Shown here piece after piece: positions 1 through 59,570 of a stretch of 59,570 nucleotides of DNA. The DNA comes from Verrucomicrobiota bacterium (GTDB taxonomy: Bacteria > Verrucomicrobiota > Verrucomicrobiia > Verrucomicrobiales > DEV007): positions 1 through 59,570 of the forward strand of contig JAJRVS010000017.1 of the NCBI GenBank assembly GCA_024277195.1, written 5' to 3'. The translations under genes were made by a program, and so were the position numbers. The number at the start of each line of letters is the position of its first letter. Within the stretch, counting starts at the first letter, position 1. The notes below the pieces were generated by a model. The model saw nothing but the letters and a program-made list of their open reading frames with translations, ran no database searches and had not been told where the DNA came from.

Positions 1-101
1 CAGTGGAACCACCCAGTCTCCATTCCGAACCTGGAAGTGAAACACTGTAGCGCCGATGGTAGTGTGGCGATAGGCCATGTGAGAGTAGGACGTTGCCAGT
101 T
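1..101 (+). rRNA. rrf: 5S ribosomal RNA, 3' part
   Basis: The first hundred bases match the 3' three quarters of a bacterial 5S rRNA: the conserved loop with CCATTCCGAACCTGGAAG, the GCGCCGATGGTAGTGTGG-like helix region, and the closing GAGAGTAGGACG segment. The 5' end lies before the window, so the gene is partial. A strong terminator follows directly, which suggests this is the last gene of an rRNA operon. The exact 3' end is placed by similarity to known 5S ends and could shift a few bases. Confidence 0.93.
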
Positions 102-105
102 TATT

Positions 106-138
106 ATCATCCCATGTTTACATGGGATGATTTTTTTT
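106..138 (+). terminator. Rho-independent terminator of the rRNA operon
   Basis: A perfect 11-bp stem (106-116 with 121-131) with a four-base TTTA loop runs straight into eight T residues (131-138). It sits a few bases after the 5S end, as expected for an rRNA operon terminator. From here to the kinase start at 327 I see no further gene. Confidence 0.9.
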
Positions 139-326
139 GCCTTGATTTCTGCAGTAATGTCAAGAATGAACAGGGGCCGCTTGTGGCTTCATCCCGTAAT
201 ATTTTTGGGTTGAAGCAACTAGCGTATGCATTCAGACTACTCCACACTACAAAAAATCAAAAAAAGGCTTACAGAATAGGTTTTTTAAGCTAAGGAAAAT
301 AGTGTGTATTATAGGGAATTGATTAA

Positions 327-1940
327 ATGGACGAGCGCTACGAAATAGGTGAACAAATTGGCAAGGGGGGGGGAGGACTTGTCTATCGTGGGTACGACAC
401 TTTTTTAAGAAGAGATGTTGCGATCAAGCGTATCCTAACAACCGATAAATCTTCAGATGCAGACGTAAAGACGGCAGCGCGCAATTTGCTTGGTGAGGCG
501 CAAACCTTATCAACTTTGAATCATCCTAATATCGTCACGGTGTTTGATGTGGGGCTTGATGACAAAGGGGGCTTTGTGGTGATGGAATTGCTAGATGGGG
601 AAACCTTATATGACACCGTCGATCGAGGGGTGTTGACTCAGGAGGATTTTGTAGAGTTGGCGATTCAAACCCAGGAGGCTTTGATCGCCGCGCATACGGT
701 GAATGTGATGCATCGGGATTTGAAGCCCACCAACGTGATGGTGATTTGGCAGCCCAGTGGGCGTTTCCAGACGAAAGTTTTGGATTTTGGTTTGGCCAAG
801 TTCAGCAAAAAGCCTTCGATTCAGACCTTGAATCAAGACGGCACGGTGATGGGTTCGATTTTGTTTATGGCCCCAGAGCAATTCGAGCGCCAGGAGTTGG
901 ATGAGCGGACGGATTTGTATTCCATGGGCTGCGTGTATTATCATTCACTCAGCGGAATATATCCTTATGACGGGAAAACTTCCGCCGATGTGATGAATAG
1001 TCATTTGGAGCATCGGGTGACACCTTTGGAAATTTTACGACCGGATCTGGCTCCTTCTATTTGCCAGTGGGTGATGTGGTTGATTAATCGAGATATTGAT
1101 AATCGCCCTGAAAGCGCGCATGCCGCTTTGGATTTATTACCAAGGCACCCTGATTTACCGAAAGAGCAGGAATTGCAGGAGATTCCAGTTGAGAAAACAG
1201 GCAAGGTGAAAGTAATGGCGGTGAAGCCGGTGGAAGAACATGTGCAGGGAGCGAACGTGCCAAAGGGTTTGGTTAAGATTCCGGGATCATCCACGACCTT
1301 GATAACGGGAAAGCCTGGTGGTGCCACCACTTTGCTGTCGGGTAAACCGGGGGTTCGACCAACGCCGCGCAAGCAGGCTAAATCCAAGGGGACGGGAGGC
1401 AACGTGGTGAAGGGGGTGATGTCGGTGGCTGCTGTGGTGGCGGTCTATTTTATTGCGATGCAAGCGCTCTCCTTTAAACATGAGAATGACTTGAATGTGA
1501 TAGCTTCACAGAAAGAGGTAATTGCTGACGACAAAACAATCAATTTGTTACTGGGCTTCATTTATTCAGATAAATCAACGCTACAGCAGAGAGATGTGGC
1601 GCGTGGCGCTTTGACCAGAATGAAGGGCGGGCAAGTGGATGGTATTCTGTTGGGTAAGATTAAATTGGCTCCTGATTCGGACGCACGATTGACTTTGTGT
1701 CGGATCCTCGGGGATAGGAAAATGGAAAACTCGATTCCTGAGTTGCTGGAAGCTTATAAGTCGGCAACGACTCGCGAGGAGCGAGTGACGATTTTAAAGT
1801 TGGCGAGAAGGCTGGTGGAAACCGCTCAGAGTGCGAAGCCCAAAAAGGATGCCAAGGGGATCTTGATTGACGAGGGAGAAAGATCCGTGCACTTGAATAA
1901 TTACCTGGAAGGTATTTCGAATTTAGAAAAAGATCTATAG
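327..1940 (+). CDS. Membrane-anchored serine/threonine protein kinase (PknB-like)
   Basis: This 537-residue protein begins with a complete Hanks-type kinase domain (about 1-270). Visible are the glycine-rich loop (residues 11-19), the ATP lysine K34 in VAIKRI, the catalytic HRD at 129-131 with DLKPTN, the DFG at 153-155 and the APE at 182-184. A linker rich in Pro, Lys and Gly follows, then one membrane helix at about 361-381, so the kinase faces the cytoplasm. The exported part (about 382-537) is helical and faintly HEAT-like; I do not recognise it as a named sensor. The gene stands alone between the rRNA terminator and an ABC-F gene. The glycine loop is encoded partly by a run of nine G bases, which could make the frame slip. 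Confidence 0.9.
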   Translation: MDERYEIGEQIGKGGGGLVYRGYDTFLRRDVAIKRILTTDKSSDADVKTAARNLLGEAQTLSTLNHPNIVTVFDVGLDDKGGFVVMELLDGETLYDTVDRGVLTQEDFVELAIQTQEALIAAHTVNVMHRDLKPTNVMVIWQPSGRFQTKVLDFGLAKFSKKPSIQTLNQDGTVMGSILFMAPEQFERQELDERTDLYSMGCVYYHSLSGIYPYDGKTSADVMNSHLEHRVTPLEILRPDLAPSICQWVMWLINRDIDNRPESAHAALDLLPRHPDLPKEQELQEIPVEKTGKVKVMAVKPVEEHVQGANVPKGLVKIPGSSTTLITGKPGGATTLLSGKPGVRPTPRKQAKSKGTGGNVVKGVMSVAAVVAVYFIAMQALSFKHENDLNVIASQKEVIADDKTINLLLGFIYSDKSTLQQRDVARGALTRMKGGQVDGILLGKIKLAPDSDARLTLCRILGDRKMENSIPELLEAYKSATTREERVTILKLARRLVETAQSAKPKKDAKGILIDEGERSVHLNNYLEGISNLEKDL

Positions 1941-2017
1941 GGCTAGGTTTGAGGAGGGGTGAGATTTCGGCTTTGTCGGGGTGGCGAAAGTAAGGATGTG
2001 CGCTACAGTCGACCACC

Positions 2018-3994
2018 ATGCTTTCGGTAGAAAAAGTCAGTATAGGATTTGTGGGGCGGACATTGTTTGACGACCTCTCTTTTGTCGTTCGGGCAAAAGA
2101 GAGGGTGGGTTTGGCGGGACCGAACGGAGCAGGCAAATCCACTTTATTAAAAATTGTGATTGGTCTCGAGACTCCCGACAGCGGGCGCATTGTCCGGGCC
2201 AAACAGATCACCACGGGTTATTTGCCACAGGAGGGGGTGATGCATTCGGGGCGCACTTTATTTGCCGAGACCGAAACGGCTTTTGATGATGTGATCGAGT
2301 TGAAATCTCAACTGGCGGAGGTGGAGGCGGAGTTGGATGATTTGGATCACAAAGCGGATCCGGAGCGTTATGCTGATTTGTTAGAAGTTTTTGGGGATGT
2401 GCAACTGCGCCTGGAGCATCATGATGTCGGCAGCATGAAACCGAGGATTGAGACGATCCTCAGTGGGCTGGGTTTTTCTAAAGAAGATTTGCAACGGCAG
2501 ACTGAGGAATTCAGTGGCGGTTGGCAGATGAGAATTGCTTTGGCTAAATTGTTGCTTCGTGAGCCAAGTGTTTTGTTGCTCGATGAGCCTACCAACCATC
2601 TGGATATTGAGACGGTGCAATGGTTGGAGCAGTGGTTAAAAAATTATGGTGGAGCGATTTTGTTGATCAGCCATGATTTGTCGTTATTGGATTCGTTGAC
2701 CAATCGCACGATCGCTTTTGAGAACGGACGGGTGCAGCATTACTCTGGCAATTACAGCTTTTATTTGAAGGAGCGCGATGCGCGTAAAGAGCAGTTGCAG
2801 CGCTCGTTTAAAAATCAGCAACGGGAAATCGAGCGCACGGAAAAACTGATCAATCGTTTTCGCGCCAAAGCGACCAAGGCAAAAATGGTGCAGAGTCGTA
2901 TCAAGCAGTTGGATAAAATCGAGCGCATCGAATTGGAGGATGATGCGGATACCATAGGTTTTCAGTTTCCCCAACCGGAACGAAGCGGGCATTCGGTGCT
3001 GCGGTTGGAAAAAATCAGTAAAAATTATGGAGAACTCCAGGTGCTGGAGAAAATTGATTTTGAGATCACCCGGGAAGACCGTATTGCGATTGTGGGGGTG
3101 AACGGGGCGGGCAAATCAACTTTTTCGCGCATTATAGCGGCGGTGGAAGAGGCGTCGAGCGGCGAGTGTGTCTTGGGGCATAAAGCGGTGATCTCTTATT
3201 TCTCCCAGACTCATGCTGATGAACTTGATCCAACGCGCACCGTGTTGGAAACGGTGGAGGCGACCGTGTCGCGGCAAGCGGCGGGTAATTTGAGGACGCT
3301 CCTGGGTTCGTTTCTGTTCAAGGGAGATGATGTGTTCAAACTGGTTTCTGTTTTGTCGGGAGGAGAGAGGAGTCGACTGGCTTTGGCGCGGATGTTGTTG
3401 CGTCCGGCGAACTTTCTGGTTCTCGATGAACCGACCAACCATCTTGATATCCAATCACAGGAGGTGTTGCAGAAAGCTTTGGCAACTTATACCGGAACTT
3501 ATGTGATCGTATCTCATAACCGTTCGTTTCTTGATCCTTTGGTGACCAAGGTTTTGGAATTTGTGCCTAAAAAAGCACCGCGTTTGTTTCATGGTAATCT
3601 GAGTGATTATCTGGATAAAAAAGCTGCGGAAAAAGAGGCTCAAGCAACGGCTCAGCCAAAAGCCGGAGGGAGCGAAAGTTCGTCAGGCTCCGGTAATCGC
3701 AAAGAACAACGTCGCTTGGAGGCTCAGCGCCGTCAGCAACGCTCAAAGGTGTTGAAGCCGTTGCAGGAAAAACTGGAAACTGTCGAGACTTTGATCGCCA
3801 AGTTGGAAGGTGAAAAGCCCGAGTTGTTGGCTAAATTGGGAGATGCTGATTTTTTTAAATCAGAGCCGGATCTTGCACGTGTGACGGCGCATCGTTTTAA
3901 GGATTTGGAATACGAGATGCAGAAAGCTTATTCCGATTGGGATACAATAAGCGAGGATCTGGAACGAGCGGAAGCGGAGTTAAATAATGGATAA
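2018..3994 (+). CDS. ABC-F family ATP-binding protein
   Basis: The 658-residue protein carries two ABC ATPase domains and no membrane helix, the layout of ABC-F translation factors (Uup/YheS/EttA relatives). Domain 1 has Walker A GPNGAGKST at about 34-42, signature FSGGW and Walker B with DEPTNHLD. Domain 2 has Walker A GVNGAGKST near 361, signature LSGGERSRLALARML near 446 and a second DEPTNHLD. A charged linker with many Arg and Lys residues lies between them. The C-terminal 100 residues look like a Uup-type coiled coil. Members of the family bind ribosomes and act on stalled or initiating complexes; which subfamily this is cannot be settled by eye. The gene converges with the DUF1592 gene, leaving only ten bases between stops. 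Confidence 0.93.
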   Translation: MLSVEKVSIGFVGRTLFDDLSFVVRAKERVGLAGPNGAGKSTLLKIVIGLETPDSGRIVRAKQITTGYLPQEGVMHSGRTLFAETETAFDDVIELKSQLAEVEAELDDLDHKADPERYADLLEVFGDVQLRLEHHDVGSMKPRIETILSGLGFSKEDLQRQTEEFSGGWQMRIALAKLLLREPSVLLLDEPTNHLDIETVQWLEQWLKNYGGAILLISHDLSLLDSLTNRTIAFENGRVQHYSGNYSFYLKERDARKEQLQRSFKNQQREIERTEKLINRFRAKATKAKMVQSRIKQLDKIERIELEDDADTIGFQFPQPERSGHSVLRLEKISKNYGELQVLEKIDFEITREDRIAIVGVNGAGKSTFSRIIAAVEEASSGECVLGHKAVISYFSQTHADELDPTRTVLETVEATVSRQAAGNLRTLLGSFLFKGDDVFKLVSVLSGGERSRLALARMLLRPANFLVLDEPTNHLDIQSQEVLQKALATYTGTYVIVSHNRSFLDPLVTKVLEFVPKKAPRLFHGNLSDYLDKKAAEKEAQATAQPKAGGSESSSGSGNRKEQRRLEAQRRQQRSKVLKPLQEKLETVETLIAKLEGEKPELLAKLGDADFFKSEPDLARVTAHRFKDLEYEMQKAYSDWDTISEDLERAEAELNNG

Positions 3995-4004
3995 CTTGAT
4001 TGGC

Positions 4005-6500
4005 TCATTCCGCTGAGGCGTTTGCGCGGGGTTTTCCAGTGAATGGGGAGCTTTGCACAATACTGTGCAGTAAACTGCGTAACCCTCCTTGTTGTTGTAA
4101 CAGTAGGCGGAGTAAGTCACTATGATCTTTTGGGTGTAGTTTGCGACCCGTGCCATATTCGATCAGCTTTGTAGCGAGCGCTTTAAAAATGATTTGCTCA
4201 CGCGATTTTAAAGCGTCTTTGAAGCTTTGAAAATCTTCAAATTTGATTCCACTCGAAAGTTGTCCTGAAGTATCGATATTTCCTTTCCCCTGATTTTTGG
4301 GATAGCGCGTTCTAGTGAGTCCATCGATTCCGTAGCCTTCAAGGGCAAAGCCGATCGGGTCGAAAGCTTGATGGCACTGGGCGCAATTGGGATCCGATCG
4401 ATGCTGTTCGAGAATTTGGCGAACGGTATTGGCTCCGGTGGTATCGACGGCGGGAAACTCGATGTTGGGTGGAGGTGGAGGTGGCTTGCTGTCCATAAAA
4501 TGGGTAAGAACCCAAACGCCGCGCGTCACTGGAGAGGTCTCCACGCCGTTAGTCGATGCGCTGAGGACAGATGCTTGACCGAGCAGTCCTCCGCGTTCGG
4601 GGCAGTCCTGGAGGGAGACTTTGGAAAAGGTTAGCCTTCCGGGGCGGTCGTCGAGCCCATAGTATTGTGCCAGTTTGCTATTGGCGAAGGTGTAGTCGGA
4701 GTCAATCAGGTGAGCAATCGGGAGGTCGTGTTTGATGAGATGATGAAAAAACAGCTGGGTCTCGGTGAACAGGGTTCGCATGTCCATGTTCGGTAGTTTG
4801 GCGGGCATGGTTTTACTATTTTCAAGTCCGAGCCATTGCCAGGTGAAATCTGCGATGAAGCGTTCAAATTTAGAGTCAGCGATCATTCGGTCGACTTCAC
4901 CTCGCAGGACGTCAGGATTTTTGAGATCGCCGCTACGGGCGAGCTTGAACAGTCTTTCATCAGGCATCGAGGACCAGAGGAAATACGAAAGGCGTGAGGC
5001 AAGCTGATAGGCATCGAGTTCATCATTGTTTTCACGAAGGTAGAGGAAGTGAGGGGAGCAAAGCATTGCTCGTAGGGCGCCTTTTAATCCCGTTGCGCCA
5101 GTTTGAGCATGTTGGAAAAATGGTTCTAGTAGTTCATCGCTTACTGGGTGCCGAAAGGTTTTAACGGCAAAGCTGCGAATAATCTGTTCATCGCTGCGAG
5201 AAGGTTCGCCGTAGAGAGCGACATGGCTTTGGGGCGGCCAGTCTGCATAGAGTGGCCCTTCAATATCGATGCTGTGGATGAGAATGCGGGGGACGTTCCA
5301 TTGGTTGAGATAAGCGATTTTACCTTCCGGGTTGGCGGAGTAAAATAAACGCCGTATTTTTTTTGCGGAGATTACTTTTTTTCCAGTTTTCGGGTCGCGC
5401 TTTAAGTTTGGCAAGGTTGCTGCGACAGAGAAACCGATGAAGCGTTTGATATTGGAAACTTGAGCTTCAGGAAAAGAAAGCGATAGGCATTGGTTTTTTG
5501 GCACGTATATGTCTTGGCTGATTTCGATGATTTTATTTTGCGGGAGTTCAAAATGGGCAACTCGCTGGTCAGTTGCCGAGGTAGCACCGGGAAGAGAGGT
5601 GATGTTGATTCCCAGCACAAGGTCTCCGTGGTCACTGCGATACTTTTCTTGATAGTGAGGAGTGCCATCATCGAGTAAGCCTTTGGCTTCGACTTTAAGA
5701 TGAATGCGATAAGTGCCAGGGTGTGTGTAGAGGGGTTGTCCGATTTTTTTTCGGGAACGTTTTTTTTTGACTGGAGTGACCTCATGCGACCACATCAGGG
5801 GGGCGGTTGGGGTGGCGAGTCGGTCAAACCACAGCACAGCTGGCCGGTCAACATCACCCGTGATGCATCCTTGTATTAGTTTCAAATCGAGCGTTTTCTT
5901 GGTGCTGACTGGTTGATGCTCGGGAATGTCGACGGCGTCGATGATGGATTTGGCAGCCTGGAGATAGCTGCGCATGCGAAAGTCCGACATGTCCAGAACT
6001 TCGCTGATGGTCTGCAGTCCATCGATGTTATTGTCGCGCAGGAAGTCGCGGCTTGGATCCACATGGGTGTCGGGTAGCTTGAGTAAGTCTGCAATTGTAT
6101 TGCGATATTGTTGCCGGGTGAGACGTCTCAGTGGAGGGCGAGGTGCGTGTGCGTCAATGCTAGAGAACCACTGTTCAAGGATGGCTTCGAAACGCTGTTT
6201 TTCAGCTGTGCTGGGCTGTGGTTCGTCGTCTGGAGGCATTTCGTTGAAACTGACGTTGTCGAGTAATTCCACCCATTTTGTGAGCTGTTCGGTGTTGTTA
6301 GGTTGCCATGCTAATTGGTCGATGCGGAAATGACCCTTCTGTTTTTCAGGTCCATGGCACCGTAGGCAGTGGTCTTTGGCGAATTGTATCATCGCGTCCT
6401 GACCATGTTTAGGTAGACCCAAAGGGTCGGCGAAGGCAGCATCAGGGATGCAGATAATAAAAAGAGTAAGAAGAAAGTTTGTTTTTGAAATCAGATTCAT
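4005..6500 (-). CDS. DUF1592/DUF1588/DUF1585 c-type cytochrome-like protein
   Basis: The 831-residue exported protein starts with a clear signal peptide (1-24). A haem-binding CxxCH follows at 45-49 (CLRCHG), then the DUF1587 segment with PPLRRLTRQQYRNTI. The long DUF1592 and DUF1588 parts follow; the latter holds GGLLGQASVLSASTNG and a second CxxCH (CAQCHQAFDPIGFALEG, around 705). The C-terminus is DUF1585-like. Such proteins are typical of Planctomycetes and Verrucomicrobiota. They are thought to be periplasmic multi-domain cytochromes linked to breakdown of complex carbon, but the reaction is not known. It is the last gene of a four-gene operon; its ATG overlaps the DUF1552 stop by four bases. 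Confidence 0.93.
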   Translation of the reverse strand: MNLISKTNFLLTLFIICIPDAAFADPLGLPKHGQDAMIQFAKDHCLRCHGPEKQKGHFRIDQLAWQPNNTEQLTKWVELLDNVSFNEMPPDDEPQPSTAEKQRFEAILEQWFSSIDAHAPRPPLRRLTRQQYRNTIADLLKLPDTHVDPSRDFLRDNNIDGLQTISEVLDMSDFRMRSYLQAAKSIIDAVDIPEHQPVSTKKTLDLKLIQGCITGDVDRPAVLWFDRLATPTAPLMWSHEVTPVKKKRSRKKIGQPLYTHPGTYRIHLKVEAKGLLDDGTPHYQEKYRSDHGDLVLGINITSLPGATSATDQRVAHFELPQNKIIEISQDIYVPKNQCLSLSFPEAQVSNIKRFIGFSVAATLPNLKRDPKTGKKVISAKKIRRLFYSANPEGKIAYLNQWNVPRILIHSIDIEGPLYADWPPQSHVALYGEPSRSDEQIIRSFAVKTFRHPVSDELLEPFFQHAQTGATGLKGALRAMLCSPHFLYLRENNDELDAYQLASRLSYFLWSSMPDERLFKLARSGDLKNPDVLRGEVDRMIADSKFERFIADFTWQWLGLENSKTMPAKLPNMDMRTLFTETQLFFHHLIKHDLPIAHLIDSDYTFANSKLAQYYGLDDRPGRLTFSKVSLQDCPERGGLLGQASVLSASTNGVETSPVTRGVWVLTHFMDSKPPPPPPNIEFPAVDTTGANTVRQILEQHRSDPNCAQCHQAFDPIGFALEGYGIDGLTRTRYPKNQGKGNIDTSGQLSSGIKFEDFQSFKDALKSREQIIFKALATKLIEYGTGRKLHPKDHSDLLRLLLQQQGGLRSLLHSIVQSSPFTGKPRANASAE

Positions 6501-7774
6501 CGAGAAAGGCCGGTGAAGGTTTTTTCATTGCCAGCGAAACTTGGAACATCATGTCCCATGGCATGGAGAATAGAAAGGTAGAGGCTGGTCAGTGGCTGTT
6601 GGCGGCGATTGTTGATGTGATTGCCGTGGGTAAAACCAGCGCCACTGAGAATAATGGGTAGGTTGTAGGTAGTGTGGCGAGAACCATCGCTCATGCCTGA
6701 ACCAAAAAATAGAACCGTTCGGTCATGCAAGGTCGAACCATCTGCTTCTTGCGTGCCTTTGAGTTTTCCTATGAAACGGCGCCATTGTTTGAGGTGGATG
6801 CGTTCAAGGTGATTGAGAGCTTTAGTTTTTTCGGGGCGACTTCCGTGGTGCGAAAGTGCGTGGTAGTCGTAAGTGCCAAAACCATGGGAGTCTGAGAAGG
6901 CGCCTTTGCCACCGATTTTAAGAACAATGGAGCGGGTAGAGTCGGTCTGAAGCGCTAGGTGCATGAGGTCATACCATGAATCATAAACTTTGCTTTCTTC
7001 TAGGATCGAGTTGGCGACACTAGGCTCCCTGCGCAGTTCGTTGGCATTGTAGTTAACTTTAGGCTTGCTCTGATGTAACCACTTTTTAGAACTGGCGAGG
7101 TGGCGCTCGACGCCTCGTATAGATTCGAGGTATTCGTCTATTCGGTGACGATCTTGTTGTCCAAGCAGGCGTTTGAGGGTTTTGGCACTGGCGAGAACTG
7201 TATCCAGAATGCTCTGATCCGTAAGGATTGCCTGTTGCCGCTGTTGCACACTTACCTCAGGGTTGCCGAATAGAAGTTGAAAAGTTGCGTAGGGGTTGTC
7301 GATGGCTTCTTTTTCTGCAGACATACGGGTGAAGCTCGAACCTGATGACCATAGGTTCAAACTGGGGTATCGTGTATCGGAACCGACAAGTTCGGCGATG
7401 CGCTGATCTAGTGAAATGCAACCGTCCGGCATTTCAGGACCACGATCTTTAGGCACTCCAGTGAGCAAAGAGTGAGTGATATGGTGTCCGCCTTTGAGAT
7501 TGTGATCAATACCAGAGAAAACAGTGACTTTGTCGCGAATGGGGGCAAGCTCGCTAAGAACTTCGGGCATTTGGTAATCGGAACCCGTGTCGTCAGTAGC
7601 TGGCCACCAGGTGTCGCCATAGACTCCGAAGGGGATAATGCTGGCGGCGAAGCGATAGGGACTAGAGATATTTGCTCCCGTTGTGCGTGCAGGGATCATG
7701 GCGTCCAGGAAGGGCAGGGCAATACAGGCTCCTGTGCTGCGTAGAAATGTTCGACGATTGAGTGTTTTGTTCAT
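6497..7774 (-). CDS. DUF1552 family exported protein
   Basis: A 425-residue protein with a twin-arginine-like leader (RRTFLRSTGACIALPFLDAM). It has the sequence features of DUF1552: FGVYGDTWWP near the start, a central HHITHSLLTG segment and a later FFGSGMSDGSRHTTYNLPI. DUF1552 proteins are nearly always encoded next to DUF1592 proteins and are assumed to be exported partners of them; the activity is unproven, though the fold is probably related to alkaline-phosphatase/sulfatase-like DUF1501 proteins. The four-base ATGA overlap with the DUF1592 gene points to translational coupling. A paralogue lies at 32789-34084. Confidence 0.92.
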   Translation of the reverse strand: MNKTLNRRTFLRSTGACIALPFLDAMIPARTTGANISSPYRFAASIIPFGVYGDTWWPATDDTGSDYQMPEVLSELAPIRDKVTVFSGIDHNLKGGHHITHSLLTGVPKDRGPEMPDGCISLDQRIAELVGSDTRYPSLNLWSSGSSFTRMSAEKEAIDNPYATFQLLFGNPEVSVQQRQQAILTDQSILDTVLASAKTLKRLLGQQDRHRIDEYLESIRGVERHLASSKKWLHQSKPKVNYNANELRREPSVANSILEESKVYDSWYDLMHLALQTDSTRSIVLKIGGKGAFSDSHGFGTYDYHALSHHGSRPEKTKALNHLERIHLKQWRRFIGKLKGTQEADGSTLHDRTVLFFGSGMSDGSRHTTYNLPIILSGAGFTHGNHINNRRQQPLTSLYLSILHAMGHDVPSFAGNEKTFTGLSR

Positions 7775-7810
7775 GAATGGTAAAGAGACTAAGGGTTAGT
7801 ATGATGAGTT

Positions 7811-9328
7811 TTATGCTAGAACTCCCTCACATACTTCACCATGCACACTGGTTAGGCGTAGGCGCAGGCCTTGGTAGCGGTAGGTGAGGCGTTCGTGATC
7901 AATGCCGAGCAAGCGCATCAAGGTTGCATTAAAATCATGGATGTGCACACCGTCTTCGACGATGCCGTAGCCGAATTCATCGGTGACTCCGTGCATGTGC
8001 CCGGGTTTCACACCGCCCCCAGCCATCCACACGGTGTAAGCTTCTTTGTGATGATCTCTTCCGGCCTTGGTTTTTTCACCACTGGCATTGGCTCCTTGTG
8101 CCATCGGCGTGCGACCAAATTCTGCCGACCAAACAATCAAAGTTTCGTCTAAGAGACCTCTCATTTTGAGATCCTTGATCAGAGCGGCGAGCGGGCGATC
8201 CACTTGGTTTGCTTTTTTCGGTAAAGAAGAAAACAGGCTGCTGTGGTGGTCCCAGCCTTGGTCAAATAATTGCACAAAACGAACTCCCCGCTCTACCAGA
8301 CGACGGGCAAGCAGGCAGTTGTTGGCAAAACTCGTTTTGCCAGGTTGGGTGCCATACATTTCATGGATTTCTTTTGGTTCGTCCTTGATGTCCATCAATT
8401 CGGGCACCGAGGTCTGCATGCGGTAGGCCATTTCGTATTGGTTGATACGGGTTTCGATTTCTGGATCACCGACAGCGGCGAGGTTCAACTGGTTAAGTCG
8501 ATTGACCGAATCCACTACCCGTTTCCTATCCTTGGAGTTGATCCCTTTTGGATTCGATAGAAATAGCACCGGATCTCCTTGGCTACGGAATTCGATTCCC
8601 TGATGAATGGTGGGTAAAAAGCCACTGCCCCAGGCTGAGTTGCCCGCTCCGAGAACCTGTCCAGTGACGAGCACAACAAAGTTAGGTAGATTGCTGTTTT
8701 CGCTACCAAGCCCATACGAGGTCCATGCGCCGATGCTGGGGCGACCGAATTGCTGGAAGCCGGTGAGCAGAAACATTTGCGCCGGGGCGTGATTGAATTG
8801 ATCGGTGTGCAGCGTGCGTATGAAGCACATGTCGTCGGCGCAGGTTTGCAGGTTGGGCAGTAAATTGGAGATAGCGATTCCGGATTTTCCGCAGCGTTTG
8901 AAAGCAAATTGCTCGCCTTTGGGCGTTCCCATCAGAGTGGGTTGTTCGCGGATGAAAGCGAGTTGTTTGCCTTTGAACATGTAGTCCGGGCAGAGTTCCC
9001 CACTGCGTTTTTGCAGCTGCGGTTTGTAATCGAAGAGATCGAGGTGGGAGGGGGCTCCGACCATGTGCACATAAATCACATTTTTTGCTTTGGGAGGGAA
9101 GTGCAGTCCCTTGTTGCCGAGCACGCCAGTGGATGCCGAGGTGCTGGCAAAACCATCTTTTTCAAGCAGTGAGGCCAATGCCATGCCGCCGATGCCTGCA
9201 CCAGCATTCTGGAATAGTTGGCGTCGGGTTAAGGCGCGCGCTACTTGTGCGGGCATCTGATTTGTTTTTTCTTGGAAATTGATTCTAGCTCCTTTTTTTG
9301 AATTCTGAATACTTGCTCTAATGCTCAC
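7811..9328 (-). CDS. DUF1501 family exported protein
   Basis: The 505-residue product has a Tat-type leader beginning with [21 protein letters not shown] after a 34-residue N-terminal stretch, so translation may instead begin at Met25. DUF1501 hallmarks are present: [20 protein letters not shown], the [13 protein letters not shown] segment, WDHHSSLF, and [15 protein letters not shown] near the C-terminus with [17 protein letters not shown]. The family is related to the alkaline phosphatase/sulfatase superfamily and is normally paired with PSD1 (DUF1549/DUF1553) proteins, as here. Its start overlaps the PSD1 stop by four bases, which implies one transcript. Confidence 0.93.
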
Positions 9329-12300
9329 CCTTTGTTGATGGTTTCGTCGAGGTTGAGCAGGATGCCTGCGATGTAAAACCAGGCGGCCATTTCGGTAGCT
9401 GGAACCTCTGTTGAGAGTTTGATATAAGCACCGTTTTTGATGATTTCCTCAGCAGCTTTGGGATCGTTTTTAAGGCGTTGGGATCTTTCCTGAAAAACCG
9501 ATATTAGGTAGTTGAGTTCCTGTTTTTTAGGTTGTCGTCCCAGCACCAATTCAAAACCATGGCGGATGCGTTCGCTGATATCCGGCTGGGGGCGCTCGCG
9601 AATGATTCGTCCTGCCAAGGCCAAGGCGATTTCGACATAAGCAGGGTCATTCATCAGAGTGAGCGCTTGCAGTGGGGTGTTGGTGCGAGGGCGTTTTACC
9701 AGGCAGCTACTGCGGTCAGGGGCGTCAAAATTGACAAAGCTTGGGTAGGGGGCAGCTCGTCTCCAGATGACATACACGCCGCGACGAAAACGGTTTTCGC
9801 CTTTTTCTTCGATCCACTTGGGTTCGTTACGTCCGACTTGGCGCCAGATGCCTTTAGGTTGATACGGCATGATGGGAAGGCCGTGCATCTTCGTTGATAG
9901 CAGGCCGGAAACGCTCAGCGCGTTGTCGCGGATCATTTCGGCGCTCATGCGGAATCGTGGTCCGCGGGCATAATACCGATTTGCTAAGTCTTTTTCCCGA
10001 AGCAAATCAGTCAATTTGGAATCCCGGCGGTAGGCATCGCTCATGACGATGGTCTTGAGCATGTGTTTCATGTCCCAACCCGATTCCATAAATTCTGCGG
10101 CTAACCAGTCGAGCAACTGCGGGTGGGTCGGAGGGGTGGATTGGGTTCCAAAGTCTTCAATGGTGCTGACCAGGCCTTGTCCGAAAAGCTCAGCCCACCA
10201 TCGGTTGACCGTGACTCGGGCGACCAAGGGGTTGGCGGGATCCATCAACCATTTGGCGAACCCTAAGCGGTTTTTGGGTAAACCTGCTTTGAAGGGATGA
10301 AGTGAGTTCGGAGTGGCGGCAGTGACTATTTCAGCGGGTGACAAATAATTGCCTCGTTTCATCACATGGGTCTCACGAGTTTTATCCATTTCGACCATGA
10401 CCAGTGTACTGGGATTTGGTAAGGCTTCCAGCTGCTTTTTTTTCTGATTAAGTTCCGCATCTATTTTTTTGAGCAAGGGATTGCTTTTGACATAAAAAGC
10501 ATCTAGTTCGTCGGTTTGCTTTTTTGATCGGTTATTTTTTGGGAGCTTCAAGGTGGCGGCGATTTGCTTGGGAATATCGACTGTGTTTGGGTCGCCGGTG
10601 AGAGCGGATAAACGAACCCGTCCTAGAGTTCTGCCGCGCCCGTAGTTTTGATCGAGGGTGAAAGTTAGCTTGGTGATGTCAGTTTGATAGGGTTTGGCGG
10701 TGGTGAAGATGGCCCAGTGGTCTTTGCTGAACTGGGGAGCGATGGCCCATCCGGTTTTTGCTTTGCCGTCGATAGCATTCTGCACATCCCAATCTTTTTG
10801 TGAAAAATCTGCATGGGCGCTCACTAGCTCAATGACTTTTTCATTGGGAGAATTTGAATCAGAGGCGCGCACTTCAAATTTATTGAGGATGAAATTGGTG
10901 CGTATTTCGTCCCCGCGTCCCGGGCCTTTGCCTGGCAGTTCGTCATGGGTGAGTGCTTCGAGTTTGAAGGCGGTGATAGCTGAGAGTTGGGTTTCACAAG
11001 TGATTTCGTAGTGGGCGGTGCCAGGCAGGCGACCGGTGATGAGCGCGGAATGATCATCGAGTATACGGACGGTTTCGTCTCCGGTAGATTTGAATTGGGA
11101 AATTTTCAGGGATTGCCATTTAGGTGGGTGTTCTAAGGCGTCGCGCATTTTGTTCTCCCAAGCTTGGCGTCCGGCATTTTTATCTGCACGCAAGCTGCTG
11201 CGGTTTTTTTGCAGTTTTTTGATTTGTGCTGTTAGTTGACTTTTCTTTTTGGTGATACTCGTAGCTACGGGCAAGTCCATTTTAGGTCCATAAAAACTGA
11301 AGCTCACTCCTTTGCCTGAAGGGTTCTCGACTTCCAGAGGTGTGTTGTTAAAAAAGGAAAAGATTCCGTAATAATCTTTCATCGAGAAGGGGTCGTATTT
11401 GTGGTCGTGGCACTGCACGCAGGCCAGAGTGGTGCCTAACCAGACGGTGCCGGTGGTATTGACGCGGTCAATCACTTGGTTGAAACGGTTTTCTTCTGGG
11501 TGAACTCCTGCTTCCACATTACAGGTCACCGTGCGGTGAAAGCCGGTGGCTATTTTTTGCGATAGAGTTGCGTTGGGAAGTAGGTCGCCAGCTAATTGTT
11601 CGATGGTGAATTGATCAAATGGCATGTTGGCGTTGAGCGCATCGATCACCCAATCTCGGTAGGCCCAACTGTCACGCAGTTGGTCGGCTTGAAAGCCGTT
11701 GGAGTCTGCGTAACGCGCGGCATCCAGCCAAGGGCGTGCCCAGCGCTCGCCGAAGTGTTTGGAAGCGAGTAGGTGGCCGACTGTTTTTTCGTAGGCTTGA
11801 TCTGACTTGTCGGCTAGGAAGCTTGAAATTTCTGCAGGGCTGGGAGGTAATCCTGATAGATCGAGAGAGACCCTGCGTAGTAGGCTGCGTCGATCTGCTG
11901 GCGGCTGGGCGGTGAGCTGTTGTTTTTTCAGTTGTTGGGCTACGAAGTGATCGATCGCTTGCGACCCGCGCGCGGAATCATCGCGGTGGGGAGGAATGTA
12001 TGCCCAATGAGGGGCGTAATGAGCCCCTTCATCGATCCATTTGCCAAGTAATTCGATCTGTTTGGCAGTAAGCGTGCGCTTGGATTTGAGCGGAGGCATG
12101 CGTTCGTCTGCGTCATCGCTGATCATTAATTCCCACGCCTTGCTTTTTTGACGACTTTGCGGATGGAAGGCTACATGCCCGTCGATGGCCTTTTTGGCTT
12201 CTTCCTCCAGATCGAGCCGTAGATCCCCTTTGCGTCCTTCGGCGTCCTGGCCGTGGCAGTGGTAACAGTTTTCCGAGAGAATGGGGCGGATTTGCTGATT

Positions 12301-12396
12301 GAAGTCTATTTTGTCTTCAGCTGTAGCTATGGAAGTAATGGCGGTGAAGAAGGAGGCGCAGGTGAATAGTGCATAAATGGGAATTAATATTCTCAT
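9325..12396 (-). CDS. PSD1 and planctomycete cytochrome C domain protein (DUF1549, DUF1553)
   Basis: A 1023-residue exported protein with signal peptide 1-26. The planctomycete cytochrome domain is at about 30-130, with the haem motif CYHCHG and the RKGDLRLD box. DUF1549 follows at roughly 145-350 ([33 protein letters not shown], and a [12 protein letters not shown] motif). A less conserved centre may be a ligand-binding beta-sandwich. DUF1553 occupies about 700-965 ([47 protein letters not shown]). These large cytochromes are abundant in Planctomycetes and Verrucomicrobiota and are linked by gene context to polysaccharide use; no reaction is established. It is the first gene of the operon and is transcribed away from the haemagglutinin gene. 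Confidence 0.94.
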
Positions 12397-12443
12397 GACA
12401 TCAGGTATAGCGAATATGCCTTAACTGTCTAGGGCTTATGGAT

Positions 12444-12455
12444 ACGTGATCACGT
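12444..12455. promoter_or_regulatory. Palindromic operator candidate
   Basis: ACGTGATCACGT is a perfect 12-base palindrome 48 bases upstream of the PSD1 start codon. Its position fits a repressor or activator site for the minus-strand operon. No regulator is identified, and a single palindrome of this length can occur by chance. Confidence 0.3.
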
Positions 12456-12734
12456 CACTAAATTTTATGGCAGGTTTCAAAGCCGGTTGAGTTCTATTCT
12501 GAGCGGGCGTTGGTGATGGTTATTATGGAAGAGGTGGATGTAATCACTTCCGAACTTTTCGAACTCGTGATGTTTTGAAATGTTACTATGGAATGCGGTT
12601 GTTCACAGCTAATTAAGATAACCAGCTTTGATGTTGGGTTCTCGTAGTAACCAATCCTCTGATTAGTGGTTGCGGATAATTAGTTCTCAAAGAAAATAAT
12701 TCGCAATAAAAAAAGGAAGGCAGATCTATTGGGC

Positions 12735-12795
12735 TAACGCCTAATACTGGTAAAGCGTGAAAACACGCACCGCAGTTCTAGCTGCATAGTTATTT
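12735..12795 (+). promoter_or_regulatory. Structured 5' leader of the haemagglutinin gene
   Basis: Directly before the start codon lie a perfect GCGTG/CACGC hairpin with an AAAA loop (12755-12768) and a second GCAG/CTGC hairpin (12772-12785). A T-rich stretch follows (about 12790-12799). The order GG(T)AAA, stem with an A-rich tetraloop, then ACCGCA is loosely like the first half of a c-di-GMP-I (GEMM) riboswitch, but key parts do not line up, so no class is assigned. A leader that senses a second messenger would make sense for an adhesin; this is inference. Confidence 0.3.
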
Positions 12796-12803
12796 TTTTC
12801 AGC

Positions 12804-15800
12804 ATGAAAATTTCAGATAAAGTCGAAAACGGTAGAGTGAAAGCATTACTCTTTAAGTGCAGTCACGGTGGCGGGGGCAATGTTTGGTTTAGCCAAATCG
12901 TGGTAATGTTTTTGTTATTATGCGGAGGGGAGGGGCAAGCTAACCCAAGGGGTGGCGTAGTAACAGCGGGAAGCGCGGAGATCATAGCGAGTGAATTGGA
13001 TCCGTCTTTTTTGCAAATTATACAAAGTAGCAATAAGGCGATTATCAACTGGCAGGATTTTTCAATAGGGGCTGGAGAGCATACTCAATTTGTGCAACCG
13101 AGTCAAATGGCCGCGATATTGAACCGGGTGGTAAGTGGGAACCCTTCAGCAATAGCTGGGTTGATGAGTTCAAATGGCAAGGTGCTTGTTGTGAATCAGA
13201 ATGGTATCGTGGTTACTCCTAGTGGAGTGATTGATACGGCGGGCGGACTGGTTTTATCTACTTTAGATATTAAAGATGCAGATTTTTTGAACGGGATGGA
13301 TGATTCTTTTTTGGGAACCACTGCCGCGGGGGTGACTAATTATGGAACCATTATGTCAGCTGGGGGCGATGTTGTTCTGTTGGGGGATTTTGTGGATAAC
13401 GCTGGAATTATCGGAGCTCCAGACGGCACGGTGGCTTTGGGTGCAGGTGGAAATATAGTGGTGCACTCACAAGGGGAGAATAAGATTTCAGTACAGGCAT
13501 CTGGAGTGGGGGCGGCTACTGGGGTGAATAATTCTGGAAGCATCACAGGTGCTGCTGCGGAACTCAAGGCGCATGGTAATGTCTATGCGCTAGCGATTAA
13601 TAATTCTGGCATAATCCGTGCGACAGGGTCACAAGTTATCAATGGTCGGGTGATGCTAACCTCGCGCAGTGCGGATGGGAAGACTGGTGGTGACATTGAA
13701 AATACTGGTGAGATCAAAGCTAATAACGTAGATGGTAGTGGAGGGTTTATCATGATCGACGGCGGTCCTGGCAGCAATGTTGGTATTTTAGGTGGAAAAA
13801 TTTCAACTAACGGCATTGGTAATACGGTAGGTGGAGATGTGGTGATGATCGGGCAAACGATCAATATCGCTCAGGGCGTGGAAGTGACGGCTAACGGCAC
13901 TGATGGCGGGACGATATTAATTGGATCAGCAGAAGACACACAAGCGGTAAGCATCGGCGGGACAGTGAGTGCTAACGGCAGCAGTGGCAACGGCGGTAGT
14001 GTGATGGTGCTCGGGGATTCGACTAGCGTGTTGAGCGTGTCTAGCAGCGGACGTATTGAAGCTACGGGAGGACAGAATGGAGGATTGGTGACGATGCAAG
14101 GAGGCACGATCAATACGGCACTGGGATCAGTGATTGATGCCGGAGGCGGAGTGAACGGTGGGTCGGTGGCTATCATTGGTCAGGATGCGAGCGGTGCAGT
14201 TAACTTGAATGGCACGATCAACGCGGTGGGTGGCAGCGGAGTGGGTGGCGTGATTTCGGCAACGGGTGCGGGTAACGTGAATGTAGGAGCGGATGCGATG
14301 ATAGCGGCGGATGGGGCTTCGGGTGGGCTGGTAATTATTGATGCTGAGTCAACTACTACTCAAGCAGGAACAATCACTGCCTTGGGAAGTAGTGGTAAAG
14401 GCGGGATTGCCAATGTGACGGGAGCAAACGTGGTGGTGGCGGTGCAGGCGACGATGGATGTGAGTGGTTTGACCGGTGGCGGACAGATCAATGTCGGTGG
14501 AGGTTTTCAGGGGAGAAATGATAGCTTGAGAAATTCGGATTCGACCGTAGTGGGTGGGTTAGCTATTTTGAAAGCAGATGCTGTGAATACAGGGGACGCT
14601 GGGCAAGTGGTTGTCTGGTCGGATGGCGATACTATCTTTGGTGGAGAGATCAGAGCAAGAGCGCTTGGGACAACGGGTAGAGGAGGATTGGTGGAAATTT
14701 CAGGCAAACGAAATTTGACTTACAATGGAGTGATCAGCGCGACATCGGTGAGTGGAAATCGTGGCACGGTTCTGTTTGATCCCGGCGATGTGAATGTCGG
14801 TGACGGTGCATCCTCTTTGCCCATTGCTGGCGTGAATGCGATTTTGGATAGCAATACTAATTTAATCATTTCAACTGAAAATGGTGATATTGTATTTGAT
14901 AGTTTGAGTGGAAACTTCCGGGATGTGTCTGTGCAGTGGAATACGGACGCAAGTTTGGGGATTTTTGCATCGGGAGATGTGCGTTTCTTGAATAGTGTAA
15001 GAACCGCTGGTGCGGGTTCGATCAATGTGATCGCAGGGTGGACAGGGGCGGAGAGCGATCCCGAAATTCTTTCAAATGATCCAGCTGCAGCTTGGGATTA
15101 TTATGTTAACGGGGCTGCAGCAGGTTCATTTGGGATTGGGGGAAATGTGTATATCAATGATGCTGCCAACAATCGTGCGGTGGAGGTAGGTTCTCGATAT
15201 GGTAAGACGCAGGTAGCGGCAAACAACGTGTTTATTACTGCTGCTCCAACTGGCAGGGGGCGATACGCTCAATTGGGATTCAAAGATAATGGGCAGGTGT
15301 TCTTTTTCAATGATGCGGCACACCAGACTGACGGGGTAGGAGTGACGGCGGGTAGCCCGCTGGTGGGGCTAGTAGGGGTGAACGAAACTACGATTGGAGG
15401 TGAAGTGGGGGTTAGAATGTTTAACGCTTCTTCAGCTGACGGGTTAGATGTGGATGGAGTGGGAGGGATTCATTTTTTAGAGTATGCAGACAATTTTGAT
15501 GGTAAGACATCAGAAAGTAACTGGTGGTGGAGGTCTTTGGATGGCAAGGCTAATGGGAGTTCTGGAGTCGGAGACAATTTACCTGAAATGGGCGCGGGTA
15601 TATCAGATGAGCTGTTGGCAATTGATACTTATGGAGGATTGGTCAAAAGCAAAGCTGACATTAATATTGAAGCACGTGGGGCTTTGATATTGAGGGCGGG
15701 AAGATATGATGGCAGTGCTGATTCCAATTATGCCCAAATTGGACACGGGGGCAGTGCTTATGCCGATAGGGGCGGTAATTTAAGGAGGGAGGATCTCAAT

Positions 15801-18800
15801 AAGGTGTGGGCGATGAATTGGGGAAACGCCAATAACAGTGGAACTATATTCTCTACGGCGATTGGGCGATTGGCACCAGTCTATAGTGACATCAATATTC
15901 GCACGGGTTTAGTGGAAAATGGGGGTAATGGAGTTTTGGAAGCTAGCAGCGCAGCTGGGATCGTGTCGTTGGCAGCGCCAAAGGGCGGAGGGACGGTTGC
16001 TCGCACGATAAATAATTATGTTCAAATAGGGCACATGGGGGTGAATCAAGCGGGCAGTGTTGAGGGGCGTATTAATATCGTAGCAGGAGGAGCGGTTGGG
16101 GTGGAATCTGGTTTAGGATGGACTTCCAGTGCTGTTATAGGTCATGCAGTCTCTAATGTTGACGATTTAAGAGCCGGGAAGGGGCTTGTCAAAAATACTG
16201 GGGTGACACCGGATGGAAAATTTGGTGGAGGCTTGCACAAGCAGTTTAGAATTTTCGCCAACAATTTGGATTATAATTCATTAAATAAAGAGGATCTCGC
16301 AGGGTATGCCTTGCCTGATCTAGGGGTGGGTATTTATGATGGGAATACAGAGGTGACAGGTGCTGGAGCGGATGTGTTCTCTAACTTGAGCGGGGATATA
16401 TTGGTGAAAAGTGTAACTGGAGATGTGATCGTGAAGGGAGCCGTAGGAGATCCAAATATTGCCAGGGAACGAGTATCTAATTCAGTTGCACGTATTGGCC
16501 ATGGAGCACTGTTTGATGCTGTAATGTATCGAGTGAATGTGAGGGGGGATATTGTGGTGGATGCTTTTCGTGACCTTTCAGTGATAGCGGGGAATGGAGC
16601 GGGTAGTCCAGCTCAAATTGGATTTTATGGTGGCAATGCAGGCACTGTATCAGACTATCTTGCGGGGGACATTGTGGTGAAAGTCGGTAGAAATATGGTG
16701 GTAGAAGGTGGCGGGAGAACCCGCTTGTTTCCAAGAGCTACTGGGGGTGATTCAGGTAATTACAAGTCTTATGCTTTGGTGGGGCATGGAGGGATAGAGT
16801 CGAACTCTACTTTCAAAAATGGAGACATCACGGTGACTGTGGGAGGTGGGCTTACGATGACCGGAGGAGGATATGGAGGTGCTTTCAGTCAAATTGGACA
16901 CGGTGGGAAAGAATCAAGAGGTCAAGTGGGAGGAGAATATAGTAGAACTATACTTATTGCAGATGAGGGTAGCGATGGTGTGAGGAATGTGAATTATGTG
17001 ACAAGTAATATGGGGGTGGGGGATGCTCAATTGGATCCCAACATGACTGCTAATATTGTGGTGACCGTGGATGGGGATATTGTGATGGATCATCTGAAGC
17101 CAAATGACCCTTTTGTAGAATATACCGTAGGTACACAAATTCCGGCGAAGATGGATATGGATGATGCTTATACGCTTATTGGGCACGGCGGTGCAGATAC
17201 GACACAAAGCACTTCAAACGCACTATTACAATACGTGGATAAAACGGGAGATGTGACGGTAAATACATCTGGTAGCCTGACGATGGAGAGTGGCGGAGGG
17301 ACGAATGGCTGGTACACTCGTATTGGTCACGGGGCTAACCGTAATGACCGCCAGGTTAACAACAGGGAGGCGACTTACAGCGGGGATGTGACGGTGTATG
17401 TGGATGGTGGGTTGAAGATGGATGCCAATGTTTCGGATAATGAATTCGGCAGGGATAATGGTAACGGGACATTCAGTCATTTTGCATCAGCTAACCCTGT
17501 AGCGATAGGAAATGGAGGGACGAGAAATGGGAATTTTGTGAATTTTTCTGGAGCTGTAGTTGTGAATGTGGGAGGCGATGCGAGCATGATAAGCGGCAAG
17601 GGCTTGGAAGCATCATTTGTCCAAATAGGTAATGGAGGTGCTGGAAGCTTAAATACCAATCCGAGTGTTGATGATACAGGTCAATTCACCGGGGATGTAA
17701 CGGTGAACGTGGAGGGAGCATTGGAGATGACGGCTAATCCTGATGGTGAAGTTTACATTCTTGATCCTACAAATTTCAATAATTTTGGTAAGGAGGTAAC
17801 CAACTCCTATGTATTGATTGGGAACGGTGGAGCCTATTGGGAAACCTCCGGTGGGGATGTGGCTGTGATAGATGGGGACGTTACGGTATCTGTGGGAACA
17901 GATTTGACGATGACGGCGGGCTTGCGAAGCGAGGCGGCAGAGATGGATGGCGGAGGTAATTTTGCGTCTCTGGTTAATAGCTTCGTGCAGATTGGTAATT
18001 CCAACTCTGGAACAGGGGCTAATTCTGACGGTGCAACTGGAACTGCTAATGGGGACGTAACGGTAGTTGTTGGAAATGACTTGCAGATGGTTGGTGGCAA
18101 AGGCGGAAATACTACGGATGCACCGAATTTAGCAGCTAGTGTGATGATTGGTAATGGTGGTGCTGAAATGGATGGAGCTATAACAGGGGACATCGTGGTG
18201 AAGGTGGGTAATAATCTAACCACCGAGGATGGTGAAGGCGATACTAATTCTTCTGTGAAAATTGGTCATGGAGACTGGATGCGAGATACTCCGACCTTGA
18301 GCGGAACAGGTAGTAGAGAAGGGGATATCACTGTCTATGTGGGGAATACTGCGAGTTTTGATCGCACTCTGGTAGGACATCGTGATATGGGTGCAGGTTT
18401 TCCTACAAGTGATACGACTGGAGCAACGATCATCGGGGTGAGTCGTAACAATCCATTTTTTGGAGGTTCTGGAATGCTGATAGACAGCAATGCATCAGGA
18501 AATGGCGGTTCGGTTTTTACCAGCGGTTCACAAGCGGGGGGATTCCTGCTTGATGAATTGCGATTTTACATGCCAGGAAGATCGAGTAATGGACTGTTGG
18601 TAGGTTTGACTCGTTTGAACAGCGGAACGGTGACCTTTGTGGGTAACGAAGGGGGGCTTGACTTCGTGGCGCCAACGCAAGCGGGAGTGCGAGGTGTGAT
18701 GGCGCCATTTCAACGTGAGGACGAGATCTATTTGCAACCAGATTGGTGGGCAGACGCGATAGGACTCGGAGGGGGCGCGTTCCCTGATGGTAGTATGGCA

Positions 18801-19406
18801 GAAGTGGACACACCTGGAGGTTTTGATAATTTGCTATCAGCAGTAGCTGGAGGGAATTTGGGGGCAGGAACATCGGTCAATGCTCATGGGGAGCTTGCCT
18901 ATCTGACTCCATTTCAAAACAGTCTTGGGAATTACACTTTTTACTATGATGCGATAGCGCCTGTAGCTGCTGCACCTTTAGCGCATACTCCATCGGCTTC
19001 GTTGACAAGTAGTAACTTAGCGGGTGTGCCCAACAGTTCTTTGGATATACTCGCAATCATCGACCCTTTTGTGCCGGATGTGGGATTGTTCAACTTTTTG
19101 TTTTTCAATCAATCAGGAGCAGATCTGTTTGGTTACAGCGAGCGTGATTATTTGATCATGGGAGATATAGTGGATGGTGGTGGGGATGTGATCGAGAGAA
19201 AAGCAGGTCAAAAACCTCATTGGTTGTTCGGAGTGGCGGATCGCGCGTTGACTCCGGAAGAAGAAGCGAGGGAGAATCGCCGTAGAGCGAGGTACACGCC
19301 GCAGCTGAACAATGGTGGGGGACGTGTGTATTGGTCATACGATTTAGGTGGGCATAGATACAGTAGCTTCCGTGTATTCGGAGACCCTAAGCAACCTGCT
19401 CCTTAG
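12804..19406 (+). CDS. Giant filamentous-haemagglutinin-type (TPS domain) secreted protein
   Basis: The 2200-residue protein opens with a long signal sequence (hydrophobic core about 33-42, cleavage near 48). The haemagglutination-activity/TPS domain follows (about 50-210), with INWQDFSIGAGEHTQFVQPS, LNRVVSGNPSAIAGLMSSNG and NGIVVTPSGVIDTAGG. A Gly/Asn-rich beta-helix comes next; it ends in GDAGQVVVWSDGDTIFGGEI and the GTVLFDPGDVNVG box typical of such proteins. From about residue 975 to 1860 there are some thirteen degenerate repeats built on Q/LIGHGG ... GDVTVxVGG ... LTM. The last 300 residues are non-repetitive. Family members are exported through an Omp85-like TpsB pore and act as adhesins or large exoproteins. 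No TpsB gene lies in this window. I see no autotransporter barrel or PEP-CTERM tail. Confidence 0.9.
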   Translation: MKISDKVENGRVKALLFKCSHGGGGNVWFSQIVVMFLLLCGGEGQANPRGGVVTAGSAEIIASELDPSFLQIIQSSNKAIINWQDFSIGAGEHTQFVQPSQMAAILNRVVSGNPSAIAGLMSSNGKVLVVNQNGIVVTPSGVIDTAGGLVLSTLDIKDADFLNGMDDSFLGTTAAGVTNYGTIMSAGGDVVLLGDFVDNAGIIGAPDGTVALGAGGNIVVHSQGENKISVQASGVGAATGVNNSGSITGAAAELKAHGNVYALAINNSGIIRATGSQVINGRVMLTSRSADGKTGGDIENTGEIKANNVDGSGGFIMIDGGPGSNVGILGGKISTNGIGNTVGGDVVMIGQTINIAQGVEVTANGTDGGTILIGSAEDTQAVSIGGTVSANGSSGNGGSVMVLGDSTSVLSVSSSGRIEATGGQNGGLVTMQGGTINTALGSVIDAGGGVNGGSVAIIGQDASGAVNLNGTINAVGGSGVGGVISATGAGNVNVGADAMIAADGASGGLVIIDAESTTTQAGTITALGSSGKGGIANVTGANVVVAVQATMDVSGLTGGGQINVGGGFQGRNDSLRNSDSTVVGGLAILKADAVNTGDAGQVVVWSDGDTIFGGEIRARALGTTGRGGLVEISGKRNLTYNGVISATSVSGNRGTVLFDPGDVNVGDGASSLPIAGVNAILDSNTNLIISTENGDIVFDSLSGNFRDVSVQWNTDASLGIFASGDVRFLNSVRTAGAGSINVIAGWTGAESDPEILSNDPAAAWDYYVNGAAAGSFGIGGNVYINDAANNRAVEVGSRYGKTQVAANNVFITAAPTGRGRYAQLGFKDNGQVFFFNDAAHQTDGVGVTAGSPLVGLVGVNETTIGGEVGVRMFNASSADGLDVDGVGGIHFLEYADNFDGKTSESNWWWRSLDGKANGSSGVGDNLPEMGAGISDELLAIDTYGGLVKSKADINIEARGALILRAGRYDGSADSNYAQIGHGGSAYADRGGNLRREDLNKVWAMNWGNANNSGTIFSTAIGRLAPVYSDINIRTGLVENGGNGVLEASSAAGIVSLAAPKGGGTVARTINNYVQIGHMGVNQAGSVEGRINIVAGGAVGVESGLGWTSSAVIGHAVSNVDDLRAGKGLVKNTGVTPDGKFGGGLHKQFRIFANNLDYNSLNKEDLAGYALPDLGVGIYDGNTEVTGAGADVFSNLSGDILVKSVTGDVIVKGAVGDPNIARERVSNSVARIGHGALFDAVMYRVNVRGDIVVDAFRDLSVIAGNGAGSPAQIGFYGGNAGTVSDYLAGDIVVKVGRNMVVEGGGRTRLFPRATGGDSGNYKSYALVGHGGIESNSTFKNGDITVTVGGGLTMTGGGYGGAFSQIGHGGKESRGQVGGEYSRTILIADEGSDGVRNVNYVTSNMGVGDAQLDPNMTANIVVTVDGDIVMDHLKPNDPFVEYTVGTQIPAKMDMDDAYTLIGHGGADTTQSTSNALLQYVDKTGDVTVNTSGSLTMESGGGTNGWYTRIGHGANRNDRQVNNREATYSGDVTVYVDGGLKMDANVSDNEFGRDNGNGTFSHFASANPVAIGNGGTRNGNFVNFSGAVVVNVGGDASMISGKGLEASFVQIGNGGAGSLNTNPSVDDTGQFTGDVTVNVEGALEMTANPDGEVYILDPTNFNNFGKEVTNSYVLIGNGGAYWETSGGDVAVIDGDVTVSVGTDLTMTAGLRSEAAEMDGGGNFASLVNSFVQIGNSNSGTGANSDGATGTANGDVTVVVGNDLQMVGGKGGNTTDAPNLAASVMIGNGGAEMDGAITGDIVVKVGNNLTTEDGEGDTNSSVKIGHGDWMRDTPTLSGTGSREGDITVYVGNTASFDRTLVGHRDMGAGFPTSDTTGATIIGVSRNNPFFGGSGMLIDSNASGNGGSVFTSGSQAGGFLLDELRFYMPGRSSNGLLVGLTRLNSGTVTFVGNEGGLDFVAPTQAGVRGVMAPFQREDEIYLQPDWWADAIGLGGGAFPDGSMAEVDTPGGFDNLLSAVAGGNLGAGTSVNAHGELAYLTPFQNSLGNYTFYYDAIAPVAAAPLAHTPSASLTSSNLAGVPNSSLDILAIIDPFVPDVGLFNFLFFNQSGADLFGYSERDYLIMGDIVDGGGDVIERKAGQKPHWLFGVADRALTPEEEARENRRRARYTPQLNNGGGRVYWSYDLGGHRYSSFRVFGDPKQPAP
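15727..18390 (+). repeat. Degenerate IGHGG/GDVTV coding repeats
   Basis: Within the haemagglutinin gene a unit of about 55-80 codons recurs roughly thirteen times. Each unit has a turn written as IGHGG, IGNGG or a variant, a variable spacer, a strand GD(I/V)(T/V)V, a V-G-G/D turn and an LxM strand, often followed by a small G-rich loop. The DNA copies are diverged, so recent slippage is unlikely. The pattern suggests successive rungs of a right-handed beta-helix. Confidence 0.75.
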
Positions 19407-19513
19407 TAAGACAGGATGGCTGCTGCGAAAGAGGAGATGATGAATTCTGCGCTATTGGATAGCATGGAAAATTGGTATCACGGACACTAAAGAGAGTTGC
19501 AACCGTTTTGATT

Positions 19514-21082
19514 ATGAAAAAGTATTGTGAATGGATGGTGTTTGCCATTTTGGTGATCAGTGGAGCGGGTGAAGTTTTTGCAGCAGATATGCTGAAAGAA
19601 ATAAGATTGAATTCGCAACGAGGTCCGTTGGCTATGAAGGACGGGGAGGTGGTTGTGGTGACCCAGAAAGATAGGAGCGCATTTGTGTTTGATGCATGGA
19701 ATGACCCTCCGCCTAAAGGGAGTATGGTGACTTTCAGGTTTAAAATTGAATCTGAAGAAAATAAAGGGATAAGCTATAGGTTTTCAGCTAACTTAAAAGA
19801 TGGAGGGTCTCCGAATTTTTTAAAAATAAAGAAAAATCTTAGAGGGCAAAAAGAGCTTCAGTGTGAGTACTCAGCGGTATGGGACTATGATAAGCAGGAA
19901 TTAAGTAGCGCACCCAAATTCAGTGTGATGCTTTGGAAGAAAGGGGCGTATAAACTTTCATCTTTTGACTATAGCTACAAAAAATATGTTGAAGGGGATA
20001 CGATTTATCCAAATTTAAACAAAACGGTTTCACTAGAGGATGAAAAAATAATGTTTACCGGTACAAAATATGTAGACAGATCATCTACCCACATCGAAGT
20101 GTCCCGGTTCAGAAAGGCGTTATTTGCTTTGTCTGTAGAAGAATTGAATTTTTCGCCTACAATGGCGCGTACGACTAGTGGCATTGTGTTAAAGATTTTT
20201 ACGGACAGTCCTCAGGTAATGCTGTCGTGGGGGGTGGAGGCTCAATATCCAGGAAGTGTTTTGGATTTCGGCCTTGTTCTTGATGGGGTATTACAGGAGA
20301 AGCATTTTGCTGCTCGAGTGACAGAGCGCAAGTCTCCTTTTAGCTTCACTTTCGAAACTAAAGCGGAAAAAGGCCGACCAAGATTGTGTGAAATTACATA
20401 CCCAACACATGCGAATCCGTATCTGTTAGGGGTGAAGCTCAACGAGGGCTATGACCTGAGTAAACCGCCAAGAAGTAATAAGAAGGTTTATGTTGCGATT
20501 GGGGATTCTATAACCCACGGGACAGGGCAAAAAGGTGCTACCCACCGAACTTATGCCTGGCAATTTGCCCATAAAAATAATCTTGAGCTTTTTAACCTCG
20601 CTGTGGGGGGAGGAAAGGTTCCTCTGAAAGTTGGAGAGATGCTAGAGGACTGGACTTATATAAACTTAGTTACCATTCTCATTGGTTTTAATGATTGTAT
20701 GGGAGGTGGGCGCTCGGTTGATGAGTATTATAGAGCTTATACGAAGCTCTTGAGTGAAATTAGTCTAAATCATCCAGAGGCTAAAATCGTATGTATTTCA
20801 CCAACTTATCCGCTTGATGTGAAGTCAAAAGAAACAGGCGTTCATTTGAATGAGTTTAGGAAAGTGGTTGTTAAGGTAGTTGGAGAAAATAATGCAAAGG
20901 GAAATGCGAATGTATATTTTCTTAGAGGTGAGCTGCTAACTTCAAATAATAAAGGGCTTCACTTTAGTCAGGAAGAGGCAGAGAATTTTGCGGAAAAACT
21001 ATCACAAGAGATTGCTTTACGGGCGATTCTTGATTACTCGTTTGTGACTGAGGGGGCTGTTCTTGCCGGCAAAACAGATTGA
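19514..21082 (+). CDS. Exported SGNH/GDSL hydrolase with N-terminal accessory domain
   Basis: About 522 residues with signal peptide MKKYCEWMVFAILVISG. The ATG at 19514 is preferred over an upstream in-frame TTG at 19472 because the signal peptide starts there. Residues about 25-180 are an unrecognised beta-rich part. An SGNH hydrolase domain is in the C-terminal half: block I IGDSITHGTGQ with the nucleophilic Ser near 333, a LAVGGG turn, block III IGFND, and a GLHFS block V. The usual Asp two or three residues before the catalytic His is not obvious (NNKGLHF). Such enzymes remove acetyl or other ester groups from polysaccharides or lipids. The gene overlaps the following sulfatase reading frame in a TTGA, so the two may be co-translated. 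A shorter relative lies at 27869. Confidence 0.85.
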   Translation: MKKYCEWMVFAILVISGAGEVFAADMLKEIRLNSQRGPLAMKDGEVVVVTQKDRSAFVFDAWNDPPPKGSMVTFRFKIESEENKGISYRFSANLKDGGSPNFLKIKKNLRGQKELQCEYSAVWDYDKQELSSAPKFSVMLWKKGAYKLSSFDYSYKKYVEGDTIYPNLNKTVSLEDEKIMFTGTKYVDRSSTHIEVSRFRKALFALSVEELNFSPTMARTTSGIVLKIFTDSPQVMLSWGVEAQYPGSVLDFGLVLDGVLQEKHFAARVTERKSPFSFTFETKAEKGRPRLCEITYPTHANPYLLGVKLNEGYDLSKPPRSNKKVYVAIGDSITHGTGQKGATHRTYAWQFAHKNNLELFNLAVGGGKVPLKVGEMLEDWTYINLVTILIGFNDCMGGGRSVDEYYRAYTKLLSEISLNHPEAKIVCISPTYPLDVKSKETGVHLNEFRKVVVKVVGENNAKGNANVYFLRGELLTSNNKGLHFSQEEAENFAEKLSQEIALRAILDYSFVTEGAVLAGKTD

Positions 21083-21105
21083 CGGCAAATGATAGAAAAA
21101 TACTT

Positions 21106-22545
21106 ATGAGAGGGAAAGGGAGGGGTTTAGTCTTTGGGGTGACGATGAGCGTAATCATTGTGAACCTGCTATTGGGATTTTCCAAGAGTGCCGCTAGTGA
21201 GCTTCAGAAAAAAACTAATATTTTATTTTTGTTGGCGGACGATTTGGGGTGGGCAGATCTTTCTAGCAACGGGAGTAGATTTTACGAAACACCAAACATT
21301 GACCAGTTGGCAATAGATGGAATGTTTTTCACCGACGCTTATGCGGCATCTCCCGTTTGTTCACCAACTCGTAATAGCATTTTGACGGGCAAGTATCCAG
21401 CCCGAACGGGGCATACGAATATAGGAGGAGCCATGAAGCGAGAGCAAGTCACTCTTGCTGAGACGTTGAAAGAGGCGGGCTATGCTACTTACTTTACTGG
21501 CAAGTGGCATTTGGGGAATGGTAAGGGAAAAAGCCTGCCGCAAGATCAGGGCTTTGATATCAATATTGGAGGATGTCATTATGGTCAACCCCCGAGCTAC
21601 TTTTACCCTTATTTCGATGAGTCACAGGCGAAGAAGTTTCCGCATCCGATCCCAGGTTTAACGAGGGGTAATAAAGGCGAATACCTGACTGAGCGCTTAA
21701 CCGATGAGGCATTAAATTTTATGAAAAGTCGGAAAGGTCTAGCGGATCCATTTTTTCTCTATTTTTCATATTATACGGTGCACACACCGCTGGAAGCAAG
21801 ACCTCGGGTGATTGAGAAATATAAGGAGGAAGCCAAAAGAATGGGGATACTGAGTGATAAAGAAATCACATTCAATCGGCAAAAAGTTGTTCAGAACAAC
21901 CCTGTATACGCTGCGATGGTTGAAAGCTTAGATGACAGTGTTGGTCGACTCTTGATGCAATTGAAGGAATTGGAGATGGAAAATAATACGGTAGTCATTT
22001 TCATGTCTGATAATGGAGGGCTTTCGACCAAGGGGAAATTTGGTGGTCCGACTTCCAATTTACCACTGCGTGCTGGCAAAGCTTTTATGTACGAAGGGGG
22101 GATTCGCGAGCCGATGATTATTCGCTGGTCAGGAGTATCTAAGCCTGGCACTCGTTGTGAGGTGCCTGTGATCAGTACAGATTTTTATCCGACTTTGTTA
22201 GATATCGCCGGGATTTCGTTGAGACCTCGTCAGCATGTCGATGGCACTAGTTTGGTCCCGCTATTGAAGGGGGCCACGGCATTGTCGCGCAAGGCTCTGT
22301 ATTGGCATTATCCGCATAATCATTCTGCTGGAAGCAGAGCAAGTTCAGCCGTGCGTAGGGGAGATTACAAACTGATTCACTTCCATGAAGGTAATCGCTT
22401 TGAGCTGTACAACCTTGCCGATGATATAGGGGAGCAGAATGAGCTTTCAGCCACAAAACCCAAAATTTTGAAGGAACTAAAAATGCTGTTAAAAACATGG
22501 CAAGGAACCATCAATAAAGAGATCAAATATGGAGGCAATTCCTAG
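21106..22545 (+). CDS. Type I (formylglycine) sulfatase, arylsulfatase family
   Basis: The protein carries the sulfatase signature C-S-P-T-R with the Cys that becomes formylglycine (residue 85 from this start). The metal-binding LADDLGWADL precedes it, and TGKWHLGNG and MSDNGG follow. Two starts are possible: TTG at 21079, overlapping the previous stop, or ATG at 21106; the ATG directly precedes a good signal peptide, so it is used here. At about 480 residues it is normal length for the family, and export predicts periplasmic desulfation of sulfated sugars. No maturase (FGE or anSME) gene lies in the window. The pairing with an esterase suggests joint trimming of a decorated polysaccharide. 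Confidence 0.93.
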   Translation: MRGKGRGLVFGVTMSVIIVNLLLGFSKSAASELQKKTNILFLLADDLGWADLSSNGSRFYETPNIDQLAIDGMFFTDAYAASPVCSPTRNSILTGKYPARTGHTNIGGAMKREQVTLAETLKEAGYATYFTGKWHLGNGKGKSLPQDQGFDINIGGCHYGQPPSYFYPYFDESQAKKFPHPIPGLTRGNKGEYLTERLTDEALNFMKSRKGLADPFFLYFSYYTVHTPLEARPRVIEKYKEEAKRMGILSDKEITFNRQKVVQNNPVYAAMVESLDDSVGRLLMQLKELEMENNTVVIFMSDNGGLSTKGKFGGPTSNLPLRAGKAFMYEGGIREPMIIRWSGVSKPGTRCEVPVISTDFYPTLLDIAGISLRPRQHVDGTSLVPLLKGATALSRKALYWHYPHNHSAGSRASSAVRRGDYKLIHFHEGNRFELYNLADDIGEQNELSATKPKILKELKMLLKTWQGTINKEIKYGGNS

Positions 22546-22662
22546 AGCTAATACGGGTCATGCGGATCTAGCAAGGCCCGTTCCCAAATAAAATGTGACA
22601 ATTACCCGGTTAATCGTATTTAATAGAATAAAGGCGAAGGCTTGATTCAAGCATGCCGAGGT

Positions 22663-24342
22663 TCAGTTGGATCCCATATCTTTGCCGCCAGTGACCTTGC
22701 CGTCTTCATGTACGAGTGTGAAATTCCCGCGTGAATCTTTAGCTAGTTGGGTTAGCATTTCAGTAGCTTTTGGAACCATCAGGCAAATCACATTGATTTT
22801 TGCTTTGCTGTGCTTTTTATTAAATGCGATCACATCTTTCACAACGGGTTCTTTAGTAGGGTGTTTTTTGACTACTCCGTCAGTCATGAAAAATATGACG
22901 TCGGGCTTCATAAGCATTGCCATTTTAAGCGGAGTTCTCCAGTCTGTACCCAATTTAACTGGGGTTTCCTCAATTTGTTTGATGACTTTACGTACGTTGA
23001 TAGATGAGGCTCGTATATACTTACCAACGGGTAGTTGACTAGGTTTACCATCTTTATACTCCCAGAAATTTATTCCTTGCGTATTGTGCCAATCGTCATC
23101 CGGATCTTTGGGGTCTGGAGCTGTGTCCCCAACGAACCAGACGGGACCAGAAAAGAAAATAATTTGAAACTCTACTGATGAAGGCAGCGCTCGAAGAGAT
23201 TTGATAAGTTCTTCTTTCATAAGTAAGTGCTTGCTCTTCCCGTTAGAACCCTTTTTGCGCATTGATGCTGACGAATCGACGACAAAAACAACTTTTTGAG
23301 CTTTCGAACGGGAACCGAAAAAAGAAACTGACCCCGAGCCGGCAGTAGTAGCAAATGACATGCTCATCCCCATTACTCCCATGCCAACCCCTTCAAGACT
23401 GAGGTTGCTGGTATCTACTTCCATCATGCTGACAGGAGAAATCGCGGAAACTGTCACAATTGGCGGTGCTGCTGCTGCCTGAGGGGCGATTTGTGATGTT
23501 TTGAGTTTTTGAATAACTTGTTTATCAATCTGAAATTCGTCAATCGATGGTGTGGCTGATACAATCAAACTAGGAGGGCGGGGGCGGGGAACAGATTGAA
23601 TGATTAGAGTAAGTAGGAGGATAATGGCTATATGGGCTAGTATGGATACAGCTAGGGATGATATTTTATCTTTGAGTGCAGATTGTTTTTCTTGTGCGGA
23701 TAGTTTTTCATCTCTAGGGAGGGGGACTTCACTGAAGCATAAGGCAGTGTTTGTATCTTGATGAACTTTGGCTCTGGTCGTCTGGGTGGAGTTGTCGAAG
23801 GGGGATTCTATGGGGGCGGGGACTTTTGTCTTATTATCGGAAATGGTGGGCGAGGAAGGTGGATGGGGTGTTGAGGGTAGGGCACTTGTAAGTATAGGCC
23901 GAAACTCAGAAGGGCAGCTCTTTGGAGGGGTAAGTTTTACTGGTGTGAGCGCTACAGGGAGGGCAGTAGGGCCTGTCGTGGTGACGGATTGGAGTTGGGG
24001 TGCGAGCTGGAGTGTAGGGGTGGATTCTGAGTGACTAGAAGGGAGAAGGCGAGGGTGTTCGGTTAAAGTGCTGTAGGGATTGTTGGCAAAATAGTCAGTC
24101 GTAATCTTTGTTAGGACATCGTCATTGATTTCAGGCAATGTTTGCCATAATTTGCTTAGAGTTTCGTCGTCGGGCAGTGGATTTGGGGCAGTATTCAATA
24201 CGGCTTCGGCGATTTCGAGATTCCCCTTTTTCGCCATGTTTTCAGCAAGCTCGAGACGATTGTTCCAATCGTCAGGGTAAACTTCCAGTTTGAGCAGTAG
24301 GAGTTGTTCTGAATCAGTCATCGCGTCGGGTATTTGTAGCAT
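22663..24342 (-). CDS. Membrane-tethered von Willebrand factor A domain protein
   Basis: The 559-residue protein has an acidic helical N-terminus (about 1-90, perhaps a TPR-like hairpin), a Pro/Ser/Thr-rich linker (100-200), one membrane helix (about 236-254) and an exported VWA domain (about 345-555). The MIDAS motif is intact: DSSAS at about 354-358, a Thr in GTDWRTPLK, and an Asp in FFMTDG. VWA domains bind protein partners through a metal ion. Translation may begin at Met8 rather than Met1. It stands alone on the minus strand between two plus-strand clusters, so no partner is shown by context. Confidence 0.82.
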   Translation of the reverse strand: MLQIPDAMTDSEQLLLLKLEVYPDDWNNRLELAENMAKKGNLEIAEAVLNTAPNPLPDDETLSKLWQTLPEINDDVLTKITTDYFANNPYSTLTEHPRLLPSSHSESTPTLQLAPQLQSVTTTGPTALPVALTPVKLTPPKSCPSEFRPILTSALPSTPHPPSSPTISDNKTKVPAPIESPFDNSTQTTRAKVHQDTNTALCFSEVPLPRDEKLSAQEKQSALKDKISSLAVSILAHIAIILLLTLIIQSVPRPRPPSLIVSATPSIDEFQIDKQVIQKLKTSQIAPQAAAAPPIVTVSAISPVSMMEVDTSNLSLEGVGMGVMGMSMSFATTAGSGSVSFFGSRSKAQKVVFVVDSSASMRKKGSNGKSKHLLMKEELIKSLRALPSSVEFQIIFFSGPVWFVGDTAPDPKDPDDDWHNTQGINFWEYKDGKPSQLPVGKYIRASSINVRKVIKQIEETPVKLGTDWRTPLKMAMLMKPDVIFFMTDGVVKKHPTKEPVVKDVIAFNKKHSKAKINVICLMVPKATEMLTQLAKDSRGNFTLVHEDGKVTGGKDMGSN

Positions 24343-24520
24343 TTCAACGGCACAACAAATCTATTAGGATTTCATGCATCACCTAGCATAGGCGTTCGGG
24401 TGCCAGATCTGCCTCAGAAAAAGATCAACCCGACTAGATATAAGTTAACGTATATATTATGCGTTATTTAGCTAGAAGTTAGAATCGCAATCGGTGAAGC
24501 GGAAAATGTGGGAGTTTGTG

Positions 24521-24573
24521 GCGATTTGAAAGGCAGGTTGAGCAGTGGCGGGACTAATAGTAGTAGGGATGTG
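24521..24573 (+). promoter_or_regulatory. Shared sigma-module leader, copy 1
   Basis: This stretch shares the order AAAGGCAG ... GAG ... GGGACTAA ... TAGT.TAGGG with the leader of the intact ECF sigma gene (29805-29857) and with 38101-38153. The GGCAG box lies about 42 bases before a sigma-like start codon, close to the 40 bases seen in the intact copy. Here it precedes an oxidoreductase-FecR-esterase group. It may be a promoter read by the ECF factor; that part is inference. Confidence 0.5.
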
Positions 24574-24672
24574 ATGGTGTTCACTCGCTACAAATTTGAT
24601 GCTGATGAAAAAAAATATAAAAAAGATAGTTCTCTTGATGCAAATTTTCTCCATTTCTCTCTGCGCAAGTGA
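24574..24672 (+). pseudogene. Relic of the 5' end of an ECF sigma gene
   Basis: A 32-codon frame begins MVFTRYKFDADEKKY, close to LFTRHFADSERAMY at the start of the intact sigma factor at 29858. The DNA around the FTR codons (GTGTTCACTCG) also matches. The frame then loses similarity and stops. It overlaps the start of the oxidoreductase gene in another frame. I read it as the start of a lost sigma gene joined to the oxidoreductase; a conserved short leader peptide is the alternative. Confidence 0.45.
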
Positions 24673-26320
24673 AGAGCAGGAAGTAGATGTGTGTGTGTAT
24701 GGAGCGACTCCTTCAGGGATCGTAGCAGCGATTGCTGTAGCAAGGGAGGGGAAGAGTGTGATAATTGTGGAGCCGAGCCGTTGGGTTGGAGGAATGTCAG
24801 GAGCTGGGATAAAACCAAGCCAGGATTGCCCAAATATCAACATGGTGGGAGGACTCAGTCATAAGCTTATTCTTTCTTTAGGGCTGAGAGGCGATCTGAA
24901 AGGGTTAAGTTTCAGAGAGATCAAGAATAAAAAGAATCAAGTGAGAATCAATCCTCTGCACGTGCGAGAAGATTATTTAAAATTGCTTGAAGATAACAAG
25001 GTGAAGGTCATTTATGATCATCGAATAGCCTCGGTGATCAAAGAGAACCTTGAAATCAAAACAGCCATATTTGATTTTGCCCCTTTTGACTCAACCGCGA
25101 CACCTCCCGAAATTGCTTCAAAAAAGGGTGATCTATCGGTAAAGGCAAAAGTATTTATTGATTGTAGTTATGAAGGAGATTTCCTTCCGCGTTCAGGTGT
25201 GAATTATCGCACAGGGCGTGAGGGAAAAAATGAATTTAATGAGCAGTATGCGGGTGTTCAAGAGCCCTTAAACGCAGTTCAACTAGACCCTTTTGTCACG
25301 CGAGGTGACCCAGCAAGCGGTTTGCTTAAATGGGTAGAGGATGAAGGGGATAAAGCGCTGGGAGATGGAGACCGTTATACGCAGGCGTATAATTATCGCT
25401 ATTACACAACTAATGATCCTCAATTTCGTATTCCTTTTACGAGGCCCGCAGACTATGATGCTCAAGACTATGAATTGATTGGACGTTATGTTCAAACGCT
25501 TGTGGAAAAATACAAAAACCCCTCTCAACGCAAACAGCTTTCGAGTAAATTGACATTCATCTTTCCGGGGAATTTGAATTCTGGGGAACATAATTATATG
25601 CGATGGGGAGGACAACTGTTCTCTCAGGCTCCGTTGGGCGTTAGTTGGAAATATGCTGATGGCGACTATGCAGAAAAGTCAAAAATTTGGAAAATGCATC
25701 AAACTTACCTGAGCGGTATGCATGAATTTTTCAGTACAGACTCTCGTGTTCCTGAATGGCATAGGAAGGAGATACGTGAGCTGGGCAGAGATAAGAGACA
25801 GCACCCGGACACTCTTGGATGGCCCAACCAACTATACATCAGAATAGCGCGTAGGATGGAGGGCAAATATGTGCATACAGAGCAAGATGTTTATGGTAAA
25901 AAGACCGTTGGTGATCCAGTTGGCTTGGCTCAATACGGAATAGATACATACCCATGTCGGCGCATTTGGTTTGAAAAAGAGGGTGAGTACCATGTGGCTC
26001 TTGAGGGGATCATGTTCATAGGGCACGCTAGAGGGCCTACCGACAAGCCTTACGCTATTTCCTACAGGTCGATCGTTCCCAAGGCGTCACAATGTTCAAA
26101 TCTTATTGTGCCAGTTTGTTTTTCTTCTAGCTACATAGGTTATGCTTCAGCACGAATGGAAAATGTTTTCATGGTGCTTGGAGAATCTGCAGGGATTGCT
26201 GCAAATTTGGCTATTGAAAACGAGTGTAAGGTGCAGGAGGTGGCTTACGATGAACTCGAAAAAAAGCTACTTAAATACGGACAGATTATTGACGTTAATG
26301 TTGGCAAATCGAGGAAATAA
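24599..26320 (+). CDS. Exported FAD-dependent oxidoreductase
   Basis: About 573 residues with a signal peptide (hydrophobic stretch near 10-22) followed by a Rossmann FAD-binding motif, VDVCVYGATPSGIVAAIAVA with an E-P pair at the end of the second strand and a GG(M)SG loop. This matches the FAD_oxidored (PF12831-like) family that is common in Planctomycetes and Verrucomicrobiota. The start is uncertain among TTG 24596, ATG 24599 and ATG 24605. The substrate is unknown; relatives lie near sulfatases and glycoside hydrolases and are presumed to act on sugars. The stop is three bases before the next ATG, so it is co-transcribed with the FecR-like gene. The start region overlaps a sigma relic, which suggests a recombination joint there. 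Confidence 0.88.
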   Translation: MLMKKNIKKIVLLMQIFSISLCASEEQEVDVCVYGATPSGIVAAIAVAREGKSVIIVEPSRWVGGMSGAGIKPSQDCPNINMVGGLSHKLILSLGLRGDLKGLSFREIKNKKNQVRINPLHVREDYLKLLEDNKVKVIYDHRIASVIKENLEIKTAIFDFAPFDSTATPPEIASKKGDLSVKAKVFIDCSYEGDFLPRSGVNYRTGREGKNEFNEQYAGVQEPLNAVQLDPFVTRGDPASGLLKWVEDEGDKALGDGDRYTQAYNYRYYTTNDPQFRIPFTRPADYDAQDYELIGRYVQTLVEKYKNPSQRKQLSSKLTFIFPGNLNSGEHNYMRWGGQLFSQAPLGVSWKYADGDYAEKSKIWKMHQTYLSGMHEFFSTDSRVPEWHRKEIRELGRDKRQHPDTLGWPNQLYIRIARRMEGKYVHTEQDVYGKKTVGDPVGLAQYGIDTYPCRRIWFEKEGEYHVALEGIMFIGHARGPTDKPYAISYRSIVPKASQCSNLIVPVCFSSSYIGYASARMENVFMVLGESAGIAANLAIENECKVQEVAYDELEKKLLKYGQIIDVNVGKSRK

Positions 26321-26323
26321 TCG

Positions 26324-27808
26324 ATGGATGGTGATAATGATAGAGAGCTGGGTCTAATTGGTCTGCTGTGTGATGAGTTGATAGATGATCGTCAATTCGA
26401 AGATTTGGATGAAATCCTTTTGCATGATCTATCCTTGCGAGAAGCGTATCGATCATTTGTTGGGATGCATCACGAGCTCGAGCAAGGAGCTTTACTTGCT
26501 AAGGAGTGGGGGGCGGAAGATTGGCAAGCACAACAAAAGCTAGTGCCAACAAGCAGGTGTTTAGTAAACGTTTGTTCGGCAGTCGCACTGCTTGTCTTTG
26601 CGGCAATTGGGTGGATGGCATTCCATTTGGATTTGAAACGAGAGCAGCCTGTTGCGGTATTGACACGGTCTATTGAGGTGGAATGGTCGCACCCAACTCG
26701 AAATAGAGGGAAACTCGGAGAAGCATTGGGAAAAGGCTGGCTGGATATTGACTCAGGTGTTGTAGAGGTGACATTTAGTAGCGGAGCCTCTTTATCTATG
26801 GAGGGACCAGCACGACTAAAAATAGATTCTGCGATGAACTGCTTTAGCGATTTTGGCAAGCTTGTGGTGAGCTGTCCGGAATCGGCGTTTGGATTCACCG
26901 TGCAATTCCGTGGTGGCAAAGTAGTCGATTTGGGCACTGAGTTCGCGCTGAATACAAGAACGGGAGAGGGAACCAATGTGTATGTTCTGGAAGGGGCTGT
27001 GGACGTGATGCTGTTGGATAATGAAAAGAAACTTTTGCAGCAGCTAACCGTGCTTAAGGAAAATGCAGTAAATCTAACTTTTGGAAAGAGTCAGCTTACT
27101 TATCTAAGTTATGATCAGAAAATGTTTGACGGGCTTCGTCGTGAGTCCTTGGTGAAATTACAGCCAATCAAACTCCAATTTGATATCGGGCAAAAGGCCG
27201 GACTATACCGCGGTGTAGATGCTCCGGCTCACAAGGTCGGGGATATGTTTGCCCATGAAAACCAGTGGTCGCAAATCGTAGGGGATCAATCGGGTGCCTT
27301 TGTATTAGCAGATGGTAATATCTGCCCGTTTTCTATCAATGTCGATTATGGTCATGGCAAGGGTCGTATTGATTGGGAAGCATCGCCGGTTACCTACACT
27401 GCAACGGTCTATAAGCGGGCGAAGGGTGTGGCTAATACGGCTCTTTGTTTGGACAATTTACATCATTTTAATGATTTGGGTGTAAGGATTTCGGGCTTAC
27501 CGAAGGGGCGTTACAGGGTGTATGCATTGTGCCGGTCTTTTCGTAGGCCGAAGGCGGCCTACGCAGTGAGTATCGGCACGAACCTCGATCAATTGTCATC
27601 GAACCCTATTGAGGTGGGGGTGATGGGGGAGGCATTAAATCCAAGTTGGGTTTCTGGAGAAACCTATGCTGTGGGTGAAGTGGAAATATCAAAAACGGGA
27701 GATTGGCTCACTATCATAACGAGGTCAGTCGATGATGGGATGATCGGCGAGCCTTATCGAAATAAACTAGCAGTGCTGCTTGGTTTGCAAATTGTAGGTC
27801 TGGAATAA
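26324..27808 (+). CDS. FecR-like transmembrane regulator, copy without its own sigma gene
   Basis: A 494-residue protein with a short cytoplasmic N-terminus (1-80, LIGLLCDELIDDRQFEDLDE), one membrane helix (about 85-103) and a periplasmic FecR domain (about 115-260, with VTFSSGASLSMEGPARL and VVDLGTEFALNTR). A large C-terminal domain (about 280-494) is shared with the paralogue at 30400 but not recognised. The two copies agree at about two thirds of positions by eye over the FecR part. Such proteins act as anti-sigma factors, but no intact sigma gene precedes this copy. It may control the sigma factor at 29858 or be decoupled from control. Confidence 0.85.
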   Translation: MDGDNDRELGLIGLLCDELIDDRQFEDLDEILLHDLSLREAYRSFVGMHHELEQGALLAKEWGAEDWQAQQKLVPTSRCLVNVCSAVALLVFAAIGWMAFHLDLKREQPVAVLTRSIEVEWSHPTRNRGKLGEALGKGWLDIDSGVVEVTFSSGASLSMEGPARLKIDSAMNCFSDFGKLVVSCPESAFGFTVQFRGGKVVDLGTEFALNTRTGEGTNVYVLEGAVDVMLLDNEKKLLQQLTVLKENAVNLTFGKSQLTYLSYDQKMFDGLRRESLVKLQPIKLQFDIGQKAGLYRGVDAPAHKVGDMFAHENQWSQIVGDQSGAFVLADGNICPFSINVDYGHGKGRIDWEASPVTYTATVYKRAKGVANTALCLDNLHHFNDLGVRISGLPKGRYRVYALCRSFRRPKAAYAVSIGTNLDQLSSNPIEVGVMGEALNPSWVSGETYAVGEVEISKTGDWLTIITRSVDDGMIGEPYRNKLAVLLGLQIVGLE

Positions 27809-27868
27809 CAAGATGGAGGGTGAAAAATAATTCGAGCTTAGTAACGAAATTAAATTATATTTATTAGA

Positions 27869-28963
27869 ATGAAAGCGTACTTAATCACAACTATAACTTC
27901 GAGTGTTCTATTTTTTTGGGGAGGGAGTGAAGCTTTTGCTGAAAATATCTCTCCAGATGATCCGGGAATATATTACGAGGGGGTCAATCATATCACGCAA
28001 GAGCCTGAAGGATTTCGCTATAGCCGTTTTACCGAGGAGGTGTATCAACTGAGCCCAGCTCGGGCATCGAAGGGCGAAACGGTGGCAATGAAAAAAGCGC
28101 AGACGACAGCTTGTGTGAAAATGGTTTTTAAAACAAAGAGCCCGGTCATTACGCTTACTTTTGAGACTCCGGAAGGTTATGACCATCGTGGGGCGAATTT
28201 TGGTGTGTATCAAAATGGGCAGTGGTGGAAGTCGATTGATTTTTCCAGTAAAAAAAGAAAAATGGAATGGATGATTGAATCGATAAACCCTGGCGAAGCA
28301 GTGAGATATACCATTGCATTTCCAAGTTGGTCGAATCCGTTTTTGCAAGGCATGAAGCTTGAGCAGGGTTATCAACTTGATGCCATTACCCCATCAAAAA
28401 AGAAGGTCTACGTAGCGTATGGTGATTCGGTATCGCACGGCACGGGGCAGAAGTCGGCGAGTTATCTTACGTGGCCATATCAGCTTGCCGAGAAGCTTGA
28501 TTATGAAGTTCATAGTTTAGCTGTAGGCGGGGCCTCAATCAAGCTGCCAGTGGTCGAGAAGATGTTTAAGGAGTTTGAAAAAATAGACCTGATTACGATC
28601 TACATAGGTATCAATGATAGCGGACGTAAGTCATTGCAACAGTTTGGTGAGGAGTATGATCAGATGTTGTCATTGATAAGAAAATCTCATCCGGCAACAA
28701 AAATTTTCTGTATAACTATCCACTCGATCCCAGAGGACAAGAGTAGTCGTTTGACTAAGATCAAAATGATAGATTTCAGGAAGCCTGTAGCTGAGGTGGT
28801 TGAGCTACGGCAAAAAAAGGGGGATGGAAATTTATTTTTGATCGATGGCCGCTCGCTCACCACTCTCGAGGATGCGATGAATCCGGGTAATGTGCATTTA
28901 AGCGTGGATGGCGCCAAACATTGGTCGGAGAAGCTCTATCCGCAGATCAAAGATGAACTGTAG
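27869..28963 (+). CDS. Exported SGNH/GDSL hydrolase
   Basis: The 364-residue product has a signal peptide (1-25), a beta-rich accessory part and a SGNH domain. Block I is YGDSVSHGTGQ (Ser near 188), followed by the LAVGGA turn, block III IYIGINDS, and block V NVHLSVDGAKHW with the catalytic His near 343. It resembles the C-terminal half of the protein at 19514 and probably removes ester groups from a polysaccharide. It follows the FecR-like gene after 60 bases and is likely part of that transcript. Confidence 0.87.
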   Translation: MKAYLITTITSSVLFFWGGSEAFAENISPDDPGIYYEGVNHITQEPEGFRYSRFTEEVYQLSPARASKGETVAMKKAQTTACVKMVFKTKSPVITLTFETPEGYDHRGANFGVYQNGQWWKSIDFSSKKRKMEWMIESINPGEAVRYTIAFPSWSNPFLQGMKLEQGYQLDAITPSKKKVYVAYGDSVSHGTGQKSASYLTWPYQLAEKLDYEVHSLAVGGASIKLPVVEKMFKEFEKIDLITIYIGINDSGRKSLQQFGEEYDQMLSLIRKSHPATKIFCITIHSIPEDKSSRLTKIKMIDFRKPVAEVVELRQKKGDGNLFLIDGRSLTTLEDAMNPGNVHLSVDGAKHWSEKLYPQIKDEL

Positions 28964-29013
28964 GGAAATTGTGATGTCTTTTTGTCTAAAATAACTGATG
29001 TGAATATAAGCCA

Positions 29014-29748
29014 ATGAAGAAAGTCACGTTAGTTGCAATTTATTGCTTCCTCATCAATTCTGCTTGTGCAGAAACCCATTTATTCATCCTATCCGGACAG
29101 TCTAACATGGTTCGTATGAAGGAGCTCGAAGGGTTCATTCCTGAAATAAAAAGGCTTATTCCGAATGGAGATATACAATATATAAAGGTTGCGTTTCCTG
29201 GTAAGCCCATCCGGCTATGGGTGGAAGAGTGGAATGAAATAGCCAAGAGAAAAGAGGTGGACGTCAAGGCTGCTCGGGCAAAAGACACAAAGGAGGGAAC
29301 CCCCTATTACAATAGTATCATCGCGAAGAGTAAGGCTTTGATGCAAGCGAAACCTAAGTCGCTTACTTTCGTATGGATGCAGGGTGAATCCGATGCCAAA
29401 CCGGGATTGGACAAGGTGTATGAAGAGGCACTAATAAAGTTGATAAGTAGGTTGAGAAAGGAGCTGGATACCCCTGATATGAATATTGTCATTTCGAGGA
29501 TAAGTGACTACGGGACAAAAAATCCACGAGGAAAGGCATTTCCTGGATGGCTGCAGATTCGCAAAGCGCAAGAGCGTATCGTGGCAGAAGATAAACGAGC
29601 TGCGATGGTGAATACGGATGACCTTAACGGGGCAGGCAATGGGCTGCACTATCCTCCTGAAGGTTACAAGTTGATGGGAGAGCGTATGGCAAGACAAGCA
29701 GTTGCGTTGATCAAAGGAGAAAAGCCTGATCCGAAAGGAAGCCCCTAA
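29014..29748 (+). CDS. SASA-type carbohydrate esterase
   Basis: A 244-residue exported protein with signal peptide MKKVTLVAIYCFLINSACA. It carries the SASA/CE6-like motif set: LFILSGQSNM with the nucleophilic Ser near 29, WMQGESDA in the middle, and LHYPPEGYKLMGERMA with the catalytic His near the C-terminus. The family removes acetyl groups from sialic acid, xylan or other sugars. Length is normal for a single-domain member. It follows the SGNH gene after 50 bases and precedes the sigma/FecR pair. Confidence 0.87.
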   Translation: MKKVTLVAIYCFLINSACAETHLFILSGQSNMVRMKELEGFIPEIKRLIPNGDIQYIKVAFPGKPIRLWVEEWNEIAKRKEVDVKAARAKDTKEGTPYYNSIIAKSKALMQAKPKSLTFVWMQGESDAKPGLDKVYEEALIKLISRLRKELDTPDMNIVISRISDYGTKNPRGKAFPGWLQIRKAQERIVAEDKRAAMVNTDDLNGAGNGLHYPPEGYKLMGERMARQAVALIKGEKPDPKGSP

Positions 29749-29804
29749 AACAGTGAAGAATGGACGGCTCTTTTGATAGGGGTTAAAGTTTTTTTAAGGA
29801 ATTG

Positions 29805-29857
29805 TTGAAAAAATAAAGGCAGAATCGATGAGTCCGAGACTAAGTTAGTGTAAGGGC
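29805..29857 (+). promoter_or_regulatory. Shared sigma-module leader, copy 2 (intact module)
   Basis: The bases before the ECF sigma start contain AAAAATAAAGGCAGAAT, then GAG..CC.GAGACTAAG and a weak purine stretch before ATG. Matching runs occur at 24521-24573 and 38101-38153 with the same order and nearly the same spacing. As this is the only copy with a full sigma gene, it is the best candidate for an auto-regulated promoter of this ECF factor. Confidence 0.5.
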
Positions 29858-30403
29858 ATGTCGTCAGAACCACACAACAATCAAAAGCAGGTGCTGTTCA
29901 CTCGTCACTTCGCGGATAGCGAACGTGCGATGTATGGTTTTGCCTACTCTTTGGTGCCGCTACGAGCTGATGCGGATGATATTGTTCAAGAGGCGCTGGT
30001 TTTGCTGTGGAAGCATTTTGATCAATATGATCCGGAGCGGCCATTTCTTCCCTGGGCGAATCGATTTGTTTATCGTCAGGTGCAGACATATCGACGTAAA
30101 CAAGCGACTCGGGCGAAGTATTTTTTCAGTGATGAGACCATCGAGCGTCTCGCTGCCGAGATGCCAGCTTTTCAGGAAAGGGATCAGGCGATGTCGCGAG
30201 CTCTGGAGCTATGTCTTGAGGGTTTAGGGGGAAAGCAGCGAGCATTGATCGAGCAACGTTATGTGGCTAAAGAGTCGTTGTGCAAATTGGCGGATGAAAC
30301 CGGACGCAGTGCCAATTCTTTGTATAAGACTTTGCAAAGAATACGAGTGGGCTTGTATCGTTGTATCAGTCAACGCGTTTTAGATGAAGGGTTTACCGTA
30401 TGA
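29858..30403 (+). CDS. ECF sigma factor, Rhodopirellula/Verrucomicrobium family
   Basis: The 181-residue protein has sigma region 2 (about 20-90, with ADADDIVQEALVLLWKHFDQ) and region 4 (about 120-175, with LCKLADETGRSANSLYKTLQ as a helix-turn-helix). It lacks regions 1 and 3, so it belongs to the extracytoplasmic function group. The YDPERPFLPWANRFVYRQV stretch is typical of the Planctomycete/Verrucomicrobium subfamily (TIGR02989-like). Its stop overlaps the FecR-like start in ATGA, the usual coupling of sigma and anti-sigma. It is the only intact sigma gene in the window and may drive the neighbouring esterase operons. Confidence 0.93.
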   Translation: MSSEPHNNQKQVLFTRHFADSERAMYGFAYSLVPLRADADDIVQEALVLLWKHFDQYDPERPFLPWANRFVYRQVQTYRRKQATRAKYFFSDETIERLAAEMPAFQERDQAMSRALELCLEGLGGKQRALIEQRYVAKESLCKLADETGRSANSLYKTLQRIRVGLYRCISQRVLDEGFTV

Positions 30404-31899
30404 AGGAAGACTTTAAGCGAGTTTTGGAACTGACCGGGCTTCTTTGCGATGAGCTGATTGATGATGAGCAGTTTGTTGAGTTGGATAAACTTCTCGCGGA
30501 GGATGTTAACGCAAGGCGGGTGTACACTTCTTTTTTAGAGGTTCACCATGGTCTGGCTCCCGGTGGGTCGCTTGGACAGGGGCAAAATGAAAAAAGTGAG
30601 GAGCGATTGGTGAAAGATATGCCCAAGGCGAGGAGCTGGGTTCGTTTTTGCACAACAGCAGCAGCAGCGCTGATCGTGGTAGGCTTGGTGTTTTTCAGTC
30701 TGGAATCAAGTCAAGCACCTCCAATCGCTGTGTTGACGCGTGTGATCGACGTCAAGTGGTCTCATCCCACTCGCTTCCGAGGCGAGATCGGGGAGGCTTT
30801 GGAGCGTGGCTGGTTGAAAATTGACGCAGGCGTGGTGGAGTTGGTGTTCAGTAGCGGGGCTTCAGTGTCGTTGGAAGGTCCAGCACAGTTACGGATTGAC
30901 TCGCCGTTAAAGTGTTTTAGCGACTCTGGGATGCTGGTGGCGAATTGTCCGGAGTCGGCATACGGCTTTACTATCGAATTTCGTGGGGGAGAGGTTGTGG
31001 ATCTTGGAACGGAGTTTGCGTTGAACACACGAGTTGAGGGCGAAACGAATGTTCATGTTTTGAATGGCAAGGTGAACGTAGCCCTGTTGGATGACACCCG
31101 TGAGGTCATCGAAAGACAAGAACTGACTGAGAATACGGCGGTGGTTTTGAATTCGAGTGAAGGAGAAATTGCGCCTATGGCTTATAACCAATCGATGTTT
31201 GATGAGTTGCGTCGAGATTCTTTGATCAAGTCACAACCAGTCAAACTTCAATTTGATATTGGTCGTAGGGCAGGGCTATACCATGGGACGGACGCCCCTG
31301 GGCACAGTGGTGGCGACCTGTTCGCACATGAAAACGTTTGGAATCAAATCATTGGTGATCAGGCGGGTTCTTTTGTGATGGCTGATGGCAATCTTTGCCC
31401 ATTTCCGATAAAGGTGGACTACGGACAAGGGGACGGCGAAATCAATTGGCAGGCAGCTCCTGTGGATCGATTGGGTAAAGTCTATAAGCGAGCGCGCGGG
31501 GTTGCTAACTCAGCTCTTAGTTTGGATAATCTATTCTGCCACGACGAATTGGGGATGAGGGTGTCGGGTTTGCCCAAGGGCAGGTATCGAGTGTATGTGT
31601 TGTGTCGATCTTTTCGTAGGCAGAAGGCTACTTATAACGTTAGCATTGGGGCGAACCTGAGGAAGGCGTGGTCAGAGCCGATGAAGGTGCTTCCGATGAA
31701 AGATGAGGGTGTGCCAGAGTGGGAGCAGGGCTATACCTATGCCATGGGCGAGGTCGAAATAAAAAACTCAAAAGATTGGCTTACTATCATAACAGAATCA
31801 ATAGATGACTACACATTGAAAAATATAGACCGTATGAAGAAGGCGCCTCGCAATAATCGGTCGACTTTGTTGGGGTTGCAGATCGTGGAGCTAGATTAG
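30400..31899 (+). CDS. FecR-like anti-sigma regulator paired with the ECF sigma factor
   Basis: A 499-residue protein built like the copy at 26324: cytoplasmic N-terminus with LTGLLCDELIDDEQFVELDK, a membrane helix at about 86-103, FecR domain (about 115-255, VFSSGASVSLEGPAQL, VVDLGTEFALNTR), then an unrecognised C-terminal domain ending LLGLQIVELD. In the family the N-terminus binds the sigma factor and the periplasmic part senses a signal. A four-base overlap with the sigma gene supports a working pair. The last residues match a relic found before 38315. Confidence 0.9.
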   Translation: MKEDFKRVLELTGLLCDELIDDEQFVELDKLLAEDVNARRVYTSFLEVHHGLAPGGSLGQGQNEKSEERLVKDMPKARSWVRFCTTAAAALIVVGLVFFSLESSQAPPIAVLTRVIDVKWSHPTRFRGEIGEALERGWLKIDAGVVELVFSSGASVSLEGPAQLRIDSPLKCFSDSGMLVANCPESAYGFTIEFRGGEVVDLGTEFALNTRVEGETNVHVLNGKVNVALLDDTREVIERQELTENTAVVLNSSEGEIAPMAYNQSMFDELRRDSLIKSQPVKLQFDIGRRAGLYHGTDAPGHSGGDLFAHENVWNQIIGDQAGSFVMADGNLCPFPIKVDYGQGDGEINWQAAPVDRLGKVYKRARGVANSALSLDNLFCHDELGMRVSGLPKGRYRVYVLCRSFRRQKATYNVSIGANLRKAWSEPMKVLPMKDEGVPEWEQGYTYAMGEVEIKNSKDWLTIITESIDDYTLKNIDRMKKAPRNNRSTLLGLQIVELD

Positions 31900-32032
31900 T
31901 GATTGTCGCGCGCTATTCATTTAAATTTAAAGCCAGGGGACATAGGGGGATGTAGTTTCGAAGCTAGCTTTTCGTTTGCAGGATTCTACTGAGGAATATA
32001 ATCTTGTTTTCATGTTTGAGATTGGCTGTGAG

Positions 32033-32746
32033 TTATTCTCCCTTCCAGAATTTAATATAATCAATGTGAACTTCGCCCTCTTGTTTGCCAAAAAGGTTGA
32101 TCAGCATCGGTTTGTCTCGCAGATAGGATGGATGTTTTCCGCGAAGGGTCGGGCCGCCTTCGATTTGAAAGATCAATTCATCGCCACGAATTTCAGCCAG
32201 CATGTGGCACCATGTGTCATCAGGTAATACCCAGGGATCCTCTTTGAGCACTAATTTATCGTGGTCCGCAAGCATGAGGGTTTTATTAACTGCGAATTGA
32301 ATTCTGGCACCGTGAACGCGGAATTCGATGACGCGGTGGTATCGACTGTCTCGATCATTGCCGCCTACCATTTTAAATTTAATCTCCATAATCGCTGGAT
32401 CAGGAATTTTTTTAATATGAAGTCTGGCAAGGTCTCCCATGTGGCTACGTCCAGCCCGTTCGCCTTTGCCGGCAGCAATTTGTTCTTGGATGATTTTTTT
32501 CCTAGATTCGTTACTAGAGGGTTGCCCTACGGCTTTTCCATTTTTAACACTCCATCTGGAATGTTGAACTTCTTGCCACCTGTTTTTGTCCAAGGGTTTG
32601 CCGTCATCAAAGTCACGAGCATAAACGAGTTCACCCTTTTTAAGGAGCAGGGGATCGAGAGCTATTGCATTGTTCATTTGGCAGATGGACAACGATATGA
32701 GCGCAATCGAAGTGGACATGTTTTTCAATAAACTTGGCTTCTTCAT
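32033..32746 (-). CDS. Exported LamG/DUF1080-like beta-sandwich protein
   Basis: A 237-residue protein with a signal peptide (1-30) and the look of a concanavalin-type sandwich: an opening F-D-D-G segment, W..V.NGKAVG, alternating strands and an HIDYIKFWKGE end. This resembles the DUF1080/3-keto-disaccharide hydrolase group only in outline; no active-site set is certain. It is the last gene of the second DUF1592/DUF1552 operon (gap of 42 bases), so it probably binds or trims the same sugar. Confidence 0.65.
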   Translation of the reverse strand: MKKPSLLKNMSTSIALISLSICQMNNAIALDPLLLKKGELVYARDFDDGKPLDKNRWQEVQHSRWSVKNGKAVGQPSSNESRKKIIQEQIAAGKGERAGRSHMGDLARLHIKKIPDPAIMEIKFKMVGGNDRDSRYHRVIEFRVHGARIQFAVNKTLMLADHDKLVLKEDPWVLPDDTWCHMLAEIRGDELIFQIEGGPTLRGKHPSYLRDKPMLINLFGKQEGEVHIDYIKFWKGE

Positions 32747-32788
32747 GTGATTGTGTGGTTGGGAATAGGAATGAGTGAGTGCATGGGT

Positions 32789-34084
32789 TTAGATAAATAA
32801 ATTTGAAAATCCTCCTGTGCTGTCAGCAAACTTTTCAACGGGGCATCCTGCAAAATGCAGCATGCTTAGCCATAGATCAGAGAGGCGACTTTCGTTTTGA
32901 CGATAGGCGAGATGTTGCCCTTGTTGAATTTTCCCTGCACGACCTCCAGCAAGTAAAATAGGTACGTTTTTACGCATGTGACCAGTGCGAATGTCGCTAC
33001 CCATGACAATCAGGGTATTGTCTAGAAGAGTGCTTCCATCTACTTCAATCACTTTATTAAGTTTGTCGATTAGAGCTGCGAAGAGCTGACAAAGTTTTTT
33101 ATCTCGCCATAACAGTGCTTGGTATTCTTTGGTCTCGGTAGAGCCGTAATGGGTCATGCGGTGAGCGGCGACGGAGTCACCAGTTTCTTGGGCAAACTCG
33201 TCTAGCAAGCTGGCAAGGGGAAGCTGATAGGTGAAAACTCGAGTCGTGTCGGACTGAAGTGCGGCGGTCATGAGATCAAACATCATGAGGGCGCCAGGCG
33301 TGCCAGTGAGTCCGCTTGCAGGAGCTGCAAAAGGGGCTTTAGGTTTAGGGGAATTCATCCACTGTTCTTCACGAGCAAGATTTTTCTCTATTTTCCGGAT
33401 GAGACTGAAGTATTGTTCGGTTTTAGCTTTATCGTTTGTATTGAGTTGATTGGATAGGGACTTTGCGTCCAAAAGAGTTGCATCAAGAATGCTACGCTCT
33501 CGTCGAATTTTGTTTCGAGTGCTATCGATGGAGCTAGATTGGCTAGCAAAAAGTCGATGAAAAATCTTGAGAGGATCCGCTTCTCCGTAGAGGCTTTCTC
33601 CGTTAGCATCCCAAGCGAGAGAAAGGCCCTTACCTTTACCAGCGGTATCGCTTGTGGTGAGTTCGATTGAAGGGTAGCGATTAGTTTTTCCAATGAACTG
33701 AGCAGCCACTTGATCGCAGGATATCGAATTGTGAAATCCTTGTCCGAGAATAGGCTGGGGATCGCTGCTGGTCAAAAAAGTGGTTGCGCCCCAATGAGGA
33801 TTTACCCGCAGAGATGCGATATTGGAGAGATTTGATAGGAAGGAAAAATGCTCACGATGTTTGGTGAGAGCTTCCATGGCTTTGGGCAGTGCATAGGATT
33901 TGCCCGTGTCTGCAACATTAGGGAAAAATTCTTTGGAAACACCAAATCCCGTGTTCAGAAAAACAAGGCGTCGCGGTGGCACGGGTGCGGCTACGGTAGC
34001 AGCAAAAAGCGAGGACATATAGGGGAGTGTTATTACAGAACTGGCGCCTGCAAGTATTTGACGACGAGAAAATTGTGTGTTCAT
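32789..34084 (-). CDS. DUF1552 family exported protein, second copy
   Basis: The 431-residue protein has a Tat-like leader (SRRQILAGASSVITLPYMSS) and DUF1552 landmarks: FLNTGFGVSKEFFP near residue 43, GQGFHNSISCDQVAAQFIG, MFDLMTAALQSDTTRVFTYQ and NTLIVMGSDIRTGHMRKNVP. It follows the DUF1592 gene with a four-base overlap. In the first operon the order is the reverse (DUF1552 first), so the two sets are not a simple recent duplication. Function is unproven as for other members. Confidence 0.92.
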   Translation of the reverse strand: MNTQFSRRQILAGASSVITLPYMSSLFAATVAAPVPPRRLVFLNTGFGVSKEFFPNVADTGKSYALPKAMEALTKHREHFSFLSNLSNIASLRVNPHWGATTFLTSSDPQPILGQGFHNSISCDQVAAQFIGKTNRYPSIELTTSDTAGKGKGLSLAWDANGESLYGEADPLKIFHRLFASQSSSIDSTRNKIRRERSILDATLLDAKSLSNQLNTNDKAKTEQYFSLIRKIEKNLAREEQWMNSPKPKAPFAAPASGLTGTPGALMMFDLMTAALQSDTTRVFTYQLPLASLLDEFAQETGDSVAAHRMTHYGSTETKEYQALLWRDKKLCQLFAALIDKLNKVIEVDGSTLLDNTLIVMGSDIRTGHMRKNVPILLAGGRAGKIQQGQHLAYRQNESRLSDLWLSMLHFAGCPVEKFADSTGGFSNLFI

Positions 34085-36783
34085 TGGCTTTGAAAGGGTT
34101 GACTGGAAACTATGATCTGAACAAGGTCACGCATGCGATAGTCGTTCACTTGCCACTTTTTGTGAAGTTCGGAGACCCATTGGTTATCTGAGAATCCTAG
34201 GGGCCTTCCCAGGGCGTAAATAAGCATGGAACGTAGGATGTGATTGGTCACAACGTCTTCCTTGGAAGAGAGGTATTGTTTGACCCCTTCGTAACCGTTT
34301 AAAGTTTCACCACGAAGCTCACTGCGGGAGTTGATTTCAGCGAGGTCAGTATTCTTTCTCGAGCCTTTCACCTTGCGTAGTAAAACCATGGTTTCAACGG
34401 AGGTGTTATCGCGCCAGTCGCCAATAGTATCGAAATTTTCCAAGGCAAACCCGATAGGGTCGAAGCGTTGGTGGCAGGAAGCGCATTGTGCGGATTGTGT
34501 GTGAGCCCTGAGTCGCTCGCGGATGGGCATTGCGGGGCTTCCATCAAATTGGAGCTGGGGTACATTTGGAGGAGGTGGCGGCGGTGGTGAACCTAGCATG
34601 CGGGAGAGGACAAAGTTACCACGTAAGACAGGTGAGGTTCTTTCCCCGCTTGAGGTTAGAGTTAGTATGGCGCCTTGACCAAGCAGCCCGCCGCGGGGAG
34701 AATCAGTTGGAATAGCTACGCGCTTAAACCCGTCGATATGAGGTTCCCCTAATTTATAAAAATCAACAAGCAAGCCGTTGGCCATAGTGAAATCTGAGTC
34801 GATGAAATTTCGAGCGCTGAGATTCTCTCGAATAAGTTCGCGTGAGAAGCTTAGTGTTTCCTCTTTGAACGCCGTGCGAATTTTTTCATTAAACTTTTTA
34901 TAGCCTTTATGGACTACGATCATTTGTAGGCGATCTAGCCCTAACCACTGAGTGGTGAAGGAGTCAATGAAAGATGAAGCTCGGGGAGCTGCTAACATGC
35001 GTTCTACTTCCGACCTCAGAACGCGAGGTTCCGCAAGCTTGTTTTGATTGGCAAGCTTATTGAGTTGAGTATCGGGCGGAGCGCTCCAAAGGAAATAAGA
35101 TAGGCGTTTGGCTAGGTCGAGAGCGCTCAAGTTTTTATCTGAAGAAGATTCTGCATGTAGCAGAAACCTAGGAGACGAGAGAGCTACTGATAGAGCTTCC
35201 CTTAGAGCGGCTATAAATTCAGGATCTATGGTTGTGGTGTCGTTGTTTCGTTTTTTACGAGTAAGCATTCTAATGCGTTTTTTGTCGCGAGGGCTAATGG
35301 CTTTTCGCGCGGGTTCAGGAGTCGTGCCGATTTCGCGATAGGAGAGATAAATTTGATGAAGTGCAGTGATGTAATTATCTGCTGGAGCTTGTCCGCGGAA
35401 AACGTGACGGGTAAATTTGTCGATAATTTTCCTAGCGTAAACTGACTCGGCTTCGGGTTGAGTTGGGGGCTTACTAGTAAAGAAAGTGAAAGCCTGATCA
35501 GATGAGGGGTTTTTTAATGGCCCTACGATATTAATTGAATCTAGCCAGAGGAAGCAGGTCTTTCCTGTGGGGGTGGAGTTCTGAGGGTAGAGGGGGAGGG
35601 GCAGTTTGTTTCCCTTTTCTAAAGCTGTTTTGAGTTTTGCTTCGGCCTGTTTGATTGTGTGCAGGTAATGGCTCTCATGGCCCCCCCCTTTTATGGAAGG
35701 CTCAAGCACTTTGATGACGATCGTATCCAGAGTGTCGGTTGAGCGATTGAGTTCAAACTCAAAAGTTTGTGTTTCAGGTGATGTGTTTTCGATCTTAAAG
35801 ATTCCAATATCCTTTGGCGGTGTGCTGCCGCCATCTTCCCCAATCAGAGATACCTGTGCGATATACGGTTTGTCTGGGGAGGGGTGTGTGAGAGCAGCAC
35901 GTATCGTAAGATGATAGGTGCCGATGTTATCGTTAGGAAATGGCGTACTGAATTCTTGAGGGGAGCCATTTTCATCGCCAACAAAAACATAACCTGTTTT
36001 CGTAGCGGGAATAGTTTGATACAGTGCGCTGACTACATATTTTTTTGCGGTTCTATCAAGGCGGCGGCTATTTTCTTGCCCCTTGGAGATAAGGCGAGAT
36101 TCTGCTTCGAGAGATTTATTGCGAATTTTGAGCTGCCTGGAAATATATTTGTTGTGCTCCGTTTCAGCTTGGATCAAGAACGTTTCAGCCCCTTGCTTCC
36201 CGAGTGCACGAGAAAATGCCTTGTCTAGTGCCTGCTTGCCTATGGCGCGATAGCTGTTGAAAAGCTGTGCGGACATTTCTTGAACAGAGCCAACGCGATC
36301 AAACCCTTCGAAGGTGTTGTCGTTAGGAAGGCGAGAGATGTCCACGGGAACGCCCAGAAGGCTCTTAATCGAGTTGTGATATTCCCGTCGATTAAGCTGC
36401 CGCATAGTGGCTTGAGTTTTATCTGTAAGTTGTTTCCCTGCCTTGTAGAGACGGTTCGTTAGGTGATCAATGGCTGCAATCATTGCCGCCCGCGGAGGTT
36501 GATCTTCATCCTCGGGAGGCATTTCAGACATGTTGAGAGCATCCAATACTTCTTGCCAGGTTTCGGCGGTTCTTTCGTTGGAAAGTGAGGTGGAGAGCTG
36601 ATCCAAGCGTAGATCCCCCTTGCTCTTTTTAGACCCGTGGCAATCGATGCAGTATTGTTTCAAGAAAGGTGTGATGGATTCGACAGAAACGGGCGCTGTC
36701 TCGGCGTGCACAGGATAGCTGCAAGTTATACAGAGAAAGAAACATGCCCCTAGAACAGTGGGGCTTGAGATGAGGCTGCTCAT
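34081..36783 (-). CDS. DUF1592/DUF1588/DUF1585 c-type cytochrome-like protein, second copy
   Basis: About 900 residues. The start at 36783 is chosen because a clear signal peptide begins there (MSSLISSPTVLGACFFLCIT); a GTG at 36846 overlapping the upstream stop is possible but adds 21 odd residues. A haem motif CIDCHG follows the signal, then the DUF1587 segment (QLNRREYHNSIKSLLG), DUF1592 with YFLWSAPPDTQL, DUF1588 with RGGLLGQGAILTLTSSGERT and CASCHQRFDPIGFALENFD, and a DUF1585-like end. Longer than its relative at 4005 by about 70 residues, mainly in the middle. It is coupled to the DUF1552 gene downstream. Confidence 0.92.
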   Translation of the reverse strand: MSSLISSPTVLGACFFLCITCSYPVHAETAPVSVESITPFLKQYCIDCHGSKKSKGDLRLDQLSTSLSNERTAETWQEVLDALNMSEMPPEDEDQPPRAAMIAAIDHLTNRLYKAGKQLTDKTQATMRQLNRREYHNSIKSLLGVPVDISRLPNDNTFEGFDRVGSVQEMSAQLFNSYRAIGKQALDKAFSRALGKQGAETFLIQAETEHNKYISRQLKIRNKSLEAESRLISKGQENSRRLDRTAKKYVVSALYQTIPATKTGYVFVGDENGSPQEFSTPFPNDNIGTYHLTIRAALTHPSPDKPYIAQVSLIGEDGGSTPPKDIGIFKIENTSPETQTFEFELNRSTDTLDTIVIKVLEPSIKGGGHESHYLHTIKQAEAKLKTALEKGNKLPLPLYPQNSTPTGKTCFLWLDSINIVGPLKNPSSDQAFTFFTSKPPTQPEAESVYARKIIDKFTRHVFRGQAPADNYITALHQIYLSYREIGTTPEPARKAISPRDKKRIRMLTRKKRNNDTTTIDPEFIAALREALSVALSSPRFLLHAESSSDKNLSALDLAKRLSYFLWSAPPDTQLNKLANQNKLAEPRVLRSEVERMLAAPRASSFIDSFTTQWLGLDRLQMIVVHKGYKKFNEKIRTAFKEETLSFSRELIRENLSARNFIDSDFTMANGLLVDFYKLGEPHIDGFKRVAIPTDSPRGGLLGQGAILTLTSSGERTSPVLRGNFVLSRMLGSPPPPPPPNVPQLQFDGSPAMPIRERLRAHTQSAQCASCHQRFDPIGFALENFDTIGDWRDNTSVETMVLLRKVKGSRKNTDLAEINSRSELRGETLNGYEGVKQYLSSKEDVVTNHILRSMLIYALGRPLGFSDNQWVSELHKKWQVNDYRMRDLVQIIVSSQPFQSQ

Positions 36784-36842
36784 AGATGTTAGTATATGAA
36801 AAGGAGGTGCTAAACTTTCCCGGTTGGGAACAAGGTGGAGGG

Positions 36843-37751
36843 TCACTTAATAGCCGTATTTTTCGTTACGGAAATCTTAATGGGGGTTGCCTTGAGGGTA
36901 AAATCGTCAAAAGCCACACCGGTGTTTGATGCAACGATGCCTGCCAGAGTTTTATTTTCGTGGGCTATGCCAGCTGATTTCAACTCAGCAATTTTTTCAC
37001 CGTCTATGAACAGGGTCATAACATCCTCTTTGGTCTGTAGTGCTAGTTGATACCACTTCTCCTTTTCGAGGGTAATTGACTGCCGAAATTCTTTTTCTTT
37101 GAGCAACTTCTTGGTCGCTTCATCGAGACCATTCCCGGACTGCTTCATTTTAAAAATCTCATTCTTGAAACCACCTGTTTTGCTATCTAACAGAACGATG
37201 TTCTTAAGATTGACCCCTACGCGACAAATATGCCCTGCGTGCGAGCCTTTGTATTGTTTGTCACCAAATTTGACCATGAAGCCCTTTGCTTCAGGGCCAG
37301 AAAATTTGAATTTTACGTTGATGTGCATGTCCTTCCTGCCTTCGAACCGAACAGAGGAGCCTCCAGGATGACTGGAGTCGGGTTCCTTGGTAACATATAA
37401 AACACCCTCTTTCATCATGCTCGCATCATTATGGTGCCATTGTTCATCAAAGCTTTCTCCGGAAAAATCATCTTCGAATATCGTCTCCATGTCAGAGGGG
37501 TTTTCTGTCTCTGATTTTCCTTCATTGCGGTTTGCCTGCCACTTGGCTACAAAAATCTGATCCTCTTGAGACAATTTATCCATGGGCAATTCAAATACAC
37601 GGCCCTTAAAGCGGATTTTAAGTTTTTGATCTCTCAAGTCGAGCAATTCTGCTTTGATCTTATTCCCTTCTGAATTCGTCAAATCTCGAAACTCGCGCGC
37701 GTGGATCGGTTGCAGAATTAGTAGGGTTAAGATCGTCAGTAATAGTTTCAT
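36843..37751 (-). CDS. Exported protein with SHD1-like and LamG-like domains
   Basis: About 302 residues from the preferred Met (MKLLLTILTLLILQPIHA signal peptide); six more residues are possible upstream. The mature protein begins with an SHD1-like beta domain (about 20-70: FRDLTNSEGNKIKAELLDL, FELPMDKLSQEDQIFV), a small domain frequent in Verrucomicrobiota and Planctomycetes exported proteins. A LamG/concanavalin-like sandwich follows (about 85-295, with FEDDFSGESFDEQWHHND and LFIDGEKIAELKS). It heads the operon. A binding role is inferred; no catalytic set is seen. Confidence 0.78.
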   Translation of the reverse strand: MKLLLTILTLLILQPIHAREFRDLTNSEGNKIKAELLDLRDQKLKIRFKGRVFELPMDKLSQEDQIFVAKWQANRNEGKSETENPSDMETIFEDDFSGESFDEQWHHNDASMMKEGVLYVTKEPDSSHPGGSSVRFEGRKDMHINVKFKFSGPEAKGFMVKFGDKQYKGSHAGHICRVGVNLKNIVLLDSKTGGFKNEIFKMKQSGNGLDEATKKLLKEKEFRQSITLEKEKWYQLALQTKEDVMTLFIDGEKIAELKSAGIAHENKTLAGIVASNTGVAFDDFTLKATPIKISVTKNTAIK

Positions 37752-38100
37752 GGTTGAGCTTTCAGTCATTTTTAGGTGTTGTTATTTTTCCAGACAAAAC
37801 GGGAAGCGTATCGGTGTACATTGAGCGGGATTAAGTTGAAACACTTATGAAATAATTGGAAAAAAGTAATGCTTGTATATCTATTAGACGTTTGTGAGCC
37901 TAATCTGCCGAATTATTCGAATTTGAGGACATAATCCTGGCGATATTAATTCCTATAGCTAAAGCGGGAGGGGCGCGGTGACATTGAATCATGCTGGAAC
38001 GGGGTTTGCCTAGATGATAAGTCAGGTGGTTATGCTCGCCAGGATGCGTCGAATTACTGCGGATCGGCTGAAGTAAATTATTAGTGGCGATTCTGCTTAA
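37752..38100. other. Intergenic stretch, no gene seen
   Basis: About 350 bases between the minus-strand operon start and the sigma-module remnant. No open frame of useful length or clear RNA is visible. It probably holds the promoter of the SHD1-DUF1592-DUF1552 operon, but I cannot place the boxes. Confidence 0.5.
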
Positions 38101-38153
38101 ATTGTAAAAATATAGGCAGAATTGAGGTCTGAGAGTCTAAGTTTATGAGAAGG
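38101..38153 (+). promoter_or_regulatory. Shared sigma-module leader, copy 3
   Basis: TTGTAAAAATATAGGCAGAA and the later GAGAGTCTAAGTTTATGAGA match the leader of the intact sigma gene at 29805-29857 almost base for base over its first half. The GGCAG box is 39 bases before the ATG at 38154, as in the intact copy. It now precedes a remnant and a sialate esterase gene. Confidence 0.5.
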
Positions 38154-38315
38154 ATGTTCACTACGACTATATTATTCGCTGCAGAGCCTGAGAGAGGGGT
38201 TCACTTTACACGTAATCTTGGGGAGTTGAAAAACCAGAGGCTTGACGCTATAAAATAAACTTTATGTAAGAATGGCTCAAATCTGATTGGATTTCAGCTT
38301 GTAGAATTAGCATAA
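38145..38315 (+). pseudogene. Collapsed ECF sigma/FecR module
   Basis: A short frame after the leader reads ...RGVHFTRNLGELKNQRL... and stops at 38258; the FTR box sits where the intact sigma has LFTRHF. In the same frame 16 codons before the stop at 38315 read NGSNLIGFQLVELA, closely matching the FecR-like C-terminus STLLGLQIVELD at 31899. So the two ends of a sigma-FecR module remain while everything between is gone. The reading is by eye and the joint cannot be placed exactly. Confidence 0.5.
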
Positions 38316-38327
38316 ACAAATTGTAAA

Positions 38328-39449
38328 ATGTTGCCATATACGAATCTAATCTTGAGAACATTATGCGTCCTGTTTGTAAGTCAGGTCACCCTATTTGCTA
38401 AAGTGGAAATTGCCCAAATTTTCTCGAATGGCATGGTGATCCAGCGAGACCAAAAGGTTCCCGTATGGGGGTGGGCATCTCCTGGTGAGCGGGTGACCGT
38501 AAAGTTTGCGGGACAAGAGCTAGGGACAAAAGCCGGCAGTGAGGGTAACTGGCGCGTAGATTTAAAGCCGATCGCCATGAACAAAAAAGGCATAGTCCTT
38601 CAGGTCATCGGTAAAAAAAAGAAAATAGAAGACTTGGAACTCACCGATTCGCGAACTTATCCTGGGGGTTGTTTTAACGGAATGTTGCACCCTTTGTTTC
38701 CCTTTGCTGTTACGGGTGTGGTCTGGTATCAAGGGGAGGCTAATATGAGGAGAGCTTATCAATATAGGAAGTTACTGCCTATGATGATCGCTGAGTGGCG
38801 CAGGCGCTTCGAGCAAGCTGATATGAAGTTCTACGCGGTTCAGCTACCTGATCTTTTTAAGGACACTGCCATTGGGCGCAGTAATGTTGCTGAATTAAGG
38901 GAGGCGCAGGCTATGACGGTGGAGATGGATGAGAATGCGGAGCTTGCGGTGATTATTGATTCAGATCAGGACGGCAACCTTCACCCGAAAAACAAACAGC
39001 TGCCTGCTGAGCGACTTGCGTTGATCGCGCTTGCTAAAGATTACCAAAAAGCTATTGAATATAGTGGGCCCAAGTTCAAAAAAATGGAGATTGGCAAAGG
39101 CAAGGTGCGGCTATTTTTTTCCCACCAAGGCGCGGGACTTGTGAGTGGGTCTCGTGTGAGCGCGGGGAGTTGTGAGATCAAGCTGTTATCGGAACCTTTG
39201 AATAATTTTATCGTTGCGGGTGCTGACAAGAAGTTCTACCAAGCGGAGGCAAGAATTGATGGAGATAGCGTGATATTGAGCAGCGATCTGGTGAAGCAGC
39301 CCGTGAGCGTGCGGTATGCTTGGAGCCAGCATCCTGAGCAAGTGAACTTTTACAACAAGGAAGGCTTACCAGGAGTTCCGTTTCGCGCTGATGATTGGCC
39401 GTGTACTACGAGAAACATCGTCAAGGCTATGATTCTATTGGTGCATTGA
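38328..39449 (+). CDS. Sialate O-acetylesterase-like protein, internally deleted
   Basis: The 373-residue product has a signal peptide, an N-terminal Ig-like domain (FSNGMVIQRDQKVPVWGWA, VTVKFAGQ) and the C-terminal half of a sialate O-acetylesterase: CFNGMLHPLFPFAVTGVVWY, QGEANM, LREAQAM and the His-bearing LHPKNKQLPAERLALIALA. What is missing is the block between, which in relatives begins GEVWLCSGQSNM and carries the catalytic serine. The joint lies near residues 100-113 (38625-38670), and well over 100 residues appear lost in frame. The protein is probably inactive or has a different role. It follows the collapsed sigma module by 13 bases. Confidence 0.8.
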   Translation: MLPYTNLILRTLCVLFVSQVTLFAKVEIAQIFSNGMVIQRDQKVPVWGWASPGERVTVKFAGQELGTKAGSEGNWRVDLKPIAMNKKGIVLQVIGKKKKIEDLELTDSRTYPGGCFNGMLHPLFPFAVTGVVWYQGEANMRRAYQYRKLLPMMIAEWRRRFEQADMKFYAVQLPDLFKDTAIGRSNVAELREAQAMTVEMDENAELAVIIDSDQDGNLHPKNKQLPAERLALIALAKDYQKAIEYSGPKFKKMEIGKGKVRLFFSHQGAGLVSGSRVSAGSCEIKLLSEPLNNFIVAGADKKFYQAEARIDGDSVILSSDLVKQPVSVRYAWSQHPEQVNFYNKEGLPGVPFRADDWPCTTRNIVKAMILLVH

Positions 39450-39496
39450 TCTGGATGAAGGGTTTATAAAGGAGTCATATTTACAAGACTAAAATT

Positions 39497-40588
39497 ATGA
39501 GAATAACGAATGGGAGTTTACTGTATCTAAGTGTGGGGTTTTATTTTTTCGGAGCATTGTTTAGCAATGCTCAGGCGGAGTCGTTTAGCCCTAAAAGTGA
39601 TGGCAAGGACCTGATAGTGGTGAGTCACCGGCTTTATGTTTTGGATGTGCCTGAGAAGGCAAGAGTGGAATATATCAATGCCGACAGCCTTGGTGGTGAG
39701 GGTGAACTGAAACACGTGCATGAGCTTCGCATTGATGGTAAAGCTGTTGCCATTGGCGCTGAGAGGGAATTGGAATGGGTGGAGGGCTACCAATCGAAGC
39801 TCGATCTCGGAGGGATGAAGATGACGGTGGTGCCTGTCGGTGGAGGTTTTACTAATGGGAACGTGGCTTTAAAAATGAGTTTCAAGCCGTCGAAGCTGGT
39901 AGCAACTCACTCAGCTGAGGTGGATTATTTGATCACAAGGACAGCACCGTCAACGGGTAAGGAACTCGGTTTGAGTGCAAGCGAAGTCGCCGAGACTTCC
40001 GAGTGGTTTGGGGAGCAGCCTCTAGCTGTCACTAGCACACTTGTGGTGGGGCAGTGGCAAATCGCGGCGGCTCGGAGAAAGAAGAAGAGTGGATGGGGGA
40101 GCACTTTGTTTTTGGTGATGGCGAAACTGAATAGCGTTGGCAAACAGCGAGATAAGTGGGTTGAGCAAGGTGCAGTCAATCAGCGTGCTCCAGACTTAGA
40201 CGTGAAACACTGGTGGGGGGATCGTCCGAAAACCAGCGGCTCTTTGGTTTTGTTAGACTTTTGGGCAACTTGGTGTGATCCATGTGTGGCTGAGATGCCT
40301 TTGGTGCATGACCTGTATTCTGAATATAAGCAGCGGGGGTTGATGGTGATTGGGGTGCATGCAGGTCGGGTGAAAAAAGAAGAGATCAGTGAGTTTCTCA
40401 AGGAGCATCCATCACCCTATCCTGTTTGTTGGGATGATGAAGGGGTTTTGAGCAAGTATTTCCAAATAGACGGCATACCGCATTATGTGTTGATAGATAG
40501 AGATGGGATCGTCCGTTGGGGTGGACGTTGGTTGAAGGATGTGAGGCCGCTGATCGATCTGTTGCTGGAAACCGAAGGGAAAAAGTGA
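39497..40588 (+). CDS. Exported TlpA/thioredoxin-like protein with an extra N-terminal domain
   Basis: A 363-residue protein with signal peptide 1-27. The C-terminal 130 residues form a TlpA-like thioredoxin domain: LLDFWATWCDPCVAEMP with the CxxC pair, VIGVHAG and the cis-Pro strand GIPHYVLIDRDG. The first 220 residues are beta-rich and not recognised. Periplasmic thioredoxins of this type reduce or shuffle disulfides, often for cytochrome c maturation, which would suit the two cytochrome operons nearby; that link is inference. Confidence 0.85.
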   Translation: MRITNGSLLYLSVGFYFFGALFSNAQAESFSPKSDGKDLIVVSHRLYVLDVPEKARVEYINADSLGGEGELKHVHELRIDGKAVAIGAERELEWVEGYQSKLDLGGMKMTVVPVGGGFTNGNVALKMSFKPSKLVATHSAEVDYLITRTAPSTGKELGLSASEVAETSEWFGEQPLAVTSTLVVGQWQIAAARRKKKSGWGSTLFLVMAKLNSVGKQRDKWVEQGAVNQRAPDLDVKHWWGDRPKTSGSLVLLDFWATWCDPCVAEMPLVHDLYSEYKQRGLMVIGVHAGRVKKEEISEFLKEHPSPYPVCWDDEGVLSKYFQIDGIPHYVLIDRDGIVRWGGRWLKDVRPLIDLLLETEGKK

Positions 40589-40613
40589 AAGACGGGAGCT
40601 GAGATCTGAGCTG

Positions 40614-41408
40614 CTATTGTAAGCGCTGCATGGCAGCTGCGGCTTCTGCTTCGATCACTTCAAGTGGATTGAGCGAGCTTAAGGGGGTGTCATAGGGAGT
40701 CACTTGGTTGCTTTCTGGATTCCAGTGAACGGGGCCATATTTTGCCGCACCTGGCTGACCGGTGAGCAAGTGGGCGCCTGCGTCACCTTTATTGAAGTGC
40801 CAGAATTCCTGTGGAAAATGCATGAAGCCGCGAGCCTCCATCATGGCGGTGATTTTAAGGCGGTTTTGCAAATCCTGGTTTTCGATGAAGGGCGAGCGCA
40901 TGGGGGTGCGTTCGCTCATTTCAAGGTAGCTATTACCGCGCCAGACTTCCTTGCCGTCATCGCGATGGAAGACTGATATATCAACCGCTGAGCCAGACAT
41001 GTGAGTGCCTATTTTGGGTATGTTGGCAACGAGCACAATCGCGCGTTGGAAGAGTTCCTCGGTGGATGGCAGTTGGCCTTTGTTTTCCCAAATACATTTT
41101 TTTAAGATGGCATCGAAGACCGCTGGTTTTCTTACCAAACGGGTTTGCATCTCTTTGCTGCGGTAACCTTCTTCGATTTTTAAAATCCATCCACGCTCAT
41201 TCATATCTCGACCGATCGTGATCAAATCATCAACCAGACCTTGCCGGATGAAATATATTCGATCTAGACCGTCGACAATCTTGCTGTCTGAGAATAGCAT
41301 TTCGACGTTAGCCGCCGTTGCTGCTTCCCGTATGGAGGCGAAACCTTCGCCGCATTCGTTCACTTCATAAGCGATCAACTGCTGCGCAAATTGATAACCC
41401 AGTAGCAT
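40614..41408 (-). CDS. D-alanyl-D-alanine dipeptidase-like (VanX/M15D) metallopeptidase
   Basis: The 264-residue protein has the M15 zinc site: SGSAVDIS preceded by a His (GTHMSGSAVD, the SxHxxGxAxD pattern) and the later EFWHFN carrying the third ligand. An Arg in EEGYRSKEMQTRL sits where VanX has its substrate-stabilising arginine. Relatives cleave D-Ala-D-Ala or other short peptides from wall turnover. No signal peptide is seen, so it should act in the cytoplasm. There is no VanA or VanH neighbour, so a resistance role is not suggested. Confidence 0.82.
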   Translation of the reverse strand: MLLGYQFAQQLIAYEVNECGEGFASIREAATAANVEMLFSDSKIVDGLDRIYFIRQGLVDDLITIGRDMNERGWILKIEEGYRSKEMQTRLVRKPAVFDAILKKCIWENKGQLPSTEELFQRAIVLVANIPKIGTHMSGSAVDISVFHRDDGKEVWRGNSYLEMSERTPMRSPFIENQDLQNRLKITAMMEARGFMHFPQEFWHFNKGDAGAHLLTGQPGAAKYGPVHWNPESNQVTPYDTPLSSLNPLEVIEAEAAAAMQRLQ

Positions 41409-41631
41409 CTGTTCCGTCTAATAAGCTCTCCGCTTGTCTTCGTCTTGGATTGTCATCGGGCAAGCATAAGACAAATTTACTGTCTGTCGCGATTCTAATC
41501 AAAATCACAGGAATCACGACCCCAAAACTTGAAAGCCGGGTAAAACATTGCACAGTGTTGTTTGTCTGTGGGAGCGAGCGGTTTCAATCGGCTAGGTTTT
41601 CCCCAGACCAAACCCAAGTAAATATTTAAAA

Positions 41632-42198
41632 ATGAAAAACATCTCTATTTCTACCCTGCTGATCGCAGCGCTCGTTTTTAGTTTTGGCCTTGCCTCGGCC
41701 TCTGCCGGGGATGCCAAATCCGTGCACGACTTTTCGGTTAAAAGTATTGATGGCAAAAAAGTCGACCTCAGCCAATACAAAGGTAAAACGCTGTTGATCG
41801 TGAACGTAGCTTCTAAATGTGGTGCGACTCCGCAGTATGCAAATTTGGTCAAACTACAGGAGACCTTTAAAGACAAAGGTTTTTTGGTAATCGGTTTTCC
41901 GGCTAATAATTACGGTGGACAGGAACCTGGAACGAATACGGAAATCAAAGAGTTCTGCAGTGCAACTTATCAGGTTGAGTTTCCCATGTTTGCCAAAGTA
42001 TCGGTCAAGGGTGACGATCAGGCGCCGCTGTTTCAATATCTGACGACGGCAGAAAATCCTGACAAAAAGGGGGATATTGGCTGGAATTTTGAGAAGTTTT
42101 TAATCGGGAAAGATGGCAAATTATTGCGTCGCTTCAAAACGGGGATCAAACCTGATAGCTCGGAAGTGATTGAAGCAGTGAAAAAAGCGGTCAAATAA
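41632..42198 (+). CDS. Glutathione peroxidase family protein, exported
   Basis: The 188-residue protein has a signal peptide (1-25) and the three GPx boxes: VNVASKCGATPQY with the peroxidatic Cys near 63, GFPANNYGGQEPG with the catalytic Gln, and IGWNFEKFLI with the Trp/Asn pair. It uses Cys, not selenocysteine. Bacterial GPx proteins mostly reduce peroxides with thioredoxin rather than glutathione. Export points to a periplasmic job. A hairpin follows the stop. Confidence 0.92.
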   Translation: MKNISISTLLIAALVFSFGLASASAGDAKSVHDFSVKSIDGKKVDLSQYKGKTLLIVNVASKCGATPQYANLVKLQETFKDKGFLVIGFPANNYGGQEPGTNTEIKEFCSATYQVEFPMFAKVSVKGDDQAPLFQYLTTAENPDKKGDIGWNFEKFLIGKDGKLLRRFKTGIKPDSSEVIEAVKKAVK

Positions 42199-42242
42199 AC
42201 CGCGGCAAGAACCGCTGCGACAAAAATGGAAACGTGATGGGG

Positions 42243-42267
42243 AGTTCGATCTAGCGGAGATCGAACT
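42243..42267 (+). terminator. Strong hairpin after the peroxidase gene
   Basis: AGTTCGATCT pairs perfectly over ten bases with AGATCGAACT around a five-base AGCGG loop (arms 42243-42252 and 42258-42267). It lies 45 bases after the stop. No T-run follows, so it may be a weak or Rho-assisted terminator or an mRNA 3' stabiliser rather than a classic terminator. Confidence 0.5.
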
Positions 42268-42315
42268 TAAGCAAATCACCGGGTGAATTTATTGTCAGGC
42301 GTGGTTAGTTGAGAC

Positions 42316-44544
42316 GTGGCCTTTTCCTTTCGTCAGAGATCAAGTTCGTCGCGCGGTGCCGTTTGGATCGCCGCGGTGGTTTTGGTATTGGTGGCGGCGG
42401 AATCGATTACCCTTTACCCGGAGCTGGGGTGGAAAGCGGCGGTGATATTTGTCATGAGCCTGGGGGCGCTATTGACGCTGTTTTTGTGGCGAACCAGTGA
42501 AGAGGAGGAAACGACGTCGCAAACCCAGGCGATGATCGATGAGGCGCGGGAGACCATACGTAATGAGATGGAGGTTTTGGAGGAGCGGCGGGAGGAGATG
42601 GGCAAATTATTGATGACCTATGGAGAGCTGATGGAGTTTCCTGATCTGGACAAACTCAAAGAGCTGGAGTGGGCGACGACGGAAAAGACGGAAAAAGATG
42701 AGGAGGTGCGCGAATTGGTTGAGGTGGAATCCGATCGTATGTTGGAACGTTTTTCCTCTGGGGAATACTGGGAGGGCGGGCAGTTTCAACACCGTTTGCT
42801 GCTGGGAGATCTGGCGGGTTTTATGGAGGGTATTGCGCGGGTGTATCAGCCGGATTCGGAAAAACCTTTGTTGGAGACTAATTTGGAATCGCTGCTCAAA
42901 GCGGTGAATAGAGCTTCTTTGCAGGTGATTTTGCTATTGGAGGAACTGCCGGTTTTATCAGTGAAGGATTACAATCTGCGCAAAATGTATGAGGGGGTGC
43001 GCACGGCGGGCAAGATGTATCAGAAATACGAAGAGCTGTCACCGATGCTCGATCCGGTGCGTTATCTATGGCACGGCAGTAAGTTTTTGATGATGAGCAA
43101 TCCATTGTTTGCCGCAGGTTGGATTGCGGGTTCCGAGTTGATGGTCGAGGGCAGCAAACGTTTGGGGAAAAAGGTGATGGACACCTATCTGTTGACTTTG
43201 ATGAAACAATCGCTGGGAATCATAGCGTGGGAAACGGCGTCTATTTTTGACGAAGAGCACCGTTACCGTGACCCTGACTGGGTTTACGCCATGGAGTTGG
43301 CACATTTGGTGAGCCAGTTTCCATTGTCGCGAGACACTTTGCGTGGGGCGATGCAAGAACTAGGTTCCGTGCCGTTACGTAGTAGCTATGATCGTATTTT
43401 TCTCTACCGCTGTGTGACTCAGCACGTCAGCCCGAAGCCGGAAAGTTTTGCCCAGCAGGGCTTGATGACGGCTGAAGTGAGGACGCAGATTGTCGAACGA
43501 CTGAAAGAATTTTTTGTGCGTTATGTGCATGGGCGGCAGGAGAAAAAGGTGATCGCCTGGCGAGCTGGAGTGGTGGCAAGATTAGGGGTGGAGCCAAAGG
43601 TGGGTGGATATGAAGCGGCGATGTCGGAGGGAGAGCGCTTGGCGGATTGTTTGAACTCGGAGGCATCTTTTCTCGGCGCGGCGGCAGCGGCGGTGGTCGC
43701 GGAAACAGAACTGGAGACGCGTGATTGGGATCAAGTGGAGCAACGGTTGAAAACCACAGCCATCGCTGCGCAGATGGATGAGGAATATCTACAAGAGACT
43801 CTGGTCACACTGAGACAACAGCGACCGGCGGCTTTTGTATTGCCTGACCTCGAACCGGGAAGCCCTTTGGTGAAGGATTTTTTGTTGGATCTTGCTGATA
43901 TCGATATGGATTCGCCGGAGCGTTCGTTGCGCTCCTATTGGGTGATTCGCGAATCAGCTGAGTATTTTCGTTACAGTAAATGGCGCGAGCTTGAGCGGCG
44001 TTTGAATTCGGGTTATGTGGATCGGGCGTCATCCGCTTTGATTCAAGGCAGTCCGGTGGCCAAGGCGCCGGTGTCACTGGCTTTTGTATTGCCGGAATTT
44101 TTTGAGAGAGGTGAACGCGCCGTGTTGATCTATGCCGGTGCCCGGATTTTGGACCAAGCTCAGGCTGTGGTCAAAAAGCGGCGCTCGAAGCAACGCGAAT
44201 CCGACAAGGCGGGTGATCCGATGGACCTTTTTTCCGAGCGTTATTTGGTGGGCACCAATCAGGGGCGCTTATTGTTCATCGTTCAGAATCCCAAGGCGGA
44301 AAATCACGACAGCCGGAAAAGTGTGCTGGTGTGGGAGGGGGAGTTACGGGGGGAAGATCCGGTCACAGTTGATTTCAGCAAGCGCTCCAGTGGAGAAGAG
44401 GCGATCATTGAGGGAGGCATGTGGCTGCACAAGGTGAAACGGGATTCGCAGGAGGAGACGCGGGTGGTGCGATTGGGCGTGGGTATGTTTAGGAACCGGA
44501 AACGCTATTTTGCCGCGTTGAAAGACTTTTGTGAAGTGGGTTGA
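42316..44544 (+). CDS. Hypothetical membrane protein with coiled coil
   Basis: The 742-residue protein (GTG start) has two membrane helices near the N-terminus (about 16-31 and 40-58) and then a charged coiled coil (about 68-105, DEARETIRNEMEVLEERREE). A long, mostly helical cytoplasmic body follows, with an amphipathic patch near 250-275. The C-terminal 150 residues look beta-rich (YLVGTNQGRLLFIVQNP). I do not recognise a family. It sits between glutathione peroxidase and cysE with no obvious partner. Confidence 0.7.
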   Translation: MAFSFRQRSSSSRGAVWIAAVVLVLVAAESITLYPELGWKAAVIFVMSLGALLTLFLWRTSEEEETTSQTQAMIDEARETIRNEMEVLEERREEMGKLLMTYGELMEFPDLDKLKELEWATTEKTEKDEEVRELVEVESDRMLERFSSGEYWEGGQFQHRLLLGDLAGFMEGIARVYQPDSEKPLLETNLESLLKAVNRASLQVILLLEELPVLSVKDYNLRKMYEGVRTAGKMYQKYEELSPMLDPVRYLWHGSKFLMMSNPLFAAGWIAGSELMVEGSKRLGKKVMDTYLLTLMKQSLGIIAWETASIFDEEHRYRDPDWVYAMELAHLVSQFPLSRDTLRGAMQELGSVPLRSSYDRIFLYRCVTQHVSPKPESFAQQGLMTAEVRTQIVERLKEFFVRYVHGRQEKKVIAWRAGVVARLGVEPKVGGYEAAMSEGERLADCLNSEASFLGAAAAAVVAETELETRDWDQVEQRLKTTAIAAQMDEEYLQETLVTLRQQRPAAFVLPDLEPGSPLVKDFLLDLADIDMDSPERSLRSYWVIRESAEYFRYSKWRELERRLNSGYVDRASSALIQGSPVAKAPVSLAFVLPEFFERGERAVLIYAGARILDQAQAVVKKRRSKQRESDKAGDPMDLFSERYLVGTNQGRLLFIVQNPKAENHDSRKSVLVWEGELRGEDPVTVDFSKRSSGEEAIIEGGMWLHKVKRDSQEETRVVRLGVGMFRNRKRYFAALKDFCEVG

Positions 44545-44606
44545 TAATTTAGAATTGGAATCTTGTAAGGGCGGGGCTAGGTTCACGTCAGCTATTTGTT
44601 AGAGCC

Positions 44607-45542
44607 ATGGACTGCACGCTGAAAAATATTGTTGCTAATTTGATCAAATCTTATCACGAAGAGGGAGGGATCAACCGTATTGATTGCGGTAATTTGCCTT
44701 CCAAGCGTAAGATTGCGGCGATCTGTGAGCAGTTGTTGCGCTTGTTATTTCCTGGTTATCACGATGAGGAGCCGGTGGCTTCTGATGAGTTGGAGATGGT
44801 GACCAATGAGCGGATTGCGGAGTTGATCCAGCAGTTCGAGGTGGAGGTGGCTAAAAGCCTGCGCTTGCGGGATGTGGATGATCGGACGGATGATGTGCGG
44901 GGCGAGGCTCACCGCATGGTCTGCGAGTTTTTGAGCGAGCTGCCGCGTTTGCGCCAAGTGTTGCAGACGGATGTGGAGGCGGCTTACGAGGGGGATCCGG
45001 CAGCGAAAAGTTTTGACGAAATTACTTTGGCCTACCCGTGCATCGAGGCGATTGCCATTCAGCGTTTGGCGCATGTGCTGTACTCGATGGATTTGCCATT
45101 GATCCCGCGCATCATGACGGAGTGGGTGCATTCACTCACGGGTATTGATATTCATCCCGGAGCCCAAATTGGAACGCATTTTTTCATCGATCATGGCACA
45201 GGAGTGGTGGTGGGGGAGACTTGCATGATTGGCAATTATGTGAAGCTGTATCACGGGGTGACCTTAGGGGCTCGGAGTTTTCCCAAAGATGAAAACGGGA
45301 GGGTGGTGAAGGGTAATAAACGTCATCCAAATGTGGAGGATAAGGTGACGGTTTATCCTAACGCGACGGTGCTCGGCGGGCAAACGACGATTGGTAAGGG
45401 CAGCACGGTGGGGGCAAATGTTTTTCTTCGGCAGAGTGTGCCGGAGGGATCTTTTGTTTCCAACGAAGGAGAGTGTTTGCGGGTGATCAATAAAAGCACT
45501 GGCGCTATTTTGCATGAATTTTCCGATACCCCGGCGATTTGA
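44607..45542 (+). CDS. cysE: Serine O-acetyltransferase (CysE/EpsC type)
   Basis: A 311-residue enzyme with a helical N-terminal half and a left-handed beta-helix of hexapeptide repeats. The catalytic region IDIHPGAQIGTHFFIDHGTG is intact, with VVVGETCMIGNYVKLYHGVT and the LGARSFPKDENG loop that carries the active His and Lys sites, then GNKRHPNVEDKVTVYPNAT. It makes O-acetylserine from serine and acetyl-CoA, the first step of cysteine synthesis. The long N-terminus is typical of the EpsC-type form. The partner cysteine synthase is not in the window. Confidence 0.94.
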   Translation: MDCTLKNIVANLIKSYHEEGGINRIDCGNLPSKRKIAAICEQLLRLLFPGYHDEEPVASDELEMVTNERIAELIQQFEVEVAKSLRLRDVDDRTDDVRGEAHRMVCEFLSELPRLRQVLQTDVEAAYEGDPAAKSFDEITLAYPCIEAIAIQRLAHVLYSMDLPLIPRIMTEWVHSLTGIDIHPGAQIGTHFFIDHGTGVVVGETCMIGNYVKLYHGVTLGARSFPKDENGRVVKGNKRHPNVEDKVTVYPNATVLGGQTTIGKGSTVGANVFLRQSVPEGSFVSNEGECLRVINKSTGAILHEFSDTPAI

Positions 45543-45577
45543 ATTTTAAAAACTTGAATGGTAAGCCTTCTGAATAG

Positions 45578-46189
45578 ATGAAGTGGTCATCCGAGCAGTT
45601 GGAGCTTTTTACGAGTGAAGAACAGCCTGCTGAAAGCCTGCAGATGCAGCAAACGAGTGAGCTTTCGATGGCAGGCCTCGATGAAGCTTCTTTGACCCAG
45701 CATGTGGTTGACTGGTTGCTCCCGATACAGCTTGCGGGGTTGATGGGAGAGGTTCATGTGAAATGGAATCCACGGCTGCAAACGACGGCAGGACGAGCTC
45801 ACTATGCGGAAAGCCGAATTGAGTTGAACCCACGTTTGATAGAGATCGCGGATTTGGCGGAAATCGAGCAAACGTTGAAGCATGAATTGGCCCACTTGGT
45901 GGCTTATGAACGCTGCGGCAAATTACAGCGGCGGCGCTTGCAGCCACACGGAGTGGAGTGGCGTGAAGCGTGTGTGGATCTGGGTATCTCTGGAGAAGCG
46001 CGTTGTCACGAGTTGGCTCTGCCGGAGCGGCGTATACGGAGAAAATTTGCCTATACTTGCCCAGCCTGCGCAGCGGTGATCGAAAGGGTGCGGAAAATCA
46101 AGGGTTATGTTTCTTGTTACCCTTGTTGCAGACAATACAGCGCCGGTCGCTACGACCGACGTTTTCAGTTGCTTGAGACGCGCTTGTGA
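45578..46189 (+). CDS. SprT-like zinc metallopeptidase domain protein
   Basis: The 203-residue protein has the SprT zinc motif HELAH (102-106) followed by a third His in LQPHGVEW. A C-terminal zinc ribbon is built from two Cys pairs (CPAC near 165-168 and CYPC near 183-186). SprT/Spartan-like proteins are linked to DNA-protein crosslink repair in eukaryotes; the bacterial role is unclear. It follows cysE by 35 bases and may share its transcript. Confidence 0.87.
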   Translation: MKWSSEQLELFTSEEQPAESLQMQQTSELSMAGLDEASLTQHVVDWLLPIQLAGLMGEVHVKWNPRLQTTAGRAHYAESRIELNPRLIEIADLAEIEQTLKHELAHLVAYERCGKLQRRRLQPHGVEWREACVDLGISGEARCHELALPERRIRRKFAYTCPACAAVIERVRKIKGYVSCYPCCRQYSAGRYDRRFQLLETRL

Positions 46190-46195
46190 AATTTG

Positions 46196-47644
46196 TTAGA
46201 AATCCAAATAAATCTCTGTTCTGCGGTTTTGGGCGCGGCCGGTGGGGTTGTCGCTGCCGTCGGATTTGAAGTTGGGTTTGAGTGGCATGGTTTCGCCGAA
46301 GGCTTGGGTGACGATTTGATCTGCAGCGACGCCGAGCTCGATGAGGGCATTTCTAACTGCGCTGGTACGACGCTTGCTGAGGGCGACGTTGTAGTTGTCT
46401 TCGCCTTTGGCGTCGGCGTGGCCGTTGATGTGCAGCTTGCGTTTTTTGTCTTCGCCGAGGATGGCGGCGACGATGGCTAGCTGCTTACGGGTGCGAGCAC
46501 TGACTTGTTCGTTGTCGAATTCAAAATAAAGCACCAGGGAATCTCCTCCTTGGGGGTTTTTGTGGATCGGGGTGTAGGCGATGTCGCCGCCTCCGGCGGC
46601 CATGGCGGTCAGTGAGATAAGTTTGGAAAAGGTGAGTCCGGCAATCGTCCAGCGGCCTTTTTGATCGGTGCTCATTTCCAGTCCGAATTCGGACTTTTCC
46701 TTGCTCGATTCGACCCGGGTGATGGCCCAGGTCAGGTCATCACGGCTGAGGGTGATGACGAGTGGTTTGTCGGTCTTGAGCCGGAACTCGCCTTCTTCGA
46801 GGGCGATCAGCAGTGCGGCGAGTTTTTCGTTGTTGAGCCGTTCGGGATCGGTGAGGGCTCGGGCGGTTTTGATGTCGCGGTTGATGACAGCTTTGGAGAA
46901 AGCGTAAGCGACCATCATGGCGTCGGGTAGCTCGGAGTCTTCCATGTCAGAGCCGGTGAGTGCCCCGGTTTTGATGGGGGTGCCGGTGCTGTTTGCGGGA
47001 TTTGAAGAACTGGCCGCCGCCATGGATTTTTTCATGGCGAGTGGCGGACGTATTTTAAGCACTTTCCAGGTGCCTTTGGCATCTTTATCCAGATCGGTGA
47101 GGATTTCGATGACTTCGCCAGAGGAGGTGAGCAGTCGTAGCGCCCAGCGGGTGCTGTTCTGGCTGCGGCCAATGGCGGAGAGCGCCTGTTGTGGGTCGAT
47201 TTTTAAATCCTCTCGTTTTAACAGAGCTGTCAAGCGGGCTTTGGCGGATGCGCTGAGGGTATTTTGTCCGCTGAGTTCAAAAAAGAGCTCGGTATTTTTG
47301 TCCTGCACTGCTTTGGCTAGGGCATCCATCAAGGCTTTTTCAGAGGTGAAGCCTCCTGCCGGTTTGGCCGGAGCGGGGGCTTTCGGGGGTGTTTTTTTGA
47401 CTAAAGGTTTTTGAGCGGCGTTTTTGAGCGCTGCCATGGTTTTGTCAGCTTTGGATTTGGTTGCGGCTTGCTGATTCTGGTCCTTATCGGATTGCGCTTT
47501 GTTGGCTGCGGGTTGTGAGCTGGCAGCGGCGGGTGTGGTGGTGGCGGGATCAGGGCTGGCATCTTTGTTGAACAAGATGAAATACGAAGTGATGGCTCCG
47601 ATCAGGATGATTCCGAAAAAGACGATGGCTTGTATTTTGTTCAT
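46196..47644 (-). CDS. OmpA-family peptidoglycan-binding protein
   Basis: The 482-residue protein has an N-terminal membrane anchor (about 5-24) and an Ala/Lys/Pro-rich linker (30-95). Two similar alpha/beta segments follow (about 100-330: LTALLKREDLKIDP..., ALLIALEEGEFRLKTDKP...). The C-terminal OmpA domain (about 365-482) shows LYFEFDNEQVSARTRKQL, NGHADAKGEDNYNVALSKRR and GRAQNRRTEIYLDF. The OmpA domain holds the cell wall through the conserved Asp and Arg. It probably anchors the envelope or a periplasmic complex. It converges with the SprT gene with six bases between. Confidence 0.9.
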   Translation of the reverse strand: MNKIQAIVFFGIILIGAITSYFILFNKDASPDPATTTPAAASSQPAANKAQSDKDQNQQAATKSKADKTMAALKNAAQKPLVKKTPPKAPAPAKPAGGFTSEKALMDALAKAVQDKNTELFFELSGQNTLSASAKARLTALLKREDLKIDPQQALSAIGRSQNSTRWALRLLTSSGEVIEILTDLDKDAKGTWKVLKIRPPLAMKKSMAAASSSNPANSTGTPIKTGALTGSDMEDSELPDAMMVAYAFSKAVINRDIKTARALTDPERLNNEKLAALLIALEEGEFRLKTDKPLVITLSRDDLTWAITRVESSKEKSEFGLEMSTDQKGRWTIAGLTFSKLISLTAMAAGGGDIAYTPIHKNPQGGDSLVLYFEFDNEQVSARTRKQLAIVAAILGEDKKRKLHINGHADAKGEDNYNVALSKRRTSAVRNALIELGVAADQIVTQAFGETMPLKPNFKSDGSDNPTGRAQNRRTEIYLDF

Positions 47645-47756
47645 GATGCGGCGGATGGGCTAGACGAATAAAGGCTCTTGCAACGCTTCGTAGGTGGAAT
47701 ATAGAGCAGGTAAGAGCAGTGGACAAGCCCCGGCTGTCTGGAAAACTTCTGCTTGA

Positions 47757-47784
47757 TTGAGATATGACGGGAGCGTGTTATACT
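47757..47784 (+). promoter_or_regulatory. Sigma-70-type promoter for rseP
   Basis: TTGAGA and TATACT are separated by 16 bases, and a TG one base before the -10 gives an extended -10 element. The site lies about 50 bases before the rseP ATG. It is the clearest housekeeping promoter I can find in the window. Confidence 0.5.
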
Positions 47785-47836
47785 CGGAGGCAATGCTGCG
47801 GCCGAGTCTGGACGGCCTGCTTTAAACTTTTATATT

Positions 47837-49354
47837 ATGGATACGATTTTAAACATTCTCCGTGTGATTGGAGTGATTTTTATGGTGGTGATGACCTTCA
47901 ATCTGCTGATTGTGGTGCATGAATGGGGGCATTTTTTGGCGGCGCGCTGGCGGGGGCTGCAGGTGGACCGTTTTCAGATTTGGTTTGGCAAACCGCTGTG
48001 GAAAAAGACGGTTAACGGGGTGCAATATGGTTTGGGATCGATCCCGGCAGGTGGTTTTGTGGCTTTGCCGCAGATGGCGCCAATGGAGTCCATCGAGGGA
48101 CAGAATGTGGGTGAGGATGGTGAAGAGGAAGCGCCGAAGGAATTGCCCCCGATTTCTCCCCTAGATAAAATCATCGTGGCTTTTGCTGGCCCCTTGTTCA
48201 GCTTTTTACTGGCGGTGTGTTTTGCGGTGGCGGTGCATTTCATCGGCAAACCGGTTAATGAAGCGAGTTCAACGACGGTGGTGGGTTACATTGGCAAGGA
48301 CTCTCCGGCATCGAAATCCGAGTTACAGGTGGGGGATAAAATTCTGACAATCGATGGGCATAAGGTGAAGAGCTTTTTGGGGATGATCAATAGCGTGCAA
48401 TGGAACATTGCTTCGGGTACCAGTAATCCTATTATAATAGAGGTGGAGCGTTCGGGTGAGGAGGTTAAAACCATTGAAGTGACCATGCCGACGGATGCGG
48501 AAAAGGCCTCCGCTAAAAAGAAAGTGACATGGATCAAGTCATTGTTGGGTCGCCCAGAGTTGAGAAAAATTGGTATTGCTCCGCAGACGACACCGATTGT
48601 GATGGCATTAGTGGAGCCCGGACCAGGGGCGGAAGCCGGCCTGAAAGTGGGGGATATCGTTGAAAAAATTGATGGTCAGAAAATAACCACGCTTACCCAG
48701 GTGTTTGATTATGAAAAGGAGCACCTTGGGCAGCCCTTGATTTACTCGGTGCTGCGTGGTGAGGATGAAGAGAAATTTGAGATCAAGGTCGAGCCCCGTT
48801 TCCCATTGCTTCCAGAATCAGCAGATGGAGAGGAAAAGGAGCCACACACAGGTATTTTGTGGGATGGTGCAGGCATTCGAGGAATGTCTTACCCAGGTAT
48901 ACTAGAGCAGGTCTCCAACAGCTTGAGTATGATGAAAAACACTCTGGGTGCGATTGTTACTCCGAAATCGGAAGTGAGCGTGAGTCATCTGAGCGGCCCG
49001 GTGGGCATCATGAATCTGTATTACAATTTGTTCAGTATGGAGGGTGGTTGGAGATTGGTTTTGTGGTTCAGCGTGATCATGAATATCAATCTGGCGGTTT
49101 TGAACATGTTGCCGTTTCCTGTTCTGGACGGGGGTCATATCACGATGGCCTTTTTTGAATGGGTCAGTCGTAAACCGATGAAATTCCGGGTGCTTGAAAT
49201 GGTGCAGACGGCGTTTGTGATTCTACTGTTAGGTTTCATGGTTTTTGTTTCGATCAAGGATGTCAAAAATGTGAGCGACCAAGTGCAAGGCAGCGGTAAG
49301 GGCGTAGAGCTGAAATTTGCCCCGAAAGAAGCGGCGGCGAGTGAGGTTAAGTAA
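47837..49354 (+). CDS. rseP: RIP metalloprotease RseP (site-2 protease)
   Basis: The 505-residue membrane protease has its zinc motif HEWGH at 28-32 in the first helix and the third ligand in NMLPFPVLDGGH near 425. Two PDZ domains (about 160-215 and 255-320) lie between; GPLFSFLLAV marks the second helix. RseP cuts anti-sigma factors inside the membrane and clears signal-peptide remnants. Its presence is of interest given the FecR-like anti-sigma factors in this window, though no direct link is shown. It leads a cluster with ispG and trmB. Confidence 0.95.
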   Translation: MDTILNILRVIGVIFMVVMTFNLLIVVHEWGHFLAARWRGLQVDRFQIWFGKPLWKKTVNGVQYGLGSIPAGGFVALPQMAPMESIEGQNVGEDGEEEAPKELPPISPLDKIIVAFAGPLFSFLLAVCFAVAVHFIGKPVNEASSTTVVGYIGKDSPASKSELQVGDKILTIDGHKVKSFLGMINSVQWNIASGTSNPIIIEVERSGEEVKTIEVTMPTDAEKASAKKKVTWIKSLLGRPELRKIGIAPQTTPIVMALVEPGPGAEAGLKVGDIVEKIDGQKITTLTQVFDYEKEHLGQPLIYSVLRGEDEEKFEIKVEPRFPLLPESADGEEKEPHTGILWDGAGIRGMSYPGILEQVSNSLSMMKNTLGAIVTPKSEVSVSHLSGPVGIMNLYYNLFSMEGGWRLVLWFSVIMNINLAVLNMLPFPVLDGGHITMAFFEWVSRKPMKFRVLEMVQTAFVILLLGFMVFVSIKDVKNVSDQVQGSGKGVELKFAPKEAAASEVK

Positions 49355-49382
49355 TAGGGCTGCTCTTGGCAGGGATTTAAAT

Positions 49383-51173
49383 ATGGCCATGAAATACTGT
49401 CCGAGTTATTTTAAATATTCACCGCGCTCCACTCGCGAAGTGTCGGTGGGTGGCGTGGGGATTGGTGGAGATCATCCCATCCGGGTGCAGTCGATGCTGA
49501 CCAGCGATACCCGGGATGTGGGGGCTTGTGTGCAGGAGGCTTTGGCTTTGGTGGAGGTGGGTTGTGAGATCGTGCGGGTGACGGCCCAGACGAGGAAGAT
49601 CGCTCAGAACTTGCAAGGCATCGTGGAGGGGATTCGCGCAGCGGGCAGTGAGGTGCCGATTGTAGCGGATATTCATTTCAAGCCGGATGCTGCGATGGAG
49701 GCGGCAAAATGGGTGCAAAAAGTTCGGGTGAATCCGGGTAATTATGCGGATAAAAAAAAGTTCCAGGTGCTGGAGTATTCCGACGAGGAGTATCAGGAGG
49801 AGCTTGAGCGCATTGACGAGGCCTTTTCACCGCTGGTGAAACGCTGTCAGGAAAACGGGGTGGCGATGCGCATAGGCACCAATCATGGATCCCTGAGTGA
49901 TCGCATTATGAATCGCTACGGTGATACGCCCTTGGGCATGGTGGAGAGCGCTTTGGAATTTGCGCGTATTGCCAGGAGCCATGATTACCATGAACTGATT
50001 TTTTCGATGAAAGCGAGCAATCCCAAGGTGATGATCGAAGCTTATCGCTTGTTGGCAGCTCGTTTGCAAGAAGAGGGGGCGGATTGGAATTACCCACTGC
50101 ACCTAGGGGTGACCGAAGCCGGGGACGGTGAGGACGGGCGGATCAAAAGTGCGATTGGGATAGGTTCATTGTTGGCGGACGGCATTGGTGATACGATCCG
50201 GGTGAGTTTGACTGAGGATTCGGTTTACGAAATTCCCGTGGCACAGGCTTTGGTGAAGTGGATTGGAGCGGAAGGGGCTCGATTTGATTTGGATGGAGTG
50301 CCTTTTGATGAAGATCAATTGAGTTACGATCCGTTTGTTTTTAATCGCCGTCCATCGAAGCAGACAAACGTTGATGCTTATGCTTTGGGTGGTGAGCAGG
50401 CGGTTCGTATCGTGAGTTCGGTGAAGGTGTTCGATGAAGTAAAGGGGAGATTGGAGTCGCTTGGGGAGTTTCAACCGGAGATTGTAGTGGAAAATGCGGG
50501 AACAGCGATCCGTATGCTTGATCCGACCGATGCAGCGGCGGTGGAGCAGATTAATGCTTTGTCTGAAGAGGTGTTGGTTGCGGTGGCTGATGAAACGGCT
50601 TTGCCGGTGGTAGCGGCTTATCGGCTTTTGGCATCGGTGCTTGAAGTGAGGCATCCGATTTTGTTGAAAGATATTTTTTCAGATGAAGAGCAGGCGGATT
50701 CTGATGCGGATTTGTTGGTGGGCAGTGCGCGCATAGGTTCACTGTTGTGCGATGGGATTGGTGATGCGGTTTGGGTTCGTGGTGAGAAGGAGGCTGAGGC
50801 TTCTTTGCGCTTAGCGTATAATATTTTGCAATCGGCGGGTACGCGGATTTTTAAGACTGACTATGTGGCTTGTCCTTCATGTGGGCGCACTCTATTTGAT
50901 CTGCAGACGACTACGCAGCGGATTAGGGAAACTACAGGCCATCTCAAAGGCGTGCGCATTGCGGTGATGGGTTGCATTGTGAATGGTCCGGGTGAAATGG
51001 CGGATGCGGATTTTGGTTATGTGGGAGGGGCACCGGGTAAGATCAATCTTTATGTGGGCAAGGAGGCGGTGAAATTTAATATCGCCGAGGCTGAAGCGGT
51101 TGACCAGTTGGTGGGGTTGATCCGTGAACACGGCAAGTGGGTGGATGCTCCGGTGATGGCGAGTGAAAAATGA
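49383..51173 (+). CDS. ispG: 4-hydroxy-3-methylbut-2-enyl-diphosphate synthase (long IspG)
   Basis: About 596 residues, the long form known from Chlamydiae, Bacteroidetes and plants. The ATG at 49383 is preferred over an earlier start at 49317 because an AGGGA stretch precedes it and the upstream start would overlap rseP. The TIM-barrel half holds RVQSMLTSDTRDVGACVQEA, VADIHFKPDAAMEAA and KVRVNPGNYADKKKF. The 4Fe-4S half holds CPSCGRTLFDL (near 497) and MGCIVNGPGEMADADFGYVG. It makes HMBPP in the MEP isoprenoid pathway. The extra middle domain is as expected for the long type. Confidence 0.95.
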   Translation: MAMKYCPSYFKYSPRSTREVSVGGVGIGGDHPIRVQSMLTSDTRDVGACVQEALALVEVGCEIVRVTAQTRKIAQNLQGIVEGIRAAGSEVPIVADIHFKPDAAMEAAKWVQKVRVNPGNYADKKKFQVLEYSDEEYQEELERIDEAFSPLVKRCQENGVAMRIGTNHGSLSDRIMNRYGDTPLGMVESALEFARIARSHDYHELIFSMKASNPKVMIEAYRLLAARLQEEGADWNYPLHLGVTEAGDGEDGRIKSAIGIGSLLADGIGDTIRVSLTEDSVYEIPVAQALVKWIGAEGARFDLDGVPFDEDQLSYDPFVFNRRPSKQTNVDAYALGGEQAVRIVSSVKVFDEVKGRLESLGEFQPEIVVENAGTAIRMLDPTDAAAVEQINALSEEVLVAVADETALPVVAAYRLLASVLEVRHPILLKDIFSDEEQADSDADLLVGSARIGSLLCDGIGDAVWVRGEKEAEASLRLAYNILQSAGTRIFKTDYVACPSCGRTLFDLQTTTQRIRETTGHLKGVRIAVMGCIVNGPGEMADADFGYVGGAPGKINLYVGKEAVKFNIAEAEAVDQLVGLIREHGKWVDAPVMASEK

Positions 51174-51186
51174 AGAGTGGTGAGTG

Positions 51187-51807
51187 ATGAGTTCTGAGGA
51201 GTTTAAACCGTTTGCTTTGGAGTTGTATCCTGAGAATTTGTTTCAGCGTCTTGCTGTGGGAGATTTGTTTGGGGCGACGGAGTCGGCGCTGGAGATTGAT
51301 TTGGGTTGTGGGGACGGGCGGTTTTTGCAGGCGATGGCGGAGCATTTTCCGCAAAGCAATTATCTTGGCATTGAGCGCTTGCTGGGGCGGGTGCGTAAGG
51401 TTTGCCGGCGCAGTGAGCGTGCGGGTTTAAAAAATGTGCGGGCTTTGCGTCTGGAAACCACCTATGCGGTGGAGTGGTTGTTGCCTCGTGCTTGTGCGCA
51501 GCGGGTGCATTTGTTGTTCCCGGATCCCTGGCCAAAAAAGAAACATCACAAACGTCGTTTGATGGCGCAGCCGGAGTTCTTGAAGTCGGTGGCAGATTTG
51601 CTGGAAGAGGGAGGTGAATTTTTGTTCAAGACCGATCACGAAGAGTATTTTGAAGTTGCGCAGGAGGCGGCGGAAATTTGTCCTTATTTTAAAGTGCTGG
51701 ATTGGCCGGAAGATGCTTTTTTCTATGCCGAGACGGATTTTGAGCGTCAGTGGAAAGAGGTGGGGCGTCGCATTCAGGGTTTGCGTTTGCTCAAGACCAG
51801 CGTTTGA
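51187..51807 (+). CDS. trmB: tRNA (guanine-N7)-methyltransferase
   Basis: About 206 residues with the SAM motif EIDLGCGDGRFLQAMA, YLGIERLLGRVRK, HLLFPDPWPKKKHHKRR and the C-terminal TDFERQWKEVGRRI. It methylates G46 in the variable loop of tRNAs. Start is GTG 51184 or ATG 51187. The gene overlaps comEC tail to tail by 34 bases and follows ispG by only about ten bases. Confidence 0.94.
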   Translation: MSSEEFKPFALELYPENLFQRLAVGDLFGATESALEIDLGCGDGRFLQAMAEHFPQSNYLGIERLLGRVRKVCRRSERAGLKNVRALRLETTYAVEWLLPRACAQRVHLLFPDPWPKKKHHKRRLMAQPEFLKSVADLLEEGGEFLFKTDHEEYFEVAQEAAEICPYFKVLDWPEDAFFYAETDFERQWKEVGRRIQGLRLLKTSV

Positions 51808-54149
51808 TCGTCGAGGTAGCCTTGTAGGGTCAGAGCGTCGGATCCGATGAGGATTTCGACGCATCCGCTTTGTTGCTGGTCGAATAAGTGGATGCCGCGT
51901 TTTTTCACCATGGCTCGCCAAGCCGGGGTGATCTGCTCATTGGCGGGAAAAGTCCGTTGGCTCGAGATGATCGCTTGCGGGTTCACGGTGGCGATGAACT
52001 CCTCCAGCCCGGACAGATCGGATGCGTGGTGACCTTTGATGATCAGATCACTGGCAAGTTGTTGGTTTTGATACTGAAGCAGCCATTTTTCGATTTCGAA
52101 ACCGGCATCTCCGAGCAATAAAATCCGCCATCCCTCACAGTGCATGCGTATAACGAGATGGTTGTCGTCTGCTCGTGGACCGGTGGCTTGATCGCTGGGT
52201 GGGTATAATATTTCAAATTCGATTTGCGGGTCGGGTGCAAGCTGGTTTCCTGCAGTGAGGGGGATCAGGGATATTTGTTGCTTTTGCAGACTGGGTATTA
52301 AAGGGCGAAGCGTTTGTGAATCAGTCAGTAGAGGGGGTAGGTAAATTTTCTCCGGTTGGTAGCGTGGTAGAATAAGTGAAGTGGCGCCAATGTGTTGGTG
52401 ATCGTTGTGAGTCAGGAAGAGGCTGTTAAGGCGGTTGATGCTGCGATATCTGAGGAAGGGGTGGGTGACATAGGGGAAGTTGCGCGCATTGCCGGTATCA
52501 ATAAGGAAGGAGTTTTGTTTGGGCAACCAAGTGTTGTGACGATAGCTTGAGATGACTTGGCAGGCGCCGCTGGATTGTGTGTCGAGCACGGCAATGTAGA
52601 CGGGTTGCTCGGAGCTCACCGGAGGAGGAGTGAAGCTGAAGTGGAAATGCCCGCCCGGCAGACTGGCAAAAAAGGCGGTGATCAGGCTGCAGCTTTTGGC
52701 GGCGAGCCAATTGGCGTTGTTGAATAAAACGGATAAAAAATTCATTTGCGCGAGGCTGGTGCAGAGGCTCATGACGGCTAGGCTGAGAACCACCATGGCG
52801 GCGGGGACGAGAAAGCAGTTGGCCAGAATGGACACCGGTGTGACCAGTTGGAAATGATATATGATCAGCGGTAGGGAGCCTAGCCAGGCCGCCAGGGAGA
52901 GGCTGAAGTAGTTGCTGGAGGCGTGTCCGAATTGACTGAATAGAAGCTGGGGGCGGGGGATGAGGTGACGCGGAATAAAAGGGTCGAGGGCAAAAGGGCG
53001 GCCGAATATTCCCATGAACAGAGGTGTGAGGCCGGCGATGGCCGCTAATACGGCAAAGGAGAGTTGGAATCCTGGCAGGAATAATTGCTGGCTGTTATAA
53101 GCGAGCAACAACAGGGCGGCCAGGCCAAGGCTGTTGATCAATCGGGGGCGACGTCCGACGGCGAAGGAAAACAATACAATGGTTCCCATCATCGCCGCCC
53201 GGCAGGCGGAGGGGCGTAGGCCGGTGACGGTGGCGTAAAAAAGAATGGCGGGTATGATGAGCCATATGGCGGCGCGGCGGGGAATGCGCAGGAGTTTAAG
53301 CAACTGCCAGACGATTAGGCCGAACAGTCCGATGTGAAGGCCGCTGACGGCAAAAATATGTAAAGCTCCGCTGAGGCGGAATTGTTCTTCGATAGCTTCA
53401 GGTGTGTCTTCGCGTGTGCCGAGCACCATGGCGCGAATGATGGAGGCGGTTTCCGGGTCATCTTCGAGATCAGCGGTGATGGCGGAACCGAGCCAATCAC
53501 GGCTGCGGTGAGCGAGGCGGATAATGGCATGGCCACCTCCGCTCGACAAGCGCCGGACGGAGTGCCCGCTGTGGCAGTGGAGTTCTGCGGCAACGGCATT
53601 GGAGCGGCGATAAAAATCTGCGGCAGAGAATGCGCCGGGATTTCTGGCATGGGCTAAGGGCTGGAGTTGTCCGCTGATTTGTAGTCGGTCGCCGTAAGCG
53701 AGATTGTGTAGTTCTCTGGGCAACAGATCAATGCGAACCCGGAGATGATGGTGGGTGGGAAAAATCTGATTCCCAAGGGTCAGGGAATCGAGGCGCAGCA
53801 GAAAACCGGCGCTGCGTTTGCCTTGACTGAGAGAAGGTTCGTTGATCACCTGTCCTCGGGCCGAAACTTGTGAAGAGGGGGGATGGTCAGGGGAGGCTTT
53901 GGCTTGCACGAGGGACGCAGCAGGAAAACTGTCGATCCAACGTAGTTGCAAAGTGTGGATGAAAGCGAAGCAGGTGGCGCTCAAAAGCAGGATGGGCAAT
54001 ATGTTGTGCCGATAAAAAAATCCCAAAAAACTCAATGCCAGGATGCTTGTGGCGAGTGCAGCGGGTGGCAGTTGATAGTGGTCGGCCAGAAGTATTCCTG
54101 CGATAGCAACCAGAGCGATCAGTGCCAGGGGATCACGGGAAAGCCACAT
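51774..54149 (-). CDS. comEC: ComEC/Rec2 DNA-uptake channel protein
   Basis: About 790 residues: N-terminal membrane helices and a DUF4131 OB-like part (to about 215), the Competence domain with many helices (ALHIFAVSGLHIGLFGLIVW, FLPGFQLSFAVLAAIAG, about 260-500) and a C-terminal metallo-beta-lactamase domain with SLFLTHNDHQHIG (HxDHxH) and LLLGDAGFEIEKWL. It forms the inner-membrane channel for single-stranded DNA uptake. An upstream GTG at 54194 overlaps a hairpin, so the ATG at 54149 (followed by a hydrophobic stretch) is preferred. No other competence gene is in the window. Confidence 0.92.
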   Translation of the reverse strand: MWLSRDPLALIALVAIAGILLADHYQLPPAALATSILALSFLGFFYRHNILPILLLSATCFAFIHTLQLRWIDSFPAASLVQAKASPDHPPSSQVSARGQVINEPSLSQGKRSAGFLLRLDSLTLGNQIFPTHHHLRVRIDLLPRELHNLAYGDRLQISGQLQPLAHARNPGAFSAADFYRRSNAVAAELHCHSGHSVRRLSSGGGHAIIRLAHRSRDWLGSAITADLEDDPETASIIRAMVLGTREDTPEAIEEQFRLSGALHIFAVSGLHIGLFGLIVWQLLKLLRIPRRAAIWLIIPAILFYATVTGLRPSACRAAMMGTIVLFSFAVGRRPRLINSLGLAALLLLAYNSQQLFLPGFQLSFAVLAAIAGLTPLFMGIFGRPFALDPFIPRHLIPRPQLLFSQFGHASSNYFSLSLAAWLGSLPLIIYHFQLVTPVSILANCFLVPAAMVVLSLAVMSLCTSLAQMNFLSVLFNNANWLAAKSCSLITAFFASLPGGHFHFSFTPPPVSSEQPVYIAVLDTQSSGACQVISSYRHNTWLPKQNSFLIDTGNARNFPYVTHPFLRYRSINRLNSLFLTHNDHQHIGATSLILPRYQPEKIYLPPLLTDSQTLRPLIPSLQKQQISLIPLTAGNQLAPDPQIEFEILYPPSDQATGPRADDNHLVIRMHCEGWRILLLGDAGFEIEKWLLQYQNQQLASDLIIKGHHASDLSGLEEFIATVNPQAIISSQRTFPANEQITPAWRAMVKKRGIHLFDQQQSGCVEILIGSDALTLQGYLDDQTLVLSKRKP

Positions 54150-54188
54150 TTTGCGGCAGTTGGAGCTTGTTGATGAAAAGAGTGAATC

Positions 54189-54216
54189 CAGCACAAGGTG
54201 ATTTTGTGCTGTTTTT
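54189..54216 (+). terminator. Terminator-like hairpin upstream of comEC
   Basis: An eight-base perfect stem (CAGCACAA with TTGTGCTG) and a seven-base loop are followed by TTTTT on the plus strand. No plus-strand gene ends here. It could stop antisense transcription, or act as a hairpin in the comEC leader read on the minus strand. Confidence 0.4.
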
Positions 54217-54259
54217 GATCAATTTGGAACCAAAAAGGACTTGGCAGGGCTGTAAATTT

Positions 54260-54329
54260 GGCGTAGGAAATAGCTCGCGAGAGCGTTACGCCGGTCGGAA
54301 AGACCAGTGAAAACCAAAGAAGTGACCGG
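54260..54329. other. Compact structured intergenic element
   Basis: GGCGTA (54260-54265) pairs with TACGCC (54287-54292) around an inner hairpin GCTC-GCGA-GAGC (54273-54284). Next to it GGTC pairs with GACC around GGAAA (54293-54305). CCGGTC (54291-54296) can instead pair with GACCGG (54324-54329), giving two mutually exclusive folds. The arrangement suggests a structured RNA or a leader switch, but the strand and class are unknown. It lies between comEC (minus) and tRNA-Gly (plus). Confidence 0.35.
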
Positions 54330-54431
54330 AAGATGAGAGTTTTCCTTAGTCCAGCGAAGAAAATATTTAACTTTTGTTAAATTGTTCTTGGCTTTTTCAG
54401 TGGTTTTCGTTGAGACTTCATCCAGTGAAAT

Positions 54432-54505
54432 GCGGGTATAGCTTAGTGGTAAAGCTCCAGCCTTCCAAGCTGATTACGTGAGTTCGATTCTCACTACCCG
54501 CTCCA
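54432..54505 (+). tRNA. tRNA-Gly (anticodon TCC)
   Basis: A standard cloverleaf: acceptor GCGGGTA/TACCCGC, D-arm with GCTTAGTGGTAAAGC, anticodon loop CTTCCAA giving TCC, T-loop GTTCGATTC, discriminator T and an encoded CCA. The last pair of the anticodon stem is C-A, as in E. coli tRNA-Gly(TCC). The barrel gene downstream starts 33 bases after the tRNA end. Confidence 0.96.
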
Positions 54506-54537
54506 TTTCACTGTTGATTTTGGATCGATGCCCCGTG

Positions 54538-56427
54538 ATGAAAGCTTTGCGTTTAATTTATTGCCTGACTGTGATGGGTGCAGTCTGGGCGGCACCCGTT
54601 CTGCGGGCAGCGGCGCAAGAGGACGGAGCGATCAAGTTGCCCCAGGGGAGGCATGATTGTTCGCAAGTGACGGATGCTTTGTTGAAAGCGATTGAAGCAG
54701 ATCCTTCTCGATTGAACGAGTTTTTTAAACAGGCGGTTTTGGAATCAAAACATTGCACCTGCGAGTTGTTGGCGGCAGCTATTTCGACTAGTGACGGTAG
54801 CGAGAAAGCGGTCAAAGATATTGTTAGCACAGCTTTGCAGAATGCGGGGGAGATGGCCTCGGCGATCGCTGAATGCGCGGCGATCGCAGCACCGACTCGG
54901 ATGCAGGCGATTCGAGAGGCTTTTGCGGAGAGGGTGGAAGGGGTGGCGGGGAGTGAAAAAAAATCGCCCGAATCTGGTGATAAAACCATGCGTCCGGAAA
55001 GTTCTTCGTCTGGTTTGGGGCGGATGATAGGGAAATGGATGCCGGGGAGGAAATCAAAAGACGAGGTTAAGGGGGAGGATAGGGGCGAAGCTGCGGTGGT
55101 GTCGCTGCAGATGAATGAAGTAACTGGGACAAAAGATCAGGGGGTTGATTCGCATAGTGCGGAGGCGGAGGCAGGGACGGCGTCGTCAAAGGAGACGGTT
55201 GAGTTGGGTGTTGCAACTGAGGGGGAGGAGGTTTTGGAAATGTCGCCGGATGTTCTGGGTGTTTTGAATGATGCTTTTGTTTTTGACTATGTATGGCCAG
55301 AGATCAGTGGGGTGGTTAGTGATTTCAAGCAAGCCGAAAAAAGTGATCAAGCTCGCTGGTCGGCTTATGCAGACAACGGTTTTGACTCGAACATCAATAC
55401 GGCGCCCGGTGGAGATGCTCGTGATTCCTATTTTGTAGGTGCAGGGGTGGCCAGTTATTTTTCGAGATTCACTAGAAATACGCGTTTTGATGTCAGGGGG
55501 CGTTTTGGTTTTCGTTACAACGAGAACACGCCGGTGAATTTGGAGAATTTGATTTATCGCGGGCGGTTATTAGCGACTTTGCAGCATGAGCTGAATGATC
55601 GGGTCTCCTTGTCGAATCAAACGGGCATCACTTATGATGCGGAGCCGGATTTTCTTGCTGGAGAAACAACGAGTTTCCGGACGGATCAGTATGTTTTTGC
55701 CTACAACCGCTTGGGCTTTGTTTATCGATGGGCCGAGCATTTTGCGACACGCACCTATTACAATGTATCGACGATTCAGTATGAGAGCGGGAGCTTGAGC
55801 CTGCAGGAGGAGCGCTGGCGACATTTGATTGGTCAGCGATTTGATTATGTGTGGAATGAGCAGCAGGTGGCCTTTTTGGAATACCGGTATGGGCAAAGTA
55901 ATTTCCAAAACGTGGCCAATGACAGTCAGTCCCATTATTTCATCGGAGGACTGGATTATCAGCTATCGACCGACGCGAAAGCGTCGCTGGCGGCAGGAGC
56001 GGAAAGGCGCAGCTTCGAAAGGTTTTCAAATTTGTGGAGACCTTATGCGCAGGCGTCGTTTCAATCACAGTGGTCTCAGCATACTGAGCTGCGTTGGCGC
56101 GCGCGGTTGGGGCTTGAGGATGCTGAGCTGGGAGATTTCAGGGATCGTTATAGTTTCCGCACCGGCTTGTCGGTGGATCAGCAGTTGAGTGATCGATTAA
56201 AAGCGTCAGTCGGTTTTTTCTATCTGCGCAGTGAGTTTGATAGCGGAGCAGAGGGCGTCTCCGGTTACACGGATGATGCGCTGATGCTGCAACTGGGACT
56301 GAGTTACGCTTTGTTGCCAAATACGGATTTGTATCTGGTGTATGACTTTACGACTTATGATTCAGGAGATCCTTTGCGGGACTATGAACGCCAGCAGGTG
56401 AAGATTGGTTTGAATTCTAAATTTTGA
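54538..56427 (+). CDS. Outer-membrane beta-barrel protein with long N-terminal region
   Basis: About 629 residues. The ATG at 54538 is chosen because a signal peptide starts there (MKALRLIYCLTVMGAVWAAP); earlier start codons would lie within the tRNA. An N-terminal helical part (30-150, with a Cys-Thr-Cys and many Ala) and an acidic low-complexity linker (150-240) lead into a C-terminal beta-barrel (about 280-629). The barrel has alternating aromatic strands, for example RFDVRGRFGFRYNE and YLVYDFTTYD, and ends QQVKIGLNSKF with a terminal Phe as in outer-membrane proteins. I do not recognise a substrate. It is not a TpsB pore: no POTRA domain is seen. Confidence 0.8.
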   Translation: MKALRLIYCLTVMGAVWAAPVLRAAAQEDGAIKLPQGRHDCSQVTDALLKAIEADPSRLNEFFKQAVLESKHCTCELLAAAISTSDGSEKAVKDIVSTALQNAGEMASAIAECAAIAAPTRMQAIREAFAERVEGVAGSEKKSPESGDKTMRPESSSSGLGRMIGKWMPGRKSKDEVKGEDRGEAAVVSLQMNEVTGTKDQGVDSHSAEAEAGTASSKETVELGVATEGEEVLEMSPDVLGVLNDAFVFDYVWPEISGVVSDFKQAEKSDQARWSAYADNGFDSNINTAPGGDARDSYFVGAGVASYFSRFTRNTRFDVRGRFGFRYNENTPVNLENLIYRGRLLATLQHELNDRVSLSNQTGITYDAEPDFLAGETTSFRTDQYVFAYNRLGFVYRWAEHFATRTYYNVSTIQYESGSLSLQEERWRHLIGQRFDYVWNEQQVAFLEYRYGQSNFQNVANDSQSHYFIGGLDYQLSTDAKASLAAGAERRSFERFSNLWRPYAQASFQSQWSQHTELRWRARLGLEDAELGDFRDRYSFRTGLSVDQQLSDRLKASVGFFYLRSEFDSGAEGVSGYTDDALMLQLGLSYALLPNTDLYLVYDFTTYDSGDPLRDYERQQVKIGLNSKF

Positions 56428-56434
56428 GCGAGGC

Positions 56435-58165
56435 TCACATTATCTCAGTGGTCTGGATGCCGAGCAGGTCGAGCCCTTTTTTGAGCACTTTACCGGTGGT
56501 ATCGCAGAGCGCAAGACGGGTTTCGCGCATCTGGCCTTCCGAGCGTAATACTGGGCAATGTTCGTAAAAAGAGTGAAAGGTGTTGGCCAGTTCGTAGAGG
56601 TAGTTGGCGAGTAGGTTGGGGCGGAAGTCGGTGAGCACGGTTGGCACAGCTTCAGCGTATTGGGCAAGTTTCAGAGCCAGCGTTTTTTCGGCGGGTTCGG
56701 TGAGTTGCACAGAGTCGATGCCTTCGAACTCGCTACCGAGCTTTCTGAAGATGGCGCGGGTGCGCACATAGGCGTTGATCAAGTAAGGCGCGGTATTGCC
56801 TTTGAGCGCCAACATGTTGTCCCAATCGAAGATGTAGTTGGTTAGGCGGTTCTGGGAGAGCTCGGCGTATTTGACTGAACCGATACCGATAATTCTTGAG
56901 ATTTCCTCCATTTCATCAGCGGAAAGGTCGGGATTTTTTTCACCGATGATTTTGCCTGCTCGTTCGACGGCTTCGTCCAATACGTCAGTCAGACTGACGG
57001 TGTCGCCCGAGCGGGTTTTGAAACGTTTGCCGTCTTTGCCCATGATCGAGCCGAAGGGGATGAAGTTGAGTTCGGTATCGAGTTCGCGTTTTTTTGCCAC
57101 CGCGAAGATTTGGTCGAAGTGCAGTTTTTGTTCGGCTCCGACGACGTACCAGATGTCATCGGCGGAGAAAGATTCGACCCGGTATTCGATGGTGGCGATG
57201 TCGGTGGTGGCGTAGTTGAATCCGCCGTCGCGTTTTTGGATCATGCAAGGGGCGCGTTCTGCCAGGTTGGGGTCGTCGGGAAAAAAGATGCACAGAGCTC
57301 CGTCGGATTCTTCCGCCAGACCAGTGTTTTTCAATTCTTCGACCAAGGGGGCGAGGCGGTCGTTATAAAAAGATTCGCCTAACCAGTGATCAAATTTCAC
57401 ATCGAGGAGGGCGTAGATTTTCTCTAAACTACTGCGTGAGAGTTCGACGCATTGATTCCAGATAGCAAGATTTTCTTCGTCACCCTGTTGAAGCTTGACT
57501 AGTTCGGTGCGGCAGGATTCACGCACGCTGTCGTCGCTGCAGGCTTCGTTGACTTTTTTATAAATCTCGAGCAGTGCTTCGATGGGGTCTGCGTCGAGTG
57601 CGGCTTGATCGAGGAAGTTTTTCCAGCCATAAATGATCATGCCAAACTGGGTGCCCCAGTCGCCGATGTGGTTATCGGTGATGACCGTGTGTCCCAGCGC
57701 ACGCGAAACGCGCGCCAGGCAATCGCCAATGATGGTGCTGCGGATATGGCCGACATGCATGGGTTTGGCGATGTTGGGCGCGGAAAAGTCTATGACGATG
57801 GTCTTGCTGAGATTGGCGCTCAGTTGGGGGAGGCCGAGGCGCTCGGGATCTTTGATTTGTGCTATCAGACCCGCTTCGAGTGAGGCGGCGGTGATGCGCA
57901 GGTTGATGAATCCCGGGCCGGCGATTTCAGCGGGTTGGCACAGCTCGCCGGGTTCAAAGTGTTCGATGATCTCCGTTGCTAGCGCACGTGGATTGGTTTT
58001 CAGGCGCTTGGCGAGCACCATGGCGACATTGCTTTGGTAGTCACCGAAGCGGGCGTCGGTGGCTGCGCCGACTTGAATAACGAGGTCGGCCGGCAAATCA
58101 GCAGCGATACTGGTTTTTTCGAGAGCTGCTCGGAGGAGCGTTTCGATTTGGTTGGGATAGGTCAT
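56435..58165 (-). CDS. argS: Arginyl-tRNA synthetase
   Basis: The 576-residue class I synthetase has the HIGH-type motif HVGH at 137-140 preceded by NIAKPM, the GFNYATTDIATIEYR segment and a C-terminal DALR-type domain (NYLYELANTFHSFYEHCPVL). As usual for ArgS, KMSKS is degenerate (GKDGKRFKTRSGD). It charges tRNA-Arg. It lies downstream of the EIIA gene on the same strand with about 100 bases between, and converges with the barrel gene with seven bases between. Confidence 0.96.
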   Translation of the reverse strand: MTYPNQIETLLRAALEKTSIAADLPADLVIQVGAATDARFGDYQSNVAMVLAKRLKTNPRALATEIIEHFEPGELCQPAEIAGPGFINLRITAASLEAGLIAQIKDPERLGLPQLSANLSKTIVIDFSAPNIAKPMHVGHIRSTIIGDCLARVSRALGHTVITDNHIGDWGTQFGMIIYGWKNFLDQAALDADPIEALLEIYKKVNEACSDDSVRESCRTELVKLQQGDEENLAIWNQCVELSRSSLEKIYALLDVKFDHWLGESFYNDRLAPLVEELKNTGLAEESDGALCIFFPDDPNLAERAPCMIQKRDGGFNYATTDIATIEYRVESFSADDIWYVVGAEQKLHFDQIFAVAKKRELDTELNFIPFGSIMGKDGKRFKTRSGDTVSLTDVLDEAVERAGKIIGEKNPDLSADEMEEISRIIGIGSVKYAELSQNRLTNYIFDWDNMLALKGNTAPYLINAYVRTRAIFRKLGSEFEGIDSVQLTEPAEKTLALKLAQYAEAVPTVLTDFRPNLLANYLYELANTFHSFYEHCPVLRSEGQMRETRLALCDTTGKVLKKGLDLLGIQTTEIM

Positions 58166-58268
58166 GGCAAGAGGCGGTAGCGGTTCAGGCTGTAGGTGAT
58201 TAGAAAAAAGAGGTGTCCGATGTAAGCTCTGAGGGCTCTCCCAGGCGATTTAGACAGTGGCTGAGTTT

Positions 58269-58739
58269 TTACACTCGGGCTGGGGCGGGTTCGGCGAGAA
58301 CTCGGATAATGTCATGGGCTCCCCGTGCTGCTGCCAGTTGCTTGCGCACATCGCCATTGTTGAGTTTTTTAGCAATGGCAGCCAGAGTTTTCAAGTGAAG
58401 AGTGTATTGACTGCGCGGCACGATGAAAAGCACTACGTAGTGAACTGGAGCATTGTCCAAAGCACAAAAATCGATTCCTTCGTTGGATCTTCCGAAAACA
58501 GCGATGACATCGTCGATATCATCCAGAAAAGCGTGAGGAATGGCGATGCCCGCACCGATACCGGTGCTGCATTGGTCTTCACGGTCGCGGAAGGCTTCGA
58601 GTACAGGGGTGCGCTTAGCCGAGGAAAGATCATCACATTTAATGAGATGATCTACCAGTTCTTCGATCGCAGGCCAGTGTTCAGCGGCCTTCATGTTTGC
58701 GATCACCCGCTTGGGCGATAATAATTCTGCCAGTTTCAT
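58269..58739 (-). CDS. PTS EIIA (fructose/nitrogen type) domain protein
   Basis: About 156 residues from Met at 58739 (an upstream ATG at 58757 adds six residues). The phosphorylated His is in GAGIAIPHAFLDD (H69), and CALDNAPVHYVVLFIVP matches the EIIA-Fru/Ntr core. Single EIIA-Ntr proteins are regulators rather than sugar importers. No EI, HPr or permease gene is seen nearby. Confidence 0.9.
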   Translation of the reverse strand: MKLAELLSPKRVIANMKAAEHWPAIEELVDHLIKCDDLSSAKRTPVLEAFRDREDQCSTGIGAGIAIPHAFLDDIDDVIAVFGRSNEGIDFCALDNAPVHYVVLFIVPRSQYTLHLKTLAAIAKKLNNGDVRKQLAAARGAHDIIRVLAEPAPARV

Positions 58740-58941
58740 GCTGGTCGTATGGCGCATTTAAGCGTTCGCGAGCATAAACAGCTTGTGAGACTTCGCAAGT
58801 GGCTTTTTTGCGCGATGCATTATTTTTATGAAGAAGAGGAGATGGCAAAGATCGAGTTTATCACATTCAGATATTTTGGGGTCTGACGCCATGCATATTT
58901 TGTGCTTGTGTTGCGGGGAGGGGGTTGATAGGGTGGTTTTT

Positions 58942-59570
58942 ATGAGAAAGACGCGGGGATTTTTGTTGGGTGAGGCGGGGCAGACGAATTATTATCATGT
59001 GGTGAGCCGGACGGCGGGGAAATACAAGCTGTTTGGGGATGATGAGAAGGAGGCTTTTCGTTATATTTTGATGCGGCAGTTGAAGTTCAGTGGGCTGCGG
59101 GCGCTGGCTTGGTGTTTTATGGACAATCACTTTCATTTGCTGTTGGAGGTGCCGGATAAGGAGGGGGCGACGGCGGGGTGGTCGGAGGAGGATTATCTTG
59201 GGAGGTTGGGGGTGTTGAGGAAGGAGTGGAGCACGCATCAGGTGCTGGGTCAGGTGGTGATGTATCGGGAGAATGGGTGTGATCAGGAGATTAGTAGGAT
59301 TGCTCAGGGGGTGAAGGAGCGGTTGTTTGATCTGTCGATGTTTATGAAGGAGCTGAAGATGAAGATGACTCTGGCTTATAATAAGATGAATGATAGGGAA
59401 GGGGCGCTGTGGAATGGGCGTTTTAAGAGTGTGCTGCTGGAGAGTGGGGATGCGGTGAGGACGGTGGCGGCGTATATTGATTTGAATCCGATTCGGGCAG
59501 GGATTGTGAAGGCTCCGGAGGATTACCGTTGGTGTTCGTATGCGGCGGCGGTGGCGGGAGTGAAGGGGGC
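58942..59570 (+). mobile_element. REP-associated tyrosine transposase (RAYT), 3' end cut by window
   Basis: A frame opens at ATG 58942 and runs off the window after 209 codons. It reads as a Y1 (IS200-like) transposase: NYYHVVSRTAGKYKLFGDD, then WCFMDNHFHLLLEVP with the HUH pair, then LWNGRFKSVLLESGD and YIDLNPIRAGIVKAPEDY. RAYTs act on REP palindromes rather than moving as ordinary insertion sequences. The DNA is unusually rich in G and T on the coding strand compared with its neighbours. No REP hairpin is obvious just upstream. Confidence 0.85.

Follow-up and report, generated by a model that had tools for sequence, protein, structure and literature searches.

The −35 box of promoters recognised by ECF sigma factors carries AAC as its hallmark (PMC8103513). 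Departure from an AAC-type −35 box has a precedent in the ECF41 promoters, which consist of TGTCACA, a spacer of 16 ± 1 and CGTC (PMC3426412). With regard to regulation, fecIR and hasI are not autoregulated, and HasS of Serratia, which accumulates during activity of its sigma factor, has a dampening effect on that factor (PMC9249621). The window (the whole stretch of DNA analysed here, 59,570 nucleotides from a Verrucomicrobiota bacterium) contains a locus that is comparable in part with each of these systems. Like the classical autoregulated ECF/transmembrane anti-sigma systems (PMC8103513), it has overlapping sigma and FecR-like genes, a predicted autopromoter and few predicted target units, whereas its −35 box is GGCAG instead of the AAC type, its targets are clustered around the gene, and a second FecR-like gene occurs without a sigma gene. 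A putative single-pass FecR-like membrane regulator is shared with FecI/FecR and HasI/HasS (PMC9249621), and the second FecR-like protein (26324) could dampen as HasS does; unlike in those systems, autoregulation is predicted here and there is no iron link. The proteins examined did not include any identified TonB-dependent receptor. The similarity to ECF41 (PMC3426412) lies in a group-specific −35 box departing from AAC and in a small number of local targets (predicted ones in the present case), one of them an oxidoreductase gene, while the sigma factor is of another family, the −10 box differs, and the fused C-terminal regulatory domain is that of ECF41. The system is of an ordinary kind, with an undescribed predicted promoter and an orphan regulator. 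Its regulatory genes are as follows.

29858–30403, plus strand: ECF sigma factor (TIGR02989, 140.9 bits with a cut-off of 124.55; PF04542)
30400–31899, plus strand: FecR-like predicted anti-sigma factor/sensor, overlapping the sigma gene, with one hydrophobic segment at 83–101
26324–27808, plus strand: orphan FecR-like membrane protein, 56% identical to 30400–31899, without an adjacent sigma gene

The model score above the curated cut-off places the sigma factor in TIGR02989, the Rhodopirellula/Verrucomicrobium family. As in a sigma/anti-sigma pair, its gene overlaps that of a predicted membrane anti-sigma factor (30400–31899). The FecR-like protein gave a weak match to the solved putative anti-sigma factor 4m0n (E 0.11), an NCBIfam anti-sigma model matched the 26324 protein below its cut-off, and a Pfam search of the FecR-like proteins gave no match.

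An earlier note on this DNA had described a leader of about 50 bases shared by three sigma-type modules. The leaders and their boxes are listed below.

24532–24557, plus strand: leader 1, −35-like GGCAGGTT, −10-like GACTAA
29818–29843, plus strand: leader 2, −35-like GGCAGAAT, −10-like GACTAA; predicted autopromoter of the sigma gene, with the ATG 40 nt downstream
38115–38140, plus strand: leader 3, −35-like GGCAGAAT, −10-like GTCTAA

All three contain AGGCAG-N15-GWCTAA, at 24532, 29818 and 38115 (with AAGGCAG or TAGGCAG, and GACTAA or GTCTAA); the pattern has no other exact match anywhere in the 5.49-Mb draft genome. Between leaders 2 and 3, 38 of 53 bases are identical; with leader 2 as the query, the next best match in the window plus 392 kb reaches 30/53. 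The two leaders were also recovered as repeat D4 (79% over 42 nt). Judged from this similarity, they are clearly copies of each other derived from one fairly recent duplication. Leader 1 agrees with the other leaders at 21–23/53 bases, below the 28–31/53 reached by unrelated sites, so that the two boxes and their spacing hold for all three modules, but the extended leader does not. Since leader 1 is similar in the boxes and spacing only, the common feature is a bipartite element with fixed spacing rather than a 50-base leader. The start codon does lie about 40 bases past GGCAG as described, at 42, 40 and 39 bases after its G in leaders 1, 2 and 3, respectively. An Rfam search of the leaders found no family and no riboswitch or other known RNA. 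No sigma-70 consensus was found at the leaders' boxes, and sigma-70 promoters and terminators at the leaders were not above shuffles.

A matrix built from the three leaders was used to scan the window and 392 kb of background from the same genome. The sites at 37909(−) and 12719(+) ranked fourth and fifth, both above everything in the background; they are upstream of genes in the correct orientation and were absent from the earlier account. The further copies are as follows.

12719–12744, plus strand: promoter-like site, GGCAGATC-N12-GCCTAA, 85 nt upstream of ORF 12804–19406; 2 mismatches
37884–37909, minus strand: promoter-like site, GGCAGATT-N12-GTCTAA, 140 nt upstream of ORF 36843–37769(−); 1 mismatch
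24388–24413, minus strand: candidate sixth, weaker site, GGCAGATC-N12-GCCTAT, 71 nt upstream of ORF 22663–24342(−)

When the 300 nt upstream of 35 genes were scanned, five sites scored 24–25, one scored 15.5 and the rest at most 5.3. The score of 15.5 belongs to 24413(−); it exceeds the 99.9% quantile of background 300-nt stretches (14.6) but is below the background maximum of 15.9. GGCAG-N15-G[ATC]CTAA is present at the five strong sites, 40–213 nt from annotated starts, which is the arrangement of an ECF-dependent promoter: two boxes with about 15–17 bases between them, just upstream of a start. In the whole genome, AGGCAGRTTN12GWCTAAKW with up to two mismatches has 9 matches, 5 of them in the window, compared with 7 for a control, and the four best matches are all in the window, which constitutes 1.1% of the genome. 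The motif withstood the comparison of its frequency upstream of genes with chance, to which the earlier note had tied its claim. Three of the five strong sites had served to derive the pattern, and hence only the two new sites, where they lie and what the relatives show count as independent evidence. A matrix from four autopromoters alone recovered 38115, and 24532, 37909 and 12719 were not among its best sites. Word counts revealed no motif shared by the remaining ECF genes of the genome and the family. Both results speak against the promoter reading set out below.

The genes behind these sites, with the adjoining ones, are listed below.

12804–19406, plus strand: predicted target, 2200-aa protein with a TPS secretion domain (PF05860, E 2.9e-25)
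21079–22545: sulfatase
22663–24342, minus strand: candidate target, 559-aa protein with weak VWA and TPR Pfam matches, below the curated cut-off
24599–26320, plus strand: predicted target, FAD-dependent oxidoreductase (PF12831, E 3.1e-79), the ORF being listed from TTG 24596
27869–28963, plus strand: GDSL-like esterase (PF13472), module 1 operon
29014–29748, plus strand: SASA-type esterase (PF03629), module 1 operon
32033–37769, minus strand: predicted target operon of a 3-keto-disaccharide-hydrolase-like ORF, a PSCyt/PSD protein, a DUF1552 protein and a 237-aa ORF
38328–39449, plus strand: predicted target, SASA-type esterase, followed by the thioredoxin-like ORF 39497–40588

The TPS domain of the 12804–19406 product is N-terminal, and no other domain was recognised in it. 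Judged from the gene families (esterases and a sulfatase), the enzymes may serve the use of acetylated or sulphated polysaccharide.

The element is quite probably the promoter of an autoregulated ECF sigma factor (29858–30403) with a compact local regulon. The earlier proposal of a promoter used by the remaining sigma factor, located ahead of the oxidoreductase/esterase operon and the esterase gene, gains good sequence support from the genome-wide rarity and clustering of the element, the position and orientation of the newly predicted sites, and a related element at orthologous loci. The predicted promoter would consist of a −35 box GGCAG(R)(W)T, about 15 bases, and a −10 box GWCTAA (GCCTAA at one site), followed by a short 5′ UTR. 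We infer that its activity depends on 29858–30403, which would be held by the co-transcribed FecR-like membrane protein (30400–31899). Upon an outside signal, the sigma factor would be released and would transcribe its own operon in positive feedback. It would also transcribe at least four neighbouring units including secreted or envelope enzymes, namely the gene of the TPS-domain protein (a surface or secreted protein), the FAD oxidoreductase/orphan FecR/esterase operon, the 3-keto-disaccharide-hydrolase/PSCyt/DUF1552 operon and the SASA esterase operon. The VWA/TPR gene (22663–24342, minus strand) is a possible further target. The absence of the AAC hallmark from the GGCAG −35 box is a point against a promoter, and a point in its favour comes from the partner genes at orthologous loci described below.

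No FecR-like orthologue reached E ≤ 1e-50 in the 57 nearest relatives, and the comparison therefore rested on four MAG contigs, L045, L046, L047 and L048 (L045 and L046 are the same contigs as G162:C199 and G126:C42, and were counted once each). Their ECF orthologues are about 51–61% identical over the full alignment (51–64% in a separate comparison), and the sigma/FecR pair is also present in L045, L046 and L048. Directly upstream of the sigma gene, all four contigs have GTCAGRTT-N12-GCAWAT, which is the only exact match in each of the two genomes searched, those holding L045 and L046. By hand count, the ATG lies 40 nt from the box in the window and two orthologues; the remaining orthologues have 39 and 53 nt. 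Despite the similarity of the sigma proteins, the orthologues' −10 box is GCAWAT and not GWCTAA; a one-base shift aligns GCAAAT with xCTAAT (common xCxAAT). As the −10 boxes match only with this shift, the exact spacing is uncertain and identical spacing across species is not claimed.

DUF1552 and PSCyt/PSD genes come after the sigma/FecR pair in L046 and, by similarity, also in L045, L047 and L048. Their homologues in the window form two minus-strand operons, 4005–12396 and 32033–37769. The latter is headed by the site at 37909(−), and it is this homology that speaks for the promoter. In an upstream scan, no copy of the element was found for the operon 4005–12396(−). Compared with those of 32033–37769(−), the genes of 4005–12396(−) show the higher sequence similarity to the genes that accompany the sigma/FecR pair at the orthologous loci.

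Module 1 has no sigma gene, and its FAD oxidoreductase gene is located directly before the orphan FecR-like gene, in the place occupied by the sigma gene at the orthologous loci. The orphan protein has one hydrophobic segment. Apparently, only one other FecR-like orphan is present in the genome, and that one lies at a contig edge (C261). Identities between the 26324 and 30400 genes at the three codon positions are 0.66, 0.76 and 0.37, and the low value at third positions (37%) relative to second positions (76%) indicates that the orphan gene has been kept by selection. In an unrooted tree of five sequences, the two FecR-like proteins group apart from those of L045, L046 and L048 with 96–98% support; this grouping indicates that they probably arose by a duplication in this lineage. 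A selected orphan paralogue is the best evidence for sigma-gene loss in module 1, which is plausible on these grounds. Module 1 would probably derive from a duplication of the promoter, sigma gene and FecR-like gene, after which the sigma gene was lost and the oxidoreductase gene took its place. The orphan protein, whose own gene is among those that the promoter is predicted to drive, may act on the single sigma factor as a second input or as a feedback brake. As a tentative extension, which we regard as possible but on the doubtful side, the regulon may have widened by duplication of the sigma 5′ end, with the sigma copies lost, the promoters driving enzyme operons, one copy leaving behind the selected second FecR-like regulator, and one sigma factor answering two sensors.

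The earlier note had also described F-T-R codons near each new N-terminus, and had held that the control region has outlived the gene it controlled. Two short ORFs bear on these points.

24574–24672, plus strand: 32-codon ORF MVFTRYKFDADE..., possible ECF 5′ relic, overlapping the start of the oxidoreductase gene
38154–38258, plus strand: 34-codon ORF MFTTTILFAAEPERGVHFTRN..., possible decayed ECF N-terminus

F-T-R does occur in frame after the start codon in all three modules, where about 0.2% of ATG frames have it in the first 21 codons by chance, but its positions differ (codons 3–5 in module 1, 14–16 in the ECF gene and 18–20 in module 3). Compared with the ECF N-terminus, the MVFTRYKFDADE peptide gave p=0.006 for protein and p=0.027 for DNA, the best among several comparisons. 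The MFTTTILFAAEPERGVHFTRN peptide, for which several comparisons were likewise made, gave p=0.0015 with the ECF N-terminus of L046 and 0.05 with the window's own, and its ORF ranked 17th of 18,480 fragments with an ECF N-terminal HMM. Neither peptide was significant in an unbiased family-HMM search for sigma relics. Taken as sequence similarities, the F-T-R words are no more than suggestive of lost sigma genes, and the odds that the short peptides after leaders 1 and 3 are ECF relics appear roughly even. The 8-mer TGTTCACT, present in all three modules, was considered as a common ECF relic and dropped: the module 3 copy is not at the FTR position, and thus the 8-mer and FTR cannot both correspond to the 5′ end of the ECF gene there. 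Survival of the control region beyond its gene is plausible for module 1, with its orphan FecR-like gene and possible 5′ relic, and weak for module 3, which has no sigma gene, no FecR copy and a weak relic. The 12719 and 37909 sites carry the element without any sign of a lost sigma gene, and such a loss is accordingly unnecessary for them.

The possible relics bear on the alternative that the leaders are mere remains of duplicated sigma genes with no present function, modules 1 and 3 being decaying ECF 5′ ends. The close identity of leaders 2 and 3, the in-frame FTR in both sigma-less modules, the match of the module 3 peptide to L046 and the lineage-specific duplication of the FecR-like pair would all agree with it. 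We nevertheless consider it unlikely, given that leader 1 retains just the boxes and spacing, as expected from selection on a promoter, and that two other sites bear the same boxes before genes that show no ECF relic.

Control of this cluster by a different regulator (an activator, a repressor or another sigma factor) that binds the element also appears rather improbable. At least 17 further ECF-like genes are present in the genome, and the different −10 box of the orthologues would be compatible with such control. The fixed two-box spacing, free spacer, asymmetric boxes and near-start position fit a promoter better than an operator, and the related element stands before orthologues of 29858 in the four MAG contigs. 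Moreover, the element is absent, isolated matches apart, from relatives without that sigma gene: at up to one mismatch, 37 relatives have at most one match each, scattered, in three of them, while four lie clustered together in the window's genome. A reading of the leaders as short upstream regulatory ORFs or as RNA elements (attenuation by leader peptides) is very improbable, since the 32- and 34-codon ORFs, although preceded by ribosome-binding-like sequence and located right after the boxes, encode peptides alike in FT only, no Rfam family or excess of terminator-like sites over shuffles was found, and the 12719 and 37909 sites have the boxes alone in common.

The promoter of the autoregulated sigma factor and its local regulon, as predicted here, are concrete proposals for a TIGR02989-family ECF sigma factor; in the literature found, no promoter was reported for this family. 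Through them, esterase, oxidoreductase and PSCyt/DUF1552 genes, whose roles in Verrucomicrobiota are uncertain, become connected with this sigma factor. Should the orphan FecR-like protein indeed act on that sigma factor too, the locus would be an example of sigma-gene loss rewiring signalling and spreading a promoter.

Elsewhere in the genome, the one-mismatch matches at G000:C162:6432–6458(−) and G000:C340:7275–7301(−) (L056 and L063) are near-identical and lie in similar sequence, AGGTAGCTTTYAAYAAAYAATGWCTAA; they probably belong to a dispersed repeat that has nothing to do with the promoter.

What the first reader, a model, noticed from the sequence alone, without database searches (positions are those of the whole stretch)
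24521..27808. FecR-like regulator whose sigma gene appears replaced by an oxidoreductase
The module leader and first codons of a sigma gene (MVFTRYKFDADE) run straight into an FAD oxidoreductase gene, which is followed three bases later by an intact FecR-like gene. In the intact module sigma and FecR overlap. Here a redox enzyme takes the sigma position, leaving an anti-sigma without its own partner.
Basis: partly seen in the sequence, partly recalled or inferred. Interest (0 to 1): 0.52.

Follow-up and report, generated by a model that had tools for sequence, protein, structure and literature searches.

The report
Anti-sigma gene whose sigma was lost
In this bacterium a membrane sensor that normally sits next to the gene switch it controls has lost that switch, and an enzyme gene now fills the gap while the sensor has stayed intact, so it may be working on a sister switch nearby.

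Summary
An FAD_oxidored (PF12831) gene, best start 24605, is followed after 3 bases by an intact 494-codon FecR-like gene (A, 26324-27808). A sister module at 29858-31899 has a TIGR02989 sigma gene overlapping FecR B (A/B 55-56% identical).

Comparison supports sigma loss. Both full-length FecR orthologues found outside this genome follow an overlapping sigma gene. Of 68 distinct FecR-like loci checked, 66 have a sigma gene upstream, one is cut by a contig end, and one is A. None of 29 other FAD relatives has a FecR neighbour. The genome holds no second close copy of sigma B.

The leader match alone is modest (about 0.003-0.02 in the better tests, non-significant in plain local alignment). It is reinforced by a bipartite motif, WAGGCAG-N17-CTAA, at 24530, 29816 and 38113. 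The third site belongs to a newly found module reduced to a stump (38113-38315). A fourth copy precedes the gene at 12804.

FecR A keeps its N-terminal anti-sigma-like region (16 of 19 sites kept, against 16 of 20 in B). Best reading: a sigma-less duplicate kept as a second sensor for sigma B. That functional step is inferred; slow decay is the main rival.

The parts
24530..24557 (+). bipartite motif WAGGCAG-N17-CTAA in the leader of module A
   Evidence: same spacing as in B and C
24574..24609 (+). probable stump of the lost sigma gene (MVFTRYKFDADE); lies in a 32-codon ORF ending 24672
   Evidence: 5/1000 shuffles, 11/858 real controls
24605..26320 (+). FAD-dependent oxidoreductase, PF12831, with signal-peptide-like N-terminus, in the sigma position
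   Evidence: E 3.1e-79, called from the TTG at 24596; start chosen by reading the sequence
26324..27808 (+). FecR-like gene A: N-terminal anti-sigma-like region about 1-60, hydrophobic helix about 79-101, FecR-like region 109-240, C-terminal domain 241-494
29816..29843 (+). same motif in the leader of the intact module B
29858..30403 (+). sigma B, ECF-type, TIGR02989 family
30400..31899 (+). FecR-like gene B, partner of sigma B by position
38113..38140 (+). same motif in the leader of stump module C
38154..38258 (+). sigma-start remnant of module C (MFTTTILFAAEPERGVHFTRN...)
38274..38315 (+). FecR-tail remnant of module C (GSNLIGFQLVELA, stop)
   Evidence: 0 of 1950 control stretches reach it
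12717..12744 (+). fourth copy of the motif, 59 nt before the gene at 12804; not used to define the motif

Best explanation
A sigma-FecR module of the TIGR02989/FecR-like kind was duplicated in this lineage. In copy A the sigma gene was lost down to its leader and first 9-12 codons, and an FAD oxidoreductase gene came to lie between the old leader and the FecR gene, forming a two-gene unit. FecR A was kept whole. Most likely it works as a second membrane sensor and anti-sigma (or co-activator) for sigma B, encoded 2 kb downstream, whose module leader shares the same bipartite motif. Shown: gene order, ancestral sigma-FecR state, absence of another close sigma, intactness of FecR A. Inferred: co-transcription, that the motif is a promoter element, binding to sigma B, and any link with the oxidoreductase's activity.
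For: Orthologous FecR genes follow an overlapping sigma. 66 of 68 distinct FecR-like loci have an upstream sigma, 1 is cut by a contig end, 1 is A. A and B are sister genes (support 80/81), G056+L074 the sister pair (100/99). Leader, peptide and motif tests. The A leader matches sigma leaders better than FAD-orthologue upstreams. No FecR beside other FAD relatives. The next sigma in the genome is 33% identical to sigma B. N-terminal region of A: 16 of 19 sites fixed in B, G056 and L074 are kept, against 16 of 20 for B by the mirror count. pS about 0.8, pN 0.29 between A and B. FAD GC (0.434) and codon use fit the neighbours.
Against: Constraint on A may date from before the sigma loss, whose age is unknown. 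A has the longer branch (0.51 vs 0.33) and more unique changes (36 vs 23). The leader match is not significant in plain local alignment. Anti-sigma domains are reported to be usually specific to their own sigma (PMC7406223, passages read). No interaction or transcription data. One genome only.
Confidence: 0.48

Rival explanations
1. FecR A is a leftover: the sigma loss was recent, and the gene is intact only because decay has not yet set in, as module C already decayed to a stump.
For: Module C on the same contig is reduced to leader, sigma start and FecR tail. The gene next to C has lost its middle in frame. A evolves faster than B.
Against: 494 codons without a stop; the anti-sigma-like region is as well kept as in B; tidy 3-base spacing to the FAD gene.
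Confidence: 0.3
2. FecR A works with another sigma of the genome, or as a sensor tied to the oxidoreductase, not with sigma B.
For: The genome has 20 sigma matches; for 6 of them no FecR-like gene was found in the locus, and a seventh is cut by a contig end.
Against: Those 6 are far from sigma B (22-33% identity over short spans), while FecR A is far closer to FecR B than to any other FecR in the genome (56% vs 37% or less).
Confidence: 0.12
3. No replacement took place: a FecR copy landed behind an FAD gene without its sigma, and the leader resemblance is chance or a shared promoter only.
For: The leader match is not significant in plain local alignment.
Against: Anchored leader, peptide and motif tests; the start codon before FTR lies 16 nt after the motif, as in a module start (read).
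Confidence: 0.08
4. Assembly artefact of a fragmented draft genome (422 contigs).
For: The genome is fragmented.
Against: GC and codon use of the FAD gene fit the neighbours; open frames run up to both junctions.
Confidence: 0.04

Closest known systems
Sigma-FecR modules of Verrucomicrobiota with TIGR02989-type sigma factors (e.g. L074, L075)
   Same: FecR-like gene with N-terminal helical region, membrane helix, FecR-like region and outer domain; sister module B has the sigma
   Different: sigma gene missing in A, PF12831 gene in its place
E. coli FecI-FecR / Leptospira LIC12757-LIC12756 (literature)
   Same: FecR-like N-terminal domain acts on an ECF sigma factor (PMC13118517 abstract read; PMC7406223 passages read)
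   Different: there the sigma is encoded beside the FecR gene (recalled); Pfam FecR score of A is below the cut-off
Orphan anti-sigma factors
   Same: anti-sigma gene without adjacent sigma; PMC7406223 (passage read) proposes regulation by orphan anti-sigmas for some ECFs
   Different: here the steps of becoming an orphan are still visible beside an intact and a deleted sister module
PF12831 FAD_oxidored enzymes of related genomes
   Same: full-length family match, 50-56% identical relatives
   Different: relatives are not beside FecR-like genes; the two relatives read in full have an EF-hand-like tail that this one lacks

Membership tests
FecR-like regulator | Pfam FecR PF04773 at its gathering score | tested here: not met
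   16.8 bits vs 24; FecR B 16.3 and L074 21.3 also fall below
FecR-like regulator | homology over full length to genes that follow an ECF sigma | tested here: met
   56% to FecR B, 52% to L074, 47-48% to G056/L075
FecR-like regulator | N-terminal helices, membrane helix, outer beta region | tested here: inconclusive
   predicted order fits, but the model is poor (pLDDT 43)
FecR-like regulator | adjacent cognate sigma gene | tested here: not met
   only the FAD gene lies upstream
FecR-like regulator | binding to a sigma factor | not testable with these tools
   needs two-hybrid or pull-down
TIGR02989 sigma (sigma B) | NCBIfam score above cut-off | tested here: met
   140.9 vs 124.55
PF12831 FAD_oxidored | Pfam score above gathering over the whole profile | tested here: met
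   267.7 vs 27, profile 1-416 of 416

The most novel reading that the evidence does not exclude
WAGGCAG-N17-CTAA is the promoter element read by sigma B. The FAD-FecR A unit and the large gene at 12804 are then its targets, and FecR A is a sigma-less second receptor that feeds a different outside signal into, or feedback-inhibits, the one remaining sigma: one sigma factor with two (once three) membrane sensors, built by deleting sigma genes from duplicated modules.
Probability: 0.22. Interest if true: 0.6.

Novelty: new variant of a known kind. Interest (0 to 1): 0.42.

Why it matters
Sigma/anti-sigma pairs are usually one to one, and the searches made here found little in print on how orphan anti-sigma genes arise or stay useful. 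Here three copies of one module lie within 14 kb in three states (intact, sigma lost with FecR kept, nearly deleted), so the idea that a duplicated sensor can be re-wired to a sister sigma can be tested directly.

Tried and rejected
Tried without gain: AlphaFold of FecR A gave pLDDT 43, so no fold search was made. PDB sequence search with the FAD protein: 0 hits. DNA search of the own genome with the B leader found only itself; the looser pattern AGGCAGN{7,9}GTN{2,3}GRGA gave 8 hits, 3 of them A, B and C, against 9 for the control. Sigma-70 promoter and terminator scan of the A leader: none. Paper searches with FecR + ECF sigma + Verrucomicrobia and FecR + ECF + Verrucomicrob + anti-sigma: 0 papers; 'orphan anti-sigma' + ECF: 1 paper, in whose main text the phrase was not found; five orphan-FecR phrases: 1 listing, not about orphans by its title.

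Rejected: the idea that the leader belongs to the FAD gene; that FAD-FecR is an old order; a foreign composition of the FAD gene. The first count of 66 of 71 missed sigma genes in L018, L031 and L033 and included 3 duplicate loci; one search replaces it (68 distinct, 66 with sigma). The loci are top-scoring matches, not a random sample. The seven genomic motif hits compare with 9 for the reversed control, so the motif is not enriched genome-wide; only its clustering on this contig (4 of 7, three of them used to define it) is notable. Site D aligned to B better than most controls (42 of 1874 reach it) but not to C or A (217 and 1110 of 1874).

Full report
What is there. In the window an FAD_oxidored gene (PF12831, E 3.1e-79) is followed after three bases by a complete FecR-like gene A (26324-27808). 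Two kb further lies a complete sister module: sigma B (29858-30403, TIGR02989, 140.9 bits against a cut-off of 124.55) overlapping FecR B by four bases. FecR A and B are 55-56% identical over their full length; the other 11 FecR-like matches in the genome align only in part, at 37% or less. Pfam FecR is reached only below its gathering score by A, B and L074, so 'FecR-like' rests on homology within this set.

Ancestral state. Of 95 related genomes, 75 have some FecR-like match, but outside this genome only one (G056) has a full-length orthologue among the listed matches, at 48%. A scan of genome contigs gave 57 pattern stretches and 8 loci, of which two are full length: L074 (52%) and L075 (by length and genes the same contig as in G056). 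In 387 genomes of the phylum, 16 including this one passed 1e-25, and none outside this genome matched over the full length. In G056/L075 and in L074 the FecR gene directly follows an overlapping sigma gene. In a survey of 68 distinct FecR-like loci, 66 have a sigma gene upstream on the same strand; one is cut by a contig end, and one is A. A tree of 13 proteins puts A with B (80/81) and G056 with L074 (100/99). So A comes from a sigma-FecR module.

Where the sigma went. The own genome holds 20 sigma matches; the best after sigma B itself is 33% identical, so no moved copy of A's sigma is seen (genome 95.55% complete). Upstream of the FAD gene, MVFTRYKFDADE at 24574 resembles the sigma starts (LFTRH, QFTRH), with 5 of 1000 shuffles and 11 of 858 real stretches as good; a shorter 8-residue cut is not significant (148 of 1000, 205 of 858). 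The 60-nt leader before it resembles B's (2 of 1000, 5 of 1862), but longer cuts and plain local alignments are not significant against shuffles. The A leader scores 35 and 41 against B and C, and 14-26 against the regions upstream of 13 FAD orthologues.

A third module. The leader of B matches a site at 38100-38224 far beyond chance (0 of 1500 shuffles). There the reading frame from 38154 runs MFTTTILFAAEPERGVHFTRN..., and a FecR tail GSNLIGFQLVELA follows at 38274 (0 of 1950 control stretches as good). This is a sigma-FecR module deleted to a stump. The esterase gene behind it (38328) lacks about 147 residues in the middle compared with L075: its residues 9-93 match 7-91, and 91-354 match 239-492.

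A shared motif. All three leaders carry WAGGCAG-N17-CTAA with the same spacing, 13-16 nt before the start codon. A consensus from B and C alone predicts 0.017 sites as good as A's in the A stretch. The genome has seven such sites, four of them on this contig; the fourth (12717) was not used to define the motif and lies 59 nt before the gene at 12804. The reversed control pattern gives nine hits in the genome, so the motif is not enriched overall. That it is a promoter read by sigma B is a guess.

The FAD gene. Relatives at 50-56% occur in other genera of the family and order. None of 29 other FAD loci (1.5 kb flanks where the contig allows) or 7 wider stretches has a FecR-like neighbour; one (L070) has a weak sigma match (7e-5). 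GC and codon use fit the window. The two relatives read in full carry an EF-hand-like tail that this one lacks (the tail name is my reading).

Is FecR A still used? It has no stop in 494 codons. Between A and B, pS is about 0.8 (saturated) and pN 0.29; in the first 60 residues pN is 0.32, close to 0.33 between the two sigma-bearing orthologues. Of sites fixed in the other three, A keeps 16 of 19 there, and B keeps 16 of 20 by the mirror count. Elsewhere A changed more (36 unique changes against 23 overall). This fits continued use but cannot date the sigma loss.

Mechanism. In Leptospira the N-terminal domain of a FecR-like protein binds and inhibits its ECF sigma (PMC13118517, abstract read). 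In E. coli the N-terminal 59 residues of FecR are needed for sigma activity (PMC7406223, passage read). On that basis FecR A most likely acts on sigma B. Against this, anti-sigma domains are reported to be usually specific (PMC7406223), and nothing here shows binding. Simple decay is the main rival.

Verdict. What is new is the comparative evidence for the ancestral state, the survey, the third stump module and the shared motif. It is a variant of a known kind, of moderate interest, testable with ordinary bench work.

Noticed in passing
window 38113-38315: A third sigma-FecR module deleted to leader, sigma start and FecR tail.
   Followed up: yes
window 38328-39449: Esterase-like (SASA) gene that lacks about 147 residues in the middle compared with L075, where the GQSNM block lies; an in-frame deletion.
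   Followed up: partly
window 12717-12744: Fourth copy of WAGGCAG-N17-CTAA, 59 nt before a 2200-codon gene with a filamentous-haemagglutinin N-terminal match (TIGR01901).
   Followed up: partly
window 19472-21082 and 27869-28963: Two GDSL-type esterase genes, 32% identical over 342 residues, on either side of the FAD-FecR unit.
   Followed up: no
window 32033-36846: Genes of the DUF1552, PSD/PSCyt and similar kinds, related to the genes behind the sigma-FecR modules of L074 and L075 but on the opposite strand here.
   Followed up: partly
window 24574-24672: A 32-codon ORF starting with the sigma stump overlaps the FAD signal-peptide region in another frame and could couple translation.
   Followed up: no
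L006 (G000:C261) and L115 (G000:C183): A FecR-like gene and a sigma gene, each cut at a contig end; they may be halves of one module.
   Followed up: no
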